This document shows positions 1 to 64,000 of a stretch of 64,000 nucleotides of DNA, piece after piece. The DNA lies in the NCBI GenBank assembly GCA_902764875.1, contig CACWXP010000013.1, forward strand, positions 27,182-91,181, written 5' to 3'. Positions within the stretch are counted from its first letter, which is position 1. Every line of letters starts with the position of its first letter. The DNA is from an uncultured Eubacteriales bacterium. GTDB taxonomy: Bacteria > Bacillota > Clostridia > Christensenellales > Aristaeellaceae. The notes below the pieces were generated by a model. That model was not told where the DNA came from. It saw nothing but the letters and a program-made list of their open reading frames with translations, and did not search any database. A program made the position numbers and the translations under genes.

Positions 1-969
1 CCGGGGCGTCGGAAAATAAGTCGGGCTCGCCAGCGCCTGCACGTCGCACAGCAAAGGCCGCGACCCTTCCATCCCGCAGAATACGACGCTTCCGCTGGCG
101 CCCTTCGCCCGGTGGCTCAGCAGCTCCTCGCTGGGGTTTTCAACCTCCTGCATGCCTTTCCCCGTCATCCGGAAAACGCCCAGCTCATTCACGGAGCCGA
201 ACCGGTTCTTCACCGCCCGCAGCAGGCGGTAGTCCTGCTGCCGGTCGCCTTCGAAGTACAGCACCACGTCCACCATGTGCTCCAGCATCCGCGGCCCGGC
301 GATGGCCCCGTCCTTTGTAACGTGGCCCACCAGGAAAACGCTGGTTCCCGTTTCCTTGCAAAGGCGCATAATCAGGCTCGTGCTCTCCCGGATCTGGCTC
401 ACGGAGCCCGGCGCACTGGCCATCTCCGGCCGGTAAATCGTTTGAATTGAGTCGATCACCGCCGTATCCGGCTGCAGTGTCCGGATCTTTTCCTCAATGG
501 CGTCCAGGGCGTTCTCGCTCAGCACCCAGAGGTCGCTTTCAACGCCCAGCCGCCGCGCCCGCAGGCGGATCTGCCGGGAGCTTTCCTCGCCGCTCACGTA
601 CAGCACTTTTTGCCCGGCCATGGCCAGCCGGTCTGCCGCCTGAAGCAGCAGCGTGCTTTTCCCGATGCCCGGATCGCCGCCGATCAGCATCAGCCCGCCT
701 TCAACGATGCCGCCCCCCAGCACCCGGTCCAGCTCCCCGATGCCCGTCGGGGTCCGCAGGGTGCTGTCCTCCGGAATGTCCCGGATCAGCAGGGCCTTGG
801 CGCCGGTTCCCGGCCGCTGGTTCGCGGCGATCTTCCCGGGCTTTTCCGGCTCCGCCGCGAGGCTTTCCTCCATGGTGTTCCACGCCCCGCATCCCGGGCA
901 CCGCCCCACCCATCGGGGGCTTTCAAATCCGCATGCGCTGCATGCGTAAACGCTCTTCGCTTTTGCCAT
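1..969 (-). CDS. radA: DNA repair protein RadA/Sms, N-terminal part (cut by window edge)
   Basis: RadA is a RecA-like ATPase that promotes branch migration during recombinational repair. About 323 residues are visible; the C-terminal Lon-like domain lies outside the window. The N-terminal zinc ribbon has Cys10, Cys13, Cys24 and Cys27 in two CxxC pairs. Walker A (GGDPGIGKST) is at residues 97-106, and the RadA-specific KNRFG motif is near residue 251. The ATG at 967-969 is preceded on the minus strand by an AGAGGAG ribosome binding site. A weak promoter candidate lies upstream at 1006-1034. Identification is firm; only the C-terminus is unseen. Confidence 0.97.
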   Translation of the reverse strand, partial: MAKAKSVYACSACGFESPRWVGRCPGCGAWNTMEESLAAEPEKPGKIAANQRPGTGAKALLIRDIPEDSTLRTPTGIGELDRVLGGGIVEGGLMLIGGDPGIGKSTLLLQAADRLAMAGQKVLYVSGEESSRQIRLRARRLGVESDLWVLSENALDAIEEKIRTLQPDTAVIDSIQTIYRPEMASAPGSVSQIRESTSLIMRLCKETGTSVFLVGHVTKDGAIAGPRMLEHMVDVVLYFEGDRQQDYRLLRAVKNRFGSVNELGVFRMTGKGMQEVENPSEELLSHRAKGASGSVVFCGMEGSRPLLCDVQALASPTYFPTPR

Positions 970-1005
970 GTGCCGCTCCTCTTTCCGGTGATTCTTTCCG
1001 CAATG

Positions 1006-1034
1006 ATTGTATCATGCGCCGGGGGAGATGAACA
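1006..1034 (-). promoter_or_regulatory. possible sigma-A promoter of radA
   Basis: On the minus strand TGTTCA (1029-1034) and TACAAT (1006-1011, extended as GATACAAT) are separated by 17 bp. The -35 is poor, so this is tentative. Confidence 0.35.
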
Positions 1035-1112
1035 GGGGAACAAAAAGAAAAAAACATACGGAACAGCATGTTTCCGAAGAGCCGCCGGGAAAGAATCCGG
1101 TTTGAAGCAGAC

Positions 1113-1145
1113 AAAGCCCGAAAACCATATAGGCTTTCGGGCTTT
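1113..1145 (-). terminator. hairpin terminator after the SH3 wall protein gene
   Basis: AAAGCCCGAAA (1113-1123) pairs with TTTCGGGCTTT (1135-1145), an 11-bp stem just past the stop of the 1178-2899 gene. There is no long U tract, so efficiency is uncertain. Confidence 0.6.
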
Positions 1146-1177
1146 GATAAGTCGAATGACAGTTTGAGAACCGTTGT

Positions 1178-2899
1178 TTATTTCTTATACGTTCCGTAGT
1201 ACCAGTCGTAAGCTTCCTGGATAGCCTTCTGGTGGTTGCTGTCCACCGACTTGCCGCTGTGGGTCTTGCTGTTCGTGAAGTGCAGACACAGCTGCCCCTT
1301 GAAAGCGTTGTCGCTGATGGTGTCGCCTTCCGGATAGTTGTGAGGTACGCCGTACAGCGAGCAGGCAAACGTTCTCGTACCGATGGTCACGAGGCAGGGT
1401 CGCCGCTGCCAGTGAGTCTTCTCCGTGATTTCGTCTGCACTGCTCACGCCGTAAATCTTGCACAGAACGGCTGTGTCCGCCGCTGTCAGCGGCTCCGCGT
1501 CGACGTGGTATCCGCCGGCCCAGCGGTGTGCCCACCAGACCAGCCCGGTCTTCACGTCGTAAACCTTATAGTTGCTTCCGCGGGTCCAAAGTTCGTTGAT
1601 ACCGCCGGTCCACCAGTCGATCATTTCCACAGGATACATGTCGAATCCCAGATTGCTGCGGTTGCCCTTGCCGGGTTCTACCGTGTTGAACAGTGCATGT
1701 TGGGTTTTGCTGCCGGCGATACCATCCACCGCCAAACCCTTTGCCTTCTGGAAGGCACGCACCGCATTTTCGACTTTGCTGTTATAGTTGGTGGTGACCG
1801 TTCCACTGTAGTATCCCTGATTCAGAAGTTCCTTCACCAGGTTTTCAACTGCTAGACCCTTGCTGCCATAACGTAGGGTTGTGTAGGTAGCTTCATTTTT
1901 GTTGCCGGTGTCCGGATTGATGGGTTGGGGGGTGGGGGTGATGAGTCCGGTGCTACCGCCGCCACCGCCGCCGGTCACCTTCACATAGTTTCCGTGGATG
2001 TAGGCATATCCGAAATCACCCTTGATGAAGTACCATTTCACGCTTCCGGAAACCCTGGGTTCGCCGTAGTAGGGGAAGGTGGTTCCCTTCTTTTTGCATA
2101 CGGTCACAAGATCGCCCCAAACGCCCTTGCGGATGTTCACGTAGTCCATCGTCGTCGTCACGTAGCCGGTCGGCGTGTCCGTGCTTCCGCCGCCGCCACC
2201 GGTCGATGTGGGGGTGGGTGTCGGTGTTACGGTTCCGCCGCCACCGCCACCGCCGCCGCCCTTGACGATCTTGACGCAGTCGCCGCGGACGTAGCCCTTC
2301 ATACCGTTGGAAAGCTGCACGAAATACCACGTATAGTTTCCGCGCTTAACCGGGCTCAGCAGGTACGGCATGGTCACGTATTTCCCAACCTGGGTTAGCG
2401 ATGTCCCGCCGATGGCGGCCCGGATGTTGACGCTGCCCTTGATCGTCTGAACATACCCGAGCACTTCGCCGTTGCCGCCGTTGTTATTATTGTTGTTATT
2501 GTTATTGTTGTTATTATTGTTGCCGCCGTTGTTCGGATCGATATAGTTTCCCTTTTTGTAACTTTCCGCCTCGGCGTCTGTCAGCATCCGGAAGCAGTCG
2601 CCCCGGATATATCCGGTGTATTCCTTTTTCTTGGTGGCGGGATCGAGTGCGATGATTTCGTACCAATGATATCCATCGCTGTCCACCTGGGAAAGCACCT
2701 GCCAAACGGTTCCCTTGTCAAGCCGAAAAAGATGTTTGTCCGACATCGTGGGGCCAACCCGGAAACTGACGCTGTCCTTCGTAACGATCCCCAGCGAAGA
2801 ATCCGCCATCGCGGTTTGGTTAAGCGCAACCGGAATCAGCGCGGCCATCATCACGGCGGCCAACGCCAGGCACAGGAAGCGACGAATCATCCTGGTCAT
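1178..2899 (-). CDS. secreted cell-wall protein with SH3 repeats, a peptidoglycan-binding domain and an unnamed C-terminal domain
   Basis: A 573-residue exported protein. A signal peptide covers about residues 1-31 (hydrophobic run, then an ATAMADS-like cleavage region). Three bacterial SH3-like modules follow, separated by low-complexity linkers: a poly-Asn run near residue 120 and poly-Gly/Thr-Pro runs later. Next comes a peptidoglycan-binding-1 repeat (LRYGSKGLAVENLVK ... VDGIAG), then a C-terminal domain of about 160 residues. That last domain is shared with the 22311-23522 protein (HVDAEPLTAxDTA and GQLCLHF motifs). Upstream in-frame ATGs exist, but the ATG at 2899 has GAGGTG six bases before it and opens the signal peptide, so it is chosen. 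The role is probably wall binding or remodelling; no enzymatic residue set is recognised. A WalR-like box overlaps the promoter. Confidence 0.85.
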   Translation of the reverse strand: MTRMIRRFLCLALAAVMMAALIPVALNQTAMADSSLGIVTKDSVSFRVGPTMSDKHLFRLDKGTVWQVLSQVDSDGYHWYEIIALDPATKKKEYTGYIRGDCFRMLTDAEAESYKKGNYIDPNNGGNNNNNNNNNNNNNNGGNGEVLGYVQTIKGSVNIRAAIGGTSLTQVGKYVTMPYLLSPVKRGNYTWYFVQLSNGMKGYVRGDCVKIVKGGGGGGGGGTVTPTPTPTSTGGGGGSTDTPTGYVTTTMDYVNIRKGVWGDLVTVCKKKGTTFPYYGEPRVSGSVKWYFIKGDFGYAYIHGNYVKVTGGGGGGSTGLITPTPQPINPDTGNKNEATYTTLRYGSKGLAVENLVKELLNQGYYSGTVTTNYNSKVENAVRAFQKAKGLAVDGIAGSKTQHALFNTVEPGKGNRSNLGFDMYPVEMIDWWTGGINELWTRGSNYKVYDVKTGLVWWAHRWAGGYHVDAEPLTAADTAVLCKIYGVSSADEITEKTHWQRRPCLVTIGTRTFACSLYGVPHNYPEGDTISDNAFKGQLCLHFTNSKTHSGKSVDSNHQKAIQEAYDWYYGTYKK

Positions 2900-2946
2900 C
2901 AGAGTTTCACCTCGGCTAAAAATGTCGTACATAGTTGTACAGAATC

Positions 2947-2975
2947 ATTCTATTACAAAAATGTTACAATGTCAA
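2947..2975 (-). promoter_or_regulatory. promoter with overlapping WalR-like box for the SH3 wall protein
   Basis: TTGACA (2970-2975), a 17-bp spacer and TAGAAT (2947-2952) on the minus strand. Between them lies TGTAAC-N5-TGTAAT, an exact match to the WalR (YycF) consensus TGTWAH-N5-TGTWAH known from low-GC Gram-positives. The placement inside the promoter suggests direct control by the wall-stress two-component system. Confidence 0.75.
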
Positions 2976-2999
2976 TAAAATTCAAAGAAAATATTTTAC

Positions 3000-3033
3000 A
3001 AAAAATCCCGGCCGGAATGCCTCCCGGTCGGGA
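3000..3033 (-). terminator. intrinsic terminator of leuS
   Basis: TCCCGGCCGG (3006-3015) pairs with CCGGTCGGGA (3024-3033), one G-U pair, and is followed on the minus strand by six T residues (3000-3005). Confidence 0.8.
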
Positions 3034-3066
3034 CTGAAGCGGGATCCGAAGGATACACGCTATGAT

Positions 3067-3112
3067 GCGCCTGCGTTTATCGCAGACCGAAGATTTGCCT
3101 TCGGATCTGTTC
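3067..3112 (+). repeat. degenerate copy of the cruciform repeat (family 2)
   Basis: GCCTGCG followed by CGCAGACC and a CCGAAG/CTTCGG hairpin resembles the right half of the 50743-50811 element. It sits directly behind the leuS stop codon. Confidence 0.5.
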
Positions 3113-3119
3113 CTTATCC

Positions 3120-5543
3120 TTATTTGACGACAATATTCACAATCCTGCCCTTGACGTAAATTTCCTTCAAGATCGTTTTCCCGTCGATGTACGTCTGCAC
3201 GTTCTTTATCCCGTGGGCCTTTTCCAGCACGGAGGCCTGCTCCTCCTCCACGCCGACTTCCACCGTCGCCCGAACCTTGCCGTTCACCTGCACCGGAATC
3301 TGAATCGTGTCTTCCTTCAGGGCTTCTTCCTTCCACTGCGGCCAGGGCTCGTAGGCCAGCGTGCTGTCGTGGCCCAGAATCTGCCACATTTCCTCCCCGA
3401 TGTGCGGGCAGATGCAGCTCAGCATCTTCACGAAGTCTTCCGAGTAGGCCTTCGGGCAGCTCCCGTTCTTGTAGCACGCGTTCACGAAGATCATCATCTG
3501 GCTGATGGCCGTGTTGAAGCCCAGGCTTTCAAAGTCGCCGCTCACCTTTTTCACCGTCTGGTGGAAAACCTTGTCCAGGGCGCCGTCGCTTTCCGCGGTG
3601 ATGTTCTTTTCGTTCGTGAAGAATGTCCACACCCGGTTCAGGAATTTCCGCGCGCCCTCAACCCCCTGGGGGCTCCAGGGCTTGGAAACCTCCAGCGGTC
3701 CCATGAACATTTCGTAAAGCCGCAGCGTGTCCGCGCCGTACTGGTTCACGATGTCGCTGGGGTTCACAACGTATTTCGGGAACCGCTTGCCCATCTTGAT
3801 GCCGTTTTCGCCCAGGATCATCCCCTGATGCACCAGCTTTTTGAAGGGCTCCTTCACCGGGCTCAGCCCCTTGTCGTACAGGTACCGGTTCCAGATCCGG
3901 CTGTACATCAGGTGCCCCACCGCGTGCTCCGGTCCGCCGATGTAAAGATCCACCGGCAGCCAGTGCTTCAACAGTTCATAGTCGGCAAACTTTTCGTCGT
4001 TGTGCGGGTCGATATAGCGCATGTAGTACCAGCTGCTTCCCGCGCTGCCGGGCATGGTGCTGGTTTCCCGCTTGCCTTTGATCCCGTTTTGATCATACTG
4101 TTTCCATTCGACGGCGTTTTCAAGGGGCGCCTGTCCGTTCTTTCCTTTATAATCTTCCAGTTCCGGCAGCACCAGCGGCAGCTCCTCGTCCGGCAGGGGG
4201 AAGATCTTCCCGTCTTCCGTGTGAACCACCGGCACCGGCTCGCCCCAGTACCGCTGCCGCGCGAAGATCCATTCGCGGAAGTGATAGTTCACCGTCCGCT
4301 TCGCCACGCCCATTTTTTCAAGCTTCGCGGTGATGGCTTCCTTGGCCTCCTCCACGGTCAGCCCCGTGAATTCCTCGCTGTTGATCAGCCGGCATCCCTT
4401 CCCAAGGTAGTCCTGCTTCTCAAAGGCGTGCTCGCTCACGTCCGCCCCGTCGATCACCTGGATCATCGGGATCCCGTGGGCCACGGCGTATTCAAAGTCC
4501 CGCTGGTCGTGGCTCGGAACGGCCATGACCGCGCCCGTGCCGTAGCTGGCCAGCACGAAGTCGCCGATGAAAAGCTCCGCCTCTTTCCCGTTGGCCGGGT
4601 TGATGCACTTAACGCCCTCCAGGCGGCATCCGGTCTTCCCCTTGTTCAGCTCCGTCCGGTCCATGTCGTTTTTCTTGCGTGTTTCCGCGATATAGGCCTG
4701 AACCTCTTCCTTGTTCTGAATCCGGGGCATCAGATCCTGAACCAGCTGCCCGTCCGGCGCCAGCACCATGAACGTAATGCCGTAGATCGTCTCGATACAG
4801 GTGGTGAAAATGCTGAATTCCCCGCCGCCGACGATCTGGAACTTCACCTCAACGCCTTCGCTCTTGCCGATCCAGTGGCGCTGCATGTCCTTCGTGCTCT
4901 CCGGCCAGTCGATCTCTTCCAGCCCTTCCAGCAGCTTCTCCGCGAAGGCTGGCTGGTTGATCACCCACTGCTTCATGTTCTTCCGGACCACAGGATATCC
5001 GCCGCGTTCGCTCTTCCCGTCGATCACTTCGTCGTTGGAAAGCACCGTCCCCAGCTCTTCGCACCAGTTTACCGGCATGTCGATGTACTGGGCGTATCCG
5101 TCCAGGAACAGCTGTTTGAAAATCCACTGGGTCCATTTGTAGAATTCCGGATCGCTGGTGGCGATCATCTTGCTCCAGTCGTAGTCGAACCCCAGCTCCT
5201 TCAGCTGTTTGCTGAAGGTTTCGATGTTCTTTTTCGTGAAGCCCTCCGGATGGTTCCCGGTCTGGATGGCATACTGCTCTGCCGGCAGGCCGAAGCTGTC
5301 GTAGCCCATGGGGTGCAGCACGTTGTATCCCTGCATCCGCTTCATCCGGCTCACGATGTCCGTCGCCGTGTAGCCTTCCGGATGGCCCGCGTGCAGGCCC
5401 ACGCCGCTGGGATACGGAAACATATCCAGCGCGTAGAACTTCGGTTTGCTGAAGTCGTGAACGTCCGTCCGGAACGTTTCATGATCTTCCCAGTATTTCT
5501 GCCATTTCTTTTCGATAACCTTCGGGTCGTAGCTGTGTTCCAT
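3120..5543 (-). CDS. leuS: leucyl-tRNA synthetase
   Basis: Class I synthetase charging tRNA-Leu; 807 residues, normal for the bacterial family. The HIGH-type signature reads HAGHPEGYTATD near residue 52. The anticodon and C-terminal domains are complete. The KMSKS loop reads KMGKRFPKYVVNP, and the CP1 editing peptide, usually TTRPDT, reads TTCIETIYG, while the editing-site HDQRD aspartate is kept. Two ATGs compete: 5549 is only one base from AGGTG, while 5543 has seven bases of spacing, so 5543 is preferred. A strong promoter lies at 5598-5625 and a terminator at 3000-3033, so it is probably monocistronic. No T-box fits in the short leader. Confidence 0.97.
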   Translation of the reverse strand: MEHSYDPKVIEKKWQKYWEDHETFRTDVHDFSKPKFYALDMFPYPSGVGLHAGHPEGYTATDIVSRMKRMQGYNVLHPMGYDSFGLPAEQYAIQTGNHPEGFTKKNIETFSKQLKELGFDYDWSKMIATSDPEFYKWTQWIFKQLFLDGYAQYIDMPVNWCEELGTVLSNDEVIDGKSERGGYPVVRKNMKQWVINQPAFAEKLLEGLEEIDWPESTKDMQRHWIGKSEGVEVKFQIVGGGEFSIFTTCIETIYGITFMVLAPDGQLVQDLMPRIQNKEEVQAYIAETRKKNDMDRTELNKGKTGCRLEGVKCINPANGKEAELFIGDFVLASYGTGAVMAVPSHDQRDFEYAVAHGIPMIQVIDGADVSEHAFEKQDYLGKGCRLINSEEFTGLTVEEAKEAITAKLEKMGVAKRTVNYHFREWIFARQRYWGEPVPVVHTEDGKIFPLPDEELPLVLPELEDYKGKNGQAPLENAVEWKQYDQNGIKGKRETSTMPGSAGSSWYYMRYIDPHNDEKFADYELLKHWLPVDLYIGGPEHAVGHLMYSRIWNRYLYDKGLSPVKEPFKKLVHQGMILGENGIKMGKRFPKYVVNPSDIVNQYGADTLRLYEMFMGPLEVSKPWSPQGVEGARKFLNRVWTFFTNEKNITAESDGALDKVFHQTVKKVSGDFESLGFNTAISQMMIFVNACYKNGSCPKAYSEDFVKMLSCICPHIGEEMWQILGHDSTLAYEPWPQWKEEALKEDTIQIPVQVNGKVRATVEVGVEEEQASVLEKAHGIKNVQTYIDGKTILKEIYVKGRIVNIVVK

Positions 5544-5597
5544 GCCCATTCACCTGATCCTAAATTATTATTTCGTATTACCTTATTACAAAATGCA

Positions 5598-5625
5598 ATT
5601 ATAGCATAATGGTTTAATTTGTCAA
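5598..5625 (-). promoter_or_regulatory. consensus sigma-A promoter of leuS
   Basis: TTGACA (5620-5625), a 16-bp spacer and TATAAT (5598-5603) on the minus strand, about 55 bp before the leuS start. Confidence 0.85.
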
Positions 5626-5636
5626 AGAAGTACACG

Positions 5637-5673
5637 TTTTCGTTTACAAAATCAACTTTTTCGTTTATAAAAC
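5637..5673 (+). promoter_or_regulatory. 21-bp-spaced direct repeat, candidate AraC-type operator
   Basis: TTTTCGTTTACAAAA (5637-5651) and TTTTCGTTTATAAAA (from 5658) are aligned exactly 21 bp apart, the spacing used by AraC half-sites. They lie between the leuS promoter and the promoter of the adjacent AraC-family gene, so autoregulation is plausible. Confidence 0.55.
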
Positions 5674-5685
5674 CTACATATTAAG

Positions 5686-5715
5686 TTGACAAAAGCAAGG
5701 GAAAAATGATAGACT
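5686..5715 (+). promoter_or_regulatory. promoter of the AraC-family gene
   Basis: TTGACA (5686-5691), an 18-bp spacer and TAGACT (5710-5715), about 46 bp before the ATG at 5762. Confidence 0.6.
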
Positions 5716-5761
5716 TTTTCCGTATTTGTCATATTTGGTCATTTTTATCGGAGGATGCGCC

Positions 5762-6658
5762 ATGGAATCCTATTTGCTCCAGTCGATTCCGGAAAAGCTG
5801 GCGTCCCTCGCGGTGGAGGGAACGCACAAACCCGGCAGTCTCACCCAGGCCAGCGGCGCCTGGATTCATGCGGCCGGCGCTTTTGTGGTGGAAAAAGGCG
5901 AGTATCCGCTGAATTCGCATGATCAGTGGGTCTGGCTGGAGGTTGAGCGCGGCAGTATCGTTCTTTTCTGGAATGATCACCAGCTGGAGCTCACCGAGGG
6001 AACCACCTGCTTCCTTCCCGGCGGCTCCGCCCGGGCGTCTATCAGCACCGAGGAGCGGACCCGCTGCCTCTGGATCGCGCTGGAAGGCCCGCTCAGCCCG
6101 ATGGTCGTGCGCAAAATGGGCGCGCTGCTGCATATGCCCCTGCGCCAGGGTGCCCTCCCGAGCCAGATCTATCTGGCCGAGCAGATTGTCCAGGTCATCG
6201 TTCGCCATACCGGCACCGCCGATGCCACCTATCAGCTCCAGCATCTCATGTACGGCATGATCGCTTCCCACTGGGGCCAGCCCGTCGCCATGGATGCCAT
6301 GCTGTCTCATGAGATTGCCAAGGTCGTGGATACGCTTCGCGCCAATCAGTATAAGGATAATTATTCCCTCGCCGAAATGGCGGCCATCTCCCGCATGCCG
6401 ATGGAAACCTTCCGCAAGCGCTTCGTTGCCGAGGTGGGCATGCCGCCCCTTTCCTATGTGCTCCATTGCAAAATGGAGCGCGCCAAGGAGCTCCTGCGCG
6501 ACCAGCATTGTTCCGTCCGCCAGGCCGGTATCGCTGTCGGCATGCAGGATCCCTACCATTTTTCCAAGCAGTTCAAGCATATCGTGGGCATCAGCCCCAG
6601 CGCCTTCATGAAGCAGGCCTCCGTCCCCTCGGCAACAATCCGCGGCGTTTTACCGTAA
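5762..6658 (+). CDS. AraC-family transcriptional regulator
   Basis: 298 residues. The N-terminal ~110 residues form a cupin-like sensing domain. The C-terminal ~100 residues hold the double helix-turn-helix of the family (NYSLAEMAAISRMPMETFRKRF, then SVRQAGIAVGMQDPYHFSKQF and GISPSAF). The ATG at 5762 is chosen because GGAGGA precedes it by the right spacing; an ATG at 5726 lacks this. A pair of direct repeats 21 bp apart sits just upstream. It converges on the acyltransferase gene. The ligand and regulon are unknown. Confidence 0.9.
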   Translation: MESYLLQSIPEKLASLAVEGTHKPGSLTQASGAWIHAAGAFVVEKGEYPLNSHDQWVWLEVERGSIVLFWNDHQLELTEGTTCFLPGGSARASISTEERTRCLWIALEGPLSPMVVRKMGALLHMPLRQGALPSQIYLAEQIVQVIVRHTGTADATYQLQHLMYGMIASHWGQPVAMDAMLSHEIAKVVDTLRANQYKDNYSLAEMAAISRMPMETFRKRFVAEVGMPPLSYVLHCKMERAKELLRDQHCSVRQAGIAVGMQDPYHFSKQFKHIVGISPSAFMKQASVPSATIRGVLP

Positions 6659-6670
6659 AAAATATATAAA

Positions 6671-6700
6671 ACACCGAAGGGAACAAAATCTCTTCGGGGT
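6671..6700. terminator. shared terminator between convergent AraC and acyltransferase genes
   Basis: ACACCGAAG (6671-6679) pairs imperfectly with CTTCGGGGT (6692-6700). T-rich sequence follows on the minus strand. Confidence 0.6.
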
Positions 6701-6709
6701 TCTTCATGG

Positions 6710-7879
6710 TTAGCCGAACTTCCGCCTCAGCCACTTTCCGGCCGGCTTTTCAATCAGATAGGTCACCAGCACCGCTGCGGCGAGCGAAAGCCCGAAGGCC
6801 AGAAGCGTGTATTGCGTCTGCCAGGGCTGTTCCCCGGCCATGTTCGGCATCTCCGAAGCAGAGGCCGGAAACCCGATCCGCCGCATGTGCACCGCCAGCG
6901 TCTGATGAATCAGGTAGAAGTTCATCGAGATCGCGGCCAGGAAGGCCGTTACCCGGTTGCCCAACAGCCACCGCACCGGCCTCAGGCAGAAGGGCGCCGA
7001 AAGGATCATCCCCGCGAACCCCAGTGCGAAGGCCGGCCGCAGGATCATCTGCCGCCCCTGCAGTTCCGCGTGGAACGAGGAGTAAGCTTGCACCCGCTGA
7101 AGCTCAAAAACGCCGATCAGGCTTCCGAAAAACACGACCGTGGCGAGAATCTGCCAAAGGCAGCCCCGGCCCCGTTTGTTTTCAAGCCGAGCAAAAACCA
7201 TCGCGCAAAGGAACCCCAGCGCGTAGACGTCAAGGAAGTTCACAAAGGTGTTTACGACCATGGCGTAGTCCGTCAGCCCCCAAAGGCACCAGGCCCGGAA
7301 TGCAAAGGCAGGCCCCGCCATGGCGCAAAGCGTCAAAGCCGGGCGCTTCCGCAACCCGCGGATCATCAGGGGAAACAGCAAATACCCCTGCGCCACCACG
7401 GACAGCGTCCAGCTGGCCGCGCCCAGGGGCGTGTAGATGTAGGTATCCCGCCAGAAGGGGAAGATCAGCGTGAAGTGCGTAAACAAATCTTTCACAATAT
7501 AGGGCCCGTTTCCGTAGTACATGTCCCACGGCAGGCAGATCCCGAAGAAGAACACAAGGATGATGAACCAGTACCCCGGCAGGATCCGCCGGGCTTTCCG
7601 AAGATAGAAGTCCCGGGCGGAAAAGGCGGAGTCTCCGCACGCCGCCCACCTCCGGGCCATGGGCAGCAGCATCAGGAAAGCGCTCAGCAGGATCGTCGCG
7701 TCCACCCACACATATCCGCTGCGCACGATGTGATCCAGTGAAAACCAGGCCCCGCCGATCTCAAAGCTCGGTTCCAGCCAGCTCTGCTGCCAGATGTGAA
7801 ACCAGCCGACCATGAAAATCATCAGCACCCGCAGCCCGTCCAGCTCGGGAATCCGCCCGGTTCTTTTCCCTGTCTCCAC
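6710..7879 (-). CDS. membrane acyltransferase, acyltransferase-3 family (OafA/YrhL-like)
   Basis: 389 residues, predicted to have ten or so membrane helices. The N-terminus has the family signature: IPELDGLRVLMIFMVGWFHIW includes the conserved first-helix His, and DATILLSAFLMLLPMAR matches the second motif. The C-terminus ends in the typical SLAAAVLVTYLIEKPAG. Such proteins move acetyl or other acyl groups onto surface glycans. No ATG is available: GTG at 7879 has GGGAG seven bases before it, while an upstream TTG at 7897 is the alternative. It follows the zinc-ribbon protein gene by 36 bp and is probably cotranscribed. The substrate cannot be told. Confidence 0.85.
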   Translation of the reverse strand: METGKRTGRIPELDGLRVLMIFMVGWFHIWQQSWLEPSFEIGGAWFSLDHIVRSGYVWVDATILLSAFLMLLPMARRWAACGDSAFSARDFYLRKARRILPGYWFIILVFFFGICLPWDMYYGNGPYIVKDLFTHFTLIFPFWRDTYIYTPLGAASWTLSVVAQGYLLFPLMIRGLRKRPALTLCAMAGPAFAFRAWCLWGLTDYAMVVNTFVNFLDVYALGFLCAMVFARLENKRGRGCLWQILATVVFFGSLIGVFELQRVQAYSSFHAELQGRQMILRPAFALGFAGMILSAPFCLRPVRWLLGNRVTAFLAAISMNFYLIHQTLAVHMRRIGFPASASEMPNMAGEQPWQTQYTLLAFGLSLAAAVLVTYLIEKPAGKWLRRKFG

Positions 7880-7915
7880 GTTGCTTCTCCCGTTCAAAAA
7901 TATTTCCCGCCGTCT

Positions 7916-8674
7916 TTATTCCGGCAGCATCCGGTAAAGCGCCGGCTCCACCCAAAGCAGCAGCGCCGCCATCATCGCGATGAAAACCGCCAGGCAGATC
8001 ATCAGGTGTTTCCGCCGTTTCCGCCGCGTTTCGGAAATCCGGTGTTCCGCCTCCCGCATGTGCTGCAACCGCGCCATGTCCTCCCGCGTTCCCCGGGATG
8101 CCAGGTCCAGCTGCCGTTCCCGCTGGCTCACCCTGGTTTCAACCGCGTCCCGGCTGAACCTTGCGAACACCGTTTCCTTCCGCTGCCGGCACCGGGCGCA
8201 GGCTTCCGCTCCTTCCGGGTTCGGCCGTCCGCAAACGCAGAGCCACAGGCCCTCCTGCTCCTCCGGAAAGCCCTTCGCCGTTTCCCCGGCCACGAATTTC
8301 AGGTCCGTCAGCGCCTTGCAGATCGGCAGGTCGTTCGGCGTGTATTCCGTTTCCCGCCCCGCGTCCCGGGTCCATTCCTCCCCGTCGCTGAAGCGGATTT
8401 TTTCGATAACGGCGGTTTCCGTCTCCGTGCCCGGGTGCGCCCTGCAGGGGATCTCCATCCGGAAAACGGTGTGGGGCCGGCCGTTCAGGCCCTGCCGCTC
8501 AAACGTAACCTTTTCCAGGTCCACGCCTCGCCCGTTCTGCAGGCGCAGCGTCACTTCCGCGGTCACGATCACCCGGTCGCTCAGGTTGTACAGCGAAACC
8601 GCGGCGCAGTCCTGCCCCTCCGCGGGCGGCGTCACTTGAAAAACCTCGGCCGGACAGGTCAGATCAATCATCAT
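7916..8674 (-). CDS. uncharacterised C-terminally anchored zinc-ribbon protein
   Basis: 252 residues with no recognised enzymatic domain. The first ~140 residues look like a beta-rich domain. A zinc ribbon follows (CVCGRPNPEGAEACARC; two CxC/CxxC pairs), then a charged, probably coiled segment with many Arg/Glu. One transmembrane helix at the very C-terminus (MICLAVFIAMMAALLLWV) suggests a cytoplasmic domain tail-anchored in the membrane. The ATG at 8674 has GGAGG nine bases upstream, and a promoter with TATAAT lies at 8695-8723. The function is not recognised. Confidence 0.75.
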   Translation of the reverse strand: MMIDLTCPAEVFQVTPPAEGQDCAAVSLYNLSDRVIVTAEVTLRLQNGRGVDLEKVTFERQGLNGRPHTVFRMEIPCRAHPGTETETAVIEKIRFSDGEEWTRDAGRETEYTPNDLPICKALTDLKFVAGETAKGFPEEQEGLWLCVCGRPNPEGAEACARCRQRKETVFARFSRDAVETRVSQRERQLDLASRGTREDMARLQHMREAEHRISETRRKRRKHLMICLAVFIAMMAALLLWVEPALYRMLPE

Positions 8675-8694
8675 AAGGTTTTTCCTCCCGCGCG

Positions 8695-8723
8695 ATTATA
8701 GCACATCCACGACATCGGGGCAA
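8695..8723 (-). promoter_or_regulatory. promoter of the zinc-ribbon/acyltransferase transcription unit
   Basis: TTGCCC (8718-8723), 17 bp, TATAAT (8695-8700) on the minus strand. Confidence 0.6.
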
Positions 8724-8886
8724 ATCCGCCCTGATCGCTACAACATGTAGTGACTATGCAAATGCCGTTTTTTCGAATAAAATAGAATCCGTAAAAAGCG
8801 TTGAATCTTTCCCGGTGATTCTGTTTTCCGTCGCATGAATTGAAAAACCGGACTCCGTTGAAACGAAGTCAAAGGATGATGATGTT

Positions 8887-9738
8887 ATGAAACGAAAATG
8901 CTTTACGATTCTGTGTGTTCTGTCGCTGTGCGTTTCGCTGGCGGCCGTTTCAGATACTACGGAAATCACCTATATGTGTGACAATTGCAATGTCCAGGAT
9001 ATCTGCGACAAGATCGAAACCCGTCTGGAAACAGAGGGAGAAGCCTTGATACAGTATTATAATGTTTGCTGCCGTCATTGTGGGGAAGTTATCTTTGAAG
9101 GTTCATACCTGGTTTCCGCCGTATCACCACCGGCAGATTCCGAACCGCAGGCCGATCCGCCGGCCGACCCGGTGTATATCCCGCCTGAGGACAACGATCC
9201 CCCGGCAGACACAGCAACCGGTGAAACCCCGGCCGTCGTGGTACAGTCCCAGCCGCAGCCTCAGCAGCAGACCCAAAGCCAGCCGGCCGCACAGCCGGAG
9301 CAGCCGGTCACCATTCCCGCGTCTACCGGCGGCAGTTCCGGCTCTTCCGGCGGCGGCACCCCGGCGGTAACCGTGGTCGATGTCCCGGCGCAGCAGGCGC
9401 AGCCCGCGTCTCTTTCCCCGGTGGTGGTCGGGGTGGATACGCAGGCCCGGTCTGTCCCATCCGAGGGAGAAGATGCCTCGGGCGGGCAGGGCGCTCCTTC
9501 CGAAAACCCGGATCCTGAAACAGATGCCACAGCAGCCGCGCCAAACGAGGGAGTCTTCATTCCGCCGAGGCCCCAAACCCGTAATTATGCAAAATATCCG
9601 CTTTTCTCCGTTTACTATCCGTCCCGCCGCCTGAATATGGAAGGCGACCCGGACGCCTGGGCCAATATCCCCGGCGAAAAAATCTATCCGATCTCCGGTT
9701 CTTCCCTGCTCACCGAAATGCTCAACGGCGGAAAATAA
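8887..9738 (+). CDS. secreted proline/glutamine-rich protein with CxxC motifs
   Basis: 283 residues, not assigned to a family. A short signal peptide (MKRKCFTILCVLSLCVSLAAV) is followed by a small Cys-rich domain (MCDNCNVQDIC, later CCRHCGEV) of about 60 residues that could bind metal or form disulfides. Then comes a long low-complexity region rich in Pro, Gln, Ser and Gly (about residues 80-225), likely an extended surface spacer, and a short C-terminal segment. The AAAGGATG site before the ATG is acceptable. It has the same architecture as the 13104-14057 gene. Terminated by the 9765-9790 hairpin. Confidence 0.75.
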   Translation: MKRKCFTILCVLSLCVSLAAVSDTTEITYMCDNCNVQDICDKIETRLETEGEALIQYYNVCCRHCGEVIFEGSYLVSAVSPPADSEPQADPPADPVYIPPEDNDPPADTATGETPAVVVQSQPQPQQQTQSQPAAQPEQPVTIPASTGGSSGSSGGGTPAVTVVDVPAQQAQPASLSPVVVGVDTQARSVPSEGEDASGGQGAPSENPDPETDATAAAPNEGVFIPPRPQTRNYAKYPLFSVYYPSRRLNMEGDPDAWANIPGEKIYPISGSSLLTEMLNGGK

Positions 9739-9764
9739 CACTTATTCTTCCGATCCGCCATCAA

Positions 9765-9790
9765 AAACAGCGGGCGCAGGCCCGCTGTTT
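9765..9790. terminator. bidirectional terminator between convergent genes
   Basis: AAACAGCGGGC (9765-9775) pairs perfectly with GCCCGCTGTTT (9780-9790). It lies between the secreted protein gene and the PEP mutase gene. Confidence 0.8.
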
Positions 9791-9801
9791 CCCTGAAAAA
9801 C

Positions 9802-11100
9802 TTACTCTTCCGGAATCAACCGGATGATCTCCTTGAACGGCATCAGCATCGCGTCGCATTCCTCCGCCCGGTGGCACCGGAGAATCGTCTCCGCCGCCTG
9901 CTGAATCGCCGGCACTGCCGCCCGCATTAGCTGGTTGGCATAGATCACGATGTTCGCCCCCCGCCGCTTCCATTCCTCCTCCGTAACGGAGTTGAACGAG
10001 GTCGGCACCAGAACCACCGGCGTCGTCGGGTCCTTCTCCCGGAATTTCTCTAAAAATTCAATAATCTCCGCCGGATCCTTCTTTCGGCTGTGGATCATGA
10101 TGGCGTCGGCCCCGGCCTTTGTGAAGGCGAAAGCCCGCGCCAGCGCGTCCTCCATCCCCCGCTCAAGGATCAGCGACTCAATCCGCGCGCAGATCATGAA
10201 GTCCTTCGTCCGCCGCGCCATGCAGCCGGCCCGTATTTTTTCCGAAAAATGCTCAATGGAGTCCTGGGTCTGTTCCACCTCGGTGCCGAACAGGCTGTTT
10301 TTCTTCAGCCCCGTTTTGTCCTCGATGATCACCATCGAAACGCCCATCCGCTCGAGCGAGCGCACCGTGTAAACAAAGTGCTCCGTCAGTCCGCCGGTGT
10401 CCCCGTCGAAGATAATCGGTTTGGTAGTAACCTCCATGATGTCGTCGATGGTCCGGAACCGGCTCGTCATGTCCACCAGCTCAATGTCCGGCTTGCCCTT
10501 CGCCGTCGAGTCGCAAAGGGAGGAAAGCCACATGGCGTCAAACTGATGCGCCCCGCCGTTCTCGTGAACGATCGTGTTTTCAACAACCAGCCCCGTCAGC
10601 CCGTCGTGGGCTTCCATCGCGGTCACGAAGCCCTTCATCTCCAGCAGCCGCCGCAGCCGCCCCCGCCGCAGATCCGGCATGGCCAGCTCCGCCCGCTGCC
10701 GCCGGTCGATCTCCCGGTATTTTTCATCGGAAGAGTAGGGGAATTCAACCAGCTCCCCGCCCCACCGGGAAAGAATCTCGATCACCTCGTCCCGGATGGG
10801 TTTCTGAAATCCGGTTACCCAGTTGTCCCCGTGCACGACGATGTCCGGGCGCAGCTCCTCCAGAATGTCTTTATAGCTCAGCGTTTTCTGTTCGACCACC
10901 CGGGCAACCCCGGCGATGTTCTCAAACATCACCCGCCGTTCCGATGCGGGTACCAGCGGAAACCGCTTGTATTCCGCGACGGCCTCGTCGCTCAGCACGC
11001 CCACGGTGAGTTCGCCCAGCGCCTGGGCCCGGCGGATGATGGCGATGTGCCCCCCGTGAATGATGTCGGTGGAAAAGCAGAGATATACGGTTTTGGCCAT
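9802..11100 (-). CDS. nucleotidyltransferase-phosphoenolpyruvate mutase fusion
   Basis: 432 residues in two domains. Residues 1-130 are a cytidylyltransferase-like fold with the HxGH signature (FSTDIIHGGH). Residues ~150-420 are a PEP mutase/isocitrate lyase superfamily domain with the diagnostic EDKTGLKKNSLFG motif, the FDGDTGG metal-site region, and later ARIESL. PEP mutase makes phosphonopyruvate, the first step to C-P compounds. The family is known both alone and with this N-terminal fusion. No phosphonopyruvate decarboxylase or aminotransferase is in the window, so the end product is unknown; decoration of a surface glycan would fit the neighbourhood. AGGAG lies about 12 bases before the ATG. 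It follows the rny terminator. Confidence 0.9.
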   Translation of the reverse strand: MAKTVYLCFSTDIIHGGHIAIIRRAQALGELTVGVLSDEAVAEYKRFPLVPASERRVMFENIAGVARVVEQKTLSYKDILEELRPDIVVHGDNWVTGFQKPIRDEVIEILSRWGGELVEFPYSSDEKYREIDRRQRAELAMPDLRRGRLRRLLEMKGFVTAMEAHDGLTGLVVENTIVHENGGAHQFDAMWLSSLCDSTAKGKPDIELVDMTSRFRTIDDIMEVTTKPIIFDGDTGGLTEHFVYTVRSLERMGVSMVIIEDKTGLKKNSLFGTEVEQTQDSIEHFSEKIRAGCMARRTKDFMICARIESLILERGMEDALARAFAFTKAGADAIMIHSRKKDPAEIIEFLEKFREKDPTTPVVLVPTSFNSVTEEEWKRRGANIVIYANQLMRAAVPAIQQAAETILRCHRAEECDAMLMPFKEIIRLIPEE

Positions 11101-11120
11101 CGTAAAAGCCTCTCCTTTCG

Positions 11121-11146
11121 AAAAAAAGCGGGATACCCCGCTTTTT
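11121..11146 (-). terminator. intrinsic terminator of rny
   Basis: AAAAAGCGGG (11123-11132) pairs with CCCGCTTTTT (11137-11146); a run of seven T follows on the minus strand. The PEP mutase ribosome binding site starts right after, so that gene either has its own weak promoter or depends on read-through. Confidence 0.85.
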
Positions 11147-11154
11147 CCCTGCGA

Positions 11155-12717
11155 TTATTTCGCGTATTCCGTGCTCCGTGTTTCGCGGATCACGTTCACC
11201 CGGATCTGTCCGGGATATTCCATCTGCTCCTCAATGCGCTTGGCGATTTCCTTTGCCATTACCTTGATGCCCTCGTCCGTCACGTCTTCGGGCTTCACCA
11301 TGATGCGCACCTCGCGGCCGCTCTGAATCGCATAGCTCTTGTCCACGCCGTCGAAGCTGTTCGCAATCTCTTCCAGCTTCTCCAGCCGCTTGATGTAGTT
11401 CTCAATGCTCTCGCGGCGGGCGCCGGGCCGCGCGGCGGAAATCGCGTCTGCCGCCTGCACCAGCACCGCTTCCACGGTCTGGGGTTCAACGTCGTTGTGG
11501 TGCGCCATGATGCAGTGCACAACGTCGTTGTTCTCGTGATATTTCCGGGCCAGTTCGGCGCCCAGGGTCACGTGCGTGCCTTCGCTCTCGTGGTCAACGG
11601 CCTTGCCGATGTCATGCAGCAGTCCGGCGCGCTTGGCCAGCTGGACGTCCGCGCCCAGCTCCGCGGCCATCAGCCCCGCCAGATGGCTTACTTCGATGCT
11701 GTGCTTCAGCACGTTCTGGCCGTAGCTGGTCCGGAACCGCAGCCGCCCAAGCAACTTTACCAGCTCGTGGTGAATGCCATGCTGGTTCGTTTCGAAAACG
11801 GCGTTCTCGCCGGCTTCGCGGATCTGGTTGTCAACTTCCTTCCGCGCTTTTTCAACCATTTCCTCGATCCGCGCGGGATGAATCCGCCCGTCCATGATCA
11901 GCTTTTCAACCGCAAGCCGCGCAACTTCCCGGCGCACCGGGTCGAATGCGGAAACGATGACCGCTTCCGGCGTGTCGTCGATGATCAGGTCCACGCCCGT
12001 CGCCGTTTCCAGGGCCCGGATGTTCCGGCCCTCGCGGCCGATGATGCGGCCCTTCATGTCGTCGTTCGGCAGGCTGATCACGCTGACTGTGCTCTCGGCT
12101 ACGTGGTCCGCCGCGCATTTCTGAATCGCCAGGGCGATGATGTTCCGGGCTTTCTTTTCGCCCTCTTCCTTCGCCTGCGTTTCAATTTCGCGCACCGAGG
12201 CGGCCGCGTCGTGGAAGGCTTCCTTCTGAACCCGGTCGATCACCTGCTGCTTCGCTTCATCCTTCGTCAGGCTCGCGATGCGCTCCAGCTCGGTCAGTTC
12301 TTTTTCCTTCAGTTCCTGAACTTCCGCTTCCTGCCTTGCCAGCTCGGCGTATTTCTCGTTCAGGGTTTCCTCCCGGATTTCCAGGTTGTTGGCTTTCTTG
12401 TCGAGTGTTTCCTCCCGCTGAATCAGGCGGCGTTCGTTTTTCTGAATCTCGTTCCGGCGCTCGCGCATTTCCTTTTCATTTTCTGCGCGTTCCCGGTCGT
12501 TCTCTGCCTTGGCCTTCAGGATTTCCTCCTTGGCTTCCAGCACCTTTTCCTTCTTGTAGTCTTCGGCCTTGCGCACCGCGTCGTCGTACAGGCGCTTTGC
12601 GTATTCTTCCGTCCGGTCAATTTTCCGTTCCGTTTGGTTCTTCCGGTATGTGTATCCAACCAGCAGCCCGATGCCCAGGGCCGCAACGGCAATCGCAATG
12701 GCGACTATCAGATCCAT
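11155..12717 (-). CDS. rny: ribonuclease Y
   Basis: Membrane-anchored endoribonuclease that starts bulk mRNA decay in Gram-positives; 520 residues, the usual length. There is an N-terminal membrane helix (residues 3-22). A long charged coiled coil to about 200 is followed by a KH domain with [12 protein letters not shown], then an HD domain with [13 protein letters not shown]-terminal [10 protein letters not shown] and [12 protein letters not shown] motifs are as in the family. The ATG at 12717 has GGGAGG five bases upstream. No promoter is seen in the 56 bp between the leader RNA terminator and the start, so rny is likely read through from the promoter at 12965-12993. Confidence 0.97.
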
Positions 12718-12773
12718 AGGTTCCCTCCCTTTCTTTTCAGACTCTCATTTTCAAATTTTCATTTTCGGCGCAC

Positions 12774-12958
12774 AAAAAACCGCGCGAAAACAAACGCTTC
12801 GCACGGCTGTACGCTGCTTCGACCGAGGCAATCCCGGTGGTATCGGTATACGGTTCGCCCCCTAGGGAGCGCCTGAAAATACATCGCGGAGAGGCTCCGC
12901 GTTGGTACATTTGGGAAAACTCTATCGACACAGCGCGCGGTCTCCCGCGCAGCCGAAC
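12774..12958 (-). ncRNA. structured leader or small RNA upstream of rny, unclassified
   Basis: A transcript of about 185 nt is predicted from its own consensus promoter to an intrinsic terminator (CCGTGCGAA/TTCGCGCGG, 12798-12806 with 12780-12788, then six T at 12774-12779). Internal hairpins on the minus strand include GCGCGG-GAGA-CCGCGC near the 5' end, CGCGGAG-CCT-CTCCGCG, and ACCGA/TCGGT. A GGCTG near the 5' end can pair with CAGCC near the terminator. Length is close to 6S RNA, but I cannot match 6S, T-box, SRP or any riboswitch core. It could be a cis attenuator for rny or a free RNA. Confidence 0.6.
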
Positions 12959-12964
12959 ATGAAC

Positions 12965-12993
12965 AGTCTACATGAAATTGTAACAATTGTCAA
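12965..12993 (-). promoter_or_regulatory. strong promoter of the rny leader RNA
   Basis: TTGACA (12988-12993), 17 bp, TAGACT (12965-12970) on the minus strand; the expected start is about 12958. Confidence 0.8.
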
Positions 12994-13021
12994 GGGAATG
13001 AAACAATTGCCCGGCGAAAAT

Positions 13022-13050
13022 TTGACTTTATAGTAGGAAGCGACTAAAAT
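13022..13050 (+). promoter_or_regulatory. promoter of the secreted CxxC protein/asnS unit
   Basis: TTGACT (13022-13027), 17 bp, TAAAAT (13045-13050). A 9-bp hairpin GTATTTCTC/GAGAAATAC (13057-13065 with 13073-13081) lies at the mRNA 5' end, just before the GGAGG site. Confidence 0.7.
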
Positions 13051-13103
13051 AGTATGGTATTTCTCAAAGACGGAGAAATACCTTTGGAGGAATGATTATA
13101 ACG

Positions 13104-14057
13104 ATGAAACGAATGGTATTAATTCTCATAGCGGTGCTGTTGGCCCTGGCGGTCGGCGCGGCCCTGGCGGAAGAGCCGGCCGGAGCAGTGGCGGAGGAAT
13201 ACGCGGAGGTTCCGGCGGAACCCGTGGACGTACTTGCGGAGGTACCTGCAATCGGTCCGGCGCAGGAGCCGGCAAACAGCTCCGTGGCGGAATCTGCAAA
13301 CAGCGCCGCGGAGGACCCCGCCGCCGAGGTAATCTCCGGCGACGCCGCCTGCCCGCATCTGCATACGAAGACCGTCAATTATTTCGATGCGCCGGACTAC
13401 CGCCCCATGGATGACGAGGTTCATCTGGTGGTCGGCTCCGCCGTGGTCGAGGTGTCTTGTCTCGACTGCGGCGCGATTCTTTCCGTCTCTTCGGAAACCA
13501 ATGTGGAGGAGGTCAACCCCCATCTCTTCCGGAACGGATACTGCGTCTTCTGCGGCAGGGAAGCCGCCGTCGCGCCCCAGCCGGAACCGGCTGCCCCCGC
13601 GGACGAGCCTGCCCCCGCACCCCGCGAGATGGAAGTTTATCTGTCGTCCGGGGAGAATCCGAATCATTTTTTCGCCTCTTTCACGGATCAGGATCTGAAA
13701 TCCGCCGGCGACATGCTAGTCCTCCGGCCTGAGGGAATGGATGCCGCCCTTGCGATGCAGACCGAACGCCTCCGGGAGGAGATGGAGCGCTCCGGCGGGG
13801 CCCTGGAGGCCATCGTCTCCAAGCCTGGCGAGCGGGATATCAGCACCACGCTCCGCCTGTATGACGCCTCGGGTATGGAGTTCACCCCCGCGGGGGTGGG
13901 TATTTCTCTCCGGATCTACACCGAGAACCGTCCCGCGCCCCTGACCGTTTCCTTCACGAATTCATCCGGCGCCACCAGCACCGAGGAGGCCCGCTGGGCC
14001 GACGGCGGCTACTGGGTCGTCACCTGGCTCGGCGACGGGCTTTATCAGTATCAGTAA
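13104..14057 (+). CDS. secreted protein with Ala/Pro/Glu-rich linker and CxxC zinc-like domain
   Basis: 317 residues, family not recognised. The signal peptide MKRMVLILIAVLLALAVGAALA is followed by an acidic Ala/Pro/Glu/Val-rich stretch to about residue 75. A Cys/His-rich domain (residues ~80-155) contains CPHLHTK, SCLDCGAI and YCVFCGRE, then a Pro/Ala linker (~160-175) and a C-terminal beta-type domain. The ATG at 13104 opens the signal peptide; an upstream ATG at 13092 is too close to GGAGG. It lies 13 bp before asnS and probably shares its transcript. It resembles the 8887-9738 protein in layout more than in sequence. Confidence 0.75.
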   Translation: MKRMVLILIAVLLALAVGAALAEEPAGAVAEEYAEVPAEPVDVLAEVPAIGPAQEPANSSVAESANSAAEDPAAEVISGDAACPHLHTKTVNYFDAPDYRPMDDEVHLVVGSAVVEVSCLDCGAILSVSSETNVEEVNPHLFRNGYCVFCGREAAVAPQPEPAAPADEPAPAPREMEVYLSSGENPNHFFASFTDQDLKSAGDMLVLRPEGMDAALAMQTERLREEMERSGGALEAIVSKPGERDISTTLRLYDASGMEFTPAGVGISLRIYTENRPAPLTVSFTNSSGATSTEEARWADGGYWVVTWLGDGLYQYQ

Positions 14058-14070
14058 GGAGGACCTTATC

Positions 14071-15450
14071 ATGGACATCATCACCACCCGGGAACTAAAA
14101 GAAAGACTCGCGGAGCTCCAGGGCCAGGAAGTCACCCTGCAGGGCTGGATCCGCAATCACCGGAAGCAGAAAAACATGGGCTTCATCGACTTTTTCGACG
14201 GAACCTGCTTCCGCAATCCCCAGGTGGTGTACGATAATAACCTGAAAGACTTCGAAGCCGCCCAGGCCCTGCGGGTGGGCAGCGCCGTTACCGTCACCGG
14301 CAAGGTCGTTCCCAGCTACAAGGATCCGGAAACCCCGGAAATCCAGGCCTCTGCCATCACCCTCGAGGGCGACTGCCCCGAGGATTATCCCCTCCAGCCC
14401 AAGCGGCACACGGTGGAATTCCTCCGCGAGATCGCCTATCTCCGCCCGCGCACCCGCCTGTTCCAGGCCGTTTTCCGCGTGCGCTCCGTGGCGGCCATGG
14501 CCATCCACACCTATTTCCAGGACCGCGGCTATGTCTATGTCCATACGCCCCTGATCACCGGCAACGACGCGGAGGGCGCCGGCAACACCTTCACCGTCAC
14601 GACCCTCCCGAAGGAGAAGGCCGGACAGTGGGATGAGGATTTCTTCGGCAAGCAGGCCTCCCTGGCCGTCACCGGTCAGCTGGAGGGCGAAACCTTCGCC
14701 ATGGCCTTCTCGAAGATCTACACCTTCGGCCCCACCTTCCGCGCCGAAAACAGCAACACCAAGACCCACGCGGCCGAGTTCTGGATGATCGAGCCTGAAA
14801 TCGCCTTCTGCGATCTCAACCAGCTCATGGATCTGGAGGAGGATTTCCTGAAGGCGATCGTGAAAACCGTCCTCGAAAAATGCCCGGACGAGCTGAAATT
14901 CCTCGATCAGTTCAGCGGCGGCGGCCTCATTGAGAAGCTGCAGACCCTCCTGACCTCCACCTGCGCCCGCGTTACCCACGATGAGGCCATCACGATCCTC
15001 CGCAAGGCCATGGAATCCGGCTGGGATTTCAAGTTCGAGCCGAAGTACGGCGAGGATACCGCCAAGGAGCACGAAAAATACCTCACCGAGGAATATTTCC
15101 ATTCCCCCGTTTTTGTCTATAACTGGCCGAAGGATATCAAGGCCTTCTACATGTATCAGAATGACGACGGCAAAACCGTCGCCGCGGTGGATCTGCTGGT
15201 GCCCGGCTCCGGCGAGCTCATGGGCGGCTCCCAGCGCGAAACCCGCTTCGATCTGCTCACAAAGCGCATGGACGAGCTGCATATCTCCAAGGAGGATATG
15301 TACTGGTATGTGAACCTGCGGAAGTTCGGCGGCTGCACGCATGCCGGCTTCGGCATGGGCTTCGAGCGCCTCCTCATCTACCTCACCGGCGTCGAAAACA
15401 TCCGCGACGTCATCCCCTATGCCAGAACGCCTATGACCTGCGACTTCTAA
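14071..15450 (+). CDS. asnS: asparaginyl-tRNA synthetase
   Basis: Class IIb synthetase charging tRNA-Asn; 459 residues, typical. The N-terminal OB-fold anticodon-binding domain (VTLQGWIRNHRKQKNMGFIDF) is followed by motif 2 (TFRAENSNTKTHAAEFWM) and motif 3 (GFGMGFERLLIYLTGVENIRDV). The EFWMIEPE stretch separates it from aspartyl enzymes. It has an AAGGAGGA-type site directly before ATG 14071. The downstream gap holds a short family 2 repeat (15451-15472) and a CAAGGGA/TCCCTTG hairpin (15501-15521) that may terminate transcription. Confidence 0.97.
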   Translation: MDIITTRELKERLAELQGQEVTLQGWIRNHRKQKNMGFIDFFDGTCFRNPQVVYDNNLKDFEAAQALRVGSAVTVTGKVVPSYKDPETPEIQASAITLEGDCPEDYPLQPKRHTVEFLREIAYLRPRTRLFQAVFRVRSVAAMAIHTYFQDRGYVYVHTPLITGNDAEGAGNTFTVTTLPKEKAGQWDEDFFGKQASLAVTGQLEGETFAMAFSKIYTFGPTFRAENSNTKTHAAEFWMIEPEIAFCDLNQLMDLEEDFLKAIVKTVLEKCPDELKFLDQFSGGGLIEKLQTLLTSTCARVTHDEAITILRKAMESGWDFKFEPKYGEDTAKEHEKYLTEEYFHSPVFVYNWPKDIKAFYMYQNDDGKTVAAVDLLVPGSGELMGGSQRETRFDLLTKRMDELHISKEDMYWYVNLRKFGGCTHAGFGMGFERLLIYLTGVENIRDVIPYARTPMTCDF

Positions 15451-15472
15451 CCGGACCGGAGGTCCATTTTCC
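15451..15472 (+). repeat. short form of the cruciform repeat (family 2)
   Basis: GGACCGGAGGTCC followed by ATTTTCC: the same ends as the 50743-50811 element with both inner hairpins missing. Confidence 0.55.
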
Positions 15473-15549
15473 ACAGCCGCGATTACAGCAATAACCGAGT
15501 CAAGGGAACACCAATCCCTTGGCTCCTTTAACGAAAGGAACGAACAGCC

Positions 15550-17454
15550 ATGAAGAAGCGCGGCATCAGCCACCGGGTCCTGGTGGTTCTCGTTGATCTG
15601 TCGCTGCTGCTGCTGATCGATTTCGCCCTGCTCGTCCTCTATCAGACAAACTTCCGTTATCTCACGCCGGCGGGCGTCCTGGCCCAGGTGCTTCTTTCAA
15701 TCGTAACGGTCTTCGGTTTCCGCTTCCTCCTGGGGATCTACCGCCAGGTCTGGCATTACGCGGATGCCCCGGCCTTCATCCGCCTGATCCTCGCGGACAC
15801 CCTGGCCCTCTTCGCCCATTACGCCCTCCAGCATCTCCTGCCTTTCAACAAAATGTCCTTCATGCGCACCATGGCCCTCTTCGCCGGCAATCTGCTCCTG
15901 GCGATGAGCGCCCGCCTGGTTTGGCAGTATCTGTATAAGCTGAAATCCCGGGACAGCCGCGTCAGCGATATGCTCCGGAATATCATCGAAAACCTGACCG
16001 GCATCCACATCCGCCCGGGCGAGGCGGAGGAGGGCAACGTCTCCCAGAAAACGAATATCGCCATCGTCGGCGCCGGCCGGGTCGGCGCGGCCCTGGCGGA
16101 TGAGCTCCTGGCCAATCCGCGCAGCACCTATCTTCCCGTCTTTTTCATCGACAACGATCCCGAAAAAATCGGCCGCTGGATCAGCGGTCTCAAGGTTTTT
16201 GACGAAAATAAGGTCAGCGAGGAAATGCTGGCCGGCTTCCCGGTCCAGGAGGTGGTCTTCGCCCTGCCCCGCGTGGATGCCGACCGGGCCCGGGAACTCT
16301 ATACCCGCTATCGGGAGTTCGGCTGCCGCGTGAAAATCTATGATTATCCCCTGGCCCACACCGAGGACGGCGCCCGCCGCTCCATGCGCGAGTTCGACAT
16401 GGAGGAACTGCTCTTCCGCCGGCCGGAGGATTTCCTTTCCCCGGAAACCCGGGAATACTATGCCGGCAAAACCGTCCTGATCTCCGGCGGCGGTGGCTCC
16501 ATCGGCTCCGAGCTCTGCCGCCAGATCGCCCGCATGAAGCCCGCAAAGCTCGTCGTGCTCGATGTGTATGAAAACGGCGCCTATGATATCGAACAGGAGC
16601 TGAAAATCGCCTATGGCAAGGATTTCCCCGTCGTGCCGGAAATCGTAACCGTCACCGACCGGGCGGAGCTCCAGGCCGTCTTCGACCGCCATCATCCCCA
16701 GATTGTGCTCCACGCCGCGGCCCATAAGCACGTCCCCCTCATGGAGCGCAACTGCGTCGAGGCTGTGCGCAACAACGTTTTCGGCACCCTGAACATCGTG
16801 GATATTTCCGAAAAATCCGGTGTGGAAAAGTTCATCATGATCTCCACGGACAAGGCCGTGAACCCGACCAACGTCATGGGCGCGACGAAGCGCCTCTGCG
16901 AACGCATTGTCCAGAGCCGCACCGGCGGCCAAACCGCTTTTTCTGCCACCCGCTTCGGCAATGTCCTCGGCTCCAACGGCTCCGTCATTCCCCTTTTCCG
17001 GCGCCAGATCGCGGCCGGCGGCCCGGTCACCCTCACTGACCGGCGCATCATCCGCTATTTCATGACCATCCGCGAGGCGGTCCAGCTGGTGCTGACCAGC
17101 GGCGCCTTCGCCCGCGACGGCGAGCTCTTCGTGCTCGACATGGGCCGCCCGGTGAAAATCATCGACCTGGCGGAAAGCATGATCCGCCTCTCCGGTTTCG
17201 AGCCCTATCAGGATATCGACATCGTCGAAACCGGCCTCCGCCCCGGTGAAAAGCTGTATGAGGAACTCCTTGTGAATAAGGAAGAAATGACAAAAACGCC
17301 GAACGAGAAAATCTTCATCGAGAAGGACACCGTACCCTCAAGGCAGGAAATCGACGAAGCCCTCGCAAAGCTGGAAAAAGCCTGCGACACCTGCGACGAC
17401 GCCGAGGTCCGCAAAACCCTGCAGCAAATCGTCCCCTCCTACCAGCCGCATTAA
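15550..17454 (+). CDS. membrane-bound nucleoside-diphosphate-sugar dehydratase, CapD/PglF type
   Basis: 634 residues. Four N-terminal membrane helices (to ~130) anchor it in the membrane. A first Rossmann unit (IAIVGAGRVGAALADELL, ~170) is followed by an extended-SDR catalytic domain (VLISGGGGSIGSELCRQIA, ~310). The region HAAAHKHVPLMERN and STDKAVNPTNVMGATKRL shows the family trait of Met in place of the usual SDR Tyr before the catalytic Lys. Such enzymes convert UDP-GlcNAc to a 4-keto-6-deoxy sugar for glycan synthesis. It converges on its paralogue at 17464-19464, 9 bp apart. Confidence 0.92.
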   Translation: MKKRGISHRVLVVLVDLSLLLLIDFALLVLYQTNFRYLTPAGVLAQVLLSIVTVFGFRFLLGIYRQVWHYADAPAFIRLILADTLALFAHYALQHLLPFNKMSFMRTMALFAGNLLLAMSARLVWQYLYKLKSRDSRVSDMLRNIIENLTGIHIRPGEAEEGNVSQKTNIAIVGAGRVGAALADELLANPRSTYLPVFFIDNDPEKIGRWISGLKVFDENKVSEEMLAGFPVQEVVFALPRVDADRARELYTRYREFGCRVKIYDYPLAHTEDGARRSMREFDMEELLFRRPEDFLSPETREYYAGKTVLISGGGGSIGSELCRQIARMKPAKLVVLDVYENGAYDIEQELKIAYGKDFPVVPEIVTVTDRAELQAVFDRHHPQIVLHAAAHKHVPLMERNCVEAVRNNVFGTLNIVDISEKSGVEKFIMISTDKAVNPTNVMGATKRLCERIVQSRTGGQTAFSATRFGNVLGSNGSVIPLFRRQIAAGGPVTLTDRRIIRYFMTIREAVQLVLTSGAFARDGELFVLDMGRPVKIIDLAESMIRLSGFEPYQDIDIVETGLRPGEKLYEELLVNKEEMTKTPNEKIFIEKDTVPSRQEIDEALAKLEKACDTCDDAEVRKTLQQIVPSYQPH

Positions 17455-17463
17455 ATTCATTAT

Positions 17464-19464
17464 TTATTTCTCAAAAGGTACATACGTAGGAACCAGCTCC
17501 CGCACCAAATCCCGAATATCCTCCCTGTTGGCATAGGCCGCGCCCATCAGATCGCCCATGCGCGAAAGGAACACCTCTTCGTCGAAGGGAACAGGATTGC
17601 CGATGTGGATCAGGTCGTTGTCGGTTTTCTTCAGCCCTTCCTCTTCCATCAGCTTTTCTTCATAAAGCTTCTCGCCGGGCCGCAGACCGGTATACTCAAT
17701 CTTGATATCAATATCCGGCTTGAATCCGGACATCCGGATCAGGTTCCGGGCCAGGGAGTCGATCTTCACCGGGCTCCCCATGTCCAGCACGAAAATTTCG
17801 CCGCCCCGCGCATACGTGCCGGCCAGCATCACCAAAGAAACCGCCTCCGGAATCGTCATGAAATAGCGGATGATGTCCGGATGGGTTACGGTCACGGGCC
17901 CGCCGCGCTCAATCTGCTTTTTGAAAACCGGGATCACGCTTCCGTTGGATCCTAGAACGTTGCCGAACCGTACGGCTACAAACTCGGTCCGGATGTTTTT
18001 CCAGATCTCCCCGCTGCCGTCCCTGTCGGCGTTCTCAAGGCCCTCGTGGGTGAAAAGCTGAGGAATCTCTTCCGCCTTCCCGGCCTTGATTTTCGCGTCA
18101 AACGCCTGAATGATCATCTCGCAAAGGCGCTTGCTGGCGCCCATGATGTTGGTCGGGTTCACGGCCTTGTCTGTGGAAATCAGCACAAACCGGCGGCACC
18201 CGTGGGTCATGGCGGCGTAAGCCGTCTTGTAGGTGCCGATGGCGTTGTTCTTGATGGATTCGCAGGGGCTGTCCTCCATCAGGGGCACGTGCTTGTGGGC
18301 CGCCGCGTGATAAACGACCTCTGGCCGGTATTCCTCAAACACCTGGAACATCCGCCGGCTGTCCCGCACCGATCCGATCAGCACCTCCAGCCGCAGCTCC
18401 GGATATTTTTCCTTCAGCTCCAGCTGAATCGAATAGGCGCTGTTTTCATATACGTCGAAGATGATCAGGCATTTCGGCCTGTGGGCCGCAATCTGGCGGC
18501 AAAGCTCCGATCCGATGGATCCGCCGCCGCCGGTCACCAGAACGGTTTTCCCGGAAATGAATTCGAAAACCTCCTGCAGGTCCGTGCGGATCGGATCCCG
18601 GCCCAGCAGGTCCTCCACGGAAACTTCCCGGATCGAGGACACGGAAACCTCGCCGGTCACCAGTTGGTAAATCCCGGGCAGCTGCTTTAGCTTGCAGTTG
18701 GTTTCGCTGCAGATCGCCAGGATGTCCCGCTTTGTCTGCACGGAGGCGCTGGGGATCGCCAGGATGATTTCATCCACCTCGTATTTCGCCGCCGCGGCCA
18801 GGATGTCGTCCCGCCCGCCGACGATCGGCACGCCCTCCATATACCGGTTCCATTTGTTCGGGTTGTCGTCGATGATGCATACAACCTTGTCGGGCAGTTC
18901 CCGGGCGGTCATGATCTCCCGCAGAATGGTCTGCCCGGCGTCGCCCGCGCCGATGATCATCACGCGCTTCCCGCCCTCTTTCATGGGCTCCCGGTTGTAT
19001 TGCAGCAGCTTGATCAGCCGGAACCCGAACCGGGGGATGCAAAGAAGGATAAACTGGAAGAAGGCGCCCCATATATAATAGGAAATCGGCATCCGGATGA
19101 AAATCACCGTGATCAGCAGCGCGTGCAGCAGCGACGAGACCATCGACCCCATGAAGGTCCGAACCAGCTCGGTATAGCTGGCAAACCGCCACATGCTGTT
19201 GTACATTTTGAAGAAAAGGAAAATGACGATGCTGTTCAGCGCCCAGGGGAAGATGAACCGGGCATAGGCTTTGATGAACGGCTGGGCGATGGAGGTATAG
19301 GTTGCGTCGTAGCGCAGATAAAGCGCAAGAAAATATCCGAGGCAAACGGCCACGAAGTCATACACCGCCAGCACAACGGCAATAATCTGCCAGTGCTCGA
19401 TCACATGGCTTCCGATCTGCAGGGTTTTCCTGCGCTTCCGGCGCGATCTCCTCGGCTCCTGCAC
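17464..19464 (-). CDS. membrane-bound nucleoside-diphosphate-sugar dehydratase, CapD/PglF type (second paralogue)
   Basis: 666 residues with the same plan as its convergent neighbour: four membrane helices, a Rossmann unit (VMIIGAGDAGQTILREIM) and an extended SDR domain (VLVTGGGGSIGSELCRQIA, STDKAVNPTNIMGASKRL). It has a longer insert after the catalytic Lys (about 30 residues before FVAVRFGNVLGSNGSV). GTG at 19464 with GAGG eight bases upstream is the best start. The promoter at 19508-19536 carries the TATATAT spacer also found before other exopolysaccharide genes. The two paralogues probably supply different 6-deoxy sugars or act in different conditions. Confidence 0.92.
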   Translation of the reverse strand: MQEPRRSRRKRRKTLQIGSHVIEHWQIIAVVLAVYDFVAVCLGYFLALYLRYDATYTSIAQPFIKAYARFIFPWALNSIVIFLFFKMYNSMWRFASYTELVRTFMGSMVSSLLHALLITVIFIRMPISYYIWGAFFQFILLCIPRFGFRLIKLLQYNREPMKEGGKRVMIIGAGDAGQTILREIMTARELPDKVVCIIDDNPNKWNRYMEGVPIVGGRDDILAAAAKYEVDEIILAIPSASVQTKRDILAICSETNCKLKQLPGIYQLVTGEVSVSSIREVSVEDLLGRDPIRTDLQEVFEFISGKTVLVTGGGGSIGSELCRQIAAHRPKCLIIFDVYENSAYSIQLELKEKYPELRLEVLIGSVRDSRRMFQVFEEYRPEVVYHAAAHKHVPLMEDSPCESIKNNAIGTYKTAYAAMTHGCRRFVLISTDKAVNPTNIMGASKRLCEMIIQAFDAKIKAGKAEEIPQLFTHEGLENADRDGSGEIWKNIRTEFVAVRFGNVLGSNGSVIPVFKKQIERGGPVTVTHPDIIRYFMTIPEAVSLVMLAGTYARGGEIFVLDMGSPVKIDSLARNLIRMSGFKPDIDIKIEYTGLRPGEKLYEEKLMEEEGLKKTDNDLIHIGNPVPFDEEVFLSRMGDLMGAAYANREDIRDLVRELVPTYVPFEK

Positions 19465-19507
19465 GGCAAGGACCTCACTTTGTTCTACATATAGTCATAC
19501 AAAGTGC

Positions 19508-19536
19508 ATTATATACCATATATACCAAAGCGTCAA
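19508..19536 (-). promoter_or_regulatory. promoter with TATATAT spacer, second CapD-like gene
   Basis: TTGACG (19531-19536), 17 bp containing GTATATATGG, TATAAT (19508-19513) on the minus strand. Confidence 0.8.
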
Positions 19537-19546
19537 ATAAACCCTT

Positions 19547-20668
19547 TCATTCCGCGTGAATGTCAAACATTTTGATATTGTTCTGATACCGCTCGACGCA
19601 TTCGAAAATGATCACGTCCGGCTGCTGCTCGTCGATCAGGTCCCCTTTGAAGGCGGGGAAGGTAATGTAATAGCTCCCGCTGAACTGCGAGGAAAGGTAC
19701 GGCAGCATCGAAATGATAAACGAATCCCGGATCACCAGGATCTTCCGCGGATCCGCGCCCTCCGTCGCCCGGTAGCGGTATCCGTAGTCAAAATCCCCCA
19801 GGTTTTCGATCCCGTGGGTGTCGTATCCCGTCACCGTGTAGTCAACGCTCGTGCCCTTCAGCTGCGCCCCCAGCCCGATCATTTTGCTCAGGTCGCCGAT
19901 CCGCTCATGCCCGCTTTCGGTGATCGTAATTTCTCCGGAGTCGTATGCCGGCATTTGGATCCCGAGCTCTTTCAGCAGCGCGCAGGCGCCGATGTACCCG
20001 CCGATTTGGTTCCAGTGGGTGTCCGTTTTGTAATAGATCGGTTCCGAAAGTTTCGCCTTCGCCGCCATCAGCTCCTCCAGCGGATAGAGCACGCGCAGGT
20101 CCGTGTTCGCGTGCAGGTAGTCCACCAGCTGCTTCGTGCAGTATTCTTCCGCCGGCGGGCCGTATTTCTCCGGCATCTTGTCAAAGTAAACCCGCTCCTT
20201 GTCCGGCGCGATGAAGATCACAAACTCGATGCCTCGCTCCGCCAGCTCGTCCCGGATCTCCACCAGGTGCGCCGCGATGTTCCGCAGCTCCTCCTCCGTG
20301 TTCATCGCGTATCCGTGATACCGGGCGATGGGGTTCCCGTCGTTGATGTTCGTGAAAAACAGCCATCCGTCCTTGCCGATTGCCGCCCGCTCGCTGGAGG
20401 TCGTGTTGAAAAGGTAATAGTCCGCCGCGCTCTTCAGGGTGATCAGTTCATTCCGGAAGGGGATCCGGTCGTTGAAAAACGCCTCAAAGTCCGCCGGAAA
20501 CTTCTGATAGTCTTCCAGGGAGTGCACTTCCTTCAGCTCGTGCAGCTTCCGGTTTTCGTCGGAGGTGTCGGCCGTGCCGCTGATCATCAGCCACACCGCC
20601 CACGAGAGGCAAAGCGCCGCCAGGAACACCGCGTAAATCACCCGGAGTCCGGCTTTTTTTGACCTCAT
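19547..20668 (-). CDS. AlgX/AlgJ-like SGNH hydrolase-fold protein, exopolysaccharide acetylation
   Basis: 373 residues with one N-terminal membrane helix and an extracytoplasmic domain. Family features are NDRIPFRNELITLKSAADYY, DGWLFF, FVIFIAPDKERVYFDKMP, the YKTDTHWN catalytic Asp/His region and VIRDSF near the C-terminus. AlgX/AlgJ-type proteins take acyl groups passed across the membrane by an MBOAT partner and esterify the polymer. The partner is the upstream MBOAT gene (20817-22262). It is a clear paralogue of 40604-41722. ATG 20668 has GAGGAGG seven bases upstream; a GTG two codons earlier is less likely. Confidence 0.88.
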   Translation of the reverse strand: MRSKKAGLRVIYAVFLAALCLSWAVWLMISGTADTSDENRKLHELKEVHSLEDYQKFPADFEAFFNDRIPFRNELITLKSAADYYLFNTTSSERAAIGKDGWLFFTNINDGNPIARYHGYAMNTEEELRNIAAHLVEIRDELAERGIEFVIFIAPDKERVYFDKMPEKYGPPAEEYCTKQLVDYLHANTDLRVLYPLEELMAAKAKLSEPIYYKTDTHWNQIGGYIGACALLKELGIQMPAYDSGEITITESGHERIGDLSKMIGLGAQLKGTSVDYTVTGYDTHGIENLGDFDYGYRYRATEGADPRKILVIRDSFIISMLPYLSSQFSGSYYITFPAFKGDLIDEQQPDVIIFECVERYQNNIKMFDIHAE

Positions 20669-20742
20669 GCGCACACCTCCTCGCGATCATTGATTCCGCA
20701 CCTGCTGAAGAATATGACACCAGATCCTGCGATCGCCGTTAC

Positions 20743-20813
20743 CAAAGTTTCTTCGAAACTTTGACGGCTGTAGCATGGCACGTGTTACCCAAATCGAAGA
20801 TTTGGACACGTGC
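20743..20813. repeat. two nested hairpins between MBOAT and AlgX-like genes
   Basis: CAAAGTTTC-TTC-GAAACTTTG (20743-20763) and GCACGTGT...ACACGTGC (20778-20785 with 20806-20813) enclosing CCAAATC-GAA-GATTTGG. There is no U tract. They may tune expression between the two cistrons or be another palindromic repeat. Confidence 0.6.
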
Positions 20814-20816
20814 TCA

Positions 20817-22262
20817 TCAGAACTGGAAGTAAATAAACGGATTATAGGACTCCCCGGCAATGGTTGCGATGCAAAACACCAGCAGCGCTGCGCACCAGAT
20901 CGCCTCGGGAACGGAGCCCACCCATTTCTCCCGCCATTTCGCCGGTGCCGCCCGCTGAACAATCCCCGCGCCGAGCACCGCCGCGACAAACATCGCGATG
21001 GTCTTCGCCGTCAGGTATTCTGCCGCCGGAATCTGCGCGATCCAGTTGTGCCACGGGCGGATCATGTGCGCGATGTAGGTGATCGCCTCGTCCACCGAGT
21101 CCATCCGGAAAAGCACCCACCCCAGCACCACCACCAGGAAGCAGTAAACCCCGCCGAGGATTTTATTCTTGTCCAGCAGCTTTTTCAGCCCCAGCCGCTC
21201 AAGAATCACGAAGAACCCGTGATAAGCCCCCCACAGCAGGAACGTCACGTTCGCCCCGTGCCAAAGCCCGGTCAGCAGAAAAACAATCGCCAGGTTGATA
21301 TAGGTCCGAATCTTCCCCTTCCGGTTTCCCCCCAGCGGGATGTAAACGTATTCCCGGAACCAGGTCCCCAGCGAGATGTGCCACCGCCGCCAGAATTCCG
21401 ATACAGACTTCGACAAATAAGGATGCTCAAAGTTCTCCAGGTAATCAAACCCGAACATTTTCCCCAACCCGATGGCCATGTCGGAGTATCCGGAAAAGTC
21501 GTAGTAAATCTGAAAGGCATAGGCCAGCGCCCCGACCCACGCGGCAACGGGATCAATCCGCGTCACGTGGTAGGTGTGGATCGTGTCCGCGCAAAGCCCC
21601 AGCACGTTGGCAATCAGCACCTTCTTGGCCAGGCCGTAGATGAACCGCCGGAAGCCTTCCGCCGTCCGCTCCCAGTGGATCTGCCGGCTCTCAATCTGCC
21701 GGTTGATGTCCCGGTATTTCACAATCGGTCCGGCAATCAGCTGGGGAAAGAAGGAGATATACAGCGCCGTGTTGATCGGATTCTTCGAAGCCTCGGCGTT
21801 TCCCCGGTAAACGTCGACGACGTAGGAAATCGCCTGAAAGGTAAAGAAGGAAATCCCGATCGGCAGGGCGATCTCCGGAACGGTCAAAGCCTCCTGCCCC
21901 AGCAGCCCGTTCAGGGTTCGCGCAAAAAACCCGGCATACTTAAAATACCCCAGAATAGCCAGATCCCCGATGATCGCAAGGATAAGCCAAAACCGACCGG
22001 AGGCACTCTTTGCACCAATGGGGACAGACCCCATTGGTGCACTTTTCGCAATCATAACCCCGCAGAACCAGTTCAGCAAAATCGATCCGATCATCAGCAG
22101 CATCAGCACCGGTTCGCCCCAGGCATAGAAAATCAGGCTGGCGATCAGCAGGAAGCAGTTGGATACAGTTGTCGAAGACTTGAAAAAACGTGATAGCAGT
22201 GAATTAATCAGATAAACCGCCGGAAGAAAAAGAAGCAGAAACACCAAAGAACTGAAAAGCAT
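20817..22262 (-). CDS. MBOAT-family O-acyltransferase (AlgI-like), with in-frame repeat insertion
   Basis: 481 residues, polytopic. Family marks are LPIGISFFTFQAISYVVDV, FFPQLIAGPIVKY, YYDFSGYSDMAIG, FWRRWHISLGTWFREYVY and the catalytic-His segment TGLWHGA. It should load acyl groups for the downstream AlgX-like protein. Between the helices LLNWFCGVMIAK and ILAIIGDLAILGYFKYAGF it has an extra stretch, SAPMGSVPIGAKSASGR, encoded by the 31-nt palindrome at 22011-22041. ATG 22262 is preceded by GGGAG. Nearest relative in the window: 39103-40593. Confidence 0.92.
   Translation of the reverse strand: MLFSSLVFLLLFLPAVYLINSLLSRFFKSSTTVSNCFLLIASLIFYAWGEPVLMLLMIGSILLNWFCGVMIAKSAPMGSVPIGAKSASGRFWLILAIIGDLAILGYFKYAGFFARTLNGLLGQEALTVPEIALPIGISFFTFQAISYVVDVYRGNAEASKNPINTALYISFFPQLIAGPIVKYRDINRQIESRQIHWERTAEGFRRFIYGLAKKVLIANVLGLCADTIHTYHVTRIDPVAAWVGALAYAFQIYYDFSGYSDMAIGLGKMFGFDYLENFEHPYLSKSVSEFWRRWHISLGTWFREYVYIPLGGNRKGKIRTYINLAIVFLLTGLWHGANVTFLLWGAYHGFFVILERLGLKKLLDKNKILGGVYCFLVVVLGWVLFRMDSVDEAITYIAHMIRPWHNWIAQIPAAEYLTAKTIAMFVAAVLGAGIVQRAAPAKWREKWVGSVPEAIWCAALLVFCIATIAGESYNPFIYFQF
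22011..22041. repeat. 31-nt palindromic repeat (family 1), in frame inside MBOAT gene
   Basis: Arms TGCACCAATGGGG (22011-22023) and CCCCATTGGTGCA (22029-22041) with loop ACAGA. A perfect 13-bp stem. Confidence 0.9.
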
Positions 22263-22310
22263 ACTTCATTCTCCCGATTGGCTTTTTGAACCGGATAGCG
22301 CACCCGCCGG

Positions 22311-23522
22311 TTATTTGCTCAAAACTTCTCCCGTCAGCGCTTTCCACTTGGCGCGGATGGTTTTCTGGTTGGCAACGCCGTAGCTCGGGTCGTTGGCCTT
22401 GGCTTCGTCCATATCCCGCAGGAAGTGCACGCACAGGTGCCCGTTGAAGTTGTTGGTCGAAATCGTTCCGCTCATGTGCGGCATGTCGTGGGTGGAGCCC
22501 AGGGTCCAGATGCCGGAGGGCAGCTTCACGTAAACCGCCTTCTGGTCCCAAGTGTTCACCCCGCCGAAGGCCTTCAGCATGTTCGCCGTGTCCTGCGCGG
22601 TCAGGGGCTCCGCGTCGCAGTGCCGGCCGCAGCTGTGTACCCTCAGTGTCCAGAAGATCTTTGTCTCGGGATCATATACCAAAAGCTGGTTTCCGCCCTT
22701 CAGGGTCAGTTTGATGTCGTTGAACCAGTGCAGCAGCCGCAGCGCGGTGCCGTCCGGCGCCGTTGCGGTTTTGCTGGAAGAAACGGAATTGGCGTCCCCG
22801 GCGGTGGAAACCACCGCGGCCTTGGATTCTTCCTGGATGGCGACGGCCGTTCCGGAGGAGGAAGAGCTCGTGCCCGAAGAAGAGGACGAAGATGAAGTAG
22901 TGGATGATGAATTCGTGGAACCGCGCTTGGTCCCGTTCTTATCCGCCGTCTCAATGGCTTTCAGGGTTTTCTTGCCGGCCAGGCCGTCCACGCTCAGCCC
23001 GTTCTCCTTCTGGAAAAGCGCCACCGCGTCCAGCGTCTTGCTGCCGAATTTGCCGTCCGCCTTGCCGGAAAGATAGTTCAGCCGGATCAGCGCGGACTGC
23101 AGGGTCTTCACCCGGACGCCCTCGTTCTTCAGGCGGATCGTCGTGTAGTTTCCGCCGAAAAGGCTTCCGTCGCCGGAAGAGCTCGTTGTCGAAGAGGAGC
23201 TTGCCGACGAAGAAGAGCTCGTCGTCTTGCTGCCCGAACTTCCGTAAAGAAGCTCCTGCGTCTTCTTTCCGGCCAGGCCGTCCACTTTCAGCTTCTTTGC
23301 CTTCTGGAAGGCGCGCACCGCGTTCTCGGTTTTGTTGCCGAAAACGCCGTCGGCCGATCCCTTCAGGTATCCCTGGTCAATCAGGGCCTGCTGCAGCTTG
23401 CGAACGGCCTCGCCGCGGGATCCGTACTTCAGCGTACCGGAATCCAGCGCCAGGGCGGACGCGCAAAGGGAAACCGCCAGCACCAGAGCGGTCAGGAAAC
23501 AAATCAAACGGCGGCGGGACAT
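22311..23522 (-). CDS. secreted protein with two peptidoglycan-binding domains and an unnamed C-terminal domain
   Basis: 403 residues. The signal peptide (MSRRRLICFLTALVLAVSLCASALA) is followed by a peptidoglycan-binding-1 repeat (LKYGSRGEAVRKLQQAL ... VDGLAGKKT), a Ser-rich linker, a second repeat (VKTLQSALIRLNYL ... VDGLAGKKT) and a second Ser-rich linker. The C-terminal ~150 residues match the 1178-2899 protein (RHCDAEPLTAQDTA; STNNFNGHLCVHF). ATG 23522 has GGAGGTG eight bases upstream. The promoter at 23562-23590 has a half-conserved WalR-like box. Probably a wall-bound factor; the catalytic role of the last domain is unknown. Confidence 0.85.
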   Translation of the reverse strand: MSRRRLICFLTALVLAVSLCASALALDSGTLKYGSRGEAVRKLQQALIDQGYLKGSADGVFGNKTENAVRAFQKAKKLKVDGLAGKKTQELLYGSSGSKTTSSSSSASSSSTTSSSGDGSLFGGNYTTIRLKNEGVRVKTLQSALIRLNYLSGKADGKFGSKTLDAVALFQKENGLSVDGLAGKKTLKAIETADKNGTKRGSTNSSSTTSSSSSSSGTSSSSSGTAVAIQEESKAAVVSTAGDANSVSSSKTATAPDGTALRLLHWFNDIKLTLKGGNQLLVYDPETKIFWTLRVHSCGRHCDAEPLTAQDTANMLKAFGGVNTWDQKAVYVKLPSGIWTLGSTHDMPHMSGTISTNNFNGHLCVHFLRDMDEAKANDPSYGVANQKTIRAKWKALTGEVLSK

Positions 23523-23561
23523 ATCCTGCACCTCCAGACACAAAATCATCAGGGTTTAGAA

Positions 23562-23590
23562 ATTATATCATTATTGTGAAGAAATGTAAA
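23562..23590 (-). promoter_or_regulatory. promoter of the peptidoglycan-binding protein gene, with degenerate WalR-like box
   Basis: TTTACA (23585-23590), 17 bp, TATAAT (23562-23567) on the minus strand. TGTAAC-ATTTT-CTTTAC overlaps the -35; its first half is identical to the WalR-like box of the 1178-2899 gene. The gap 23591-23800 shows no other feature. Confidence 0.65.
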
Positions 23591-23800
23591 GAAAATGTTA
23601 CACCAAAATGACGATAAAAGAAATCTGGCGGGCCAGACAGCTCAGAGACACCGCTGAGAGGACGCCGGGACTGCTGAACGCTCCTTTGCATCAAAATGTA
23701 ATACAATTTGCAGTTGAATGTTACGATGCTAGCCGCTATATCTTGTATTGCAATATGATTCGACTTTTCAGCAGTCTCGAAGATGCCTGCGCGCCGCGTT

Positions 23801-24718
23801 TCAGTCAAAAAAGTGCTTGTTGACAGGGCAGTTGGTTTCTTCCCGGTTGATGGTGGCGGAGGCCAGGCGCGCGCCGTAGTTAACTGCGTCGCAAAGCGCG
23901 CAGCCCCGGATCAGCGCCATCACCGTTCCGGAGAAAAAGGCGTCCCCGGCGCCGCTGGTGTCGACCACGGTCGTCGGGCACGGCGGGCAGAAGCCGGTCT
24001 GTCCGGTTTTGCTGTCGTAGAAAACGGAGCCCCGCCCGCCCATGGTCACGACCACCGACTGCAGGCCGTCCTCCTTCGCCGCGGCGGCAAGGAAGGTTTC
24101 CATCTCTTCCGGCGAATAGTCCGCTACGCAGCATCCGAAGTATTTCCCGGCCTCAATCTCGTTGCAGATGAAGCAGTCCGTCAGCCGGATCAGGTCCTTC
24201 CGCCGCAGGATCACGCTCAGGTTCGCGACGATGGAATAAATCTTCTTATGATACTGCCGGCAAAGGCTGATCACCTTTTCGGCAATCCGCTCGCTCAGGT
24301 CCACTTCCAGCACCACCGCTTCCGCGTCCCGGATGATGCGTTCCCCGTTCTCGAAAAGATAGGATTCCAGCGCGCTCACGTCCGGCATCCGGGAGATGGA
24401 TCCGGCCTGGTTTCCGTTTTCGTCCAGGATTACCAGCCACATGCCGATGCCTCCGGCCGGCACCTTCACCGCCCGGCTTACGTCCGCCCCGGCCTCGATA
24501 AGGTGCTGCTCCACGTCCTTGCCGAAGGGCGTCTCGTCCAGCAGCCCGACGAAGGAAACCGGCATGCCGACGTTGGCGAAGTTCTCCACCACGTTCCGGC
24601 AAACGCCCCCGTGGACGATTTTGATCTCGCCCAAATTCCGTCCCTGGGGATCATATTTGCTTTTCGCGAACCCCTTGACATCCGTGAAGGCAACCCCAAT
24701 GACAGCTGTGTTGGCCAT
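23801..24718 (-). CDS. PfkB-family sugar/nucleoside kinase
   Basis: 305 residues, the ribokinase/PfkB fold. The first signature region GGVCRNVVENFANVG is near residue 37. The second, DTSGAGDAFFSG, carries the catalytic Asp. The substrate cannot be read from the sequence. It is the last gene of a run ahcY - SAH/MTA deaminase - this gene, separated by 19 bp from the deaminase, which suggests phosphorylation of the nucleoside they release (inosine is the natural guess). AAAGGAGC precedes the ATG. Confidence 0.88.
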   Translation of the reverse strand: MANTAVIGVAFTDVKGFAKSKYDPQGRNLGEIKIVHGGVCRNVVENFANVGMPVSFVGLLDETPFGKDVEQHLIEAGADVSRAVKVPAGGIGMWLVILDENGNQAGSISRMPDVSALESYLFENGERIIRDAEAVVLEVDLSERIAEKVISLCRQYHKKIYSIVANLSVILRRKDLIRLTDCFICNEIEAGKYFGCCVADYSPEEMETFLAAAAKEDGLQSVVVTMGGRGSVFYDSKTGQTGFCPPCPTTVVDTSGAGDAFFSGTVMALIRGCALCDAVNYGARLASATINREETNCPVNKHFFD

Positions 24719-24737
24719 AAGCGCTCCTTTCCAGCCA

Positions 24738-26048
24738 TTACTGTTTAGTCAACCGCTCCGCGATCTTCCGAACTTCCTCATAAACCCGATCCTCATCGAT
24801 CGTGGTCAGCTTCCCGTGATCCATCAGCACCTTCCCGTCGACGATCACGGTGTCGACCTCGCTGCCGGTGGCGGAATAAACCAGTCCGGAGACGATATTG
24901 TTTGCCGGAATGAACTGCGGCACGTTCAGGTCGATCAGGATCAGGTCGGCCAGCGCGCCCTCCGCGATCACGCCCAGCTCGCCCTCCCGGCCGAGGGCCT
25001 TCGCCCCGTTCACCGTGGCCATCTTCAGCACGTCTCCCGCGTCAACGTTCTGCGCCTGCCGGGTCGCGCCCTTGTAAACCAGCCCCGCGGCGTTCATCTC
25101 GCTGAAAAGGTTCAGCGTGTTGTTGCTGCCGGCGCCGTCGGTGCCAAGACATACGTTGATCCCTGCGTCCAGCATCTTCTGCGCCGGGGCGAACCCGTTC
25201 CCAAGCTTCATGTTGCTCTTCGGGCAAAGGGCCACGCTCACGCCTTTCCGGGCCATCAGTGCAATGTCTTCGTCCGTGGCGTAAACGCAGTGGGCCACCA
25301 GGCAGGGAATGTCGAATTCGCCCTCAGAATCTACGTACTGAATCGGCGTCACGCCGCCGCGATCCGCGGCGATGGATTCCATCTCCCCCCGGCTTTCGGA
25401 AAGGTGAATCGTCTGGCCGATCCCCCGTTCCCGGCTCGACTGCGTCAGCTTCCGCAGATAGTCCGGCATGCAGCTGTAGGGCGCGTGCGGCCCGTGAAGG
25501 AACTGCAGCCGCTCTTCATCTTTGAACATCTCCATCTCGCGAACGGCCTGGCCGAACTTCATGATGGATTCCTCGCTGTCCGAAACCCCTGCCAGTCCCC
25601 GGGAAATCGCCGCCCGGAAGCCGGATTCCTTCACCGCGCCGGCGGCGGCGGACCGGGGCCCGCTCGTCTCCTGTGCGCTCTTGATCGTCATGTCGACGAA
25701 GCAGGTGGTCCCGCTCCGGATCATCTCGATGATGCCCAGCAGCGTTGTCCAGTAGATGTCCTCCTCGGTCATCCCGTCCTCCACCTTCTGCACCTTGTCC
25801 AGCCATTCGAAAAACGCCAGATCGTCGGCATAGTTCCGGTGGATCGTCATATAAACGTGGGTGTGGGCGTTGATCAGCCCGGGCATCACCAGTTTGCCCG
25901 CCGCGTCGATCACGTCACAGCCGTCGGTCGGGATCCCCGGCGCCACCCGCGCGATCCGGTTCCCGTCGATCAGCACGTCCAGCTTCTCCGTGCGCCAGCC
26001 GTCTTCGCCCAGCAGCAGCACCAGCCCGTTTTTGACAACCTTTTTCAT
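24738..26048 (-). CDS. mtaD: 5-methylthioadenosine/S-adenosylhomocysteine deaminase-like amidohydrolase
   Basis: 436 residues, TIM-barrel amidohydrolase. The metal site HxH is in LINAHTHVYM (~58). Later His/Glu residues are in HGPHAPYSC and HLSESRGE, and the catalytic Asp is in GTDGAGSNN. The family deaminates MTA, SAH and adenosine to the inosine derivatives. Placement directly after ahcY supports SAH as substrate. AAGGAG lies before the ATG. The 87-bp gap from ahcY carries a GGACCGG/CCGGTCC hairpin. Confidence 0.88.
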   Translation of the reverse strand: MKKVVKNGLVLLLGEDGWRTEKLDVLIDGNRIARVAPGIPTDGCDVIDAAGKLVMPGLINAHTHVYMTIHRNYADDLAFFEWLDKVQKVEDGMTEEDIYWTTLLGIIEMIRSGTTCFVDMTIKSAQETSGPRSAAAGAVKESGFRAAISRGLAGVSDSEESIMKFGQAVREMEMFKDEERLQFLHGPHAPYSCMPDYLRKLTQSSRERGIGQTIHLSESRGEMESIAADRGGVTPIQYVDSEGEFDIPCLVAHCVYATDEDIALMARKGVSVALCPKSNMKLGNGFAPAQKMLDAGINVCLGTDGAGSNNTLNLFSEMNAAGLVYKGATRQAQNVDAGDVLKMATVNGAKALGREGELGVIAEGALADLILIDLNVPQFIPANNIVSGLVYSATGSEVDTVIVDGKVLMDHGKLTTIDEDRVYEEVRKIAERLTKQ

Positions 26049-26083
26049 TCAAAACTCCTTCTTGCTCTTGCGATCGCTGTTAT

Positions 26084-26111
26084 GGACCGGTCCACTTTTG
26101 CTATCCGGTCC
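26084..26111. repeat. short family 2-like hairpin between ahcY and mtaD
   Basis: GGACCGG (26084-26090) pairs with CCGGTCC (26105-26111). The GGACCGGTCCACTTTT sequence resembles the ends of the cruciform repeat. Confidence 0.5.
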
Positions 26112-26135
26112 GCGCTTCCCCGACCCCCGATCTCT

Positions 26136-27380
26136 TCAAATCGCTGATTCGTTCAGATACTTCTCCTGCTCCGGCGTCAGCCGGTCAATCGTGATCCCCA
26201 GGAACTTCAGCTTCCGGTTGGCAACCTCCAGGTCCACCTCCCGCGGAACGTCGATCAGCTTCTCGGTCAGCCGGCCCTCGTGCTCAACCAGGTATTTCGC
26301 CGAAAGCGCCTGAATCGCAAAGCTCATATCCATGATTTCCGCCGGATGGCCGTCGCCGGCCGCCAGGTTCACAAGCCGCCCCTCCGCCAGCACGTACACG
26401 TGCTTGCCGTTCGGCAGCGTGTAGCCCATAATGTTGTTCCGCATCTCCCGGGCCTCCGTGGCGATCTCCCGCAGGCGCTTCATGTCGACCTCCACGTCGA
26501 AATGCCCGGCGTTGCAAAGGATCGCGCCCTCTTTCATCACCAGGAAGTCCTTCTCCGTAATGACCCCGGCGCACCCGGTAACGGTAACGAAGAAATCGCC
26601 CACCTTCGCCGCCTCGTTCATCGGCAGCACCGTGAAACCGTCCATGTAGGCTTCGATGGCCTTGATCGGGTCGATCTCCGTCACGTAAACCTGCGCCCCC
26701 AGGCCCTTGGCCCGCATGGCCACACCCTTGCCGCACCAGCCGTAGCCGGCCACGACCACGTTCTTCCCGGCCACGATCAGGTTCGTCGTCCGGTTGATGC
26801 CGTCCCAAACGGACTGGCCCGTGCCGTAGCGGTTGTCAAAAAGGTGTTTGCAGTCCGCGTTGTTCACTTTCACCATCGGGAAGCGAAGCTTTCCCGCGTT
26901 GTTCATGGCGATCAGGCGCACGATGCCCGTCGTGGTCTCCTCGCATCCGCCGATCACGTATGGCAGTTCGTCCGTCAGTTCCGTGTGCAGCATGTGCACC
27001 AGATCCCCGCCGTCGTCGATGATGATGTTGGCGTGGTGGCGGAGGGTCTCCCGGATGTGGGCGTTGTATTCCTCCTCCGTGGCCCCGTGCCAGGCAAAAA
27101 CGTTCAGCCCGGCCTTCACCAGCGCCGCGGCCACGTCGTCCTGGGTGGACAGGGGATTGGACCCGGTCACGAACATTTCCGCCCCGCCGGCGGCCAGCAC
27201 CTTGCAAAGGTAAGCTGTTTTCGCCTCCAGATGAATGGAAAGGGCGACGCGCTTTCCGGCAAAGGGTTTCGTCTTGGAAAAATCCTCCTCCAGGCTCCGC
27301 AGCAGCGGGCAGTTCCGCCGCACCCATTCAATCTTGTTCTCGCCCGAAGGTGCCAGGTTGATGTCCCGAATCATGCTCAT
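26136..27380 (-). CDS. ahcY: adenosylhomocysteinase (or S-inosylhomocysteine hydrolase)
   Basis: 414 residues, the shorter bacterial/archaeal form. The NAD-binding motif AGYGWCGKG is near residue 211. Active-site stretches are NADCKHLFDNRYGTGQSVWD, CNAGHFDVE and the C-terminal LTPEQEKYL. It cleaves S-adenosylhomocysteine to homocysteine and adenosine. Because a SAH deaminase gene follows it, it may instead use S-inosylhomocysteine, as described for the Methanocaldococcus enzyme. It starts 18 bp after rfbC and so is probably transcribed from the exopolysaccharide promoter at 29536-29564. Confidence 0.93.
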   Translation of the reverse strand: MSMIRDINLAPSGENKIEWVRRNCPLLRSLEEDFSKTKPFAGKRVALSIHLEAKTAYLCKVLAAGGAEMFVTGSNPLSTQDDVAAALVKAGLNVFAWHGATEEEYNAHIRETLRHHANIIIDDGGDLVHMLHTELTDELPYVIGGCEETTTGIVRLIAMNNAGKLRFPMVKVNNADCKHLFDNRYGTGQSVWDGINRTTNLIVAGKNVVVAGYGWCGKGVAMRAKGLGAQVYVTEIDPIKAIEAYMDGFTVLPMNEAAKVGDFFVTVTGCAGVITEKDFLVMKEGAILCNAGHFDVEVDMKRLREIATEAREMRNNIMGYTLPNGKHVYVLAEGRLVNLAAGDGHPAEIMDMSFAIQALSAKYLVEHEGRLTEKLIDVPREVDLEVANRKLKFLGITIDRLTPEQEKYLNESAI

Positions 27381-27398
27381 AACGACATTCGCTCCTTC

Positions 27399-27959
27399 TC
27401 AATTTTTTTCTGCCCACCCAAAATCCTGCTCCGCAAACCCCGGATGCTTCCCGTCGCGTTCCGAAGTCTTGTAAGCCACGTCCAGCTCCGGCCACGCGAT
27501 GCCGATCGCCGGATCGTTCCAGGGAATGCCCCCTTCGGAAGCGGGATCGTAAACGTCCGTGCACTTGTAGGTGAACGTCGCCTGCTCCGAAAGCACCAGG
27601 AATCCGTGGGCAAATCCCGGCGGCACCCAGAACATCTGCTTCGCCTCCGCGTCCAGTTCCACGGCCACGTACTGCCCGAAGGTTGCCGACCCGGGCCGCA
27701 CGTCCACCGCAACGTCGAAAATCTTCCCCGAAGTGATCCGCACCAGCTTCCCCTGGGTGTGGGCCTTCTGGAAATGCAGCCCCCGCAGCACGCCCTTGCC
27801 GGACGACGATTCGTTGTCCTGCACAAAGGGCCCCCGGATGCCGGCGGCGGCAAACTCCGCCTCCTTGTAGGTCTCGAGGAAATACCCCCGGCTGTCCCCG
27901 TGAATCTCCGGCGTGATCAAAATCACGTCCGGAATGGCCATTTTCTCAAATGTAAACAT
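27399..27959 (-). CDS. rfbC: dTDP-4-dehydrorhamnose 3,5-epimerase
   Basis: 186 residues, RmlC cupin fold. Conserved segments are DSRGYFLETY, QDNESSSGKGVLRGLHFQ (catalytic His), VAVDVRPGS, PPGFAHGFLVL and KCTDVYDPASEGGI (active-site Tyr). The step belongs to dTDP-L-rhamnose synthesis, but rfbA, rfbB and rfbD are not in the window. The start is one base from the stop of the sugar transferase, so translation is probably coupled. Confidence 0.93.
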   Translation of the reverse strand: MFTFEKMAIPDVILITPEIHGDSRGYFLETYKEAEFAAAGIRGPFVQDNESSSGKGVLRGLHFQKAHTQGKLVRITSGKIFDVAVDVRPGSATFGQYVAVELDAEAKQMFWVPPGFAHGFLVLSEQATFTYKCTDVYDPASEGGIPWNDPAIGIAWPELDVAYKTSERDGKHPGFAEQDFGWAEKN

Positions 27960-27960
27960 C

Positions 27961-29490
27961 TCACATCGCCCCGTCTCTTTTTAATACCGTCTTCACCGTC
28001 TTGGCCAGAATCTTGATGTCCAGGCCGATGGACCAGTTGTTGATGTACTCCGTATCCAGCCGCACAACCTCTTCAAAGTCGGTGATCGCACTCCGCCCGG
28101 AAACCTGCCAAAGGCCGGTCAGCCCCGGCTTTGTCGCCAGCCGCGCCCGGTGGTGATACTTGTATTTCTCCCACTCGTCCTCCGTCGGCGGCCGGGTCCC
28201 CACCAGGCTCATGTCGCCCTTCAGCACGTTGAAAAACTGCGGAAACTCGTCCAGACTCATGCTCCGGATCTTCTCGCCGATGCCCGTTACCTGCTTCCCG
28301 TCGACGATCTTGTTGCCGATGATCCGCGGGTCAAAGTCCATTTTGAACATCATCCCGTCGGCCACCCGGTTCTGTTCCATCAGCTCTTTCTTCCGCTCCT
28401 CCGCGTCCATGTACATGGAGCGAATCTTGTAGCATTTGAAGCGCTTCCCGTTCCGCCCGATGCGGATCTGTTTGAAAAGAATCGGCCCCGGGCTTTCCTT
28501 TTTGATCTTTGGCCCGAGCACGGCCATCAGGATCAGCGCGAAGATGCTCCCGATCAGCCCGCCCACGATGTCCATCACCCGCTTCACCAGCAGCTGCCAC
28601 GGGCTCACCGAGTTCGTCGTCATCGTCAGCACGCTGTATCCGCCGATCTTTTCGATGAAGCTCTGCCCGCCGGCGCTGGTAATCGGCAGGCGGATGTGAA
28701 TCGGCACCGCCATCTCCCGGCATTGCTCGATCAGCCTTGCCACGCCGCTCTGATCCGCGGGCCGCGGTTCCGCCGGCTGCGTGCCGTAGGTGTCGTCGAT
28801 GAAGTTCTCAATCTCCTCATACGTGGCGGTCTTCAGGTCCGAAAGGTGCTCCGGATAAACGAACACCTCGTCCACCCATTCCCGGCAGATGTATTCCGCC
28901 GCGTTCTCAAGGTTCGCGACGACCTTCACGCCCTCGATGGTCTCCCCCGTGCCGTCCCGGTTCGAAAGGATGATCCCGGAGTACTGGAAATCGTCCAGCG
29001 TGTCGGCCTTGGCCAGAATCTTCGCCACGGAGTTTTCGTCCGCCACCAGGATCATCGTGTCCTTGTTCTTCTCCTGGTTGATCCGCCGCACCACCGGCTT
29101 CCAAAGGATCCGCGCCAGATATCCAAGGAAGAAATGAATCCCGATCGTCAGATACAGCGTAATCCGCGAATAAGCCTCGCCGGCCTGCACCGAGAAGATG
29201 TACAGCGTCATGATCGCCATGATCAGCGCCGACTGCTTCAGCGTCTCCCCGAGTTCCACCAGATATCCGCGTTTCATCACGTTGTGCAGCGTGTTAAAAA
29301 ATACGATCACCAGAAAATCCACCGCGGCCAGAATGATGCCCAGGGATTTGTAAACCATCATGGAGTAGGGCCATTCGCCCCAGCCGAACCGGATCATGTA
29401 GCCCAGCACATAGGAAATCTGCAGAACCAGAAGGTCCATCAGAATGAAGTCAATGTGCTTCAGCCAGCCCTGCCTGTTCCTTTTATACAT
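27961..29490 (-). CDS. undecaprenyl-phosphate sugar phosphotransferase (polyisoprenyl glycosylphosphotransferase)
   Basis: 509 residues, the initiating enzyme of repeat-unit assembly. The N-terminal half has four membrane helices and a Rossmann-like CoA-binding-type domain. A fifth helix (IVGGLIGSIFALILMAVLG) leads into the catalytic domain with KCYKIRSMYMDAEERK, LDEFPQFFNVLKGDMSLVG, TRPPTEDE and KPGLTGLWQVSGRS. It transfers a sugar-1-phosphate, possibly the product of the CapD-like enzymes, to undecaprenyl phosphate. It is first in an operon with rfbC and the SAH genes. The promoter at 29536-29564 has the TATATATA spacer. Confidence 0.94.
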   Translation of the reverse strand: MYKRNRQGWLKHIDFILMDLLVLQISYVLGYMIRFGWGEWPYSMMVYKSLGIILAAVDFLVIVFFNTLHNVMKRGYLVELGETLKQSALIMAIMTLYIFSVQAGEAYSRITLYLTIGIHFFLGYLARILWKPVVRRINQEKNKDTMILVADENSVAKILAKADTLDDFQYSGIILSNRDGTGETIEGVKVVANLENAAEYICREWVDEVFVYPEHLSDLKTATYEEIENFIDDTYGTQPAEPRPADQSGVARLIEQCREMAVPIHIRLPITSAGGQSFIEKIGGYSVLTMTTNSVSPWQLLVKRVMDIVGGLIGSIFALILMAVLGPKIKKESPGPILFKQIRIGRNGKRFKCYKIRSMYMDAEERKKELMEQNRVADGMMFKMDFDPRIIGNKIVDGKQVTGIGEKIRSMSLDEFPQFFNVLKGDMSLVGTRPPTEDEWEKYKYHHRARLATKPGLTGLWQVSGRSAITDFEEVVRLDTEYINNWSIGLDIKILAKTVKTVLKRDGAM

Positions 29491-29535
29491 TCACCCGCAG
29501 CCTCTTCCCCGCCATATCTGGAGTCTCCAACAGGA

Positions 29536-29564
29536 ATTATATCCTATATATATGGATCAGTCAA
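29536..29564 (-). promoter_or_regulatory. promoter with TATATATA spacer, sugar transferase operon
   Basis: TTGACT (29559-29564), 17 bp containing CATATATATAGG, TATAAT (29536-29541) on the minus strand. Confidence 0.8.
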
Positions 29565-29573
29565 TGAAACGGC

Positions 29574-29604
29574 TGTGCCACGGGGGACAGACCCCAATGG
29601 CGCA
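29574..29604. repeat. 31-nt palindromic repeat (family 1), intergenic
   Basis: TGTGCCACGGGGG...CCCCAATGGCGCA with loop ACAGA; diverged arms. Directly upstream of the sugar transferase promoter. Confidence 0.75.
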
Positions 29605-29636
29605 AAGTGCAAAACCACCCCGCCCCCCGGCAGGTG

Positions 29637-29659
29637 CGAAGGCTCCGGTAGAGCCTTCG
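29637..29659. repeat. family 3 hairpin
   Basis: CGAAGGCTC-CGGTA-GAGCCTTCG, a perfect 9-bp stem. Related hairpins are at 48242-48273, 49742-49772 and 61443-61463. Confidence 0.65.
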
Positions 29660-29695
29660 TTGAATGACCGTACCCCAACGCCCCAAGGCAGAAGC

Positions 29696-29724
29696 GTGAC
29701 AACAAGCACAATAAATGATAGAAT
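29696..29724 (+). promoter_or_regulatory. promoter of the 29755 gene
   Basis: GTGACA (29696-29701), 17 bp, TAGAAT (29719-29724). Confidence 0.6.
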
Positions 29725-29754
29725 GCCTGTGAATGTTTTTAAGCGGAGGACGAG

Positions 29755-31548
29755 ATGCTTTCTGTAATCGTGTTCGGGCTCACCCTGATGGCCGGCGGCG
29801 TGTTCGCCGGGGCCTTTTTCCGCCGCGATTTCGCAGACATGCTGCCCCTGTCGGCCATGGGCCTCATCCTCGTTCTCTATCTCGCCGGCTTCCTCGGCGC
29901 CCTGAAAGCCGGGGTCTTCCTGATCCTCGGCCTCGCCCTGCTCCTGTATGCAATTTCAGTCCCCCGTCTGCTGAAGGAAAAATCCGCCAAACAGTTCCTG
30001 AAAAATCATTTCGGCGCCGAAGGCGTTTACTTCATTATAATATATGTCATCCTCGTGGCCCTGAACGTCGGCCGCCTGGCCTGGCATCACGATGAACTGT
30101 CCCATTGGATGACCTGCGTCAAGGTCATGACGAATATCGACGATTTTGCGGCGAATTACGCCCTCTCCGATGCGGACTTCGCCTCCTATCCGCCCGCCAT
30201 GGCCCTCTTCCAGTATTTCTTCCAGAAGCTCCATGAAATTTTCGACGGTGCCGCCCTCTTCAGCGAGTGGCGGCCGTATGCCGCCTTCCAGCTTTTCTGC
30301 TGTGCCCTCTTTTTCCCGGCCGTAAAGCGCCTCAAATACAATAAACTCTGGAAACCGGTCCTCCTCGCGGCCCTTCTGCTGATCCCCCTCGTTTTTTATC
30401 CGGATTTCTTCGCCGCCGTGCTCATCGATCCTGTCCTCGGCGTCATGGCCGGCGCCGCTTTCATGTATCTTTTTCTCTGTGAAGATACCCCCCTGCCCGA
30501 AAAAACCGCATATCTCTCGATGCTCTGCGCCCTCCTGACTCTGATGAAGGACGCGGGCATTTTCTTCGCGGTCTTCGCGGCCGCGGCCTTTGCGGCGTCG
30601 GTTCTGATCGGCCTCCGGAAATCAAACACACCGCAGGGGGAGAAGCCCCGGACCGCGGCGCCCCTGCGATCTGCCCTCATCGCGGTCATCCCCCTTCTTT
30701 CCGCTCTGGCCGCGAAGGGATCCTGGAAACTGATCCTGAACCGGTTCGCCACGCCCCTGTCCTTTTCTGCGCCCCTCCGCCTTGGGGAATATCTTAAAAT
30801 CTTCTTCGCCGGCGGCGATGCAACCTGGCGCGGTGAAACCGTAAAGCTGTATAAGGCCGCCCTCACCAACCCCGGCATCTATAAAATCCACGAGGGCATC
30901 ACCACCAGTTATCTCCTCGTCCTGCTGCTTCTCCTGGCCGCCCTCGCTGTCTTCACCGTCCTCCGGGCCCGGAAATCCAAAAATCCCGGAAAAACAATCT
31001 TTCTGAGTATCATTCTCGCGCTCCAGACCGTGACGTACACCTTCTTCCTTGGCGCCGTGTATTTCTCAAAGTTCAGCGAAATCGAGGCGACGGAGCTCGC
31101 CTGCTTCGACCGCTATGTGCGTATCGGTATTCTCCCGCTGTTCCTGGTGCTGGCCGTCCTGGCGCTGCAGTGCCTGCAGCCCCTGAAAAACAAATGGAAA
31201 GTCCCCCTCTCGGCCGTCCTGTGCGCCGGCGTGGTTCTGCTCTGTTCCTTCGAGTGGCTCTGGGGCTTCGTCTCCCGCAAGTCCGTGCAGGACACCGTCG
31301 CGAACCGCGAACCCTACCGCGCCGTCCAGCAAACCGTCGAAACCGAGTGTTCCGGCCATGACGAAATCCTGATCCCGGACGACCTCACGATCTACGAGCG
31401 CAACATGCTCCGCTATCTCGCCCGCCCGAACAAAACCGCCGGAGTCACCCCAGCTGCCTGCGACTGGGCCATTACCCTGTCAGAGGACGCTTCCTTTATC
31501 ATGGACCGGAGGGCGCAGGCTCCGCCCCATTTTGACAATCCCCGTTAA
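29755..31548 (+). CDS. polytopic membrane protein, probable GT-C-fold glycosyltransferase
   Basis: 597 residues with about a dozen predicted membrane helices. The first large extracytoplasmic loop has WHHDELSHW, the acidic DE pair expected of lipid-phosphosugar-dependent GT-C enzymes. The C-terminal domain is short. It is followed by a GT2 of the dolichol-phosphate-mannose synthase type, which would make the lipid-linked donor. The last ~12 residues (DRRAQAPPHFDNPR) are encoded by a repeat-derived sequence at 31503-31533, so the original C-terminus was probably replaced. GGAGGACGAG precedes the ATG. The exact sugar is unknown. Confidence 0.75.
   Translation: MLSVIVFGLTLMAGGVFAGAFFRRDFADMLPLSAMGLILVLYLAGFLGALKAGVFLILGLALLLYAISVPRLLKEKSAKQFLKNHFGAEGVYFIIIYVILVALNVGRLAWHHDELSHWMTCVKVMTNIDDFAANYALSDADFASYPPAMALFQYFFQKLHEIFDGAALFSEWRPYAAFQLFCCALFFPAVKRLKYNKLWKPVLLAALLLIPLVFYPDFFAAVLIDPVLGVMAGAAFMYLFLCEDTPLPEKTAYLSMLCALLTLMKDAGIFFAVFAAAAFAASVLIGLRKSNTPQGEKPRTAAPLRSALIAVIPLLSALAAKGSWKLILNRFATPLSFSAPLRLGEYLKIFFAGGDATWRGETVKLYKAALTNPGIYKIHEGITTSYLLVLLLLLAALAVFTVLRARKSKNPGKTIFLSIILALQTVTYTFFLGAVYFSKFSEIEATELACFDRYVRIGILPLFLVLAVLALQCLQPLKNKWKVPLSAVLCAGVVLLCSFEWLWGFVSRKSVQDTVANREPYRAVQQTVETECSGHDEILIPDDLTIYERNMLRYLARPNKTAGVTPAACDWAITLSEDASFIMDRRAQAPPHFDNPR
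31503..31533 (+). repeat. family 2 repeat fragment forming the 3' end of a coding sequence
   Basis: GGACCGGAGGGCGCAGGC followed by CCCCATTTT, matching the left arm and right end of the cruciform element. Confidence 0.6.
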
Positions 31549-31593
31549 TTCATGTAAAATTTTCCAAAGCCCGATGAAAGGAAAACAGCGTAT

Positions 31594-32736
31594 ATGGAAC
31601 TGACGATCCTGATGCCCTGCCTGAATGAAGCGGAAACCCTCGCGGTCTGCATCCGCAAGGCCCGCAAATTCCTGGAAGACAACCATGTGGACGGGGAAGT
31701 CCTGATTTCCGATAACGGCAGCACCGACGGCAGCCCGGACATCGCGGAAGCCGAGGGCGCCCGCGTGGTCCATGCCCCGGTCCGGGGCTACGGCGGCGCC
31801 CTGATCACCGGCTGCAAAGAGGCCCTCGGCAGGTACGTCATCATGGGCGACGCCGACGACAGCTATGATTTCCTGAATCTCATGCCCTTCCTCGAAAAGC
31901 TCCGCGAGGGCTACGATCTCGTCATGGGCAACCGCTTTGCCGGCGGCATCGAGCCCGGCGCCATGCCCTGGAGCCACCGCTATATCGGCAACCCGGTCCT
32001 TTCCTTCGTCGGCCGCGTCTTCTTCCACAGCCATATCCGTGATTTCCACTGCGGCCTCCGGGGCTACAACCGGGAGTCGATTCTCGCCCTGAATCTGCAC
32101 ACCTCCGGCATGGAGTACGCCTCCGAAATGGTCGTGAAGGCAGAGCTGAACGGCCTGAAGATCGCCGAAGTCCCCACCACCCTGAAAAAGGACGGCCGCA
32201 GCCGTCCGCCGCACCTGCGCAGCATGCGCGACGGCTGGAGACACCTGAAGTTCCTCCTCATGTATTCGCCGAACTGGCTCTTCCTTTATCCCGGCCTCTT
32301 CTTCCTTATCGCCGGCCTCATCGGCACCGTCGTCCTCCTTTCGGGAAGGCATGTGCTCTTCAATGTTTCCTTCAGCATCAACACGCTCCTCTATTTTGCC
32401 TTCTTTATCGCCCTCGGCTTCAATATCATCTCCATGTTCCTCATCGTGAAGCTCTACGCCTACAATCACGGTTTCCTCCCGAAAAAGGATATCGACTGGA
32501 ACAAGCGCCTGAAGGAGGACCGCTTTATTTTCCTGGGCCTCCTGGCTGTCATTGCCGGCATCGTCCTCAGTATTGTCGCCGTCTCCTCCTGGAAGACGAC
32601 CGGCTTCGGCGAGCTGGATCCCGAGGTCACCATGCGCCTCACGATCCCCGCCGTCATCCTGATCGTCGTCGGCATCCAGTCCCAGCTCTCCGGGTTTATC
32701 ATGAGCATCATCAAGGTGAAGTCAAATGGGAATTAA
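31594..32736 (+). CDS. GT2 glycosyltransferase with C-terminal membrane helices (DPM1-like)
   Basis: 380 residues. The GT-A catalytic domain starts MELTILMPCLNEAETL, with SDNGSTDGS and the metal-binding GDADDSYDF. It is of the type that transfers sugars to polyprenyl phosphate. Residues ~225-380 hold four membrane helices, as in processive or lipid-linked GT2 enzymes. It overlaps the start of the radical SAM gene by 11 nt, implying translational coupling. AAAGGA is about 12 bases before the ATG. Confidence 0.9.
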   Translation: MELTILMPCLNEAETLAVCIRKARKFLEDNHVDGEVLISDNGSTDGSPDIAEAEGARVVHAPVRGYGGALITGCKEALGRYVIMGDADDSYDFLNLMPFLEKLREGYDLVMGNRFAGGIEPGAMPWSHRYIGNPVLSFVGRVFFHSHIRDFHCGLRGYNRESILALNLHTSGMEYASEMVVKAELNGLKIAEVPTTLKKDGRSRPPHLRSMRDGWRHLKFLLMYSPNWLFLYPGLFFLIAGLIGTVVLLSGRHVLFNVSFSINTLLYFAFFIALGFNIISMFLIVKLYAYNHGFLPKKDIDWNKRLKEDRFIFLGLLAVIAGIVLSIVAVSSWKTTGFGELDPEVTMRLTIPAVILIVVGIQSQLSGFIMSIIKVKSNGN

Positions 32737-33658
32737 GGTCGTCACTTACGGCGGAAAAATCGGCTGGGCCCTGCGCACGCGCTTCTCCGGCGTCACCAGC
32801 GGCCTCTATCTGAACACCCAGTACGCCTTCCGCAAATCCCTTTTCAAAAAATACATCGACCATTTCAACCGCACCGGCGGAAAGGAGCAGCCCTGCCTCG
32901 TCTCCATCGAGACCATCAACCGCTGCAACAGCACCTGCGATTTCTGCCCCGCGAACCGGAATGCCGAAACCCGCCCCTTCATGCGCATGGAGGAGGATCT
33001 TTTCCGCAAAATCATCGCCGAGCTCCGCGATTGGGACTACGCGGGCTATCTCAATCTCTATGTCAACAACGAGCCCCTCATGGATAAAGACATCGAGGAC
33101 CGCTACGCCTATGCGAAGCAGATGCTGCCGAAGGCGAAAATGCTTCTGTATACAAACGGCCTTCTCATGACGAAGGAGCGCTTCCTGAAGCTGGCCCCCG
33201 TCGTCGATACCATGATCATCAACAATTACACTGAAACCCTGAAGCTCCATAAAAACATCGCCGAAATTTATGAATTCGCGAAAAACGATCCGACCTTGCG
33301 GGAAAAGGATATCACCATCCAGATTCGCTATATCCATGAGATCCTCTCCAACCGCGCCGGCAGCGCCCCGAACCGGAAGGCAATGAAAACCCAGCATAAA
33401 ATCTGCGTCATGCCCTTCACGGATATGACCATCTACCCGGATGGCCGCTGCGGCCTCTGCTGCTCCGACGTCCTGGAGCAAACGACCCTCGGCGACTGCA
33501 CGAAGGAAACCCTGCAGGAAATCTGGGCCAACCCCCGCTACCAAAAGACCCGCGAGGTCATCGGTCGCGACCGCGAGGACTGGCCCTTCTGCCGCGGCTG
33601 CGACTTTGTCGACTCCGGCATCCGCAACACCTTCATGAACTCCAAAATGTTGTTTTAA
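32726..33658 (+). CDS. radical SAM/SPASM domain protein
   Basis: 310 residues. The CxxxCxxC cluster is CNSTCDFC near residue 71, in ETINRCNSTCDFCPANRN. The C-terminal SPASM-type region has DGRCGLCCSDVL and WPFCRGCDF for auxiliary Fe-S binding. The reaction is unknown. Placed inside an exopolysaccharide operon and translationally coupled to a GT2, it may modify a sugar or lipid-linked intermediate rather than a peptide. No precursor-peptide gene is visible nearby. Confidence 0.88.
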   Translation: MGIKVVTYGGKIGWALRTRFSGVTSGLYLNTQYAFRKSLFKKYIDHFNRTGGKEQPCLVSIETINRCNSTCDFCPANRNAETRPFMRMEEDLFRKIIAELRDWDYAGYLNLYVNNEPLMDKDIEDRYAYAKQMLPKAKMLLYTNGLLMTKERFLKLAPVVDTMIINNYTETLKLHKNIAEIYEFAKNDPTLREKDITIQIRYIHEILSNRAGSAPNRKAMKTQHKICVMPFTDMTIYPDGRCGLCCSDVLEQTTLGDCTKETLQEIWANPRYQKTREVIGRDREDWPFCRGCDFVDSGIRNTFMNSKMLF

Positions 33659-33691
33659 CCCACTGTATGACTTCACTTGGGGAGATGCACC

Positions 33692-35203
33692 ATGCTCTTT
33701 AATTCCTTTGATTTCCTGGTCTTCTTCCCCATAGTGGTTATCCTGTATTACGCAATCCCCAAAAGGTTCCGTTATCTCTGGCTTCTGGCCGCTTCCTACT
33801 ATTTCTATATGTGCTGGAACGCGGAGTACGCGCTCCTGCTCCTGGCCTCCACCGTCATCACCTACGTCAGCGGCCTCCTGCTCGCCCGCCCTTCCGCCTC
33901 TTCCGGTCCATTTCAGGAGGACCGAAGGTCCCCAACCGGGTTGCGCAAAAAATGGATCGTCGCAGTCAGCCTCCTCCTCAACCTCTCCATTCTTTTCTTT
34001 TTCAAATACGCGAATTTCGCCGCTGAAGCCCTCACCGCCGTCTTCACCAAAGCCGGCCTGCAGCTGAACATCCCCCGCTTCGACGTCCTGCTCCCCGTGG
34101 GCATCTCCTTCTACACCTTCCAGGCCCTCAGCTACACCATGGACGTCTACCGCGGCGAGATTCGCGCGGAAAAGGATTTCTTCCGCTATGCCCTGTTCGT
34201 CTCCTTCTTCCCCCAGCTGGTGGCCGGCCCCATCGAGCGCTCGAAAAACCTCCTGAACCAGCTGGCGCATCCGAAAAAGTTCAGCTTCACCAACACCCGC
34301 GACGGCCTCTACCGCATGCTTTGGGGCTATTTCCTGAAGCTTTGCCTCGCGGACCGGATCGCGATTTTTGTGGATACCGTCTATGTAAACCACGCCGAAT
34401 ACACCGGCTGGTATATCGCCGTGGCCACGGTCCTCTTCGGCGTCCAGATCTACTGCGACTTCGCCGGCTATTCCGCCATCGCCCTCGGCGCGGCCAAAAT
34501 CCTCGGCGTGGATCTCATGGAAAACTTCGACGCGCCCTATCTGTCAACCACCGTGGCCGCCTTCTGGCGCCGCTGGCATATCTCCCTCACCTCCTGGTTC
34601 CGGGATTATCTCTACATTCCCCTCGGCGGCAGCCGAAGAGGGAAACTCCGCAAATATCTGAATATCATGATCGTTTTCCTGGTTAGCGGCCTGTGGCACG
34701 GCGCCAGCTTTTCCTATGTCATCTGGGGCGGTCTCAACGGTTTCTACCAGATCGCCGGCGAAATCACCCGTCCCCTCCGCCAAAGGATCCTGAAAACCCT
34801 GAAAATCAAGGAAATCTCCAAACCCCATCGCTTCATCCAGGGCATCATCACCTTCCTCCTGATCGATTTTTCCTGGATCTTCTTCCGCGCCAGCTCCTTC
34901 CGGGACGCCCTCACCCTCCTCCGGGAGATGTGCTCAAATCTCAGCCTCCGGTTCTTCGCGAATGGCTCTCTCTTCAACTGCGGCCTGGATCAGCCGACCT
35001 TCCTCCGAACGATCGCCTGCATCCTCCTCCTGCTTTTCGCGGACATCTGCCGGCGAAAAGGCCTGAATCTCCGCAAAGAGCTCGCGAACCAAAAGGCCCC
35101 GGTCCGCTGCGTCTTCCTGGTCGCCGCGGTCTGTTTCATCCTGATTTTCGGCGTCTGGGGCGCCCGCTACGACGCCTCGGCCTTCATCTATTTCCAGTTT
35201 TAG
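33692..35203 (+). CDS. MBOAT-family O-acyltransferase (second pair)
   Basis: 503 residues, polytopic, AlgI-like. It has LLPVGISFYTFQALSYTMDV, FFPQLVAGPIERS, YCDFAGYSAIALG, FWRRWHISLTSWFRDYLY and the catalytic-His SGLWHGA. Its partner is the SGNH gene 12 bp downstream. Between the early helices, at the same place where two other MBOAT paralogues carry a family 1 palindrome, it has an extra SASSGPFQEDRRSPTGLR encoded by 33903-33935, which contains GGACCGAAGGTCC (a family 2 core). ATG 33692 follows GGGGAG; an upstream GTG/ATG choice at 33677 has no proper site. Confidence 0.92.
   Translation: MLFNSFDFLVFFPIVVILYYAIPKRFRYLWLLAASYYFYMCWNAEYALLLLASTVITYVSGLLLARPSASSGPFQEDRRSPTGLRKKWIVAVSLLLNLSILFFFKYANFAAEALTAVFTKAGLQLNIPRFDVLLPVGISFYTFQALSYTMDVYRGEIRAEKDFFRYALFVSFFPQLVAGPIERSKNLLNQLAHPKKFSFTNTRDGLYRMLWGYFLKLCLADRIAIFVDTVYVNHAEYTGWYIAVATVLFGVQIYCDFAGYSAIALGAAKILGVDLMENFDAPYLSTTVAAFWRRWHISLTSWFRDYLYIPLGGSRRGKLRKYLNIMIVFLVSGLWHGASFSYVIWGGLNGFYQIAGEITRPLRQRILKTLKIKEISKPHRFIQGIITFLLIDFSWIFFRASSFRDALTLLREMCSNLSLRFFANGSLFNCGLDQPTFLRTIACILLLLFADICRRKGLNLRKELANQKAPVRCVFLVAAVCFILIFGVWGARYDASAFIYFQF
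33903..33935. repeat. family 2-like palindrome in frame inside an MBOAT gene
   Basis: CCGGTCCATTT followed by GGACCGAAGGTCC (33919-33931), like the short 15451-15472 form. Confidence 0.55.
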
Positions 35204-35215
35204 GGAGGCACAAAG

Positions 35216-36328
35216 ATGACGAAAGCAAAGCCGGAGGGAAATGCGGCGGAAAGAAAGCGCCGGGTCAAAAAAAGACTCGCCGTTCTTTTGACCTGCCTGC
35301 TGCAGGCCGCCCTGCTCCTCTTCTGCGTCGTCCATCTGACCTATATGCGCCGGGCCTACACCCGCCTCTCCGGCTTTTATACCCTCCCGAAAAACACCGC
35401 GGATGTGGTCTTCGTCGGCGACAGCGTCACCTTCTCCTCCTTCATGCCCATGGAGGCCTTCCAAAATGAAGGCATCGCCGCCGCAAACTACTGCACAAAC
35501 ATGATGTTCGAAAACGCCCTCCGCTATTCCCTCGCGGATGTCCAAAGAACCCAGCACCCGAAGGTGATCCTTGTGGATATCGCTCCCTTCCTTTCGGAGC
35601 ACTGGGCGGGCAACGAGTCCTGGAGCGAACAGGATCGGGATCTGTATATTTCCTATAATCTCGACAGCCGGAACTACACCCCGGATCGGCTTTCTCTGGT
35701 CTATGAAATCACCCGGGACCGTAAGGGTTCCCCCGCCGATGCGCTCTATTATTTCTTTGATCTCAGCCGCTGCCATGACAACTCCCCGGACCTCGCCCGC
35801 TGGAACAATCAGGAAAAGGATATCACCCGGGGCTACGGCTATCTGGTGCGCAACGGCATGCGGCAGTTCTCCCCGGAAGAGCTCTGCCCGGACGACGGCA
35901 GCATAACCCCTCTGAAGGATCAGGAACAGCGCTATCTCGATCAGCTCCTGGAAACCGCGAAAACCATGGAGGCGGAGGTCGTCTTCTACACCGCCCCCGT
36001 GTACTACAGAGAATCTTCCCAGGTCGGCCGCAAAAACTATGTAAAAAACTACATTGAGCAAAAAGGCTTCCTCTTCGTGGATTTCTCGGGAGACAAAGAG
36101 GCCATCGGTCTGGATCTGGCGGAAGATTTCTGGAGCCCGGATCACTTCGATTCCCTCGGCGCCCTGAAGGTCACAAAGCACTTCAGCGAATACCTGAAAA
36201 CTCATTTCACCCTCCCGGACCGCCGCGAAGACCCGGCCTATGCCGACTGGGCCGCCGATCTCCACGCCTGGCAAACCCAGCTGCAAGACTGGACTCAAAA
36301 GGATGGAGGTGCCGCCGGATGTCCATGA
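35216..36328 (+). CDS. SGNH-hydrolase-like extracytoplasmic protein, MBOAT partner
   Basis: 370 residues. A basic N-terminus and one membrane helix (VLLTCLLQAALLLFCVVHLTY) are followed by an extracytoplasmic domain. The block I Ser motif is VFVGDSVTFSSF and the C-terminal catalytic pair is WSPDHFDSLGA (DxxH). This fits an esterase/acyltransferase that finishes polymer acylation with the preceding MBOAT. Its stop overlaps the next MBOAT start by 10 nt, so the two pairs form one operon. Confidence 0.82.
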   Translation: MTKAKPEGNAAERKRRVKKRLAVLLTCLLQAALLLFCVVHLTYMRRAYTRLSGFYTLPKNTADVVFVGDSVTFSSFMPMEAFQNEGIAAANYCTNMMFENALRYSLADVQRTQHPKVILVDIAPFLSEHWAGNESWSEQDRDLYISYNLDSRNYTPDRLSLVYEITRDRKGSPADALYYFFDLSRCHDNSPDLARWNNQEKDITRGYGYLVRNGMRQFSPEELCPDDGSITPLKDQEQRYLDQLLETAKTMEAEVVFYTAPVYYRESSQVGRKNYVKNYIEQKGFLFVDFSGDKEAIGLDLAEDFWSPDHFDSLGALKVTKHFSEYLKTHFTLPDRREDPAYADWAADLHAWQTQLQDWTQKDGGAAGCP

Positions 36329-37719
36329 CAAGCATGTTATTCCTGTTTCTGTTCCTGCCGGCGGCCCTGGCCGTGTATTATCTGACGCCCGGCCGGGCCA
36401 GGGAAGCCGTCCTCCTGGCCGTCAGCCTGATTTTCTATGCCTTCGGCTGCCCGGAATACATCTTCCTCTTCATCGCTGCCATAGCGGTAACGGTCGTCCT
36501 CGGTCGCCTGATGAACCGCGCAAAAACAAAAACCGCAAAACGAACCTTCCTGATCCTCGGCATCCTCCTGAATGCCGGGCTTCTGATCTACTATAAATAC
36601 ACCGATTTCGCCCTGACAACCTGGGGAACCGTCACCCAAACCGAAATCCCCCTGCAAAACCTCGCTCTCCCCCTGGGCATTTCCTTCTTCACCTTCAAAG
36701 CCATTTCCTATCTGACGGATGTTTATAAAGGAACGGCAAAACTCGACAAAAACCCGCTCCACGACGCCCTCTATCTCTCCTTTTTCCCCCAGGTCCAGTC
36801 CGGCCCCCTTTCCCGTTATAACGATCTGAGCACCCGGGACGCGAAGCTCTTTGACGAGGGTGTGTTCCGCTTCCTGGCCGGCTTCTGCAAAAAAGTACTC
36901 ATCGCCGATATTCTTTCCAAGGTCACCGCGGAAATCTTCGTCGCCCCGCCGGAAAGCTCTTCCATGCTTTATGCCTGGCTGGGAGCCGTCTGCTTCTCTC
37001 TGCAGCTGTTCTTCGATTTCGCCGGCTATTCCGATATGGCTATTGGCATTTCGAATATGTTCGGCTGGCGCTGCCCGGAGAATTTCGATTACCCGTACAT
37101 GACCGAGTCCGTGTCGAAGTTCTGGCGCCGCTGGCATATCTCCCTCGGCGCCTGGTTCCGGGATTATGTCTACATCCCCCTCGGTGGCTCCCGCACGAAG
37201 TCCAAATCCCGCGTGTATTTCAATCTCCTGGTCGTCTGGCTGCTCACGGGCATCTGGCATGGCGCCGCCTGGACCTTCGCGGTCTGGGGCCTCGGCTATT
37301 TCGCGGCCATCGCCTTCGAGCGCCTCACGAACCTCCCCGGCCGCATCCGGTCCAAATGGGGAAGAGCCGTCTACCGGATTCTCACCCTCCTGTTCATCAA
37401 TTTCCAGTGGGTTCTCTTCAACGCAAAGGATCTGACCTCCGGCCTCCGATACATAAAACAAATGCTCATCCCCTCACCGAACGCCCTGGCCGACGCCCGC
37501 GCCCTGTTCCTCCTGAAGGATTATTGGTTCTTTATCCTTGTCGCCGTCATCCTTTGCTTCCCGCTCATCCCCCGGCTCCATCAAAAGCTGAAATCCCGCA
37601 AAACCGCCCGCACCGTCTTCGAGGCCGCCCTCGCCCTGGTCCTGCTGGCCGGCTTTGCCTGGTCTGTTTCCCTGGTCGTCGCCGGCCTGAACAACCCGTT
37701 CGCCTATGCGAACTTCTGA
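36319..37719 (+). CDS. MBOAT-family O-acyltransferase (third pair)
   Basis: 466 residues. It has LPLGISFFTFKAISYLTDV, FFPQVQSGPLSRY, FFDFAGYSDMAIG, FWRRWHISLGAWFRDYVY and the catalytic-His TGIWHGA. It lacks the loop insertion found in the three other MBOAT proteins here (the loop reads NRAKTKTAKRTFLILG), so it shows the ancestral form. It is paired with the DHHW protein 13 bp downstream. GGAGG lies about 12 bases before the ATG inside the previous gene. Confidence 0.92.
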   Translation: MSMTSMLFLFLFLPAALAVYYLTPGRAREAVLLAVSLIFYAFGCPEYIFLFIAAIAVTVVLGRLMNRAKTKTAKRTFLILGILLNAGLLIYYKYTDFALTTWGTVTQTEIPLQNLALPLGISFFTFKAISYLTDVYKGTAKLDKNPLHDALYLSFFPQVQSGPLSRYNDLSTRDAKLFDEGVFRFLAGFCKKVLIADILSKVTAEIFVAPPESSSMLYAWLGAVCFSLQLFFDFAGYSDMAIGISNMFGWRCPENFDYPYMTESVSKFWRRWHISLGAWFRDYVYIPLGGSRTKSKSRVYFNLLVVWLLTGIWHGAAWTFAVWGLGYFAAIAFERLTNLPGRIRSKWGRAVYRILTLLFINFQWVLFNAKDLTSGLRYIKQMLIPSPNALADARALFLLKDYWFFILVAVILCFPLIPRLHQKLKSRKTARTVFEAALALVLLAGFAWSVSLVVAGLNNPFAYANF

Positions 37720-37732
37720 GGGAGGAAAGAAA

Positions 37733-38947
37733 ATGCCGAAAGAAAAAAGCATAGTGAAGCCGCTGCTCGCCGCCGTTTTCCTCCTCATTCTCGCCGTCTT
37801 TTTCGTCAAAACCGAGGCATACAAACAATTCGGCCCGCTCTTTGAAACCCTGAAACGAGCCGTTCCCCAAAGCAATTCCGCCGCGAAAACCGATCCCGCC
37901 CCGACCCTCGGCGAAATCGAGGAAAACTTCACCTCGAATCTCTGGAAAAGAACCGACATGATCGATCTTACCGGCGCCATGGCGAAAGCCATCCATATGC
38001 AGGGTTATTACAGCGATCAGGATATTTTCATCATGGACGACGGAACCATCCTCGACAGCTCCGCAAAAACCACCACCGATTACGAAGTGGAGCAAACCGT
38101 GGCCCTCCGTGATTTCCTGGCGGAAAGGGAAATCCCCCTGCTCTATGTAAACGAGCCGACCAAGTATATCGATGACGCGTTTTTCACCAACGCCTTCGCC
38201 CGGGAGACCTGGAGCAACCGCAACATGGACAAATTCCTCTCCCGCATCCGGCAGGCCGGCGTCAACGCCATCGACCTCCGGGACAACATCCGGGAAGAAA
38301 ACCTCAACGTCCTGGACCTCTTCTATCGCACCGACCACCACTGGACCGTCCCCGCCGGCCTCTGGGCGTCGCGGATCATGGCGGAGGGCCTGAACCGATA
38401 CTGCGGCTACAATATTGACCTCTCCCTTTTCGATCCGGAAAACTTTGAGGCGAAGGAATGGAAATCCTGCTGGCTCGGCGAGCAGGGGAGGAAAGCCGGT
38501 AAAACCTATGTGGGCCTGGACGACTACACCGAGCTGAAGCCGAAGTTCGAAACAGATTATACCTTCAAGGGCATCGGCCGCTTCTACGACGGTCCCTTCG
38601 ATCTCTTCATCGACGAGTGGGTTTTTGATCCCGACATCGATGTCTATGAAAACAACTCCTGGCACCATGCCTATAAACAGATCAACTGCATCAATAAAAA
38701 TGCGGAAAAAGGCAAACTCCTGATCCTCGGCGATTCCTATGAGGCCGTGACCCTTTGCTTCCTCTCCCTCGGCATCCGCGAGGTGGATTCCCTCATCCGC
38801 CGCGACCACGACGAATCCTTCGATCTCCGGAGTTACATCGTCGAAAACGGCTACGACGCCGTCCTGATAGCCTACGCCCAGTTCATGGTCGGCGGCCACG
38901 ACGACCCCACCTCCTCCAGCTACAGAATGTTCACGTTCCAAAATTGA
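37733..38947 (+). CDS. DHHW-motif SGNH/AlgX-like protein, MBOAT partner
   Basis: 404 residues with an N-terminal signal anchor (LLAAVFLLILAVFFV). The extracytoplasmic domain has the diagnostic YRTDHHWTVPAGLWAS and a C-terminal nucleophile motif LLILGDSYEA. DHHW proteins are the Gram-positive counterparts of AlgX and act with MBOAT partners on surface polymers. ATG 37733 has GGGAGG seven bases upstream; an earlier ATG at 37706 overlaps the MBOAT gene and lacks a site. Confidence 0.87.
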   Translation: MPKEKSIVKPLLAAVFLLILAVFFVKTEAYKQFGPLFETLKRAVPQSNSAAKTDPAPTLGEIEENFTSNLWKRTDMIDLTGAMAKAIHMQGYYSDQDIFIMDDGTILDSSAKTTTDYEVEQTVALRDFLAEREIPLLYVNEPTKYIDDAFFTNAFARETWSNRNMDKFLSRIRQAGVNAIDLRDNIREENLNVLDLFYRTDHHWTVPAGLWASRIMAEGLNRYCGYNIDLSLFDPENFEAKEWKSCWLGEQGRKAGKTYVGLDDYTELKPKFETDYTFKGIGRFYDGPFDLFIDEWVFDPDIDVYENNSWHHAYKQINCINKNAEKGKLLILGDSYEAVTLCFLSLGIREVDSLIRRDHDESFDLRSYIVENGYDAVLIAYAQFMVGGHDDPTSSSYRMFTFQN

Positions 38948-38972
38948 CTTCCTATATATAAGCGGTTATAAT
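38944..38972 (+). promoter_or_regulatory. promoter with TATATATA spacer, fourth MBOAT pair
   Basis: TTGACT (38944-38949), 17 bp containing CCTATATATAAG, TATAAT (38967-38972). Confidence 0.8.
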
Positions 38973-38983
38973 CTGTTTCAGCC

Positions 38984-39022
38984 ACTACGGGGGCGCAGGC
39001 CATAGCCCTGCTTCTTCCGGCC
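38984..39022 (+). repeat. family 2 repeat, decayed
   Basis: GGGGGCGCAGGCC, CCCTGCTTCTTCCGGCCCACTTT: left arm and right end of the cruciform. A second GGGCGCAGGCC follows near 39045. The copy lies in the 5' leader of the MBOAT mRNA. Confidence 0.55.
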
Positions 39023-39102
39023 CACTTTCGAACCGGTGAACCGAAGGGCGCAGGCCCAAAGCGATTGCCAAGAACCCAGAACACTAAAGGAGAAATGCAC
39101 CG

Positions 39103-40593
39103 ATGGTATTCAGTTCTTCGATTTTTCTGCTGTTGTTTCTGCCGGCGGTCTATCTCCTGAATCTCCTCATCACAAAGCTTTCGAAAAACACCACCGCGGC
39201 CTCTAATGTCTTCCTTCTGCTGGCCAGCCTTGTTTTCTACGCCTGGGGCGAGCCGATCCTGGTCCTTCTGATGATCGGCTCGATCCTCCTGAACTGGTTC
39301 TGCGGCCTGATGATCGCAAAAACGCAGGCCAATGCGCCAATGGGGACAGACCCCATTGGTGCACGGGGAAACCGGATCCAACGCAGACTACAGTACGGCT
39401 TGCACCCCATTGGCGCGAAACTCTGGTTCATCCTCGCAATCCTCGGCGACCTGGCCGCCCTCGGGTATTACAAATACGCCGGCTTCCTGGTGAAAACCCT
39501 GAACGGCCTCCTGGGCCGCGAAGTCCTGACGCCCCTGGAGATCGCCCTCCCCATCGGCATCTCCTTCTTCACCTTCCAAGCCATTTCCTATGTGGTCGAT
39601 GTCTGGCGCGGCACCACCGGGGCCTCAAAAAATCCCATCAACACGGCCCTCTATATCTCTTTTTTCCCCCAGCTCATCGCCGGCCCCATCGTCAAATACC
39701 GGGATGTCAACCGCCAGATTGAATCAAGAACCCTCACCCCGGTCCGCCTGGCGGACGGTTTCCGCCGCTTCACCTATGGCCTGGGCAAAAAGGTCATGAT
39801 CGCCAACGTTCTCGGCCTGTGTGTCGACAAAATCTACAGCTATAACATCGGCGTCATCGACCCGCTGGCCGCCTGGATCGCCGCCCTCGCCTACGCTTTC
39901 CAAATCTACTACGACTTCTCCGGCTATTCGGATATGGCCATCGGCCTGGGCAAAATGTTCGGCTTCGACTATCTCGAAAACTTCAACTACCCTTACCTTT
40001 CGAAATCTGTCTCCGAATTCTGGCGCCGTTGGCATATCTCCCTCGGAACCTGGTTCCGGGAATATGTCTATATCCCTCTGGGCGGAAACCGCAAGGGGAA
40101 GCTCCGGACCTATCTCAACCTGGCCGTCGTCTTCCTCCTCACCGGCCTGTGGCACGGGGCGGATGTCGCCTTCATCCTTTGGGGCGCCTGGCACGGTTTC
40201 TGGGTCATCCTCGAGCGCCTCTGCCTGCGAAAATTCCTGGATAAACACAAAATCCTCGGCTGGGTGTATTGCTTCCTGGTCGTGCTCCTGGGCTGGGTTC
40301 TCTTCCGCGCAGACGACACGGTGACGGGCGTGACCCTCCTGGCCCGGATGATCCGCCCCTGGCATTATCAGATCGCCGTCAACTGGGCGGAATACGTGGA
40401 GCCGAAAACCATCGCGGTCTTTGTCGCCGCGGTCCTGGGCGCCGGCGTGCTGAAGCGGCTTTGCCCGGAAAAACTCCGAAAAAAATGGCTCGGCTCCGTG
40501 CCGGAGGCGGTGTTCTGCGTGCTCCTGCTGATCCTCTGCCTCGCGGCGATCGCCGGCGACACCTACAATCCGTTCATATATTTCCAGTTCTGA
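39103..40593 (+). CDS. MBOAT-family O-acyltransferase (fourth pair), with in-frame repeat insertion
   Basis: 496 residues, closest paralogue of 20817-22262. It has LPIGISFFTFQAISYVVDV, FFPQLIAGPIVKY, YYDFSGYSDMAIG, FWRRWHISLGTWFREYVY and TGLWHGA. The loop between LLNWFCGLMIAK and WFILAILGDLAALGYYKYAGF is about 30 residues longer than in 36319-37719. The extra DNA (39333 to ~39416) is a family 1 palindrome, a reversed family 2 piece, and a further CCCCATTGGCGC half-arm. The frame is kept. Its partner AlgX-like gene starts 10 bp downstream. Confidence 0.93.
   Translation: MVFSSSIFLLLFLPAVYLLNLLITKLSKNTTAASNVFLLLASLVFYAWGEPILVLLMIGSILLNWFCGLMIAKTQANAPMGTDPIGARGNRIQRRLQYGLHPIGAKLWFILAILGDLAALGYYKYAGFLVKTLNGLLGREVLTPLEIALPIGISFFTFQAISYVVDVWRGTTGASKNPINTALYISFFPQLIAGPIVKYRDVNRQIESRTLTPVRLADGFRRFTYGLGKKVMIANVLGLCVDKIYSYNIGVIDPLAAWIAALAYAFQIYYDFSGYSDMAIGLGKMFGFDYLENFNYPYLSKSVSEFWRRWHISLGTWFREYVYIPLGGNRKGKLRTYLNLAVVFLLTGLWHGADVAFILWGAWHGFWVILERLCLRKFLDKHKILGWVYCFLVVLLGWVLFRADDTVTGVTLLARMIRPWHYQIAVNWAEYVEPKTIAVFVAAVLGAGVLKRLCPEKLRKKWLGSVPEAVFCVLLLILCLAAIAGDTYNPFIYFQF
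39333..39363. repeat. 31-nt palindromic repeat (family 1), in frame inside MBOAT gene
   Basis: Arms TGCGCCAATGGGG and CCCCATTGGTGCA with loop ACAGA. Confidence 0.9.
39364..39416 (-). repeat. reversed family 2 fragment plus half of a family 1 arm
   Basis: GGATCCAACGCAGACTACAG is near the reverse complement of CTGTAGTGCGGCCAGCGTTG at 61977. CCCCATTGGCGCG follows. Confidence 0.5.
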
Positions 40594-40603
40594 TGAGGTA
40601 CAC

Positions 40604-41722
40604 ATGAAAACGCTGAAAACAAGCCAAAAAATCTTCGTCGCGGCCTTCGCGGTCGTGCTCTGCGGCGCGTGGGTGCTCTGGCTCCTCCTGGGCCGCTTTA
40701 CCGACAACGAAAACTACGAAAACCGTCAGCTGGCGGAAATGCCGCAGTGGACGGCAGAAACCGCCGAGCAGTTCCCACGGGATTTCGAATCGTTTTTCAA
40801 CGACCGCCTGCCCTTCCGGAACCAGATGATCACCCTCAACAGCGCCGTGGATTATTATGTTTTCGGCCGCTCCGCCCATTATCGCACGACTGTCGGAAAG
40901 GAAGGCTGGCTGTTCTACAGCGATTCCGCCGACGGCAACCCGATCGCCTGCTACCAGGGGACAAACCTCCTGCCCGAGGAGGAGCTGGAGGCCATCGCTG
41001 CCAACTGCCTCCGCCAGCGGGACCGCCTCGCCGCCCGGGGCTGCGAGTTCGTTATCCTCATCGCCCCGAACAAAAACCGCGTGTATGCCGAATATATGCC
41101 GGGTGTCTTCGGCCCCCCGGCGGAAACGTACCGCGCCCTGCAAATCGTGAACTACCTCCGCGAAAACACGGACCTGCGCGTGGTCTACCCTTATGAAGAC
41201 CTGATGGCTGCCAAACCGTCCGTTGCCGAAAATCTGTATTACAAAACGGATACCCATTGGAACCTCCTCGGGGGATATGTGGGCGCCCGGGCGCTGCTTC
41301 GGGAGCTGGGGATCGAAATGCCGTCGCTGACAGATCCCTCCCTGAGAATCACCCAAAACGGCTTCAAAAAGGGCGATCTGGCCAAAAACCTGGGGCTCAC
41401 GGCCCAGCTGATGTCCCAGGATCCGGAGTACGCCGTCGAAGGCTACGATCCCCACGGGGCGGAGTTGACGGAGGAAACGGATACGTCCTATCGCTATAAG
41501 GCGGAAAACGCGGATCCCCGCAGGCTCTTCGTCGTTCGGGATTCCTTCGTCCTCTCGATGATGCCCCATCTCTCCACCCAGTTCAATGAAAGCTATTACA
41601 AACATTTCATGTACTATATGTACGATGATTTCGAAGCTTTTCAGCCGGACATCCTCGTCTACGAAACCGTCGAGCGCTTCGCGGCCAACCTCAAAGACTT
41701 CAGTGTAGAGCGCGGCCGATAA
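40604..41722 (+). CDS. AlgX/AlgJ-like SGNH hydrolase-fold protein (paralogue)
   Basis: 372 residues, same plan as 19547-20668. There is one N-terminal membrane helix, then NDRLPFRNQMITLNSAVDYY, EGWLFY, FVILIAPNKNRVYAEYMP, the YKTDTHWN catalytic region and VVRDSFVLSMM. Paired with the MBOAT gene just upstream (10 bp). The two MBOAT/AlgX-like pairs at either end of the locus look like an old duplication with inverted orientation. Confidence 0.88.
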   Translation: MKTLKTSQKIFVAAFAVVLCGAWVLWLLLGRFTDNENYENRQLAEMPQWTAETAEQFPRDFESFFNDRLPFRNQMITLNSAVDYYVFGRSAHYRTTVGKEGWLFYSDSADGNPIACYQGTNLLPEEELEAIAANCLRQRDRLAARGCEFVILIAPNKNRVYAEYMPGVFGPPAETYRALQIVNYLRENTDLRVVYPYEDLMAAKPSVAENLYYKTDTHWNLLGGYVGARALLRELGIEMPSLTDPSLRITQNGFKKGDLAKNLGLTAQLMSQDPEYAVEGYDPHGAELTEETDTSYRYKAENADPRRLFVVRDSFVLSMMPHLSTQFNESYYKHFMYYMYDDFEAFQPDILVYETVERFAANLKDFSVERGR

Positions 41723-41748
41723 ACCCCATGCTTCCTCCGGCCCATTTC

Positions 41749-41777
41749 TTGCACTTGACTGAAGAATCGAATATAAT
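41749..41777 (+). promoter_or_regulatory. promoter of the helicase module (copy 1)
   Basis: TTGCAC (41749-41754), 17 bp, TATAAT (41772-41777). The -10 region GAATATAATACGGATAAAG is repeated before 43721. Confidence 0.65.
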
Positions 41778-41788
41778 ACGGATAAAGG

Positions 41789-42070
41789 TTGAATCAGATT
41801 CAGCATATCGGCGAAGGCATCTCTGCGGTGCGGAAAGGAGAGATGTGGCATGCGATCGTTGATTATCTGGGGCAGCAGTATATTGTCGGGCTCAAGATCT
41901 GGCGCGGCGATCGCTGTCATAAAGCCGGAGAAGAGCAGATTGTCGAGTATCTGAATGACCGGCATCTGGATGTGGGCTATATGCTGAGTTTTAACTTTAA
42001 TCAGAAGAAGGATCCGGGCGTAAAGCGGGTGGAGATCGACGGAAAGATCCTGTACGAAGGAACCGTGTGA
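41789..42070 (+). pseudogene. C-terminal remnant of a PD-(D/E)XK nuclease-domain protein
   Basis: About 93 codons readable from a TTG. The sequence DYLGQQYIVGLKIWRGD ... GYMLSFNFNQKK matches the C-terminal nuclease-like domain of clostridial AAA-ATPase proteins (PF08011-type). The ATPase part is absent. The catalytic E-x-K reads G-L-K, so the Glu is lost. It ends 15 bp before the helicase gene, in the same transcript. Probably a decayed fragment; a small functional protein cannot be excluded. Confidence 0.55.
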
Positions 42071-42085
42071 CATGGAGGGAACCTT

Positions 42086-43624
42086 ATGAAACTATACGCC
42101 TGGCAGCAGGAGTGCCTGAAGGCCTGGGAGGAAAACGGCTGCCGGGGGATTGTGAACGTGGTCACGGGCGCCGGGAAGACGGTGCTGGCGCTGGAGGCGA
42201 TTCGGAGGTTTCGAAAGAAGCATGAAAACGCCCGGATCCGGATTGTGGTGCCGACGATTCCTCTGGCGCAGCAGTGGCAGTCTGCCCTGCTGCAGGAGGC
42301 GGAAAGCGAGGCAGACCGGCCGGGTTTTTTCGGCGCGGGCCGGCGGGACAGCCAGGACCGGCCGCTGATGATCTATATCATCAATTCCGCCCGGGATCAT
42401 CTGCCCGGGCATATGGAGCAGGCCTTCGCCCTGGGGCAGCCGGTGCTGCTTGTCTGCGATGAATGCCATCACTATCAGAGCAGGGAAAACCGGCGGATCT
42501 TTGATTTCCGGATTCCGCCGTTTTTTTCTCCGGAGCAATACGCCTGCCTGGGCCTGTCGGCCACGCCCTTTGAAACCGCTCACGATGAGGTGTTGCACAA
42601 AGAACTTGGAGAGGAAATATACCGGTACGGCTTTGCCGAGGCTTCCGCGGCCGGAATTGTTTCACAATTCACGGTCATGGAAACGGCGGCTTCCTTTCTT
42701 CCGGAGGAAAGAAGGATTTATCAGGAGCTGTCCCGGGAGCTGATCATGCTCTGGAGCAGGCTTCTGCGGCGGTATCCATACCTGAAAGGCATGGAGGAAA
42801 AAGCCTTTCTGAAAGAACTGAACCGCCTGGCCCGGGAAGCCGGCATGGATCCGTCAAATCCGGCGGTCAGCTTTCTTTTGAAAACCTGGGAGCGGAAGAA
42901 GGTCAGCAATCTGGCGCTGACCCGGATTCAGTGCGCGTATTCTATCTTAAAACAGCTGCCGGAGGACGCCCGGGCCATCCTTTTTTGCGAACGGATTGTC
43001 CAGGCAAGGGATTTGCAGGCGCTGCTGCGGCGGAAGATGGGGAACATCGCGATGCTTTATCACTCGGAAATGTCCCGGGAAGCGCGGAGCCGGAGCCTGC
43101 AGGCCTTCCGGGAAAAACAGGTGCGCGTGCTGATCTGCTGCCGGGCGCTGGACGAGGGAGTGGATGTGCCGGATGCCGGCGTGGGCATTGTGCTGAGCAG
43201 TTCCTCGGTATCCCGGCAGCGGATTCAGCGTCTGGGGCGCATCCTGCGCAAGGCGCCGGGGAAAACTGCCGCCTGCCTGTACTATATTTATCTTCCGGAA
43301 TCCACGGACGACTGTGTTTATTTGCCCGGGCTGCAGGGATTTCCCAGGGCCGGCCTCCGATACGATGCGGAGGAGGATGCCTTTTCCAACGAGCTGTATG
43401 AATATGCCGCCCGGGATCTGCTCCGGGAGGCGGAGAGCCTGACGCCGGCGCAGCGGCAGGAACTGCGCCGCTGTCTGCTGGACGGCCTGGCCCGGGCGGA
43501 CTACCTGCTCCCGCCGGATGCATTCCGGGCCGCAAAAGAGGAAACGGTTCACGAGCGCAATTACCGGAAAACCATGAAGAAAATGAGCCTGCTGTTTCAC
43601 CGGGATGCGGCCGTGAAAATATAA
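42086..43624 (+). CDS. SF2 DEAD/DEAH-box helicase, first gene of a BrxD-associated module
   Basis: 512 residues, compact. Motif Q/I: YAWQQECLKAWEENGC and VVTGAGKTVLAL. Motif II: LLVCDECHHYQ. Motif III: GLSATPF. Helicase C-terminal motifs: DEGVDVPDAG (V) and RIQRLGRILRKAPGK (VI). No added nuclease or methylase domain is seen. It is the ResIII/XPB-like type found in phage-defence islands. GGAGGGAACCTT lies before ATG 42086. It precedes an unknown gene and two P-loop ATPases related to BrxD. Confidence 0.9.
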   Translation: MKLYAWQQECLKAWEENGCRGIVNVVTGAGKTVLALEAIRRFRKKHENARIRIVVPTIPLAQQWQSALLQEAESEADRPGFFGAGRRDSQDRPLMIYIINSARDHLPGHMEQAFALGQPVLLVCDECHHYQSRENRRIFDFRIPPFFSPEQYACLGLSATPFETAHDEVLHKELGEEIYRYGFAEASAAGIVSQFTVMETAASFLPEERRIYQELSRELIMLWSRLLRRYPYLKGMEEKAFLKELNRLAREAGMDPSNPAVSFLLKTWERKKVSNLALTRIQCAYSILKQLPEDARAILFCERIVQARDLQALLRRKMGNIAMLYHSEMSREARSRSLQAFREKQVRVLICCRALDEGVDVPDAGVGIVLSSSSVSRQRIQRLGRILRKAPGKTAACLYYIYLPESTDDCVYLPGLQGFPRAGLRYDAEEDAFSNELYEYAARDLLREAESLTPAQRQELRRCLLDGLARADYLLPPDAFRAAKEETVHERNYRKTMKKMSLLFHRDAAVKI

Positions 43625-43659
43625 GGGAAATCCGGGGAATAAAAAAGCAAAACCAATAC

Positions 43660-43688
43660 TTGTCTGAGGCGGAAGAATCGAATATAAT
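43660..43688 (+). promoter_or_regulatory. promoter inside the module (copy 2)
   Basis: TTGTCT (43660-43665), 17 bp, TATAAT (43683-43688). GAAGAATCGAATATAAT-CGGATAAAG is shared with copy 1 at 41761. Confidence 0.65.
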
Positions 43689-43720
43689 TCGGATAAAGTC
43701 TATGACCGGGAGGAAAGAAA

Positions 43721-44512
43721 ATGGCGAATTATGAAGCTTTACTGGGAGAGCTCTCTCCGCTGTCGAAAAATGTGAAGGACGCCGCGAACACGGCGGTGCG
43801 GTTGCAGAAGGCCATTCAGAAGAACACGGAAACCGGAAACCTGACGGAGGTTAAGAAAAGCCTTGCCGCGCTGGGGGAGGCGATCGCTCTGCTTCAGGAG
43901 CGGACCGACGCGCTTCAGGACGCGGTGGACGCCTTTGACGAGCAGGAATATTTTGTCAGCGGCGATTTCACGCAGCAGCTGCTGGAAGCCTGCGCGGAGA
44001 AAAAGGTAGACGTGAAGGGCGAGAAGGGCGTATACGAGATGTTCCCCTACAAGGTTCGGATCCTGGGGGACAGCGAGCACCCTGCCGAAGTGTATGTGGA
44101 CCGGAAGAAGGTCGCGAGCTACCGGCCGGAATATGTGGCGGAAACGATCCGCCAGGGTCAGATCCGGCTGAACAAGGCAACCTTTAACCCCTCTTCTTTT
44201 ATGGAAGAACTGGCGGCGGCCTATGAGATCACCTGTCTCCGGAACGGGGCCCGGATTGGTTCCACCCAGGCCCTGGGCAAGATTTATAAGAATCTGGCGC
44301 TGATGGCCCGCGCCCGGAAGGAATACGACATGCAGGCTTTTGCCTTCGACCTTTCCAGACTCTTTGAGGCCGGGACGGAAGCATGGAAGACGAAGGACGG
44401 CGCGCGGTACGACTTCGGCACCAGCCGGGACGGCAAAACCGGCATCCGGGTGCTGAGCCGAACGGGCGTGGAATCCTTTATCAGCACGCTTCGAATGATG
44501 AATGACGATTGA
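43721..44512 (+). CDS. unknown protein of the helicase/BrxD-like module
   Basis: 263 residues, no family recognised. Residues ~1-85 are predicted helical with heptad-like Leu/Ala spacing (coiled coil). The middle holds a compact alpha/beta domain (YEMFPYKVRILGDSEHPAEV, YVDRKKVASYRPEYVAETIR). The C-terminal ~100 residues are helical (LALMARARKEYDMQAFAFDLSR). It has no membrane segment, signal peptide or obvious catalytic motif. It sits between the helicase and two ATPases with its own promoter and a GGGAGG site. It is likely an adaptor or DNA-binding partner, which is inference only. Confidence 0.75.
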   Translation: MANYEALLGELSPLSKNVKDAANTAVRLQKAIQKNTETGNLTEVKKSLAALGEAIALLQERTDALQDAVDAFDEQEYFVSGDFTQQLLEACAEKKVDVKGEKGVYEMFPYKVRILGDSEHPAEVYVDRKKVASYRPEYVAETIRQGQIRLNKATFNPSSFMEELAAAYEITCLRNGARIGSTQALGKIYKNLALMARARKEYDMQAFAFDLSRLFEAGTEAWKTKDGARYDFGTSRDGKTGIRVLSRTGVESFISTLRMMNDD

Positions 44513-44529
44513 TCCGGAGGGCAAAAAAC

Positions 44530-45765
44530 ATGGCGGAGCTGAATCTGAGCAGGCAGGAAGGGATTTCCCGGCTTTTGCAGGGAAAAGCGCCCGGGAATGC
44601 GGAACTGCTGCGGGAAACGACGGTCGGTCTGGATTCCCTGACGGAGTTCCTGGGGCGTCAGTATCTGGAAACCTATATTCCTGCTGGCGGAAGCAAGATC
44701 AAATTTGTAACGGGTCTTCAGGGCAGCGGAAAAACCTGCTTCGCGGAAACGATGCTGCTCGGGGCGGCGGCCGCGGACTATCTGACGGTCTCGATTTCCG
44801 CGAAGGAGATCTGGCTGCACGATTTCCGGGGTGTTTATCTGGAAATCCTGCGCCAGTGCGGGCTCGAAGGGATTTTGCGGGGCTGCGCGAATCAGATCAT
44901 CCGCGGAATGGGATACGATCCGGACGCCATTCCAAAAGGGAAAACCCTGATGGATGTGCTGTCCGAAAAGGGAGAGGGTGATGCCTTTTCCAAGGGAGAG
45001 ATCCGTGAGGCGTTGCGCAGGAGTTTTACCAGGAACCCCTTGCTGGACAATACTTTTGCGGTGTGCTGCTCGCTGCTGACGGGCGATCTGTTGGGCTATC
45101 CGGTGCTGGAAAACACCAGCCGGGAGCTGATTTATGCCTGGATGCACGGGGACCCGGCCGTGAAGGCTTCCCAGATGAAGGCTATCGGGATGTCCCCGGT
45201 CCGGGTTTCGAAGTATACGGCCCGGAACCTGCTTCGCTCCCTGTGCGAGGTCATTCATCTGAGCGGCCGACCGGGGTTGCTGGTGGTAATCGACGATCTG
45301 GAGCAGCTGATCAGCAAAAACACGGACGGACAGATCCGCTACACAAAAGGCCGCCGGGAAGACGCTTATGAAAGCATCCGGCAGCTGATCGACGATATCG
45401 ACAGCATGCGCTATGTGCTGTTCCTGTTCTGCATGGATCGGGAGATGGCGGAGGATGAAAGCCTCGGAATCAAGAGCTATCAGGCCCTATGGATGCGGAT
45501 GCAGAATGAGGTGATCAGTCCGCGCTTCAACCGGTTCGCGGATATCGTGGATCTGGACCGCTACGGCGATGAGTCCTACGCGGAAGATCAGATGATGGAA
45601 ATGTCCCGGAAGCTGGCGGACATTCTGAACCGGGAGGGCATAGAGGCTCAGCCGCTGAACCGGGAGAAGGCTGCGGAAATGAAGGCCCGGGCGGTGTTCG
45701 GGAAGCTCGGCATTCCCTATCTGGTCAACCGGATGACGGTGGAAGGAGAGAAGGATCATGGCTGA
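44530..45765 (+). CDS. BrxD-like P-loop ATPase A
   Basis: 411 residues. Walker A FVTGLQGSGKTCFAET is near residue 70. Walker B LLVVIDDLEQLI is near 265, with a preceding helical region (SPVRVSKYTARNLLRSLCEVI) like that of DUF2791/BrxD ATPases of BREX systems. A sensor-like region LFCMDREMAEDESL follows. ATG 44530 has GGAGG nine bases upstream, overlapping nothing; an in-frame ATT/ATG at 44509 would overlap the previous gene. Its stop overlaps the start of ATPase B by 8 nt. Divergent from classic BrxD, so the family call is moderate. Confidence 0.75.
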   Translation: MAELNLSRQEGISRLLQGKAPGNAELLRETTVGLDSLTEFLGRQYLETYIPAGGSKIKFVTGLQGSGKTCFAETMLLGAAAADYLTVSISAKEIWLHDFRGVYLEILRQCGLEGILRGCANQIIRGMGYDPDAIPKGKTLMDVLSEKGEGDAFSKGEIREALRRSFTRNPLLDNTFAVCCSLLTGDLLGYPVLENTSRELIYAWMHGDPAVKASQMKAIGMSPVRVSKYTARNLLRSLCEVIHLSGRPGLLVVIDDLEQLISKNTDGQIRYTKGRREDAYESIRQLIDDIDSMRYVLFLFCMDREMAEDESLGIKSYQALWMRMQNEVISPRFNRFADIVDLDRYGDESYAEDQMMEMSRKLADILNREGIEAQPLNREKAAEMKARAVFGKLGIPYLVNRMTVEGEKDHG

Positions 45766-46954
45766 TTTTTACGCGATGCATGTGATCGAGGCGCTGCGTT
45801 CCGGCGTTCCTTCCCGTGCGGTCGGGGCCTATTTTTCCGAAGCTCGGCCGGGCATGATGAAGAAGATTGAAGGCCGGATGGAGGCGGTGCGCGCCGGTGG
45901 ACCCTCCGACGGCATGATTTTCACCGGCCATTACGGCGAGGGGAAAACGCATTTGCTGAATACGGTGTTCAGCGCCGCAACGCAGAACAATATGGCGGTT
46001 TCCTATGTGGCGCTGGGCAAGGAAACGCCCATGAGCAATCTGCCGGTTTTGTATCAGAAAATCATTGCCAACACCTATTTGCCGGGGGCGGCGCAGCCGG
46101 GATTTCGCCAGAAGATGGAGGAACTGACGCCCGGAAGCGGCGTGACCGGGGATCTGCTGGCGTTTTCGGCAAAGGAGCTGGAGACGGACAAACTGTATTA
46201 TCTCCTGCGGGCGATGCTCGGAACTCAGGAGGAAGAGGAACGGACGTCTTTCCTGGGCGATCTGGAGGGCGACTTCGTTTCCAATGATGTCATCAAGCGC
46301 TGCTATCGCCGGGTGCAGGGCCAGGTGGCAAAGTTCAACCAGAATTTCGTGAAAACCCGCCATATCGGGGATTATTTTTGCTTCATGAGCCATTTTTTCC
46401 GCCGGATCGGGCTGGATGGATGGGTGATCCTTTTTGACGAAGCGGAACTGATCGGCCGGATGGGGAAGAAGACCCGTCTGAAATCCTATCGGGAGATGCA
46501 GCGGTTCCTCTCGCCCGGGGATCAGCTGGAAAGTGTTTTCTCGCTGTTCGCGCTCAGCTCTTCCTACGCGGAGGACGTGATCGACAAGAAACATGAAATG
46601 GAGAATGCGGAGGCGGAATATGCGGAGGATCCTGCCGGCTTGAAGGCGATCAGGGCAACGCTGAACGCGATGCTGAACGCGCCGGAGCTGGCCAAGCTGA
46701 CTCCGGCGGAAACCCTGCGGATTCTTGAAAGCATTCAGGAATTCCACGGGAAGGCATATGAATGGCATCCGCAGGTGTCGCCGGAGACAATCTATGCCGA
46801 GACGGAAGCGGGCGGCTATTTGCTGCGGACAAAAATCCGCGCCGCAATCGAGTATTTTGACCAGCTGTATCAGTACGGGGAAGCCGGGAAGACCAAAATC
46901 ACCGAACTCGGAAAGGAATCCTTCGAAGAGGACGAAACCCCGGAACTGCCGTGA
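45758..46954 (+). CDS. BrxD-like (DUF2791 family) P-loop ATPase B
   Basis: 398 residues. The start VIEALRSGVPSRAVGAYF matches the family's N-terminal signature. Walker A is FTGHYGEGKTHLLNTVF (~55). VSYVALGKETPMSNLPVLYQ and the Walker B WVILFDEAELIG (~226) follow as in BrxD. BrxD is the ATPase of BREX type 2-like phage defence, where it accompanies a large helicase. Here no PglX, PglZ or PglW homologue is present. ATGGCTGA overlap with ATPase A implies coupled synthesis, as for subunits of one complex. Confidence 0.85.
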   Translation: MADFYAMHVIEALRSGVPSRAVGAYFSEARPGMMKKIEGRMEAVRAGGPSDGMIFTGHYGEGKTHLLNTVFSAATQNNMAVSYVALGKETPMSNLPVLYQKIIANTYLPGAAQPGFRQKMEELTPGSGVTGDLLAFSAKELETDKLYYLLRAMLGTQEEEERTSFLGDLEGDFVSNDVIKRCYRRVQGQVAKFNQNFVKTRHIGDYFCFMSHFFRRIGLDGWVILFDEAELIGRMGKKTRLKSYREMQRFLSPGDQLESVFSLFALSSSYAEDVIDKKHEMENAEAEYAEDPAGLKAIRATLNAMLNAPELAKLTPAETLRILESIQEFHGKAYEWHPQVSPETIYAETEAGGYLLRTKIRAAIEYFDQLYQYGEAGKTKITELGKESFEEDETPELP

Positions 46955-46973
46955 AACCGGACCAAACGCAAAC

Positions 46974-47038
46974 GGACCGGAGGGCGCAGGCCACAGTGCG
47001 GCCTGCGTTAACTGCAGACCAAGACCCTGCATCTTCCG
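46974..47038 (+). repeat. cruciform repeat (family 2), partly decayed
   Basis: GGACC, then CGCAGGC (46985-46991) paired with GCCTGCG (47001-47007), then GCAGACC without its full partner and a CTTCCGCCCCGTTCC right end. About 45 bp match the 50743-50811 copy closely. Confidence 0.75.
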
Positions 47039-47123
47039 CCCCGTTCCTTGTACAAAAATAATACGGATTGAGTTGAAATCTGACCCGTCAGCGATAGCGG
47101 TGAAAAAGAAAGGACGAAAGAAA

Positions 47124-48236
47124 ATGAAAATCGGTTGCGTAAAGGAAATCAAGAACAATGAGTACCGGGTCGGCCTGACGCCGGACAACGTGAAGGCCTA
47201 TGTGGCCGCTGGCCACCATGTCTATATGGAAAAGGGCGCGGGCGTCGGCTCCGGCTTTGCGGACACGGAATATGTGGAAGCCGGCGCAAGCCTCATCGAC
47301 AACGCGGCGGACGTCTGGCACCTGGTGGATATGATGATCAAGGTCAAGGAGCCCCTGGAGGAGGAGTACCCCCTCTTCTACGACGGCCTGATTCTCTATA
47401 CCTACCTCCACCTCGCGGCGGACAAGGAGCAGATGGACGCCCTGCTCGCCGGCAAGGTGAAGGCCGTGGCCTATGAAACCATCCAGGAGACGGACGGCTC
47501 CCTGCCCTGTCTGGCCCCCATGTCCCAGATCGCGGGCCGCTTGTCCATCCAGGAAGGCGCCAAGTATCTGGAAAAGAAATTCGGCGGTGCCGGCATGCTG
47601 CTGGCCGGCGTGCCCGGAACCCCCAAGGCGAATGTGGTCATCCTGGGCGGCGGAACGGTCGGCATGAACGCCTGTAAGATCGCCGTCGGCATGGGCGCCA
47701 ATGTCACGATTCTCGATGTGAACCTCAAGCGTCTCGAGCAGCTGGACAATTTGTTCGGCGCCCATATCCAGACCCTGGTCAGCACCGACAGCAACATCGA
47801 GCGCGTCGTGAAGGACGCGGATCTGGTCATCGGCTCCGTGCTGATCCCCGGCGGCTCCACGCCGAAGCTCTTCAAAAAGAAATATCTGCCCGAAATGAAG
47901 GACGGCGCGGTCTTTGTGGATGTGGCTATCGACCAGGGCGGCTGCGGCGAAAGCAGCCACGTCACCACCCATGACGATCCCGTCTATGTCGAGCAGGGCG
48001 TCGTCCATTACTGCGTGGGCAACATGCCCGGTGCCGTCCCGCGCACTAGCACCATCGCCCTCACGAACGCGACCCTCCGCTACGGCCTGCAGATCGCGGA
48101 AGCCGGCCTCGAGGAAGCCGCGAAGAAGAGCAGCGTCATCGCCTCCGGCGTCAACTGCTACCTCGGAAAGCTGACGAACGAAAACGTGGCCAAAGCCCAC
48201 GGCTATGAATACGCAAACCTGAACGAACTGATCTGA
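47124..48236 (+). CDS. ald: alanine dehydrogenase
   Basis: 370 residues, the family's length. The N-terminus MKIGCVKEIKNNEYRVGLTP carries the substrate-binding Arg. Further marks are MMIKVKEPLEEEYP (catalytic Lys), YTYLHLA (His), the NAD-binding VVILGGGTVGMNAC, and GSVLIPGGSTPKLF with DVAIDQGGCGE. It catalyses reversible NAD-dependent deamination of L-alanine to pyruvate. ATG 47124 has AAAGGAC upstream. Much longer upstream starts in this frame run through the ATPase gene and are rejected. It follows a family 2 repeat and ends before a family 3 hairpin. Confidence 0.96.
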   Translation: MKIGCVKEIKNNEYRVGLTPDNVKAYVAAGHHVYMEKGAGVGSGFADTEYVEAGASLIDNAADVWHLVDMMIKVKEPLEEEYPLFYDGLILYTYLHLAADKEQMDALLAGKVKAVAYETIQETDGSLPCLAPMSQIAGRLSIQEGAKYLEKKFGGAGMLLAGVPGTPKANVVILGGGTVGMNACKIAVGMGANVTILDVNLKRLEQLDNLFGAHIQTLVSTDSNIERVVKDADLVIGSVLIPGGSTPKLFKKKYLPEMKDGAVFVDVAIDQGGCGESSHVTTHDDPVYVEQGVVHYCVGNMPGAVPRTSTIALTNATLRYGLQIAEAGLEEAAKKSSVIASGVNCYLGKLTNENVAKAHGYEYANLNELI

Positions 48237-48241
48237 AAAAT

Positions 48242-48273
48242 GGCGCCACGGGGGCGAAAGCTCCGGTGGCGCC
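48242..48273. repeat. family 3 hairpin, variant
   Basis: GGCGCCAC (48242-48249) pairs with GTGGCGCC (48266-48273) just past the ald stop; it may act as its terminator. The remaining gap to 48522 is AT-rich and shows no gene. Confidence 0.6.
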
Positions 48274-48522
48274 TTCGTTGGATTCAATTTCTGCTGGCGC
48301 ATGTGTTAAAACCCGGCATATTCCCGAAATGTGCAGGATAAGCGGAAGAATTCGAAGATCATGGCATATAGGGTGTTGATTCGGAAAATCATCCACAATG
48401 TTTTACATTTTTGGAAAGAAGAAGCATGGGAAAAGTATAAACTTTACAAAAGATATTGAATTTTATAAAGAAATGTGGCAAAATCAATACGAACTTTCCA
48501 AAAATGGAAAGGAAGTGTAAAG

Positions 48523-49839
48523 ATGAAATACCATGATGTGCGAACAGCCGGCTTTGAAATGACACCTTCAGAGAAACGGGAACTGTATGAAAATAGATAT
48601 AACAGTGAAGCGGCGATTCGTTTGGGTTTTCCGATAAACGGGTATGACGCTTTTATTCTCCTGAACGGAGAGTTGGTGTCATTGGTTTCTTCCATTTATC
48701 AAATGGACAAAAAGCTTTCTTTACTGATCAGTCGGATTCCTCCTGATGCAATGGATCAGTTTGTCACAAACTCGCTGATTGATGAAATCCAGCAGAGCAA
48801 CGAAGTAGAGAATGTCAACAGCACAAGAAAAGAGATTAAGGATGCATATACGACGCTGGCGAGCGGTTCACGCAATAAACGATTCGAGGGAATGGTCAGG
48901 AAATATGCGCTCCTTCGGATGAATGAAGATATTCCGTTGGCAACTTGCAGCGATATTCGAAATTTGTATAATGATTTTATACTTGATGAGGTGGTAAGGG
49001 AAAATCCGGATGACGCTCCGGATGGTGTGATTTTCCGAAAAAATCCGGTTCATGTTTCCGAATCGCATGGAGAGGATATTCATGACGGTCTTTTCCCGGA
49101 AACGGCCATTGTCAAGGCAATGGATGCCGCATTGACCGTTTTGAACAGCGAGACGATGGATGATACGATCCGGGCGGCATTGTTTCACTATTTCTTCGGG
49201 TATATTCATCCATTTTATAACGGAAACGGAAGAATGTCCCGGTTTATCAGCAGCTACGTGCTGTCGCGGCAGTTTTCCAATGCGGCGTGTCTGCGGACAT
49301 CCTATGTGATCAAGCAGCATAGAAGCAGGTATTATGAATTGTTCCGGCATGCGAACGATAAGCAAAATATGGGAGAGTTGACGGAATTTGTTATCGGATA
49401 TCTGCTGTTCTTCCGGGAGGCTGTCGAGGATACTTATCAGATCCTGAATGAAAAATATTTGCTGTATCAGAAATATGAGAAGACGTTGAAGGCGTGGCTG
49501 AACAAACGGATTCCTGGACTGACAACCGGGCAGGTTTCCTGTTTTGTTTATTTGCTGCAATTGGAATTGTTTGGCGAATCGGATGCAGATATACAAAAGG
49601 TTGCCTCTTTGATGGAATGCGGACGGGTAACAGCAAGAAAGATTCTGTCTGAAGCGAATGATATTGTTTATTTTTCAAAAGACGGGAGAAAACAGATATG
49701 GCATGTAAGGCTGGATGTTGAAAACACTGAAGATGTAGTACGCGCCAATGGGGCAAAGGCTCCGGTGGAGCCTGCACCAATGGGGACAGACCCCATTGGC
49801 GCAGTGCAAGGTGATCTTCTGAATGGAAAGATATGTTGA
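48523..49839 (+). CDS. Fic domain protein with N-terminal inhibitory helix and repeat-derived tail
   Basis: 438 residues. The Fic core HPFYNGNGRMSR starts at residue 229 with the catalytic His and phosphate-binding loop intact. SNEVEN at residues 92-97 fits the (S/T)xxxE(G/N) auto-inhibitory motif of class II Fic enzymes, which transfer AMP to proteins. A C-terminal winged-helix-like segment (QKVASLMECGRVTARKIL) follows. The last ~30 residues, from ANGAKAPVEPAPMGTDPIGA, are encoded by family 3 and family 1 palindromes. ATG 48523 follows AAAGGAAG. Lower GC than flanking genes suggests acquisition. Confidence 0.9.
   Translation: MKYHDVRTAGFEMTPSEKRELYENRYNSEAAIRLGFPINGYDAFILLNGELVSLVSSIYQMDKKLSLLISRIPPDAMDQFVTNSLIDEIQQSNEVENVNSTRKEIKDAYTTLASGSRNKRFEGMVRKYALLRMNEDIPLATCSDIRNLYNDFILDEVVRENPDDAPDGVIFRKNPVHVSESHGEDIHDGLFPETAIVKAMDAALTVLNSETMDDTIRAALFHYFFGYIHPFYNGNGRMSRFISSYVLSRQFSNAACLRTSYVIKQHRSRYYELFRHANDKQNMGELTEFVIGYLLFFREAVEDTYQILNEKYLLYQKYEKTLKAWLNKRIPGLTTGQVSCFVYLLQLELFGESDADIQKVASLMECGRVTARKILSEANDIVYFSKDGRKQIWHVRLDVENTEDVVRANGAKAPVEPAPMGTDPIGAVQGDLLNGKIC
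49742..49772. repeat. family 3 hairpin inside the fic 3' end
   Basis: GCGCCAATGGGG followed by AGGCTCCGGTGGAGCCT: a family 1 half-arm plus a family 3 hairpin. Confidence 0.6.
49773..49803. repeat. 31-nt palindromic repeat (family 1), in frame at fic 3' end
   Basis: Arms TGCACCAATGGGG and CCCCATTGGCGCA with loop ACAGA. Confidence 0.9.
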
Positions 49840-49881
49840 AAGAGAGGGTGCAGACATAGACATAGAAGGGAGGCAGGCCAA

Positions 49882-50739
49882 ATGGATTATTTTCCGTCGA
49901 CACCGATGATCGTTGACTCAAACCGTATCCTGTATACAGCGTCCCCCTTTGCCCGCAGTTCGCTCCTGCATCTCCAGGAAATCGGCGAGCTGAAGGCCCT
50001 CCAGGCGCATACCTCCAGCCGCGAAAATCTGCAGTCCTATCTCTTTTTCACGGTGCTGAAGGGCGCTGGCAGCTTATCATACAGAGGCAGAAACTACGAT
50101 CTTCACGAAGGCAGCTGTATCTTTATTGACTGCCGCGAGCCCTACAGCCACACGACGGATACGGATCTATGGACCATCTGCTGGATCCATTTCGACGGCC
50201 CGTCCATGGCCTCGGTTTATGCGAAATACTGTGAGCGGGGCGGCCGGCCGGTTTTTGCGCCCGAAAAACCGGGGCACGCCCGGGAACTCTGGACCGCCCT
50301 GATGGCCACCGCGAAGTCTTCGGATTACATGCGGGATATGAAGATCAACGCGACCCTTGCGGAACTGCTGGTCTCCGTGATGGCGGAATCCTGGCATCCG
50401 GAGGAAAAGCCCCTTGCGTCCAAGCGGGCGTCCGTGGCGAAGGTCCGGGAGTATATAGATCAGCATTATGCCGAACAGATCACCCTGGATTCCCTGGCCG
50501 CAAAGTTCTATATCAATAAGTACTATCTCTCAAAATCCTTCAAAAGGCAGTTCGGCCAGAATATCTCCGCCTATCTGCAAAGCGTAAGAATCACTAAAGC
50601 AAAACAGCTTCTCCGTTTCACCGATAAAACACTCGAAGAAATCGGCGAAGCCGTGGGCATCACCCCCGCCCGCTATTTCTCCGAGGTCTTCCGCGCAGTG
50701 GAAGGCCTGCCCCCAACCCAATACCGCAAACAATGGTAA
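49882..50739 (+). CDS. AraC-family transcriptional regulator with cupin domain
   Basis: 285 residues. The N-terminal AraC-binding cupin has GRNYDLHEGSCIFIDCREPYSH and WTICWIHFDG. The C-terminal HTH pair is QITLDSLAAKFYINKYYLSKSFKRQFG and TLEEIGEAVGITPARYFSEVF. GGGAGG is eight bases before the ATG. It converges on manC, with the cruciform repeat between them. It may control the GDP-fucose genes, where a 21-bp-spaced direct repeat lies between gmd and the next gene, but this is inference. Confidence 0.9.
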   Translation: MDYFPSTPMIVDSNRILYTASPFARSSLLHLQEIGELKALQAHTSSRENLQSYLFFTVLKGAGSLSYRGRNYDLHEGSCIFIDCREPYSHTTDTDLWTICWIHFDGPSMASVYAKYCERGGRPVFAPEKPGHARELWTALMATAKSSDYMRDMKINATLAELLVSVMAESWHPEEKPLASKRASVAKVREYIDQHYAEQITLDSLAAKFYINKYYLSKSFKRQFGQNISAYLQSVRITKAKQLLRFTDKTLEEIGEAVGITPARYFSEVFRAVEGLPPTQYRKQW

Positions 50740-50742
50740 AAC

Positions 50743-50811
50743 GGACCGGAGGGCGCAGGCTACAGTGCGGCCTGCGTTATTCGCAGACCAAAGGTCTGCT
50801 TCTTTTGGTCC
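50743..50811. repeat. best-preserved cruciform repeat (family 2), possible bidirectional terminator
   Basis: Outer stem GGACC (50743-50747)/GGTCC (50807-50811). Hairpin 1 is CGCAGGC (50754-50760)/GCCTGCG (50770-50776). Hairpin 2 is GCAGACC (50783-50789)-AAA-GGTCTGC (50793-50799). It sits between the convergent AraC and manC genes and could end both transcripts. Confidence 0.8.
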
Positions 50812-50849
50812 ATTTTCCGGTTCGGTGAATCAATAAGCCTTTATTCTCG

Positions 50850-52199
50850 TTACTTGATTAAATCCGGCCAAGGATGTTTCTGCTTGTCAGCAACAGAAAT
50901 CTCCGCGCCAAGCTGCACCTCCGTCAGCTGCAGCCCTTCCGCCCCCGCAATCACGGTATGCTTCTGCCCGGCCTGCATCCGGATCACGTCCCCGACGCCG
51001 ATCTCCCGAACCTCCCCGTCAACAACAGCCTGCCCGTTTCCGCTGATCACGGTCCAGATCTCGTCCCGGTGCTCGTGGCTGTGATAGTTCATCCTGTGAT
51101 TTGGGTTCAGCGTGACCTTCACGGTCAGGCTGTTTTTTTCAACGTCCAGCACCCGATAGCTGCCCCAGCTCTTCTCGGCAAACATGACCTGCTGATCAAT
51201 GGCGTCGACGAAGGGCTTGATGTAGCTGCTCTGCTCTTTGTCGGAAACCAGAATCCCCTCCGGCGAGGCCGCGATCACGGCGTCCCGGATCCCCATGGCC
51301 AGAATCGGCACCCCCAGTTCGTTGATGATGTGGAGATTCCGGCAGGTGTCGTTCATCTGCGCATTGCCGAGGATATTCTCCTCCATGGCCTCCGTCAGCG
51401 TGTTCCACGTGCCCAGATCCTTCCAGGTCCCGGAATACCGCAAAACCTCCAGCGATGTTTCCTGCTCCACAACTGCATAGTCGAAAGAAATCTTCTTCAG
51501 CTCCGCGTAATGGTCGAATAAATACCGGTAATCGGAAGATCCCAGCAGCTCCCGGCTCTTTTCCAGCACATAGCGCAGCCTGTAAGCAAATACGCCGCCG
51601 TTCCACAGGGCGCCGCCAGCGATGTATTCCTCCGCCTTTTCTTTGGAAGGCTTTTCGGTGAAAGTATATGCCGGTTTCCCGTCCGTGGGCGCGGAGGATC
51701 CCGCCGCGCCGGCAGCAGGCTTGATGTATCCGTATTTTTCGGAAGGATAGGTGGGCTCGATGCCCATCAGCACCAGGTTCTTCCGTCCCTTTCGGGCTTC
51801 CTCGCAAAGATCCCGCACGCATTCGAAATACGCCTCGTCCACATAGGGATCCACCGGGCACACCACCACGGCCTCGTCGGCGCCCACCCCCCGCACGTCG
51901 TGCAGGTAAGCCGTCGCCAGGGCGATGGCCGGAAAGGTGTCCCGCCGGCAGGGCTCGATGGAAATCCCCACGTCTTCGCCCAGCTGGTTGTGAATCGCGG
52001 AGACCTGGGTTTTCGCCGTGGCGATGGTCACCGTCGCCTCCGGATCCACGGCCCGGATCTGGCGGTAAACCCGCTGAACCATGGATTCGTAGGAACCGTC
52101 CGCCCTGGGAAAGATCTGGATGAACTGCTTCGAGCGGATGTCGTTGGAAAGCGGCCACAGGCGTTTGCCGGAGCCGCCGGAGAGAAGAATAATGTTCAT
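50850..52199 (-). CDS. manC: mannose-1-phosphate guanylyltransferase/mannose-6-phosphate isomerase
   Basis: 449 residues, bifunctional type. The nucleotidyltransferase domain starts IILLSGGSGKRLWPLSND and has IRSKQF. The C-terminal cupin isomerase domain has NYHSHEHRDEIWTVISG and GDVIRMQAGQKHT. It makes GDP-mannose, the substrate of Gmd. Last gene of the gmd-fcl-manC run, separated from fcl by a 137-bp gap with a family 1 repeat. AAAGG precedes the ATG. Confidence 0.95.
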   Translation of the reverse strand: MNIILLSGGSGKRLWPLSNDIRSKQFIQIFPRADGSYESMVQRVYRQIRAVDPEATVTIATAKTQVSAIHNQLGEDVGISIEPCRRDTFPAIALATAYLHDVRGVGADEAVVVCPVDPYVDEAYFECVRDLCEEARKGRKNLVLMGIEPTYPSEKYGYIKPAAGAAGSSAPTDGKPAYTFTEKPSKEKAEEYIAGGALWNGGVFAYRLRYVLEKSRELLGSSDYRYLFDHYAELKKISFDYAVVEQETSLEVLRYSGTWKDLGTWNTLTEAMEENILGNAQMNDTCRNLHIINELGVPILAMGIRDAVIAASPEGILVSDKEQSSYIKPFVDAIDQQVMFAEKSWGSYRVLDVEKNSLTVKVTLNPNHRMNYHSHEHRDEIWTVISGNGQAVVDGEVREIGVGDVIRMQAGQKHTVIAGAEGLQLTEVQLGAEISVADKQKHPWPDLIK

Positions 52200-52250
52200 A
52201 TAATACCTTTCTGTGGACAGATTTGGATCACGGGGGTAGAGTCTGTTTTA

Positions 52251-52281
52251 TGCGCCACGGGGGACAGACCCCATTGGCGCA
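52251..52281. repeat. 31-nt palindromic repeat (family 1), between fcl and manC
   Basis: Arms TGCGCCACGGGGG and CCCCATTGGCGCA with loop ACAGA. More CAATGGCGCA-like sequence follows near 52305. Confidence 0.85.
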
Positions 52282-52336
52282 GCACCAGGTGCACCGCAGA
52301 CCACAATGGCGCAAGCCCGGATGTCCCCGCACTCCC

Positions 52337-53308
52337 TTACCTCTCCGCTCTCATGGGATTGCTCAAAAAGTCCTGATAGCTCAGCCGGATGCCTTCCTCC
52401 AGCTCGGTCCGATAGGTCCACCCCAGTGCCGTCGCCTTCGAAACGTCCAGCAGCTTCCGCGGCGTGCCGTTGGGCTTGCTCGTATCCCAAAGGATCTCGC
52501 CCTCATACCCGACGACTTTCGCCACCAGCTCCGTCAGCTCCCGGATCGTCAGCTCCTTCCCGGTGCCGGCGTTGACGGTCTCATTCCCGCTGTAGTGGTT
52601 CATCAGGAAAACGCACAGGCTCGCCAGATCGTCCACATAAAGGAATTCCCGCAAAGGCGACCCGTCGCCCCAGCAGGTGACGGAGGCCGCCCCGGCTTCC
52701 TTCGCCTCGTGAAAGCGGCGGATCAGCGCCGGCAGCACGTGGCTGTGGGTCGGATGATAGTTGTCATTGGGCCCGTAGAGATTCGTCGGCATCACGGAGA
52801 TGAAATCCGTCCCGTACTGCCGGTTCAGAAACTCGCAGTATTTCAGCCCGGAAATCTTCGCCAGCGCGTAGCCCTCGTTGGTCTTCTCCAGCTCTGAAGT
52901 CAGCAGGCAGCTTTCCGGCATTGGCTGCGGCGCCATCCGGGGATAAATGCAGGAAGACCCCAGAAATTCCAGCTTCTTTACCCCGTTCTGCCACGCGCTG
53001 TGCATCACGTTCATGGCCATCATCATGTTCTCATACATGAAATCCGCCAGCCCGTTCGAATTGGCGATGATCCCCCCGACTTTCCCGGCCGGATGAAAAA
53101 CGTATTCCGGCTTTTCGGCGGCGAAAAAGGCCTCCACCTGATCCTGCCGCGTCAGATCCAGCTCCTTATGGGTCCGGAAAACCAGGTTGTGGTATCCCTG
53201 CCGCTCCAGCTCCCGCACGATGGCGCTCCCCACCATCCCCCGGTGGCCGGCCACGTAGATTTTCGCGTTCCTGTCCATAGGCACAACGGCCTTTTTCTGT
53301 TCGCTCAT
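52337..53308 (-). CDS. fcl: GDP-L-fucose synthase
   Basis: 323 residues, extended SDR. NADP motif GHRGMVGSAIVREL, the fucose synthase-specific LGSSCIYPRMAPQPMPES, the catalytic YALAKISG (Tyr-x3-Lys), and NLYGPNDNYHP with SHVLPALIRRF. It converts GDP-4-keto-6-deoxymannose to GDP-L-fucose. Start taken at ATG 53308, 19 bp after gmd; upstream GTG 53341 would overlap gmd, and a downstream ATG at 53278 is possible. Confidence 0.95.
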   Translation of the reverse strand: MSEQKKAVVPMDRNAKIYVAGHRGMVGSAIVRELERQGYHNLVFRTHKELDLTRQDQVEAFFAAEKPEYVFHPAGKVGGIIANSNGLADFMYENMMMAMNVMHSAWQNGVKKLEFLGSSCIYPRMAPQPMPESCLLTSELEKTNEGYALAKISGLKYCEFLNRQYGTDFISVMPTNLYGPNDNYHPTHSHVLPALIRRFHEAKEAGAASVTCWGDGSPLREFLYVDDLASLCVFLMNHYSGNETVNAGTGKELTIRELTELVAKVVGYEGEILWDTSKPNGTPRKLLDVSKATALGWTYRTELEEGIRLSYQDFLSNPMRAER

Positions 53309-53327
53309 CTTGTTCTCAATCTCTCCC

Positions 53328-54410
53328 TTACTTGACGACACCCTTCTCCAGATACTCCGCCAGGTTGATGTGCTCCAGTGCCTGCTCCTTGGCGACCTTC
53401 TTCATGTCGTGGTCCACCATGATCCGCACCAGCTCCTCAAAGGAAGTCTTCTGCGGGTTCCAGCCCAGCTCCCGCCGGGCCTTGGAGGGATCCCCCCAAA
53501 GGTTCACAACGTCCGTCGGCCGGTAAAAGTCCGGGGAAACCTCCACGACGACCTTGCCGTTCGCCTTGTTGATGCCCTTCTCGTCCAGGCCCTCACCGGT
53601 CCATTCCAGCTCGATTCCCGCGTGCCGGAAGGCCAGCGTTGCAAACTCCCGCACGCTGTGCTGCACGCCGGTGGCGATGACGAAATCGTCCGGCACCTCG
53701 TGCTGAAGGATCAGCCACATGCATTCGACGTAGTCTTTGGCATACCCCCAGTCACGCAGGGAAGAAAGATTCCCAAGCAGCAGTTTCTCCTGTTTTCCCT
53801 GGGCAATCCGGGCGGCGGCCAGCGTGATTTTCCGGGTCACGAAGGTCTCGCCCCGCCGCTCGGATTCGTGATTGAACAGAATCCCGCTGCAGCAGAACAT
53901 GTGGTACGCTTCCCGATATTCCTTTGTAATCCAGAATCCGTACTGCTTGGCCACCGCGTAGGGCGAATAGGGGTGGAAGGGCGTGGTTTCGCTCTGGGGA
54001 ACCTCCTCCACCTTGCCGTACAGCTCCGAGGTGGAAGCCTGATAAATCCGGCAGGTGTCCGCCAGCCCCGTGATCCGCACGGCCTCCAGAATCCGCAGCA
54101 CCCCCGTGGCGTCGATGTCCGCGGTGTATTCCGGGGAGTCGAAGGAAACCTGCACGTGGCTCTGGGCAGCCAGGTTGTAGATCTCGTCCGGCCGCACCAG
54201 TCCGATCACCTTCACCAAAGAGGAAGTGTCGCTCAGGTCCCCGTAGTGCAGGTGGAACCGGGGCTGCCCCTCCAGGTGCGCAATCCGCTCCCGAAAATCC
54301 ACCGAAGACCGCCGGATCACGCCGTGCACGTCGTATCCCCTCCCAATAAGAAACTCGGAAAGATAGCTTCCGTCCTGCCCGGTCACGCCGGTGATGAGTG
54401 CCTTTTTCAT
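53328..54410 (-). CDS. gmd: GDP-mannose 4,6-dehydratase
   Basis: 360 residues. It has NADP motif [33 protein letters not shown], the [16 protein letters not shown] active-site segment and [10 protein letters not shown] (Tyr-x3-Lys). It forms GDP-4-keto-6-deoxy-D-mannose for Fcl. ATG 54410 follows GGGAGGG. First gene of the GDP-fucose run; the divergent gap to 54619 holds a 21-bp-spaced direct repeat. Confidence 0.96.
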
Positions 54411-54521
54411 GAAGAAGCCCTCCCTGAAATCGTGAGTCTTTGGAAGCACAGGAAAAAAAGATTGCCATTTTGATGTGCTGTAAAGGCATTATTGCATAGA
54501 TAAAAAAAGCAAAAAACCCAT

Positions 54522-54551
54522 AATCTTGGCCAAAACATCAACAATCTTGGC
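54522..54551 (+). promoter_or_regulatory. 21-bp-spaced direct repeat between gmd and the heptose fusion gene
   Basis: AATCTTGGC at 54522-54530 and again at 54543-54551, exactly 21 bp apart, upstream of both divergent genes. A candidate AraC-type operator. Confidence 0.5.
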
Positions 54552-54557
54552 TTTTGA

Positions 54558-54586
54558 TTGTTCAACAGCCGCAGTTGTGATAAACT
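54558..54586 (+). promoter_or_regulatory. possible promoter of the heptose fusion gene
   Basis: TTGTTC (54558-54563), 17 bp, TAAACT (54581-54586), directly next to the direct repeat. Confidence 0.45.
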
Positions 54587-54618
54587 GAAAACGATAACAA
54601 ACCGGAGGGCGCATCGCA

Positions 54619-55968
54619 ATGAAAACAGTCATTATGGCCGGAGGCCGGGGAACGCGGATCGCCGACCTCTTCCCGGACATTCCGAAACCCATGATCCCGA
54701 TCCAGGGTCCGGACGGCGTGTCAAAGCCCGTTTTGGAGTGGGAAATCATTTCCCTCCGGGAGCAGGGATTTACAGACATTCTGCTCACCGTCTCCCACAT
54801 GCATGAAAAAATCGAGGCATATTTCGGCAATGGAAACCACTTTGGCGTCAAAATCGACTATATCGTGGAAGAAACACCCCTGGGCAATGGCGGCGCCCTG
54901 ATCAAGTACAGGGAAAAACTGGGCGCCGAGCCTTTCCTGGTGCTCATCGCCGACGCTATGTTCGACGTGGATTTCACCCGCATGGTGAAATACCACAAAG
55001 AGAAAAACGCGCTGGTGACCCTCTTCTCCCATCCGAACAGCCATCCCTATGATTCTTCTCTGTTAATAGCAGATGAACAGAACTGCGTAACCGCTTGGCT
55101 CACAAAGGAAGACCCCCGGCCCGAATGGTATAAAAACCGTGTCAACGCCGGGCTGCAGGTGATGGATCCCGCGGTGCTGGACGCAATGATGGCCCGCACG
55201 GGGCTGAAGCCGGAAGACATCGGCGAAAAAGATGCCGACGGCAAAATCATCAAAGTTGACATGGACCGCCAGATCCTGAAGCCCCTGTGCGGAACCGGAA
55301 AAATGTTCTGCTACGACAGCCCAGAATACTGCAAGGACATGGGCACGCCGGAGCGCTTTGAGCAGGTCAGCCGCGATTTCGCATGCGGAACCGTCAAGGC
55401 CAAAAATCTCAGCAAGCCCCAGAAAGCGATCTTCCTGGACCGGGATGGAACCATCAACCGGCATATCGGCTTCCTCCGCAAACCGGAGGAGCTCGAACTG
55501 CTCCCCGGCGCGGCGGAGGCGATCAAAAGGATCAACGCAAGCGGCTATCTGGCCGTTGTGATCACCAATCAGCCGGTGATCGCCCGGGGCGAAGTCACAA
55601 CCGAACAACTTCAAATCATCCACAACAAGCTCGAAACCCTTCTCGGCAGGGAAGGGGCCTATATCGACGGCCTGTATTACTGCCCCCACCATCCGGACAA
55701 GGGCTTCGAAGGGGAAGTCCCAGAACTGAAAATCGACTGTGACTGCCGCAAGCCGAAGCCCGGCCTGATCCTGAAAGCGGCGCGGGATTTCAATATAGAC
55801 CTGCAAAGCAGCTGGATGATCGGCGACGGAAAAAACGATATCGGCGCCGGAAAAAACGCCGGCTGCAAAACAACCCTGATTGGCGGGGATCAAACAATAG
55901 GCGCGGATCTCACCGCCCCAAGCCTTCTCGAAGCGGTAAAGAAGATCACCGGGGTCAGGTCCTACTAA
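54619..55968 (+). CDS. heptose-1-phosphate guanylyltransferase/heptose bisphosphatase fusion (HddC-GmhB-like)
   Basis: 449 residues. Residues 1-240 are a sugar nucleotidyltransferase (VIMAGGRGTRIADLFPDIPKP, LGNGGALI). Residues ~265-449 are a HAD phosphatase of the GmhB/histidinol-phosphatase type with FLDRDGTINRHIG, VVITNQP, the zinc-binding CPHHPDKGFEG ... CDCRKPKPG, and MIGDGKND. Together they would perform the phosphatase and nucleotidyl steps of GDP-D-glycero-alpha-D-manno-heptose synthesis. The isomerase and kinase (GmhA, HddA) are not in the window. The ribosome binding site GGAGGGCGCA resembles the left arm of repeat family 2. Confidence 0.85.
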   Translation: MKTVIMAGGRGTRIADLFPDIPKPMIPIQGPDGVSKPVLEWEIISLREQGFTDILLTVSHMHEKIEAYFGNGNHFGVKIDYIVEETPLGNGGALIKYREKLGAEPFLVLIADAMFDVDFTRMVKYHKEKNALVTLFSHPNSHPYDSSLLIADEQNCVTAWLTKEDPRPEWYKNRVNAGLQVMDPAVLDAMMARTGLKPEDIGEKDADGKIIKVDMDRQILKPLCGTGKMFCYDSPEYCKDMGTPERFEQVSRDFACGTVKAKNLSKPQKAIFLDRDGTINRHIGFLRKPEELELLPGAAEAIKRINASGYLAVVITNQPVIARGEVTTEQLQIIHNKLETLLGREGAYIDGLYYCPHHPDKGFEGEVPELKIDCDCRKPKPGLILKAARDFNIDLQSSWMIGDGKNDIGAGKNAGCKTTLIGGDQTIGADLTAPSLLEAVKKITGVRSY

Positions 55969-56011
55969 TGGTCCGGAGCCCACAGGCAGACATACCAATA
56001 ATGTGCAGTGC

Positions 56012-56122
56012 ATGGAAGAGGTCCTCGAAGTCGCCGGCGAGGCGGAGGATCCGATTCCCCCGGAGGAAATCGCCGAAATCATGCATTGGGTGGTTTATAT
56101 TAGAATAAACAGTAAAACTTGA
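56012..56122 (+). CDS. short ORF, probable gene remnant
   Basis: 36 codons (MEEVLEVAGEAEDPIPPEEI...) with acidic, helical composition and no ribosome binding site. It reads like the C-terminal end of a larger protein whose front is missing. The surrounding gap 55969-56151 has nothing else clear. Confidence 0.25.
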   Translation: MEEVLEVAGEAEDPIPPEEIAEIMHWVVYIRINSKT

Positions 56123-56151
56123 ACAATAAACAATAATGCTTGAACGGATGA

Positions 56152-57528
56152 TCAAATCTGATCAATAAGGATTAGATTTGGATCTTGTATTGATTTGACT
56201 TCTTCAGTGAAACCATTTTTGCTGGCAAGAAGAAAGAATAGATTACGCTTTTTTGCTGGAATAAACTGAGCTTTCATTTTCAGACTGTCCAATTCCTGGA
56301 TTCCTGCTGCTTTAGAGCGATATTTGCATTCGCCGATGATGAGGTGATGATCATCATAGGCTATGACGTCTACTTCACTTTCCTGCCAGATGCCGTTTTT
56401 GCAGACTTGTCCCCACCACTTTCCGGAAGACCGGGGCACAAAGGGTAGCTTATAGTCCAACGCATATTGAAAAATGTTGGCACGGATTATATCCTCGTAA
56501 ACAAATCCAAGGAATTCATGATACTGATCATTCAGAATGATGCTTCGGGACTTTTCCCGAAGAGTTGAGATGAGAGAGACATTCGGTTCCAGGAAAGTAT
56601 AGTAAAAACGGAAAAAGGAATCTGAAATACGGTAACGGTGCTCTTTTTTTACTGATAATGAATTGTCAATCAGAGAAACGATTTCCAGATCAATCAGTTT
56701 ATTCAGGTAGGGATATATGTTTCGCTGATCCATTCCGCATTGCTTTGCAATTTTACCCGATTCTTTTTCGGAAGCACCAATTACCCTCAAAATAGAAACA
56801 TAGGTCGTTATGTCACGAACCTCCTGCATCAAAAGGTTAGGGGCTTCGAGAAAGAGCCGGCCTGTGCGGTCAAACAGCAAAGCCTCAGAAGCCTTCTGAA
56901 CGGATGAATAGTCTTTGAAATACATGACATACTGTGCTACGCCTCCCGTCTGGGCGAGCACTTCAACGGCATCTTCAAAGCGTGGAAACAATTCATGTAT
57001 TTCGGAAAAGGAGAAGGGCAATATCTCCATGATGACATCAAAACGACCGTAAAGCGGCGACTGATCATTCTGAATTTGTTTACGCATAAAAGAAAGATTG
57101 GATCCAAGAAGGATCAGCTTCATATCCTTCAACGCATGATCAATAATCCACTGGAATTCGATCGCGACATTCTCGTTTTTCTTTGCCAGAAAAGGAAACT
57201 CATCAATGATAATCAATGCAGGATGGGTTAATTGTGTTGTGGATAAGAAAGTAAACACATCCCGGAAGGTAGAATACGGATGAAGTAATGGTTCTAACTG
57301 TCCGTTAAAAGAAGTGAGAACAGAGATAAAATCATTCAGGCAGGATGCATAGTCAAAGGTGGTTATCTGGAAATAAGCAGTGGATGTATCCTGATTGTTT
57401 TCAAGAAAATCAAGGACTAAAGCAGTTTTTCCTGTACGGCGGCGACCATATATTGCCATCGCTTTATAGCGGGGCTGCTTGGTAAAGCTGATTAATTGTT
57501 CTTTTTCTCGATTTCTGAAATACAGCAT
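56152..57528 (-). CDS. ATPase_2/DUF234-type ATP-binding protein
   Basis: 458 residues. Walker A IYGRRRTGKTALVLDF is near residue 27 and Walker B ALIIIDEFPFLAKK near 105. A winged-helix part (SGKIAKQCGMDQRNIYPYLNKLI) follows. The C-terminal DUF234-like nuclease fold has SEVDVIAYDDHHLIIGECKYRS, an intact D...E-x-K pattern. These proteins are frequent accessory genes in Clostridia and of unknown role. ATG 57528 has GGGAGG nine bases upstream. The promoter is at 57572-57600. AT-rich compared with the core genes. Confidence 0.88.
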   Translation of the reverse strand: MLYFRNREKEQLISFTKQPRYKAMAIYGRRRTGKTALVLDFLENNQDTSTAYFQITTFDYASCLNDFISVLTSFNGQLEPLLHPYSTFRDVFTFLSTTQLTHPALIIIDEFPFLAKKNENVAIEFQWIIDHALKDMKLILLGSNLSFMRKQIQNDQSPLYGRFDVIMEILPFSFSEIHELFPRFEDAVEVLAQTGGVAQYVMYFKDYSSVQKASEALLFDRTGRLFLEAPNLLMQEVRDITTYVSILRVIGASEKESGKIAKQCGMDQRNIYPYLNKLIDLEIVSLIDNSLSVKKEHRYRISDSFFRFYYTFLEPNVSLISTLREKSRSIILNDQYHEFLGFVYEDIIRANIFQYALDYKLPFVPRSSGKWWGQVCKNGIWQESEVDVIAYDDHHLIIGECKYRSKAAGIQELDSLKMKAQFIPAKKRNLFFLLASKNGFTEEVKSIQDPNLILIDQI

Positions 57529-57571
57529 GACGAATCGCCTCCCGTTCAGATTCCTGATGAATATCAAGGTT

Positions 57572-57600
57572 AGTATACATTACGAGCGTCTTCAGGTCAA
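57572..57600 (-). promoter_or_regulatory. promoter of the ATPase_2 gene
   Basis: TTGACC (57595-57600), 17 bp, TATACT (57572-57577) on the minus strand. Confidence 0.75.
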
Positions 57601-57605
57601 GATAA

Positions 57606-57640
57606 ATACGACGAATTTAGATACGACGAATCATAATACG
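57606..57640. repeat. 15-bp tandem repeat upstream of the ATPase_2 promoter
   Basis: ATACGACGAATTTAG, ATACGACGAATCATA, then ATACGATAA: units begin every 15 bp, directly upstream of the -35 box. Could bind a regulator. Confidence 0.7.
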
Positions 57641-57762
57641 ATAAAAAGATAAAAACTCCTACATTTGGCCAAATATAAATGATCTGGAAGAAAGGATATA
57701 GGAGCGATTGACGTCTTGTCAAGGTCTTCAAATACAGATTATCTTGGGACTCATGATCGGCT

Positions 57763-59061
57763 TCATCCGATCAGAATGTTTTCATCCAGCAGGAACTGCT
57801 CAATACCGACGTACTGGATTCCGTTTTCATCTTTCCAGGGTTTCATATACCCTTGGACAACCACCATCTTTTTGAAGGAATCCGGTATACGGATTAACGA
57901 AGCAATTTCCTGCTGTTTCTTTTCCGGATCCGCAATGCTCAGTGCCGATTGGATGTAATACCTGTCATACCCCCGATTCACCACGAAATCAACTTCAAGT
58001 TGCTTCCTGACTTTCCTCCCCTGATTATCTCTAGTCGCAAGCTCCACGACTCCTACATCTACATCCATTCCGCGCCTGATCAGATCGTTGTAGAGGACGT
58101 TCTCCATCAGATGCGTCTCCTCAATCTGTCTGAAACTAAGTCTGGCATTCCGGAGGCCCGGGTCGGAATAGTAATACTTGCATGGGGTTTTGATGTACTT
58201 CTTTCCTTTTACATCATACCGCTCCGCTTTCTGAATCAGATAGGCGTTCTGGAAAAAAGAAAGGTACTTATCAATCGTGTCCGGAGCAACGGCCTGCTGG
58301 CGCTCGCTTTTAAAGGTATTTGACAATTTCCTGGGATTGGTGAGTGAACCAATACCAGAGGCAATGATGTCAAGCAGCGATGAGAGGACATCCGCGTCGT
58401 TCAGGATTTTGTTTCTCTCCAACACATCCTTGATATAGGTCCTCTCGAACAGATCGCGCAAGTACCTGCTCTTATCCTCATGGCTGTTCAGAGAAAGGAT
58501 AAACGGCATTCCGCCATAAGTGTAGTAATCCTGCCAGGCGCCACGTTTGTCTTCCTCATAAGCTGCATAGAATTCAGCAAAAGATAGTGGAAACACTCGG
58601 ATTTCATCGCCCCGGTCCCTGAACTGAGTCAGCACATCCGTTGTCAGCATCTTTGAATTGCTTCCCGTTACGTAAACATCCACATTGGGCATTTGCATGA
58701 AGCCAAGAACAACATCGATGAACGTAATCTTTGCCTCCGGGTCATCCACATAAGGATTTGGTATTTCTGAAACGTACTGGATTTCGTCAATGAAAACATA
58801 ATACCGCTTCTTTTTGTCCGTAATCCTCTCTCGGATGAAACGGTCCAGTTCCATAGGATTTCTGTACTTGACATTCTCAAAGATATCCAAAGCCAGACTT
58901 ATGATCTGCCCTTCCGGCACATCTTCCCGCAACAAGTACTCGCGATAGAGCTGGAACAGAAGCACCGATTTTCCACTTCTGCGAAGCCCTGTGATCACCT
59001 TGACCTTTCCGTTGTCTTTTTTGGCTATAAGCTTTTCCAAGTACGCTTTTCTTGCCAGCAT
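57763..59061 (-). CDS. AAA_14/DUF4143 ATPase
   Basis: 432 residues. Walker A VITGLRRSGKSVLLFQLY is near residue 23 and Walker B YYVFIDEIQYVSE near 86. VYVTGSNSKML (sensor) and FPLSFAEFYAAYEE are family marks. The C-terminal DUF4143 nuclease-like domain ends VDFVVNRG. It is abundant and function-unknown in anaerobes, often in accessory regions. GAGG is seven bases before the ATG. The promoter is at 59118-59146. Confidence 0.92.
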   Translation of the reverse strand: MLARKAYLEKLIAKKDNGKVKVITGLRRSGKSVLLFQLYREYLLREDVPEGQIISLALDIFENVKYRNPMELDRFIRERITDKKKRYYVFIDEIQYVSEIPNPYVDDPEAKITFIDVVLGFMQMPNVDVYVTGSNSKMLTTDVLTQFRDRGDEIRVFPLSFAEFYAAYEEDKRGAWQDYYTYGGMPFILSLNSHEDKSRYLRDLFERTYIKDVLERNKILNDADVLSSLLDIIASGIGSLTNPRKLSNTFKSERQQAVAPDTIDKYLSFFQNAYLIQKAERYDVKGKKYIKTPCKYYYSDPGLRNARLSFRQIEETHLMENVLYNDLIRRGMDVDVGVVELATRDNQGRKVRKQLEVDFVVNRGYDRYYIQSALSIADPEKKQQEIASLIRIPDSFKKMVVVQGYMKPWKDENGIQYVGIEQFLLDENILIG

Positions 59062-59117
59062 GATCTTACCTCATGAAAAAAATGCAGATTGGAACAAAAA
59101 TTTCAGTTCCAGATGTC

Positions 59118-59146
59118 ATGATAGCATCTTTCAGAGAAGAAGTCAA
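59118..59146 (-). promoter_or_regulatory. promoter of the AAA_14 ATPase gene
   Basis: TTGACT (59141-59146), 17 bp, TATCAT (59118-59123) on the minus strand. Confidence 0.75.
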
Positions 59147-59245
59147 CGCAAACTTGCGATTTTTCTGCTCCTGTCTGCATTTTTTTCACGTCCCAGATTT
59201 TTTCCCGTCCTTGATCGGCCTTGTCATGTTGCTCACGTCATATTA

Positions 59246-59431
59246 GCAGAGCTGTTTGAGAGGTATAAAAACGTGAAGCTGGTTGCTGCTGAGCTGGGGT
59301 TGTCCACGGCATTGATTAGCATGTATCTACCCTACGGAAAAACGGTATACGATCTGGAAGAGAAGTCCGGGAATGCCAGGAGAGTTGCAAGATGGAGGGA
59401 GAAGAAAGCTGCGGACGGTGACCATTCATAA
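59246..59431 (+). pseudogene. remnant of a helix-turn-helix protein C-terminus
   Basis: 61 codons without a proper start: AELFERYKNVKLVAAELGLS is a plausible HTH, followed by YLPYGKTVYDLEEKSGNA and a basic end. This looks like the tail of a clostridial DNA-binding protein whose N-terminus is gone. 59432-59600 shows no further gene. Confidence 0.4.
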
Positions 59432-59600
59432 GAGTTGCCGGTCACGCTTGTTTTTCTGGCTGGAGGTGATGACCACAGGGCGAGATTGCCAGTTAAACTG
59501 TGGCGCTGTGATTGAAGACTGCGTGGCCAAGCCTAACATGATGTGGTCCGCAGAATCTCAGAGAATTCCGTGCGGATCCTAAAAAAGTGCACATGAGGCG

Positions 59601-59680
59601 ATAAAAATGCTTAGAAAATCAAGAAAATGCCTAAAACAGAAAAAATATGCTCAAAAAACTTGAAAAATGCCCAAAAGGAT
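59601..59680 (+). repeat. four 20-bp iterons overlapping the AAA ATPase promoter
   Basis: AAAATGC-centred units with ATGC at 59607, 59627, 59647 (TATGC) and 59667, exactly 20 bp apart, each followed by pyrimidines and an A run. The last covers the -35 box. Confidence 0.75.
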
Positions 59681-59688
59681 GATACTAT
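59660..59688 (+). promoter_or_regulatory. promoter of the AAA ATPase gene
   Basis: TTGAAA (59660-59665), 17 bp, TACTAT (59683-59688). The iterons extend into it, as expected for repression. Confidence 0.7.
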
Positions 59689-59727
59689 GGACAGGCTTAT
59701 CGAAATCGTCCGAAGGGAGGCGAGCAC

Positions 59728-60828
59728 ATGTACTACGCAGAGATAGGGAAAATTGTCGAAGCCGGTCTCGAGCGCGATAACGAGAAGGTACGAAGCTTTT
59801 CTCTGCTTCTTGCGAAAAAGATGGAAGCAGATGGAGAAACACGTGGAAGCGAAAGCATTAACAAAGTTTTGAACAGAAAGAAATCCGGAAGAGCTACATT
59901 GGATTCGCTGGCTCCGCTGCCTGTTGACCAGGAAAGCCGAATGATCATCGTCGATGTGGATTTTGATCCTCAGGCAGGAGATCTGATTTTGTCGGAGCCG
60001 GTACGTCTGAAGCTCCAGGATTTTATGAATACCATTCAGCATAAGAGGGTCATGGATGACCTGGGGCTCGAATTCTCACAATCCTTATTGCTGTACGGAT
60101 ATCCGGGATGTGGCAAAACGACAGCCGCGTCCTACATTGCATCGAAAATGCAGCTGCCGTTAGTCACGGCAAGGCTCGACACACTGATCTCATCCCTGCT
60201 GGGCGCAACAGCAAAAAACATCCATAAGATTTTTGAGTATGCGAAGAGGCAGCCGTGCGTACTCTTCCTGGATGAATTTGACGCGATTGCGAAAGCAAGG
60301 GATGACCAGCACGAACTGGGAGAATTGAAAAGGGTAGTGAACAGCCTCCTGCAAAATATCGATGATTATTGCAAAGACGGAATTCTGATTGCCGCGACAA
60401 ATCATCAGGAGCTATTGGACAATGCAATCTGGAGGCGGTTTCAGTCTGTGATCGAGATGCCGCGGCCGGGAATTCCTGAGATAAAGCAGATGATGGATTT
60501 GCTGCCGGACTTTCTGGACACCAGCCATATAAAGGAAAATCAGTGGAAGAAGATCTACCAGTCCATGGAAGGGCTTTCCTATTCCGACATCAGGAATATC
60601 ACCAACAACCTGTCGAAGAAAGCGGTTCTGAATGAGAACAAGGTTCTGGAGATCGAAAGCGTAATAGCAGAGGTGTATCTGTTCAGAATGCACGGAGACT
60701 ATACAAAAGAAGATATGGCTCTTTTTATGTTGGATTGCGCTGTCCCCAAGAACCGCATTGTTTCGTATACGGGGTTATCCAGGCGGAAGATCGATCAGCT
60801 GGAAGGGAGCGTGAAGGATCATGAATGA
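59728..60828 (+). CDS. AAA ATPase of an AAA-S8 protease pair
   Basis: 366 residues, classical AAA module. Walker A LLYGYPGCGKTTAASY is near residue 130, Walker B CVLFLDEFDAIAKARDD near 178, sensor 1 LIAATNHQELLD and Arg finger NAIWRRFQ. It has no membrane helix or HExxH, so it is not FtsH. In related genomes this ATPase type is followed by a subtilisin-like S8 protease; here only the protease start survives. GGGAGGCG precedes ATG 59728. Confidence 0.88.
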   Translation: MYYAEIGKIVEAGLERDNEKVRSFSLLLAKKMEADGETRGSESINKVLNRKKSGRATLDSLAPLPVDQESRMIIVDVDFDPQAGDLILSEPVRLKLQDFMNTIQHKRVMDDLGLEFSQSLLLYGYPGCGKTTAASYIASKMQLPLVTARLDTLISSLLGATAKNIHKIFEYAKRQPCVLFLDEFDAIAKARDDQHELGELKRVVNSLLQNIDDYCKDGILIAATNHQELLDNAIWRRFQSVIEMPRPGIPEIKQMMDLLPDFLDTSHIKENQWKKIYQSMEGLSYSDIRNITNNLSKKAVLNENKVLEIESVIAEVYLFRMHGDYTKEDMALFMLDCAVPKNRIVSYTGLSRRKIDQLEGSVKDHE

Positions 60829-60950
60829 AAAGTATTTGCCGATCAAGATATTTGAAAAACGGAAGGAATATGACGACAGAATTACAGAGGGCGGAGGCGA
60901 TGACCGGGAGCCTGGATTTGTTCTTCACGGTGAAGCACTGCGTGTTCATG
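60821..60950 (+). pseudogene. truncated S8 subtilisin-like protease, N-terminal 43 codons
   Basis: Overlaps the AAA stop by 8 nt. LPIKIFEKRKEYDDRITEGG and FVLHGEALR match the N-terminus of the S8 partner. Homology then stops abruptly and the sequence becomes the antisense of a GT2 fragment. The catalytic domain is absent. Confidence 0.6.
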
Positions 60951-61394
60951 CCCGGATGGCATGGTCCGCAGGTCTTCGTAGACGACTCTTTCCGGGAAAC
61001 GGAGGTTTACCCACAGCTGTCGGCGATACAGTTTGTCCCATACGGAGACATTGAGCTTGCCTTTCATCATGGCGATGAAAGTATCCCTGGCGGAGAGGAT
61101 GATTTCCTTTTTCACACCGGGGACTTTTCGCTGTTTTGCATCCTGCAGGCTGCCCTCTGTCCGGCATTCGGCAAAGCTGCAGACAGCCATGTCTGCCTGA
61201 TTTCGGATCAAAGCATCCTGCAGTTGCGCAATCATCTCCGGATGAAAGGCATCGTCTGCGTCCAGGAAAGCGATGTATTCTCCGGTTGCATGGTCCAGAC
61301 CGGTGTTGCGGGCACCGCTCAGGCCTCGGTTTTCCTGATGGATGACAGAAACCCGGGGATCTGAAAGGTATTCATCGCAGATGGCGCCGGACAC
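60951..61394 (-). pseudogene. internal fragment of a GT2 glycosyltransferase
   Basis: It reads GAICDEYLSDPRVSVIHQEN, GLSGARNTGLDHATGEYIAF, LDADDAFHPEM and later ERVVYEDLRTM. The usual N-terminal VIVPVYN...DDGSTDGS is missing before 61394, and the C-terminus breaks off near 60960, where the S8 protease remnant begins. Both ends truncated, so not functional. Confidence 0.7.
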
Positions 61395-61699
61395 TATATC
61401 TCATTTTGCAGGGAAATGGTTCATACAAATTCTGTATCCAATGAAGGCTCCGCGGAAGCCTTCGCCACAGGGATCCGGAAGCCGGGCCGAAGGGCACGGC
61501 TTTCTTTGAGGTACAACCGATTAGAAAAAAATGCTTTGGAAAAAGAGATGCACTGGTGAGACGGCAGTCAACTGTAATATGATAACATTTTGCGTTGACA
61601 TAATTGTGACAGATCAGACAGACTCTGCCCCAGTAATCCCCTGTGATTCAAAAGTAAGGAAAATCAAGGGATACAGGCACTTTGGATATGGATGCTTCA
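61395..61699. other. gene-free stretch with hairpins
   Basis: No credible coding sequence. It contains a family 3 hairpin (GAAGGCT-AGCCTTC, 61443-61463) and an AAGCCG/CGGCTT hairpin near 61480. Confidence 0.5.
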
Positions 61700-61728
61700 T
61701 TGACTTCTCTACCTATATATAGTAAAAT
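61700..61728 (+). promoter_or_regulatory. promoter with TATATAT spacer before a structured RNA
   Basis: TTGACT (61700-61705), 17 bp containing CCTATATATAG, TAAAAT (61723-61728). Confidence 0.65.
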
Positions 61729-61731
61729 AGT

Positions 61732-61804
61732 CTCTGTATAGTCGTATGGGTTGGGGTACAGGCCGTATCGTGGCCTGTGTCGGAGCTCAAGTGACTATAC
61801 AGAG
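61732..61804 (+). ncRNA. candidate structured RNA
   Basis: CTCTGTATAGTC (61732-61743) pairs perfectly with GACTATACAGAG (61793-61804), enclosing ACAGGCC (61758-61764)/GGCCTGT (61772-61778). It starts where transcription from the promoter above should begin. No known family matched. It could be a mobile-repeat copy with a promoter. Confidence 0.45.
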
Positions 61805-61966
61805 TGTATGAAAGGATATAAGCTCAGAGAAATCACGAGGCAGGCGAAATATGGCTCGCAGTGGTTTGCTGGGGCTGAAGATCGCTGAATAGAAGAAAAG
61901 CTTTAGGGACAGGGTGATGAGCGCCCCGTTTGGCGAAGCTTACGAATTTTAGCACCAAGGGGAGCG

Positions 61967-61998
61967 CAGGCTGTAGTGCGGCCAGCGTTGGATCCCTC
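61967..61998 (+). repeat. family 2 repeat fragment upstream of the superoxide reductase gene
   Basis: GGAGCGCAGGC, TGTAGTGCGGCC and AGCGTTGGATCC correspond to hairpin 1 of the cruciform element. Confidence 0.5.
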
Positions 61999-62041
61999 AA
62001 TAGCGTAGAACACAACACGACCGGAAAAAGGAGGAAAACCC

Positions 62042-62380
62042 ATGAAGTTCTGGAAAATTGACGATCAGATTGTAATCAGTGACAAGGCCCTGACTGTCGG
62101 CGAAGAGCTGACGGCCAATACGGTGGATGCTGCATTTGAAAAGCACGTGCCGGTAATCGAGCAAAACGAGGATACCGTCACCGTAAAAGTCGGCTCCGTG
62201 GAGCATCCCAGCATACCGGAACACTATATCGAATGGATCCTCCTGGAAACGGAGATGGGATTCCAGATCCACTATCTGAAGCCCGGCATGAAACCTGAAG
62301 CAGCGTTCAAGGTGAACGAGAAGGTTGTCGCGGCTTATGAGTACTGCAACCTGCATGGGCTGTGGAAGGCTAACGCCTGA
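62042..62380 (+). CDS. superoxide reductase (desulfoferrodoxin C-terminal domain type)
   Basis: 112 residues. Iron-site ligands are visible: EKHVPVI, VGSVEHPS with EHYIEW (His), and CNLHGLW (Cys and His). It reduces superoxide to peroxide in anaerobes. The N-terminal rubredoxin-like Fe(Cys)4 domain of desulfoferrodoxin is replaced by a Cys-free segment (MKFWKIDDQIVISDKALTVG). GGAGG is before ATG 62042. A GCACCAC/GTGGTGC hairpin (62393-62421) follows. Confidence 0.92.
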   Translation: MKFWKIDDQIVISDKALTVGEELTANTVDAAFEKHVPVIEQNEDTVTVKVGSVEHPSIPEHYIEWILLETEMGFQIHYLKPGMKPEAAFKVNEKVVAAYEYCNLHGLWKANA

Positions 62381-62474
62381 GGAGGCGAAAACGCACCACT
62401 GAGATGGCCTCTCCGTGGTGCGGGCCTGTTTCCGTTGGCGCACCGGGGCGTAAAGGAAAGGAGTTTACCGGATA

Positions 62475-62699
62475 ATGAGCTATAGGATAAATTTTGTCTG
62501 GGATAATGAAGCTGCTGTATGGGTGGCTACAAGTCAGGACGTTCCAGGACTTGTTTTAGAATCTGGTTCTTTTGACGCATTGCTGGAAAGAGTACGATAC
62601 GCAGTTCCGGAACTGATAGAGCTCAATGGGGAAAAGCCAACCAATCTGAAACTGACCTATCTTACAGAGAGGGAAGATCAGGTGCCGGTATATGGCTGA
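62475..62699 (+). CDS. HicB-like antitoxin (DUF1902 type)
   Basis: 74 residues with FVWDNEAAVWVATSQDVPGL, the partial RNase-H-like fold of HicB-type antitoxins, here without a DNA-binding tail. It overlaps the HicA gene by 8 nt, as expected for a toxin-antitoxin operon. AAAGGAG is about 11 bases before the ATG. Confidence 0.82.
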   Translation: MSYRINFVWDNEAAVWVATSQDVPGLVLESGSFDALLERVRYAVPELIELNGEKPTNLKLTYLTEREDQVPVYG

Positions 62700-62889
62700 A
62701 TATGAGAAGAAGGTTAGGGAGATCTTAAAGGAGCATGGCTGTTATTTTGTTCGGCATGGAAAAGGTGACCATGATATTTGGTACAGTCCTATAACGAATG
62801 TAAATGTGACAATTGATGGAAAAATCAAATCATGCTTTACTGCCAATGGGATTATGAAACAAAGCGGAATAGATTATAGGTTTAAGTAG
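62692..62889 (+). CDS. HicA-like mRNA interferase toxin
   Basis: 65 residues, dsRBD-like fold. VRHGKGDHDIWYSP contains the conserved catalytic His (H27) and Trp. The antitoxin lies upstream, the reverse of the common hicA-hicB order but known for DUF1902 pairs. The gap 62890-63017 shows only a small AACC/GGTT hairpin. Confidence 0.82.
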   Translation: MAEYEKKVREILKEHGCYFVRHGKGDHDIWYSPITNVNVTIDGKIKSCFTANGIMKQSGIDYRFK

Positions 62890-63017
62890 ATCATTCGACT
62901 GTTAACCGAAGGGTTGTAAGTAAGCTAAGCACAGCAATTCGATAAATTAGGTACACAGAGCATCTTGTGGCGCTCATCCTCTACCACCATCAAACAGCCT
63001 TCAATCCTTTGAATATC

Positions 63018-63062
63018 AACACTTTTTCGAGAGAAAACATTTCAGAAAAGTGTTGCTTTTTT
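63018..63062 (+). terminator. hairpin with U tract in front of the transposase
   Basis: AACACTTTT (63018-63026) pairs with AAAAGTGTT (63046-63054); six T follow (63057-63062). It may protect the IS from read-through or lie near its left end. Confidence 0.6.
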
Positions 63063-63115
63063 GCTCGTTTCGTGAAAAATTTAGGTATGCATTAGGTTAC
63101 TTGGAGGTTCGCGAA

Positions 63116-64000
63116 ATGGGCAAGTATTCAGTGCCGGAATCGATCCGTCAGATGAAACCAAAGGGTACCATGGTCAAGTGTATTTCCGGTCATTATTACG
63201 TCTATGAATATTCCACTGTGACCGGCGCAGATGGCAAACGCCATACTGAAATGGGAAAAGCTATCGGAAGCATCCGTGAAGGCATCGGCTTTATTCCCAA
63301 CAGCAACTTTGCATGTGATACGGAAATTACTTCTCTGGAGTTCGGAGAATATGCAGTTACTCTGGCGAATTCCCTGAAAACGCTTGCGTTGCTTCGGGAA
63401 TGCTTTAATCCAGAGGATGCGGTACGGATCTACTCTGTTGCGGTAATCCATTTTGTGCAAGGGTTTACCTACCTTAAAGATATCAAAGATTACTACGACA
63501 TGAGCATCCTCTCCTTACGGTTTCCTGGCCTGAAGATGGGATATGAATCCCTGACAAACCTGTATGACACCTTGGGCCGGCGTCAGACGAACGTGTTGAA
63601 AATGGAACAGCGCCTTGTGGAACAGTCATCTCATGAAACCGCCATTGACGGCCATGTCATCGGATGTGAGTCCGGTGAAAACGACCTGGCAGAAAAGGGA
63701 TACAAGTTCCAGAAGCTCGGCGAGGAACAGGTCAATCTGCTCATGGCCTATGACGTCAATACCGGAGTCCCGCTGGTATCCCGGATCTATGAGGGTGCCA
63801 GCAATGATAAAGTCAGCGTTAAGGATTTCGTGGATCAGGTGGAGATGAAAGATATGCTTTTCATCGTTGACCGTGGATTCTTCAGAAATGATAACATCAA
63901 TATGTTCTCAAGCAACGGAAACGAATATATTATCCCGCTGGCCAGGAACCAGAGTGGTTGCAAGAAGGCTGTTCACAGTCTGGAAATGCATGACCGGTTT
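63116..64000 (+). mobile_element. IS1634/IS4-type DDE transposase, 5' part (cut by window edge)
   Basis: 295 codons open to the right edge. The start is MGKYSVPESIRQMKPKGT after GGAGG. KDIKDYYDMSILSLRFPGL and AIDGHVIG (first catalytic Asp), then FIVDRGFFRN (second Asp) fit the IS4 superfamily, IS1634 group. No internal stop is seen, so it may be active. The left terminal repeat is probably between 62890 and 63100 but cannot be fixed without the right end. Confidence 0.88.

Follow-up and report, generated by a model that had tools for sequence, protein, structure and literature searches.

In type 2 BREX, loading of the helicase BrxHI by the ATPase BrxD has been proposed, as stated in the accessible part of the source (PMC12839542). 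The Shango system is described, in the accessible text of its report, as a TerB-like protein, an ATPase and a helicase (PMC10250203). The available portion of a third study describes tandem Orc/CDC6 ATPases, one of which is possibly inactive, in an operon with a KAP NTPase (PMC10853773).

The locus described here is located in a window of 64,000 nucleotides (GCA_902764875.1, contig CACWXP010000013.1, 27,182-91,181), which is the whole stretch of DNA that was analysed and to which all coordinates refer. Its four genes form a cassette composed of an XPB/PbeA-like SF2 helicase, an unnamed coiled-coil protein (ORF2), and two ATPases, A and B (Table 1). It is probable that ORF2 and the two ATPases, referred to as the trio, act as an AAA+ platform on DNA, from which an exchangeable DNA motor is loaded to counter invading DNA.

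Genes and proteins of the cassette

The four reading frames are open and intact at the coordinates originally predicted, and the claimed length of the helicase proved correct. The coding ends of the ATPases, said to overlap, share eight bases. The likeliest start of ATPase A is the ATG at 44530, which has GGAGGG close upstream and is also the start in the nearest relative (L039), whereas a start at TTG 44509 would make the gene overlap ORF2. Therefore, ATPase A probably does not overlap ORF2. The stretch GAATCGAATATAAT, which comprises the end of the spacer and the -10 element of the putative promoter upstream of the helicase, is found again at 43675 and occurs only these two times in the window.

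Table 1. Features of the cassette and their positions in the window
Feature	Position	Strand	Basis or remark
Sigma-A-like promoter, TTGCAC-N17-TATAAT, 5' of helicase	41749..41777	+	Exact pattern search, consensus match only
XPB/PbeA-like SF2 DNA helicase, 512 aa	42086..43624	+	ResIII 3.3e-23, Helicase_C 1.7e-16
Helicase Walker A (TGAGKT)	42164..42181	+	T27, G28, G30, K31, T32 invariant in 11 aligned rows
Helicase motif II (DECH)	42458..42469	+	D125, E126, C127, H128 invariant in 11 aligned rows
Sigma-A-like promoter, TTGTCT-N17-TATAAT, 5' of trio	43660..43688	+	Consensus match only
ORF2, trio protein 1, 263 aa, family without name	43721..44512	+	Recurs in distant trios
ATPase A, BrxC/D-type AAA+, trio protein 2	44530..45765	+	PF10923 1.9e-28; alternative TTG start 44509
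ATPase A Walker A (GLQGSGKT)	44713..44736	+	Aligned rows
ATPase A Walker B (LVVIDDLE)	45280..45303	+	Aligned rows
ATPase B, BrxC/D-type AAA+, trio protein 3	45758..46954	+	PF10923 1e-18
ATPase B Walker A (GHYGEGKT)	45926..45949	+	GK[ST] in 116/116 aligned B rows
ATPase B Walker B (VILFDEAE)	46424..46447	+	DE in 115/115 rows with letters; one gapped

The motifs of SF2 helicases are invariant throughout an 11-row alignment of the helicase. Its best PADLOC match is PbeA (4e-59), covering only profile positions 252-635 of 672; no nuclease domain was recognised on the protein, which begins at the helicase part. The helicase scored 146.6 bits against the Dnd restriction enzyme model TIGR04095, below the cut-off of 600 and above its 71.3 bits against the NCBIfam XPB equivalog (cut-off 610). 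SngC is absent among the best 25 of its 54 PADLOC matches.

In the proposed profile searches, the helicase matched ResIII and both ATPases matched PF10923 above the gathering cut-off of 22.2 bits. The BrxD signature was ascribed to ATPase B, but ATPase A matches PF10923 more strongly (99.9 against 67.9 bits). Both remain below the 350-bit cut-off of the BrxD equivalog NF033438 (A 88.0, B 42.3). The PADLOC matches of the two ATPases were 3.2e-25 and 1.3e-11 to BrxD, and 1.2e-11 and 4.9e-8 to SngB. The genome of the window has no further PF10923 match outside the cassette locus. The structure model of ATPase A (mean pLDDT 90.6) gave only generic AAA+/P-loop-type Foldseek matches, the best with E 9.3e-4. 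In the tree, the A and B sequences fall into two distinct clades whose sub-clades are similar, and the BrxD rows lie outside both; the B clade has an SH-aLRT support of 97, and the ATPase A of Desulfomonile is placed outside the A clade. The two ATPases represent two ancient clades, neither of which is BrxD. ATPase B retains its ATP site in all sequences examined, whereas ATPase A loses it in two lineages, with Walker A missing from the CRISPR-linked loci L146-L149 and the SNF2-linked loci L152-L153.

The AlphaFold2 model of ORF2 (mean pLDDT 91.8) agrees with its earlier designation as a coiled-coil protein: helices 4-38 and 41-71 are predicted to form a long N-terminal coiled coil, followed by a C-terminal part of mixed helices and strands. 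ORF2 matched no Pfam, NCBIfam, or PHROGs family with an E-value below 0.02 and no PADLOC profile; specifically, no TerB or SngA match was found in Pfam and PADLOC. If the platform reading is right, this protein, to which none of the searched family libraries gave a match, would serve as a marker for finding more systems. A fold search of the PDB gave no match with E below 1 (best E 1.1). The best viral model, M9MU71, matched with E 3.1e-3 and Foldseek probability 1.00 but with an rmsd of 14.3 and TM-scores of 0.26 and 0.40. Because no fold match was convincing, contact of ORF2 with DNA is a guess.

Distribution and genomic surroundings

The original prediction was staked on the four genes recurring together elsewhere and on their not being universal housekeeping genes of the lineage. 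The neighbourhood survey found them jointly in all ten relatives' loci fetched first and in the majority of a further 80, and their co-occurrence exceeds chance. Isolates such as Schaedlerella arabinosiphila and Parablautia muri (L117 and L122) also carry a copy. Among these loci, which are the best 80 of 292 relatives, ATPase B is present in 80, ATPase A in 78, the coiled-coil protein in 75, and the helicase in 70; in five of the 80 (L076, L078, L081, L095, and L130) the helicase is missing although no contig end is near. The cassette is accessory: among 45 genus genomes, many of which are incomplete, 9 carry the set and 36 do not. The set is present in 4 of the 13 more complete genus genomes and, counting the window's own genome, in 17 of 398 genomes of a phylum sample. 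ATPase B shares 71% identity with copies from records labelled Lachnospiraceae (L067, L069, and L089), compared to 59% and 46% for four copies from its own genus. These identities are as for transferred genes, notwithstanding four other genus copies at 69-88%, and there are signs of horizontal spread.

This distribution bears on the idea of a DNA repair or replication-restart module, in which an ORC-like loader would bring an XPB-like helicase to damaged DNA in the service of the cell. ORC/Cdc6-type ATPases are helicase loaders at origins, and a profile of the 11 helicase rows found archaeal XPB (6p4f, 1.5e-44) as its nearest solved chain; both are consistent with such a role. Nevertheless, the module is improbable because of its sparse presence, the transfer-like identities of ATPase B, and the linkage of distant trios to cas and BREX genes.

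The cassette is flanked in the window by acyltransferase (MBOAT, AlgX-like) and GDP-mannose genes. The flanking genes scanned were polysaccharide, alanine dehydrogenase, Fic, and AraC genes, and neither PglX nor PglZ was recognised among them, which agrees with their absence as first noted. Sugar-nucleotide or glycan genes, judged by eye, are located near most of the relatives' loci viewed, and the 140 nearest neighbours of the 80 Clostridia loci include eight epimerase-family and six Polysacc_synt_2 proteins. Such surroundings would suit a module acting on the surface-polysaccharide clusters of the host genus, for example by remodelling or regulating variable loci. We consider this very unlikely, because the commonest glycan-type family accounts for only 8 of the 140 neighbours, the most frequent flank family, ABC transporter ATPases, reaches no more than 17 of the 80 loci, and distant trios are adjoined by cas, BrxL, and helicase genes. 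Furthermore, capsule loci are hot spots for insertions in general. No defence family recurs among the 140 neighbours (at most two per PADLOC family at 1e-15), and the helicase-bearing form of Clostridia lies outside defence islands. The flanking alanine dehydrogenase gene is present in 30 of the 45 genus genomes; no clean empty site was found, the window's other flank being missing from the short flanks of 29 relatives and from four larger regions.

Two trios are borne on plasmids, which would be expected if the initiator-like ATPases and the helicase served to replicate or maintain an integrated mobile element. This explanation is extremely improbable. With the limits applied, the two were the only ones among 72,556 plasmid records, no relatives of ATPase B were found in 50,697 phage records, neither ATPase B nor ORF2 had relatives in two viral-contig scans, and no flank family is shared by a majority of the 80 loci.

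Distant trios and their partners

The complete trio is present in 76 of the 84 distant loci examined, several of which come from one genome or from related genomes, and the order and strand of its genes are identical in all 76. A partner lies within 700 bases of 57 complete trios, or within 5 kb in the case of cas genes. The partner is BrxL in 21 trios, one of which also has a Cas3-like gene, and an SF1 helicase in 15. XPB-like and SNF2 partners, a DEAD helicase together with a third BrxD-type ATPase, and cas1 with or without cas3 each accompany five trios, and one trio has a DEAD helicase alone. Three further complete trios have only an HTH gene as neighbour, and no partner was recognised for the remaining 16, seven of which have less than 1.4 kb of downstream sequence and nine of which (L157, L158, L224, L225, L231, L232, and L235-L237) have a longer stretch. 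Matches to partner profiles number 54 in 351 kb near trios and 11 in 440 kb away from them, an enrichment that is biased upward because the profiles were seeded from genes adjacent to trios.

The PADLOC matches of representative partners are PbeA (3.3e-57), MkoA (1.4e-66), SngC (1.6e-167), BrxHI (6.7e-125), ZorD (1.4e-128), and BrxL (3e-101), which we take to belong to systems that have all been tested against phages. Type I cas operons of differing subtypes enclose the trio. In a plasmid of the cyanobacterium Aulosira laxa, a pglZ-brxD-helicase run, resembling a run annotated as BREX-6 in Pseudanabaena, is followed by the trio and a helicase.

The older unit is the trio, with the helicase as one of several exchangeable partners. 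The original prediction of a four-gene system holds in that the four genes form a conserved unit distinct from BREX, but the trio persists without this helicase lineage. Loading of a helicase by the ATPase pair, also predicted, is strengthened because the pair and ORF2 adjoin helicases of unrelated families.

The cassette could instead be a stand-alone anti-phage system resembling Shango or BREX-2, in which the ATPases act as BrxD and ORF2 replaces TerB. The SngB and BrxD matches of both ATPases and the three-component make-up of Shango, as given in the accessible text (PMC10250203), are in its favour. There would then be no platform, and the distant loci would reflect repeated independent pairing of common defence genes, which we find doubtful. 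Except for the Desulfomonile ATPase A, the A sequences group in a single clade, as do the B sequences, both distinct from BrxD, and the trio order is constant. The separate clades and the constant order thus suggest that the trio was inherited as a unit and not paired repeatedly. The presence of a BrxD-type ATPase beside the trio, in five L238-type loci and in Aulosira, also speaks against this reading.

Proposed mechanism and comparison with described systems

Based on the platform reading, a mechanism can be proposed. We infer a defence function for the cassette, together with the complex formation, helicase loading, and target outlined here. ORF2 and the two ATPases most likely build one DNA-bound AAA+ complex, in which ORF2 is a coiled-coil adaptor that probably contacts DNA. 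ATPase B may be the obligatory ATP switch and ATPase A its structural or regulatory partner, in an ORC/Cdc6-like division of labour. The platform would recognise, by some feature, DNA that is invading or replicating abnormally, and would then load or activate a separately encoded DNA motor. In the window, this motor is presumably the XPB/PbeA-type helicase. Since it has no recognised nuclease, the likely outcome is that invading DNA is unwound or blocked, and host enzymes would do any cutting.

More tentatively, the trio may serve bacterial immunity in at least three phyla as a general loading platform that can be carried from system to system. One heteromeric AAA+ device would then serve unrelated motors (PbeA/XPB-like, Mokosh-like SF1, Zorya-like SNF2, and Shango/BREX helicases, and BrxL) as well as type I CRISPR-Cas operons, which we put forward as a possibility that falls somewhat short of probable. 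If so, defence systems thought to be separate share a common activation step, with sensing and loading performed by a shared, swappable platform. This would help to account for the recurrent presence of helicases in anti-phage systems, the triggers of which are still obscure. The minimal four-gene cassette would then offer a direct test bed for the role of BrxD-type ATPases in BREX.

No published account of the trio was recognised in a search of the freely accessible literature, and we know of no description of it in Mokosh, Zorya, BREX-1, or type I CRISPR-Cas. The helicase or AAA+ effectors of these systems, including BrxL of BREX-1 and Cas3 of type I, are related to the partners of distant trios.

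The cassette resembles the BrxD-BrxHI pair of BREX types 2 and 6 in that a BrxC/D-type AAA+ ATPase adjoins an SF2 helicase. In contrast to these systems, it has a pair of ATPases that form their own clades, an additional coiled-coil protein, and an XPB/PbeA-like helicase unlike BrxHI. Plain BREX membership was rejected, as neither PglX nor PglZ was recognised among the flanking genes scanned and the BrxD equivalog cut-off was missed. Shango (SngA, SngB, and SngC) is similarly a small cassette of an adaptor-like protein, a BrxD-like ATPase, and a helicase, but the locus has two ATPases and a helicase of another family. ORF2 matched no TerB-like SngA and the helicase best matched PbeA rather than SngC, and the cassette was not assigned to Shango. 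The distant L238-type trios adjoin a helicase resembling SngC as well as a third ATPase of the BrxD type; no TerB was found in the three proteins upstream of these loci. With PbeABCD and the CxC ABC-ATPase systems the cassette shares the helicase core of PbeA, but without the HKD/PLD nuclease. The other three genes matched no Pbe model, including PbeC (CxC ABC ATPase) and PbeD (DndE-like), and membership was rejected for want of the fused HKD nuclease, PbeC, and PbeD.

The presence of two such ATPases in one operon is shared with the Orc/CDC6 pair, whose second copy, according to the available portion of the source, has kept Walker A and lost Walker B (PMC10853773). In the trio, by contrast, it is Walker A that is lost, in some lineages of ATPase A and in none of those examined for ATPase B, and the predicted division of labour is one in which B would be the switch and A the scaffold.

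A helicase and two PF10923 ATPases in one cassette

The helicase of the cassette contains ResIII and Helicase_C domains. Its best PADLOC match is PbeA (4e-59), with only the helicase part aligned (positions 252–635 of 672), and its 11-row profile identified archaeal XPB as the top solved structure (1.5e-44). Searches of Pfam, NCBIfam and PHROGs gave the coiled-coil protein ORF2 no match below E 0.02, and PADLOC gave none at all. Both ATPases, A (99.9 bits) and B (67.9 bits), exceed the PF10923 cut-off of 22.2 bits, and the search of the window's genome gave no further match to this family. The ATPases score far under the curated BrxD cut-off of 350 bits (A 88.0, B 42.3). The genes of A and B overlap by eight bases. 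In the window, one promoter-like site stands before the helicase and another before the trio of ORF2, A and B; a 14-base motif is common to both sites.

Features of the window and of loci of relatives (L-numbers)
Feature	Location	Observation
Polysaccharide genes	window 34934–54449	Cassette within or close to surface-polysaccharide genes
93-aa frame	window 41789–42070	Just before helicase, TTG start; resembles C-terminal part of PD-(D/E)XK GxxExxY-type protein; PDDEXK_3 6.8e-4 (below cut-off), TIGR04256 0.011; possibly a relic or truncated gene
Cassette	window 42086–46954	Four intact genes on one strand
ORF2	window 43721–44512	Coiled-coil protein
ATPase A start	window 44530	Probable start codon (ATG)
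Fic protein	window 48475–49839	SoFic relative (PADLOC 1.7e-28), directly after alanine dehydrogenase; in a stretch with lower GC, 0.466
Last 8 kb	window 56001–64000	GC 0.41–0.49 vs mostly 0.55–0.62 in first 48 kb; possibly another acquired stretch
Decaying copy	L125:7173–8803	ORF2 broken into three short frames, helicase shortened; A and B open
Genes after trio	L157:3901–10000	437-aa unknown protein, Hsp70-like, 545-aa unknown, metallo-beta-lactamase-fold protein
SF1 helicase partner	L220:9561–12644	PLD-like nuclease domain (1.4e-4, under cut-off), topoisomerase zinc ribbon; MkoA 1.4e-66 (PADLOC)

The cassette is an accessory element. Within the genus, nine of 45 genomes have the twin ATPase pair, counting the window's own; many of the 45 are incomplete, and the cassette is present in four of the 13 more complete ones. 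Profiles of the helicase (>750 bits) and ORF2 matched precisely these nine genomes, with weak helicase matches (<95 bits) in two others, and PF10923 matched in 17 of 100 genomes, counting the window's own. Each of the ten relatives' loci first examined has the complete set of four genes. Run against 84,980 species genomes, the ATPase B alignment found 292 relatives; among the best 80, B is present in 80 loci, A in 78, ORF2 in 75 and the helicase in 70. Five of the ten helicase-less loci lie at contig ends (L073, L115, L124, L138, L139), and five lack the helicase away from them (L076, L078, L081, L095, L130); L111 and L130 are without ORF2. Of the 70 helicase-bearing loci, 54 have the helicase gene on the opposite strand. 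In six inspected loci of close relatives with this divergent layout, loose sigma-A-like matches face both directions.

The ORF2 profile matched 3/396 genomes of the order sample and 17/398 of the phylum sample, the window's genome counted in both. ATPase B is 71% identical to copies in Lachnospiraceae-labelled records (L067, L069, L089), and 69–88% (four copies), 59% (two) or 46% (two) identical to those of its own genus. These figures point to horizontal transfer or mixed ancestry. Comparison of relatives' flanks defined no insertion site. Cassettes of the host genus tend to have polysaccharide genes nearby, and most loci of this genus and a close one (L032–L040) lie within or close to surface-polysaccharide genes, as judged by eye in the loci and by Pfam in the window; the association is weaker among neighbours in other families.

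The trio and its partners

The trio is an older unit than the four-gene cassette. Sixteen further ORF2-containing genomes of the phylum sample (E 1e-15 to 1e-82) yielded 17 loci, all in the order ORF2-A-B and just four with the window-type helicase. In the classes around three such genomes, 42/151, 29/113 and 4/20 genomes were positive, counts that include the centre genomes; the first class was sampled a second time. Plasmids of Desulfomonile tiedjei (Thermodesulfobacteriota) and Aulosira laxa (Cyanobacteriota) carry HTH-ORF2-A-B-helicase and ORF2-A-B-helicase, respectively. Among 84 distant loci, excluding Aulosira and including two loci from some genomes, 76 contain a complete trio, always with identical order and strand. 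The eight incomplete ones (L242, L247, L248, L249, L304, L307, L308, L309) include several cut by contig ends.

A DNA motor or cas gene adjoins 57 of the 76 complete trios: BrxL in 21, an SF1 helicase of the AAA_11/AAA_12 type in 15, an XPB-like helicase in five, SNF2 in five, a DEAD helicase with a third BrxD-type ATPase in five and alone in one, and cas1 with or without cas3 in five. Three trios adjoin an HTH gene only, and no partner was recognised for 16. The assignments derive from profiles grown from one or few verified members; PADLOC assigned representative partners to PbeA, MkoA, SngC/BrxHI, ZorD and BrxL. A partner match lies within 2.8 kb of the trio in 53 of the 76 loci. The enrichment, 54 matches in 351 kb near trios vs 11 in 440 kb away, is about six-fold at most, because the profiles were seeded with trio-adjacent genes. 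The third ATPase and helicase precede the trio in L238, L240, L244, L245 and L246; in L246 the ATPase matches PF10923 at 4e-115 and the helicase is SngC/BrxHI-like. Three upstream proteins scanned near L238-type loci contained no TerB.

The CRISPR-linked trios belong to type I loci: L146 (cas1, cas3', csc2, 31-copy array), L147 (cas1, cas3, cst2), L148 (cas3 and a csa2-like cas7 below its cut-off), L286 (cas1, cas2, cas4, borderline csc2) and L287 (cas1, cas3). Small DUF4282 membrane proteins accompany the trios of L146, L148 and L286 (L286, Pfam 1.9e-23; similar ORFs by eye in L146 and L148). The genes that lead up to the trio in Aulosira laxa have counterparts in Pseudanabaena galeata: identity is 45.6% to its annotated BREX-6 PglZ, 71% to its BrxD and 64% to its helicase. 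Judged by these identities, one gene run contains the A/B pair as well as a genuine BrxD.

Active sites of the ATPases and structure of ORF2

In a 77-row tree, calculated by a quick method with no bootstrap, ATPase B (34 rows) forms one side of a branch with SH-aLRT 97. ATPase A also forms one side of a branch, unsupported as a whole; 33 of its 34 rows group with support 100, and D. tiedjei A falls outside them. BrxD and the third ATPases are separate from both, and the partner-wise sub-clades of A and B resemble each other. ATPase B retains GK[ST] in 116/116 rows and DE in all 115 rows with letters. The P-loop of A is present in 104/114 rows; of the others, three are truncated, one is altered (L134) and six have no P-loop anywhere (CRISPR-linked L146–L149, SNF2-linked L152–L153). 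SNF2-linked L233 retains it. The constant active site of B and the loss of the P-loop in six A rows suggest that B is an obligatory switch and that A may act as a scaffold.

The model of ORF2 from 65 sequences (mean pLDDT 91.8) has long helices 4–38 and 41–71, followed by C-terminal helices and strands, which from the order of elements might, at a guess, form a winged helix. The model matched no solved structure (best E 1.1). Only P136, L164, Y202 and G249 are invariant over 30 diverse rows, and therefore no catalytic set is visible; we take ORF2 to be an adaptor.

Proposed mechanism and known systems

ORF2, A and B would, we infer, assemble on DNA as a platform for loading or activating the adjoining motor. 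A defence role of the cassette is putative: the genes closest to the 80 Clostridia loci are of ordinary kinds. In searches of open-licence PubMed Central papers we recognised no description of the trio as the common core of many contexts. PMC12839542 suggests BrxD as the loader of BrxHI in BREX. PMC6459918 reports that PbeABCD halts viral replication and leaves viral DNA uncut, a view contested in PMC10853773, which proposes cleavage instead. These accounts are relevant to the present cassette, whose helicase is XPB/PbeA-like and in which no nuclease was recognised. Its parts are of known kinds, and the four-gene cassette is a new form of the systems that combine a helicase with BrxD-type ATPases.
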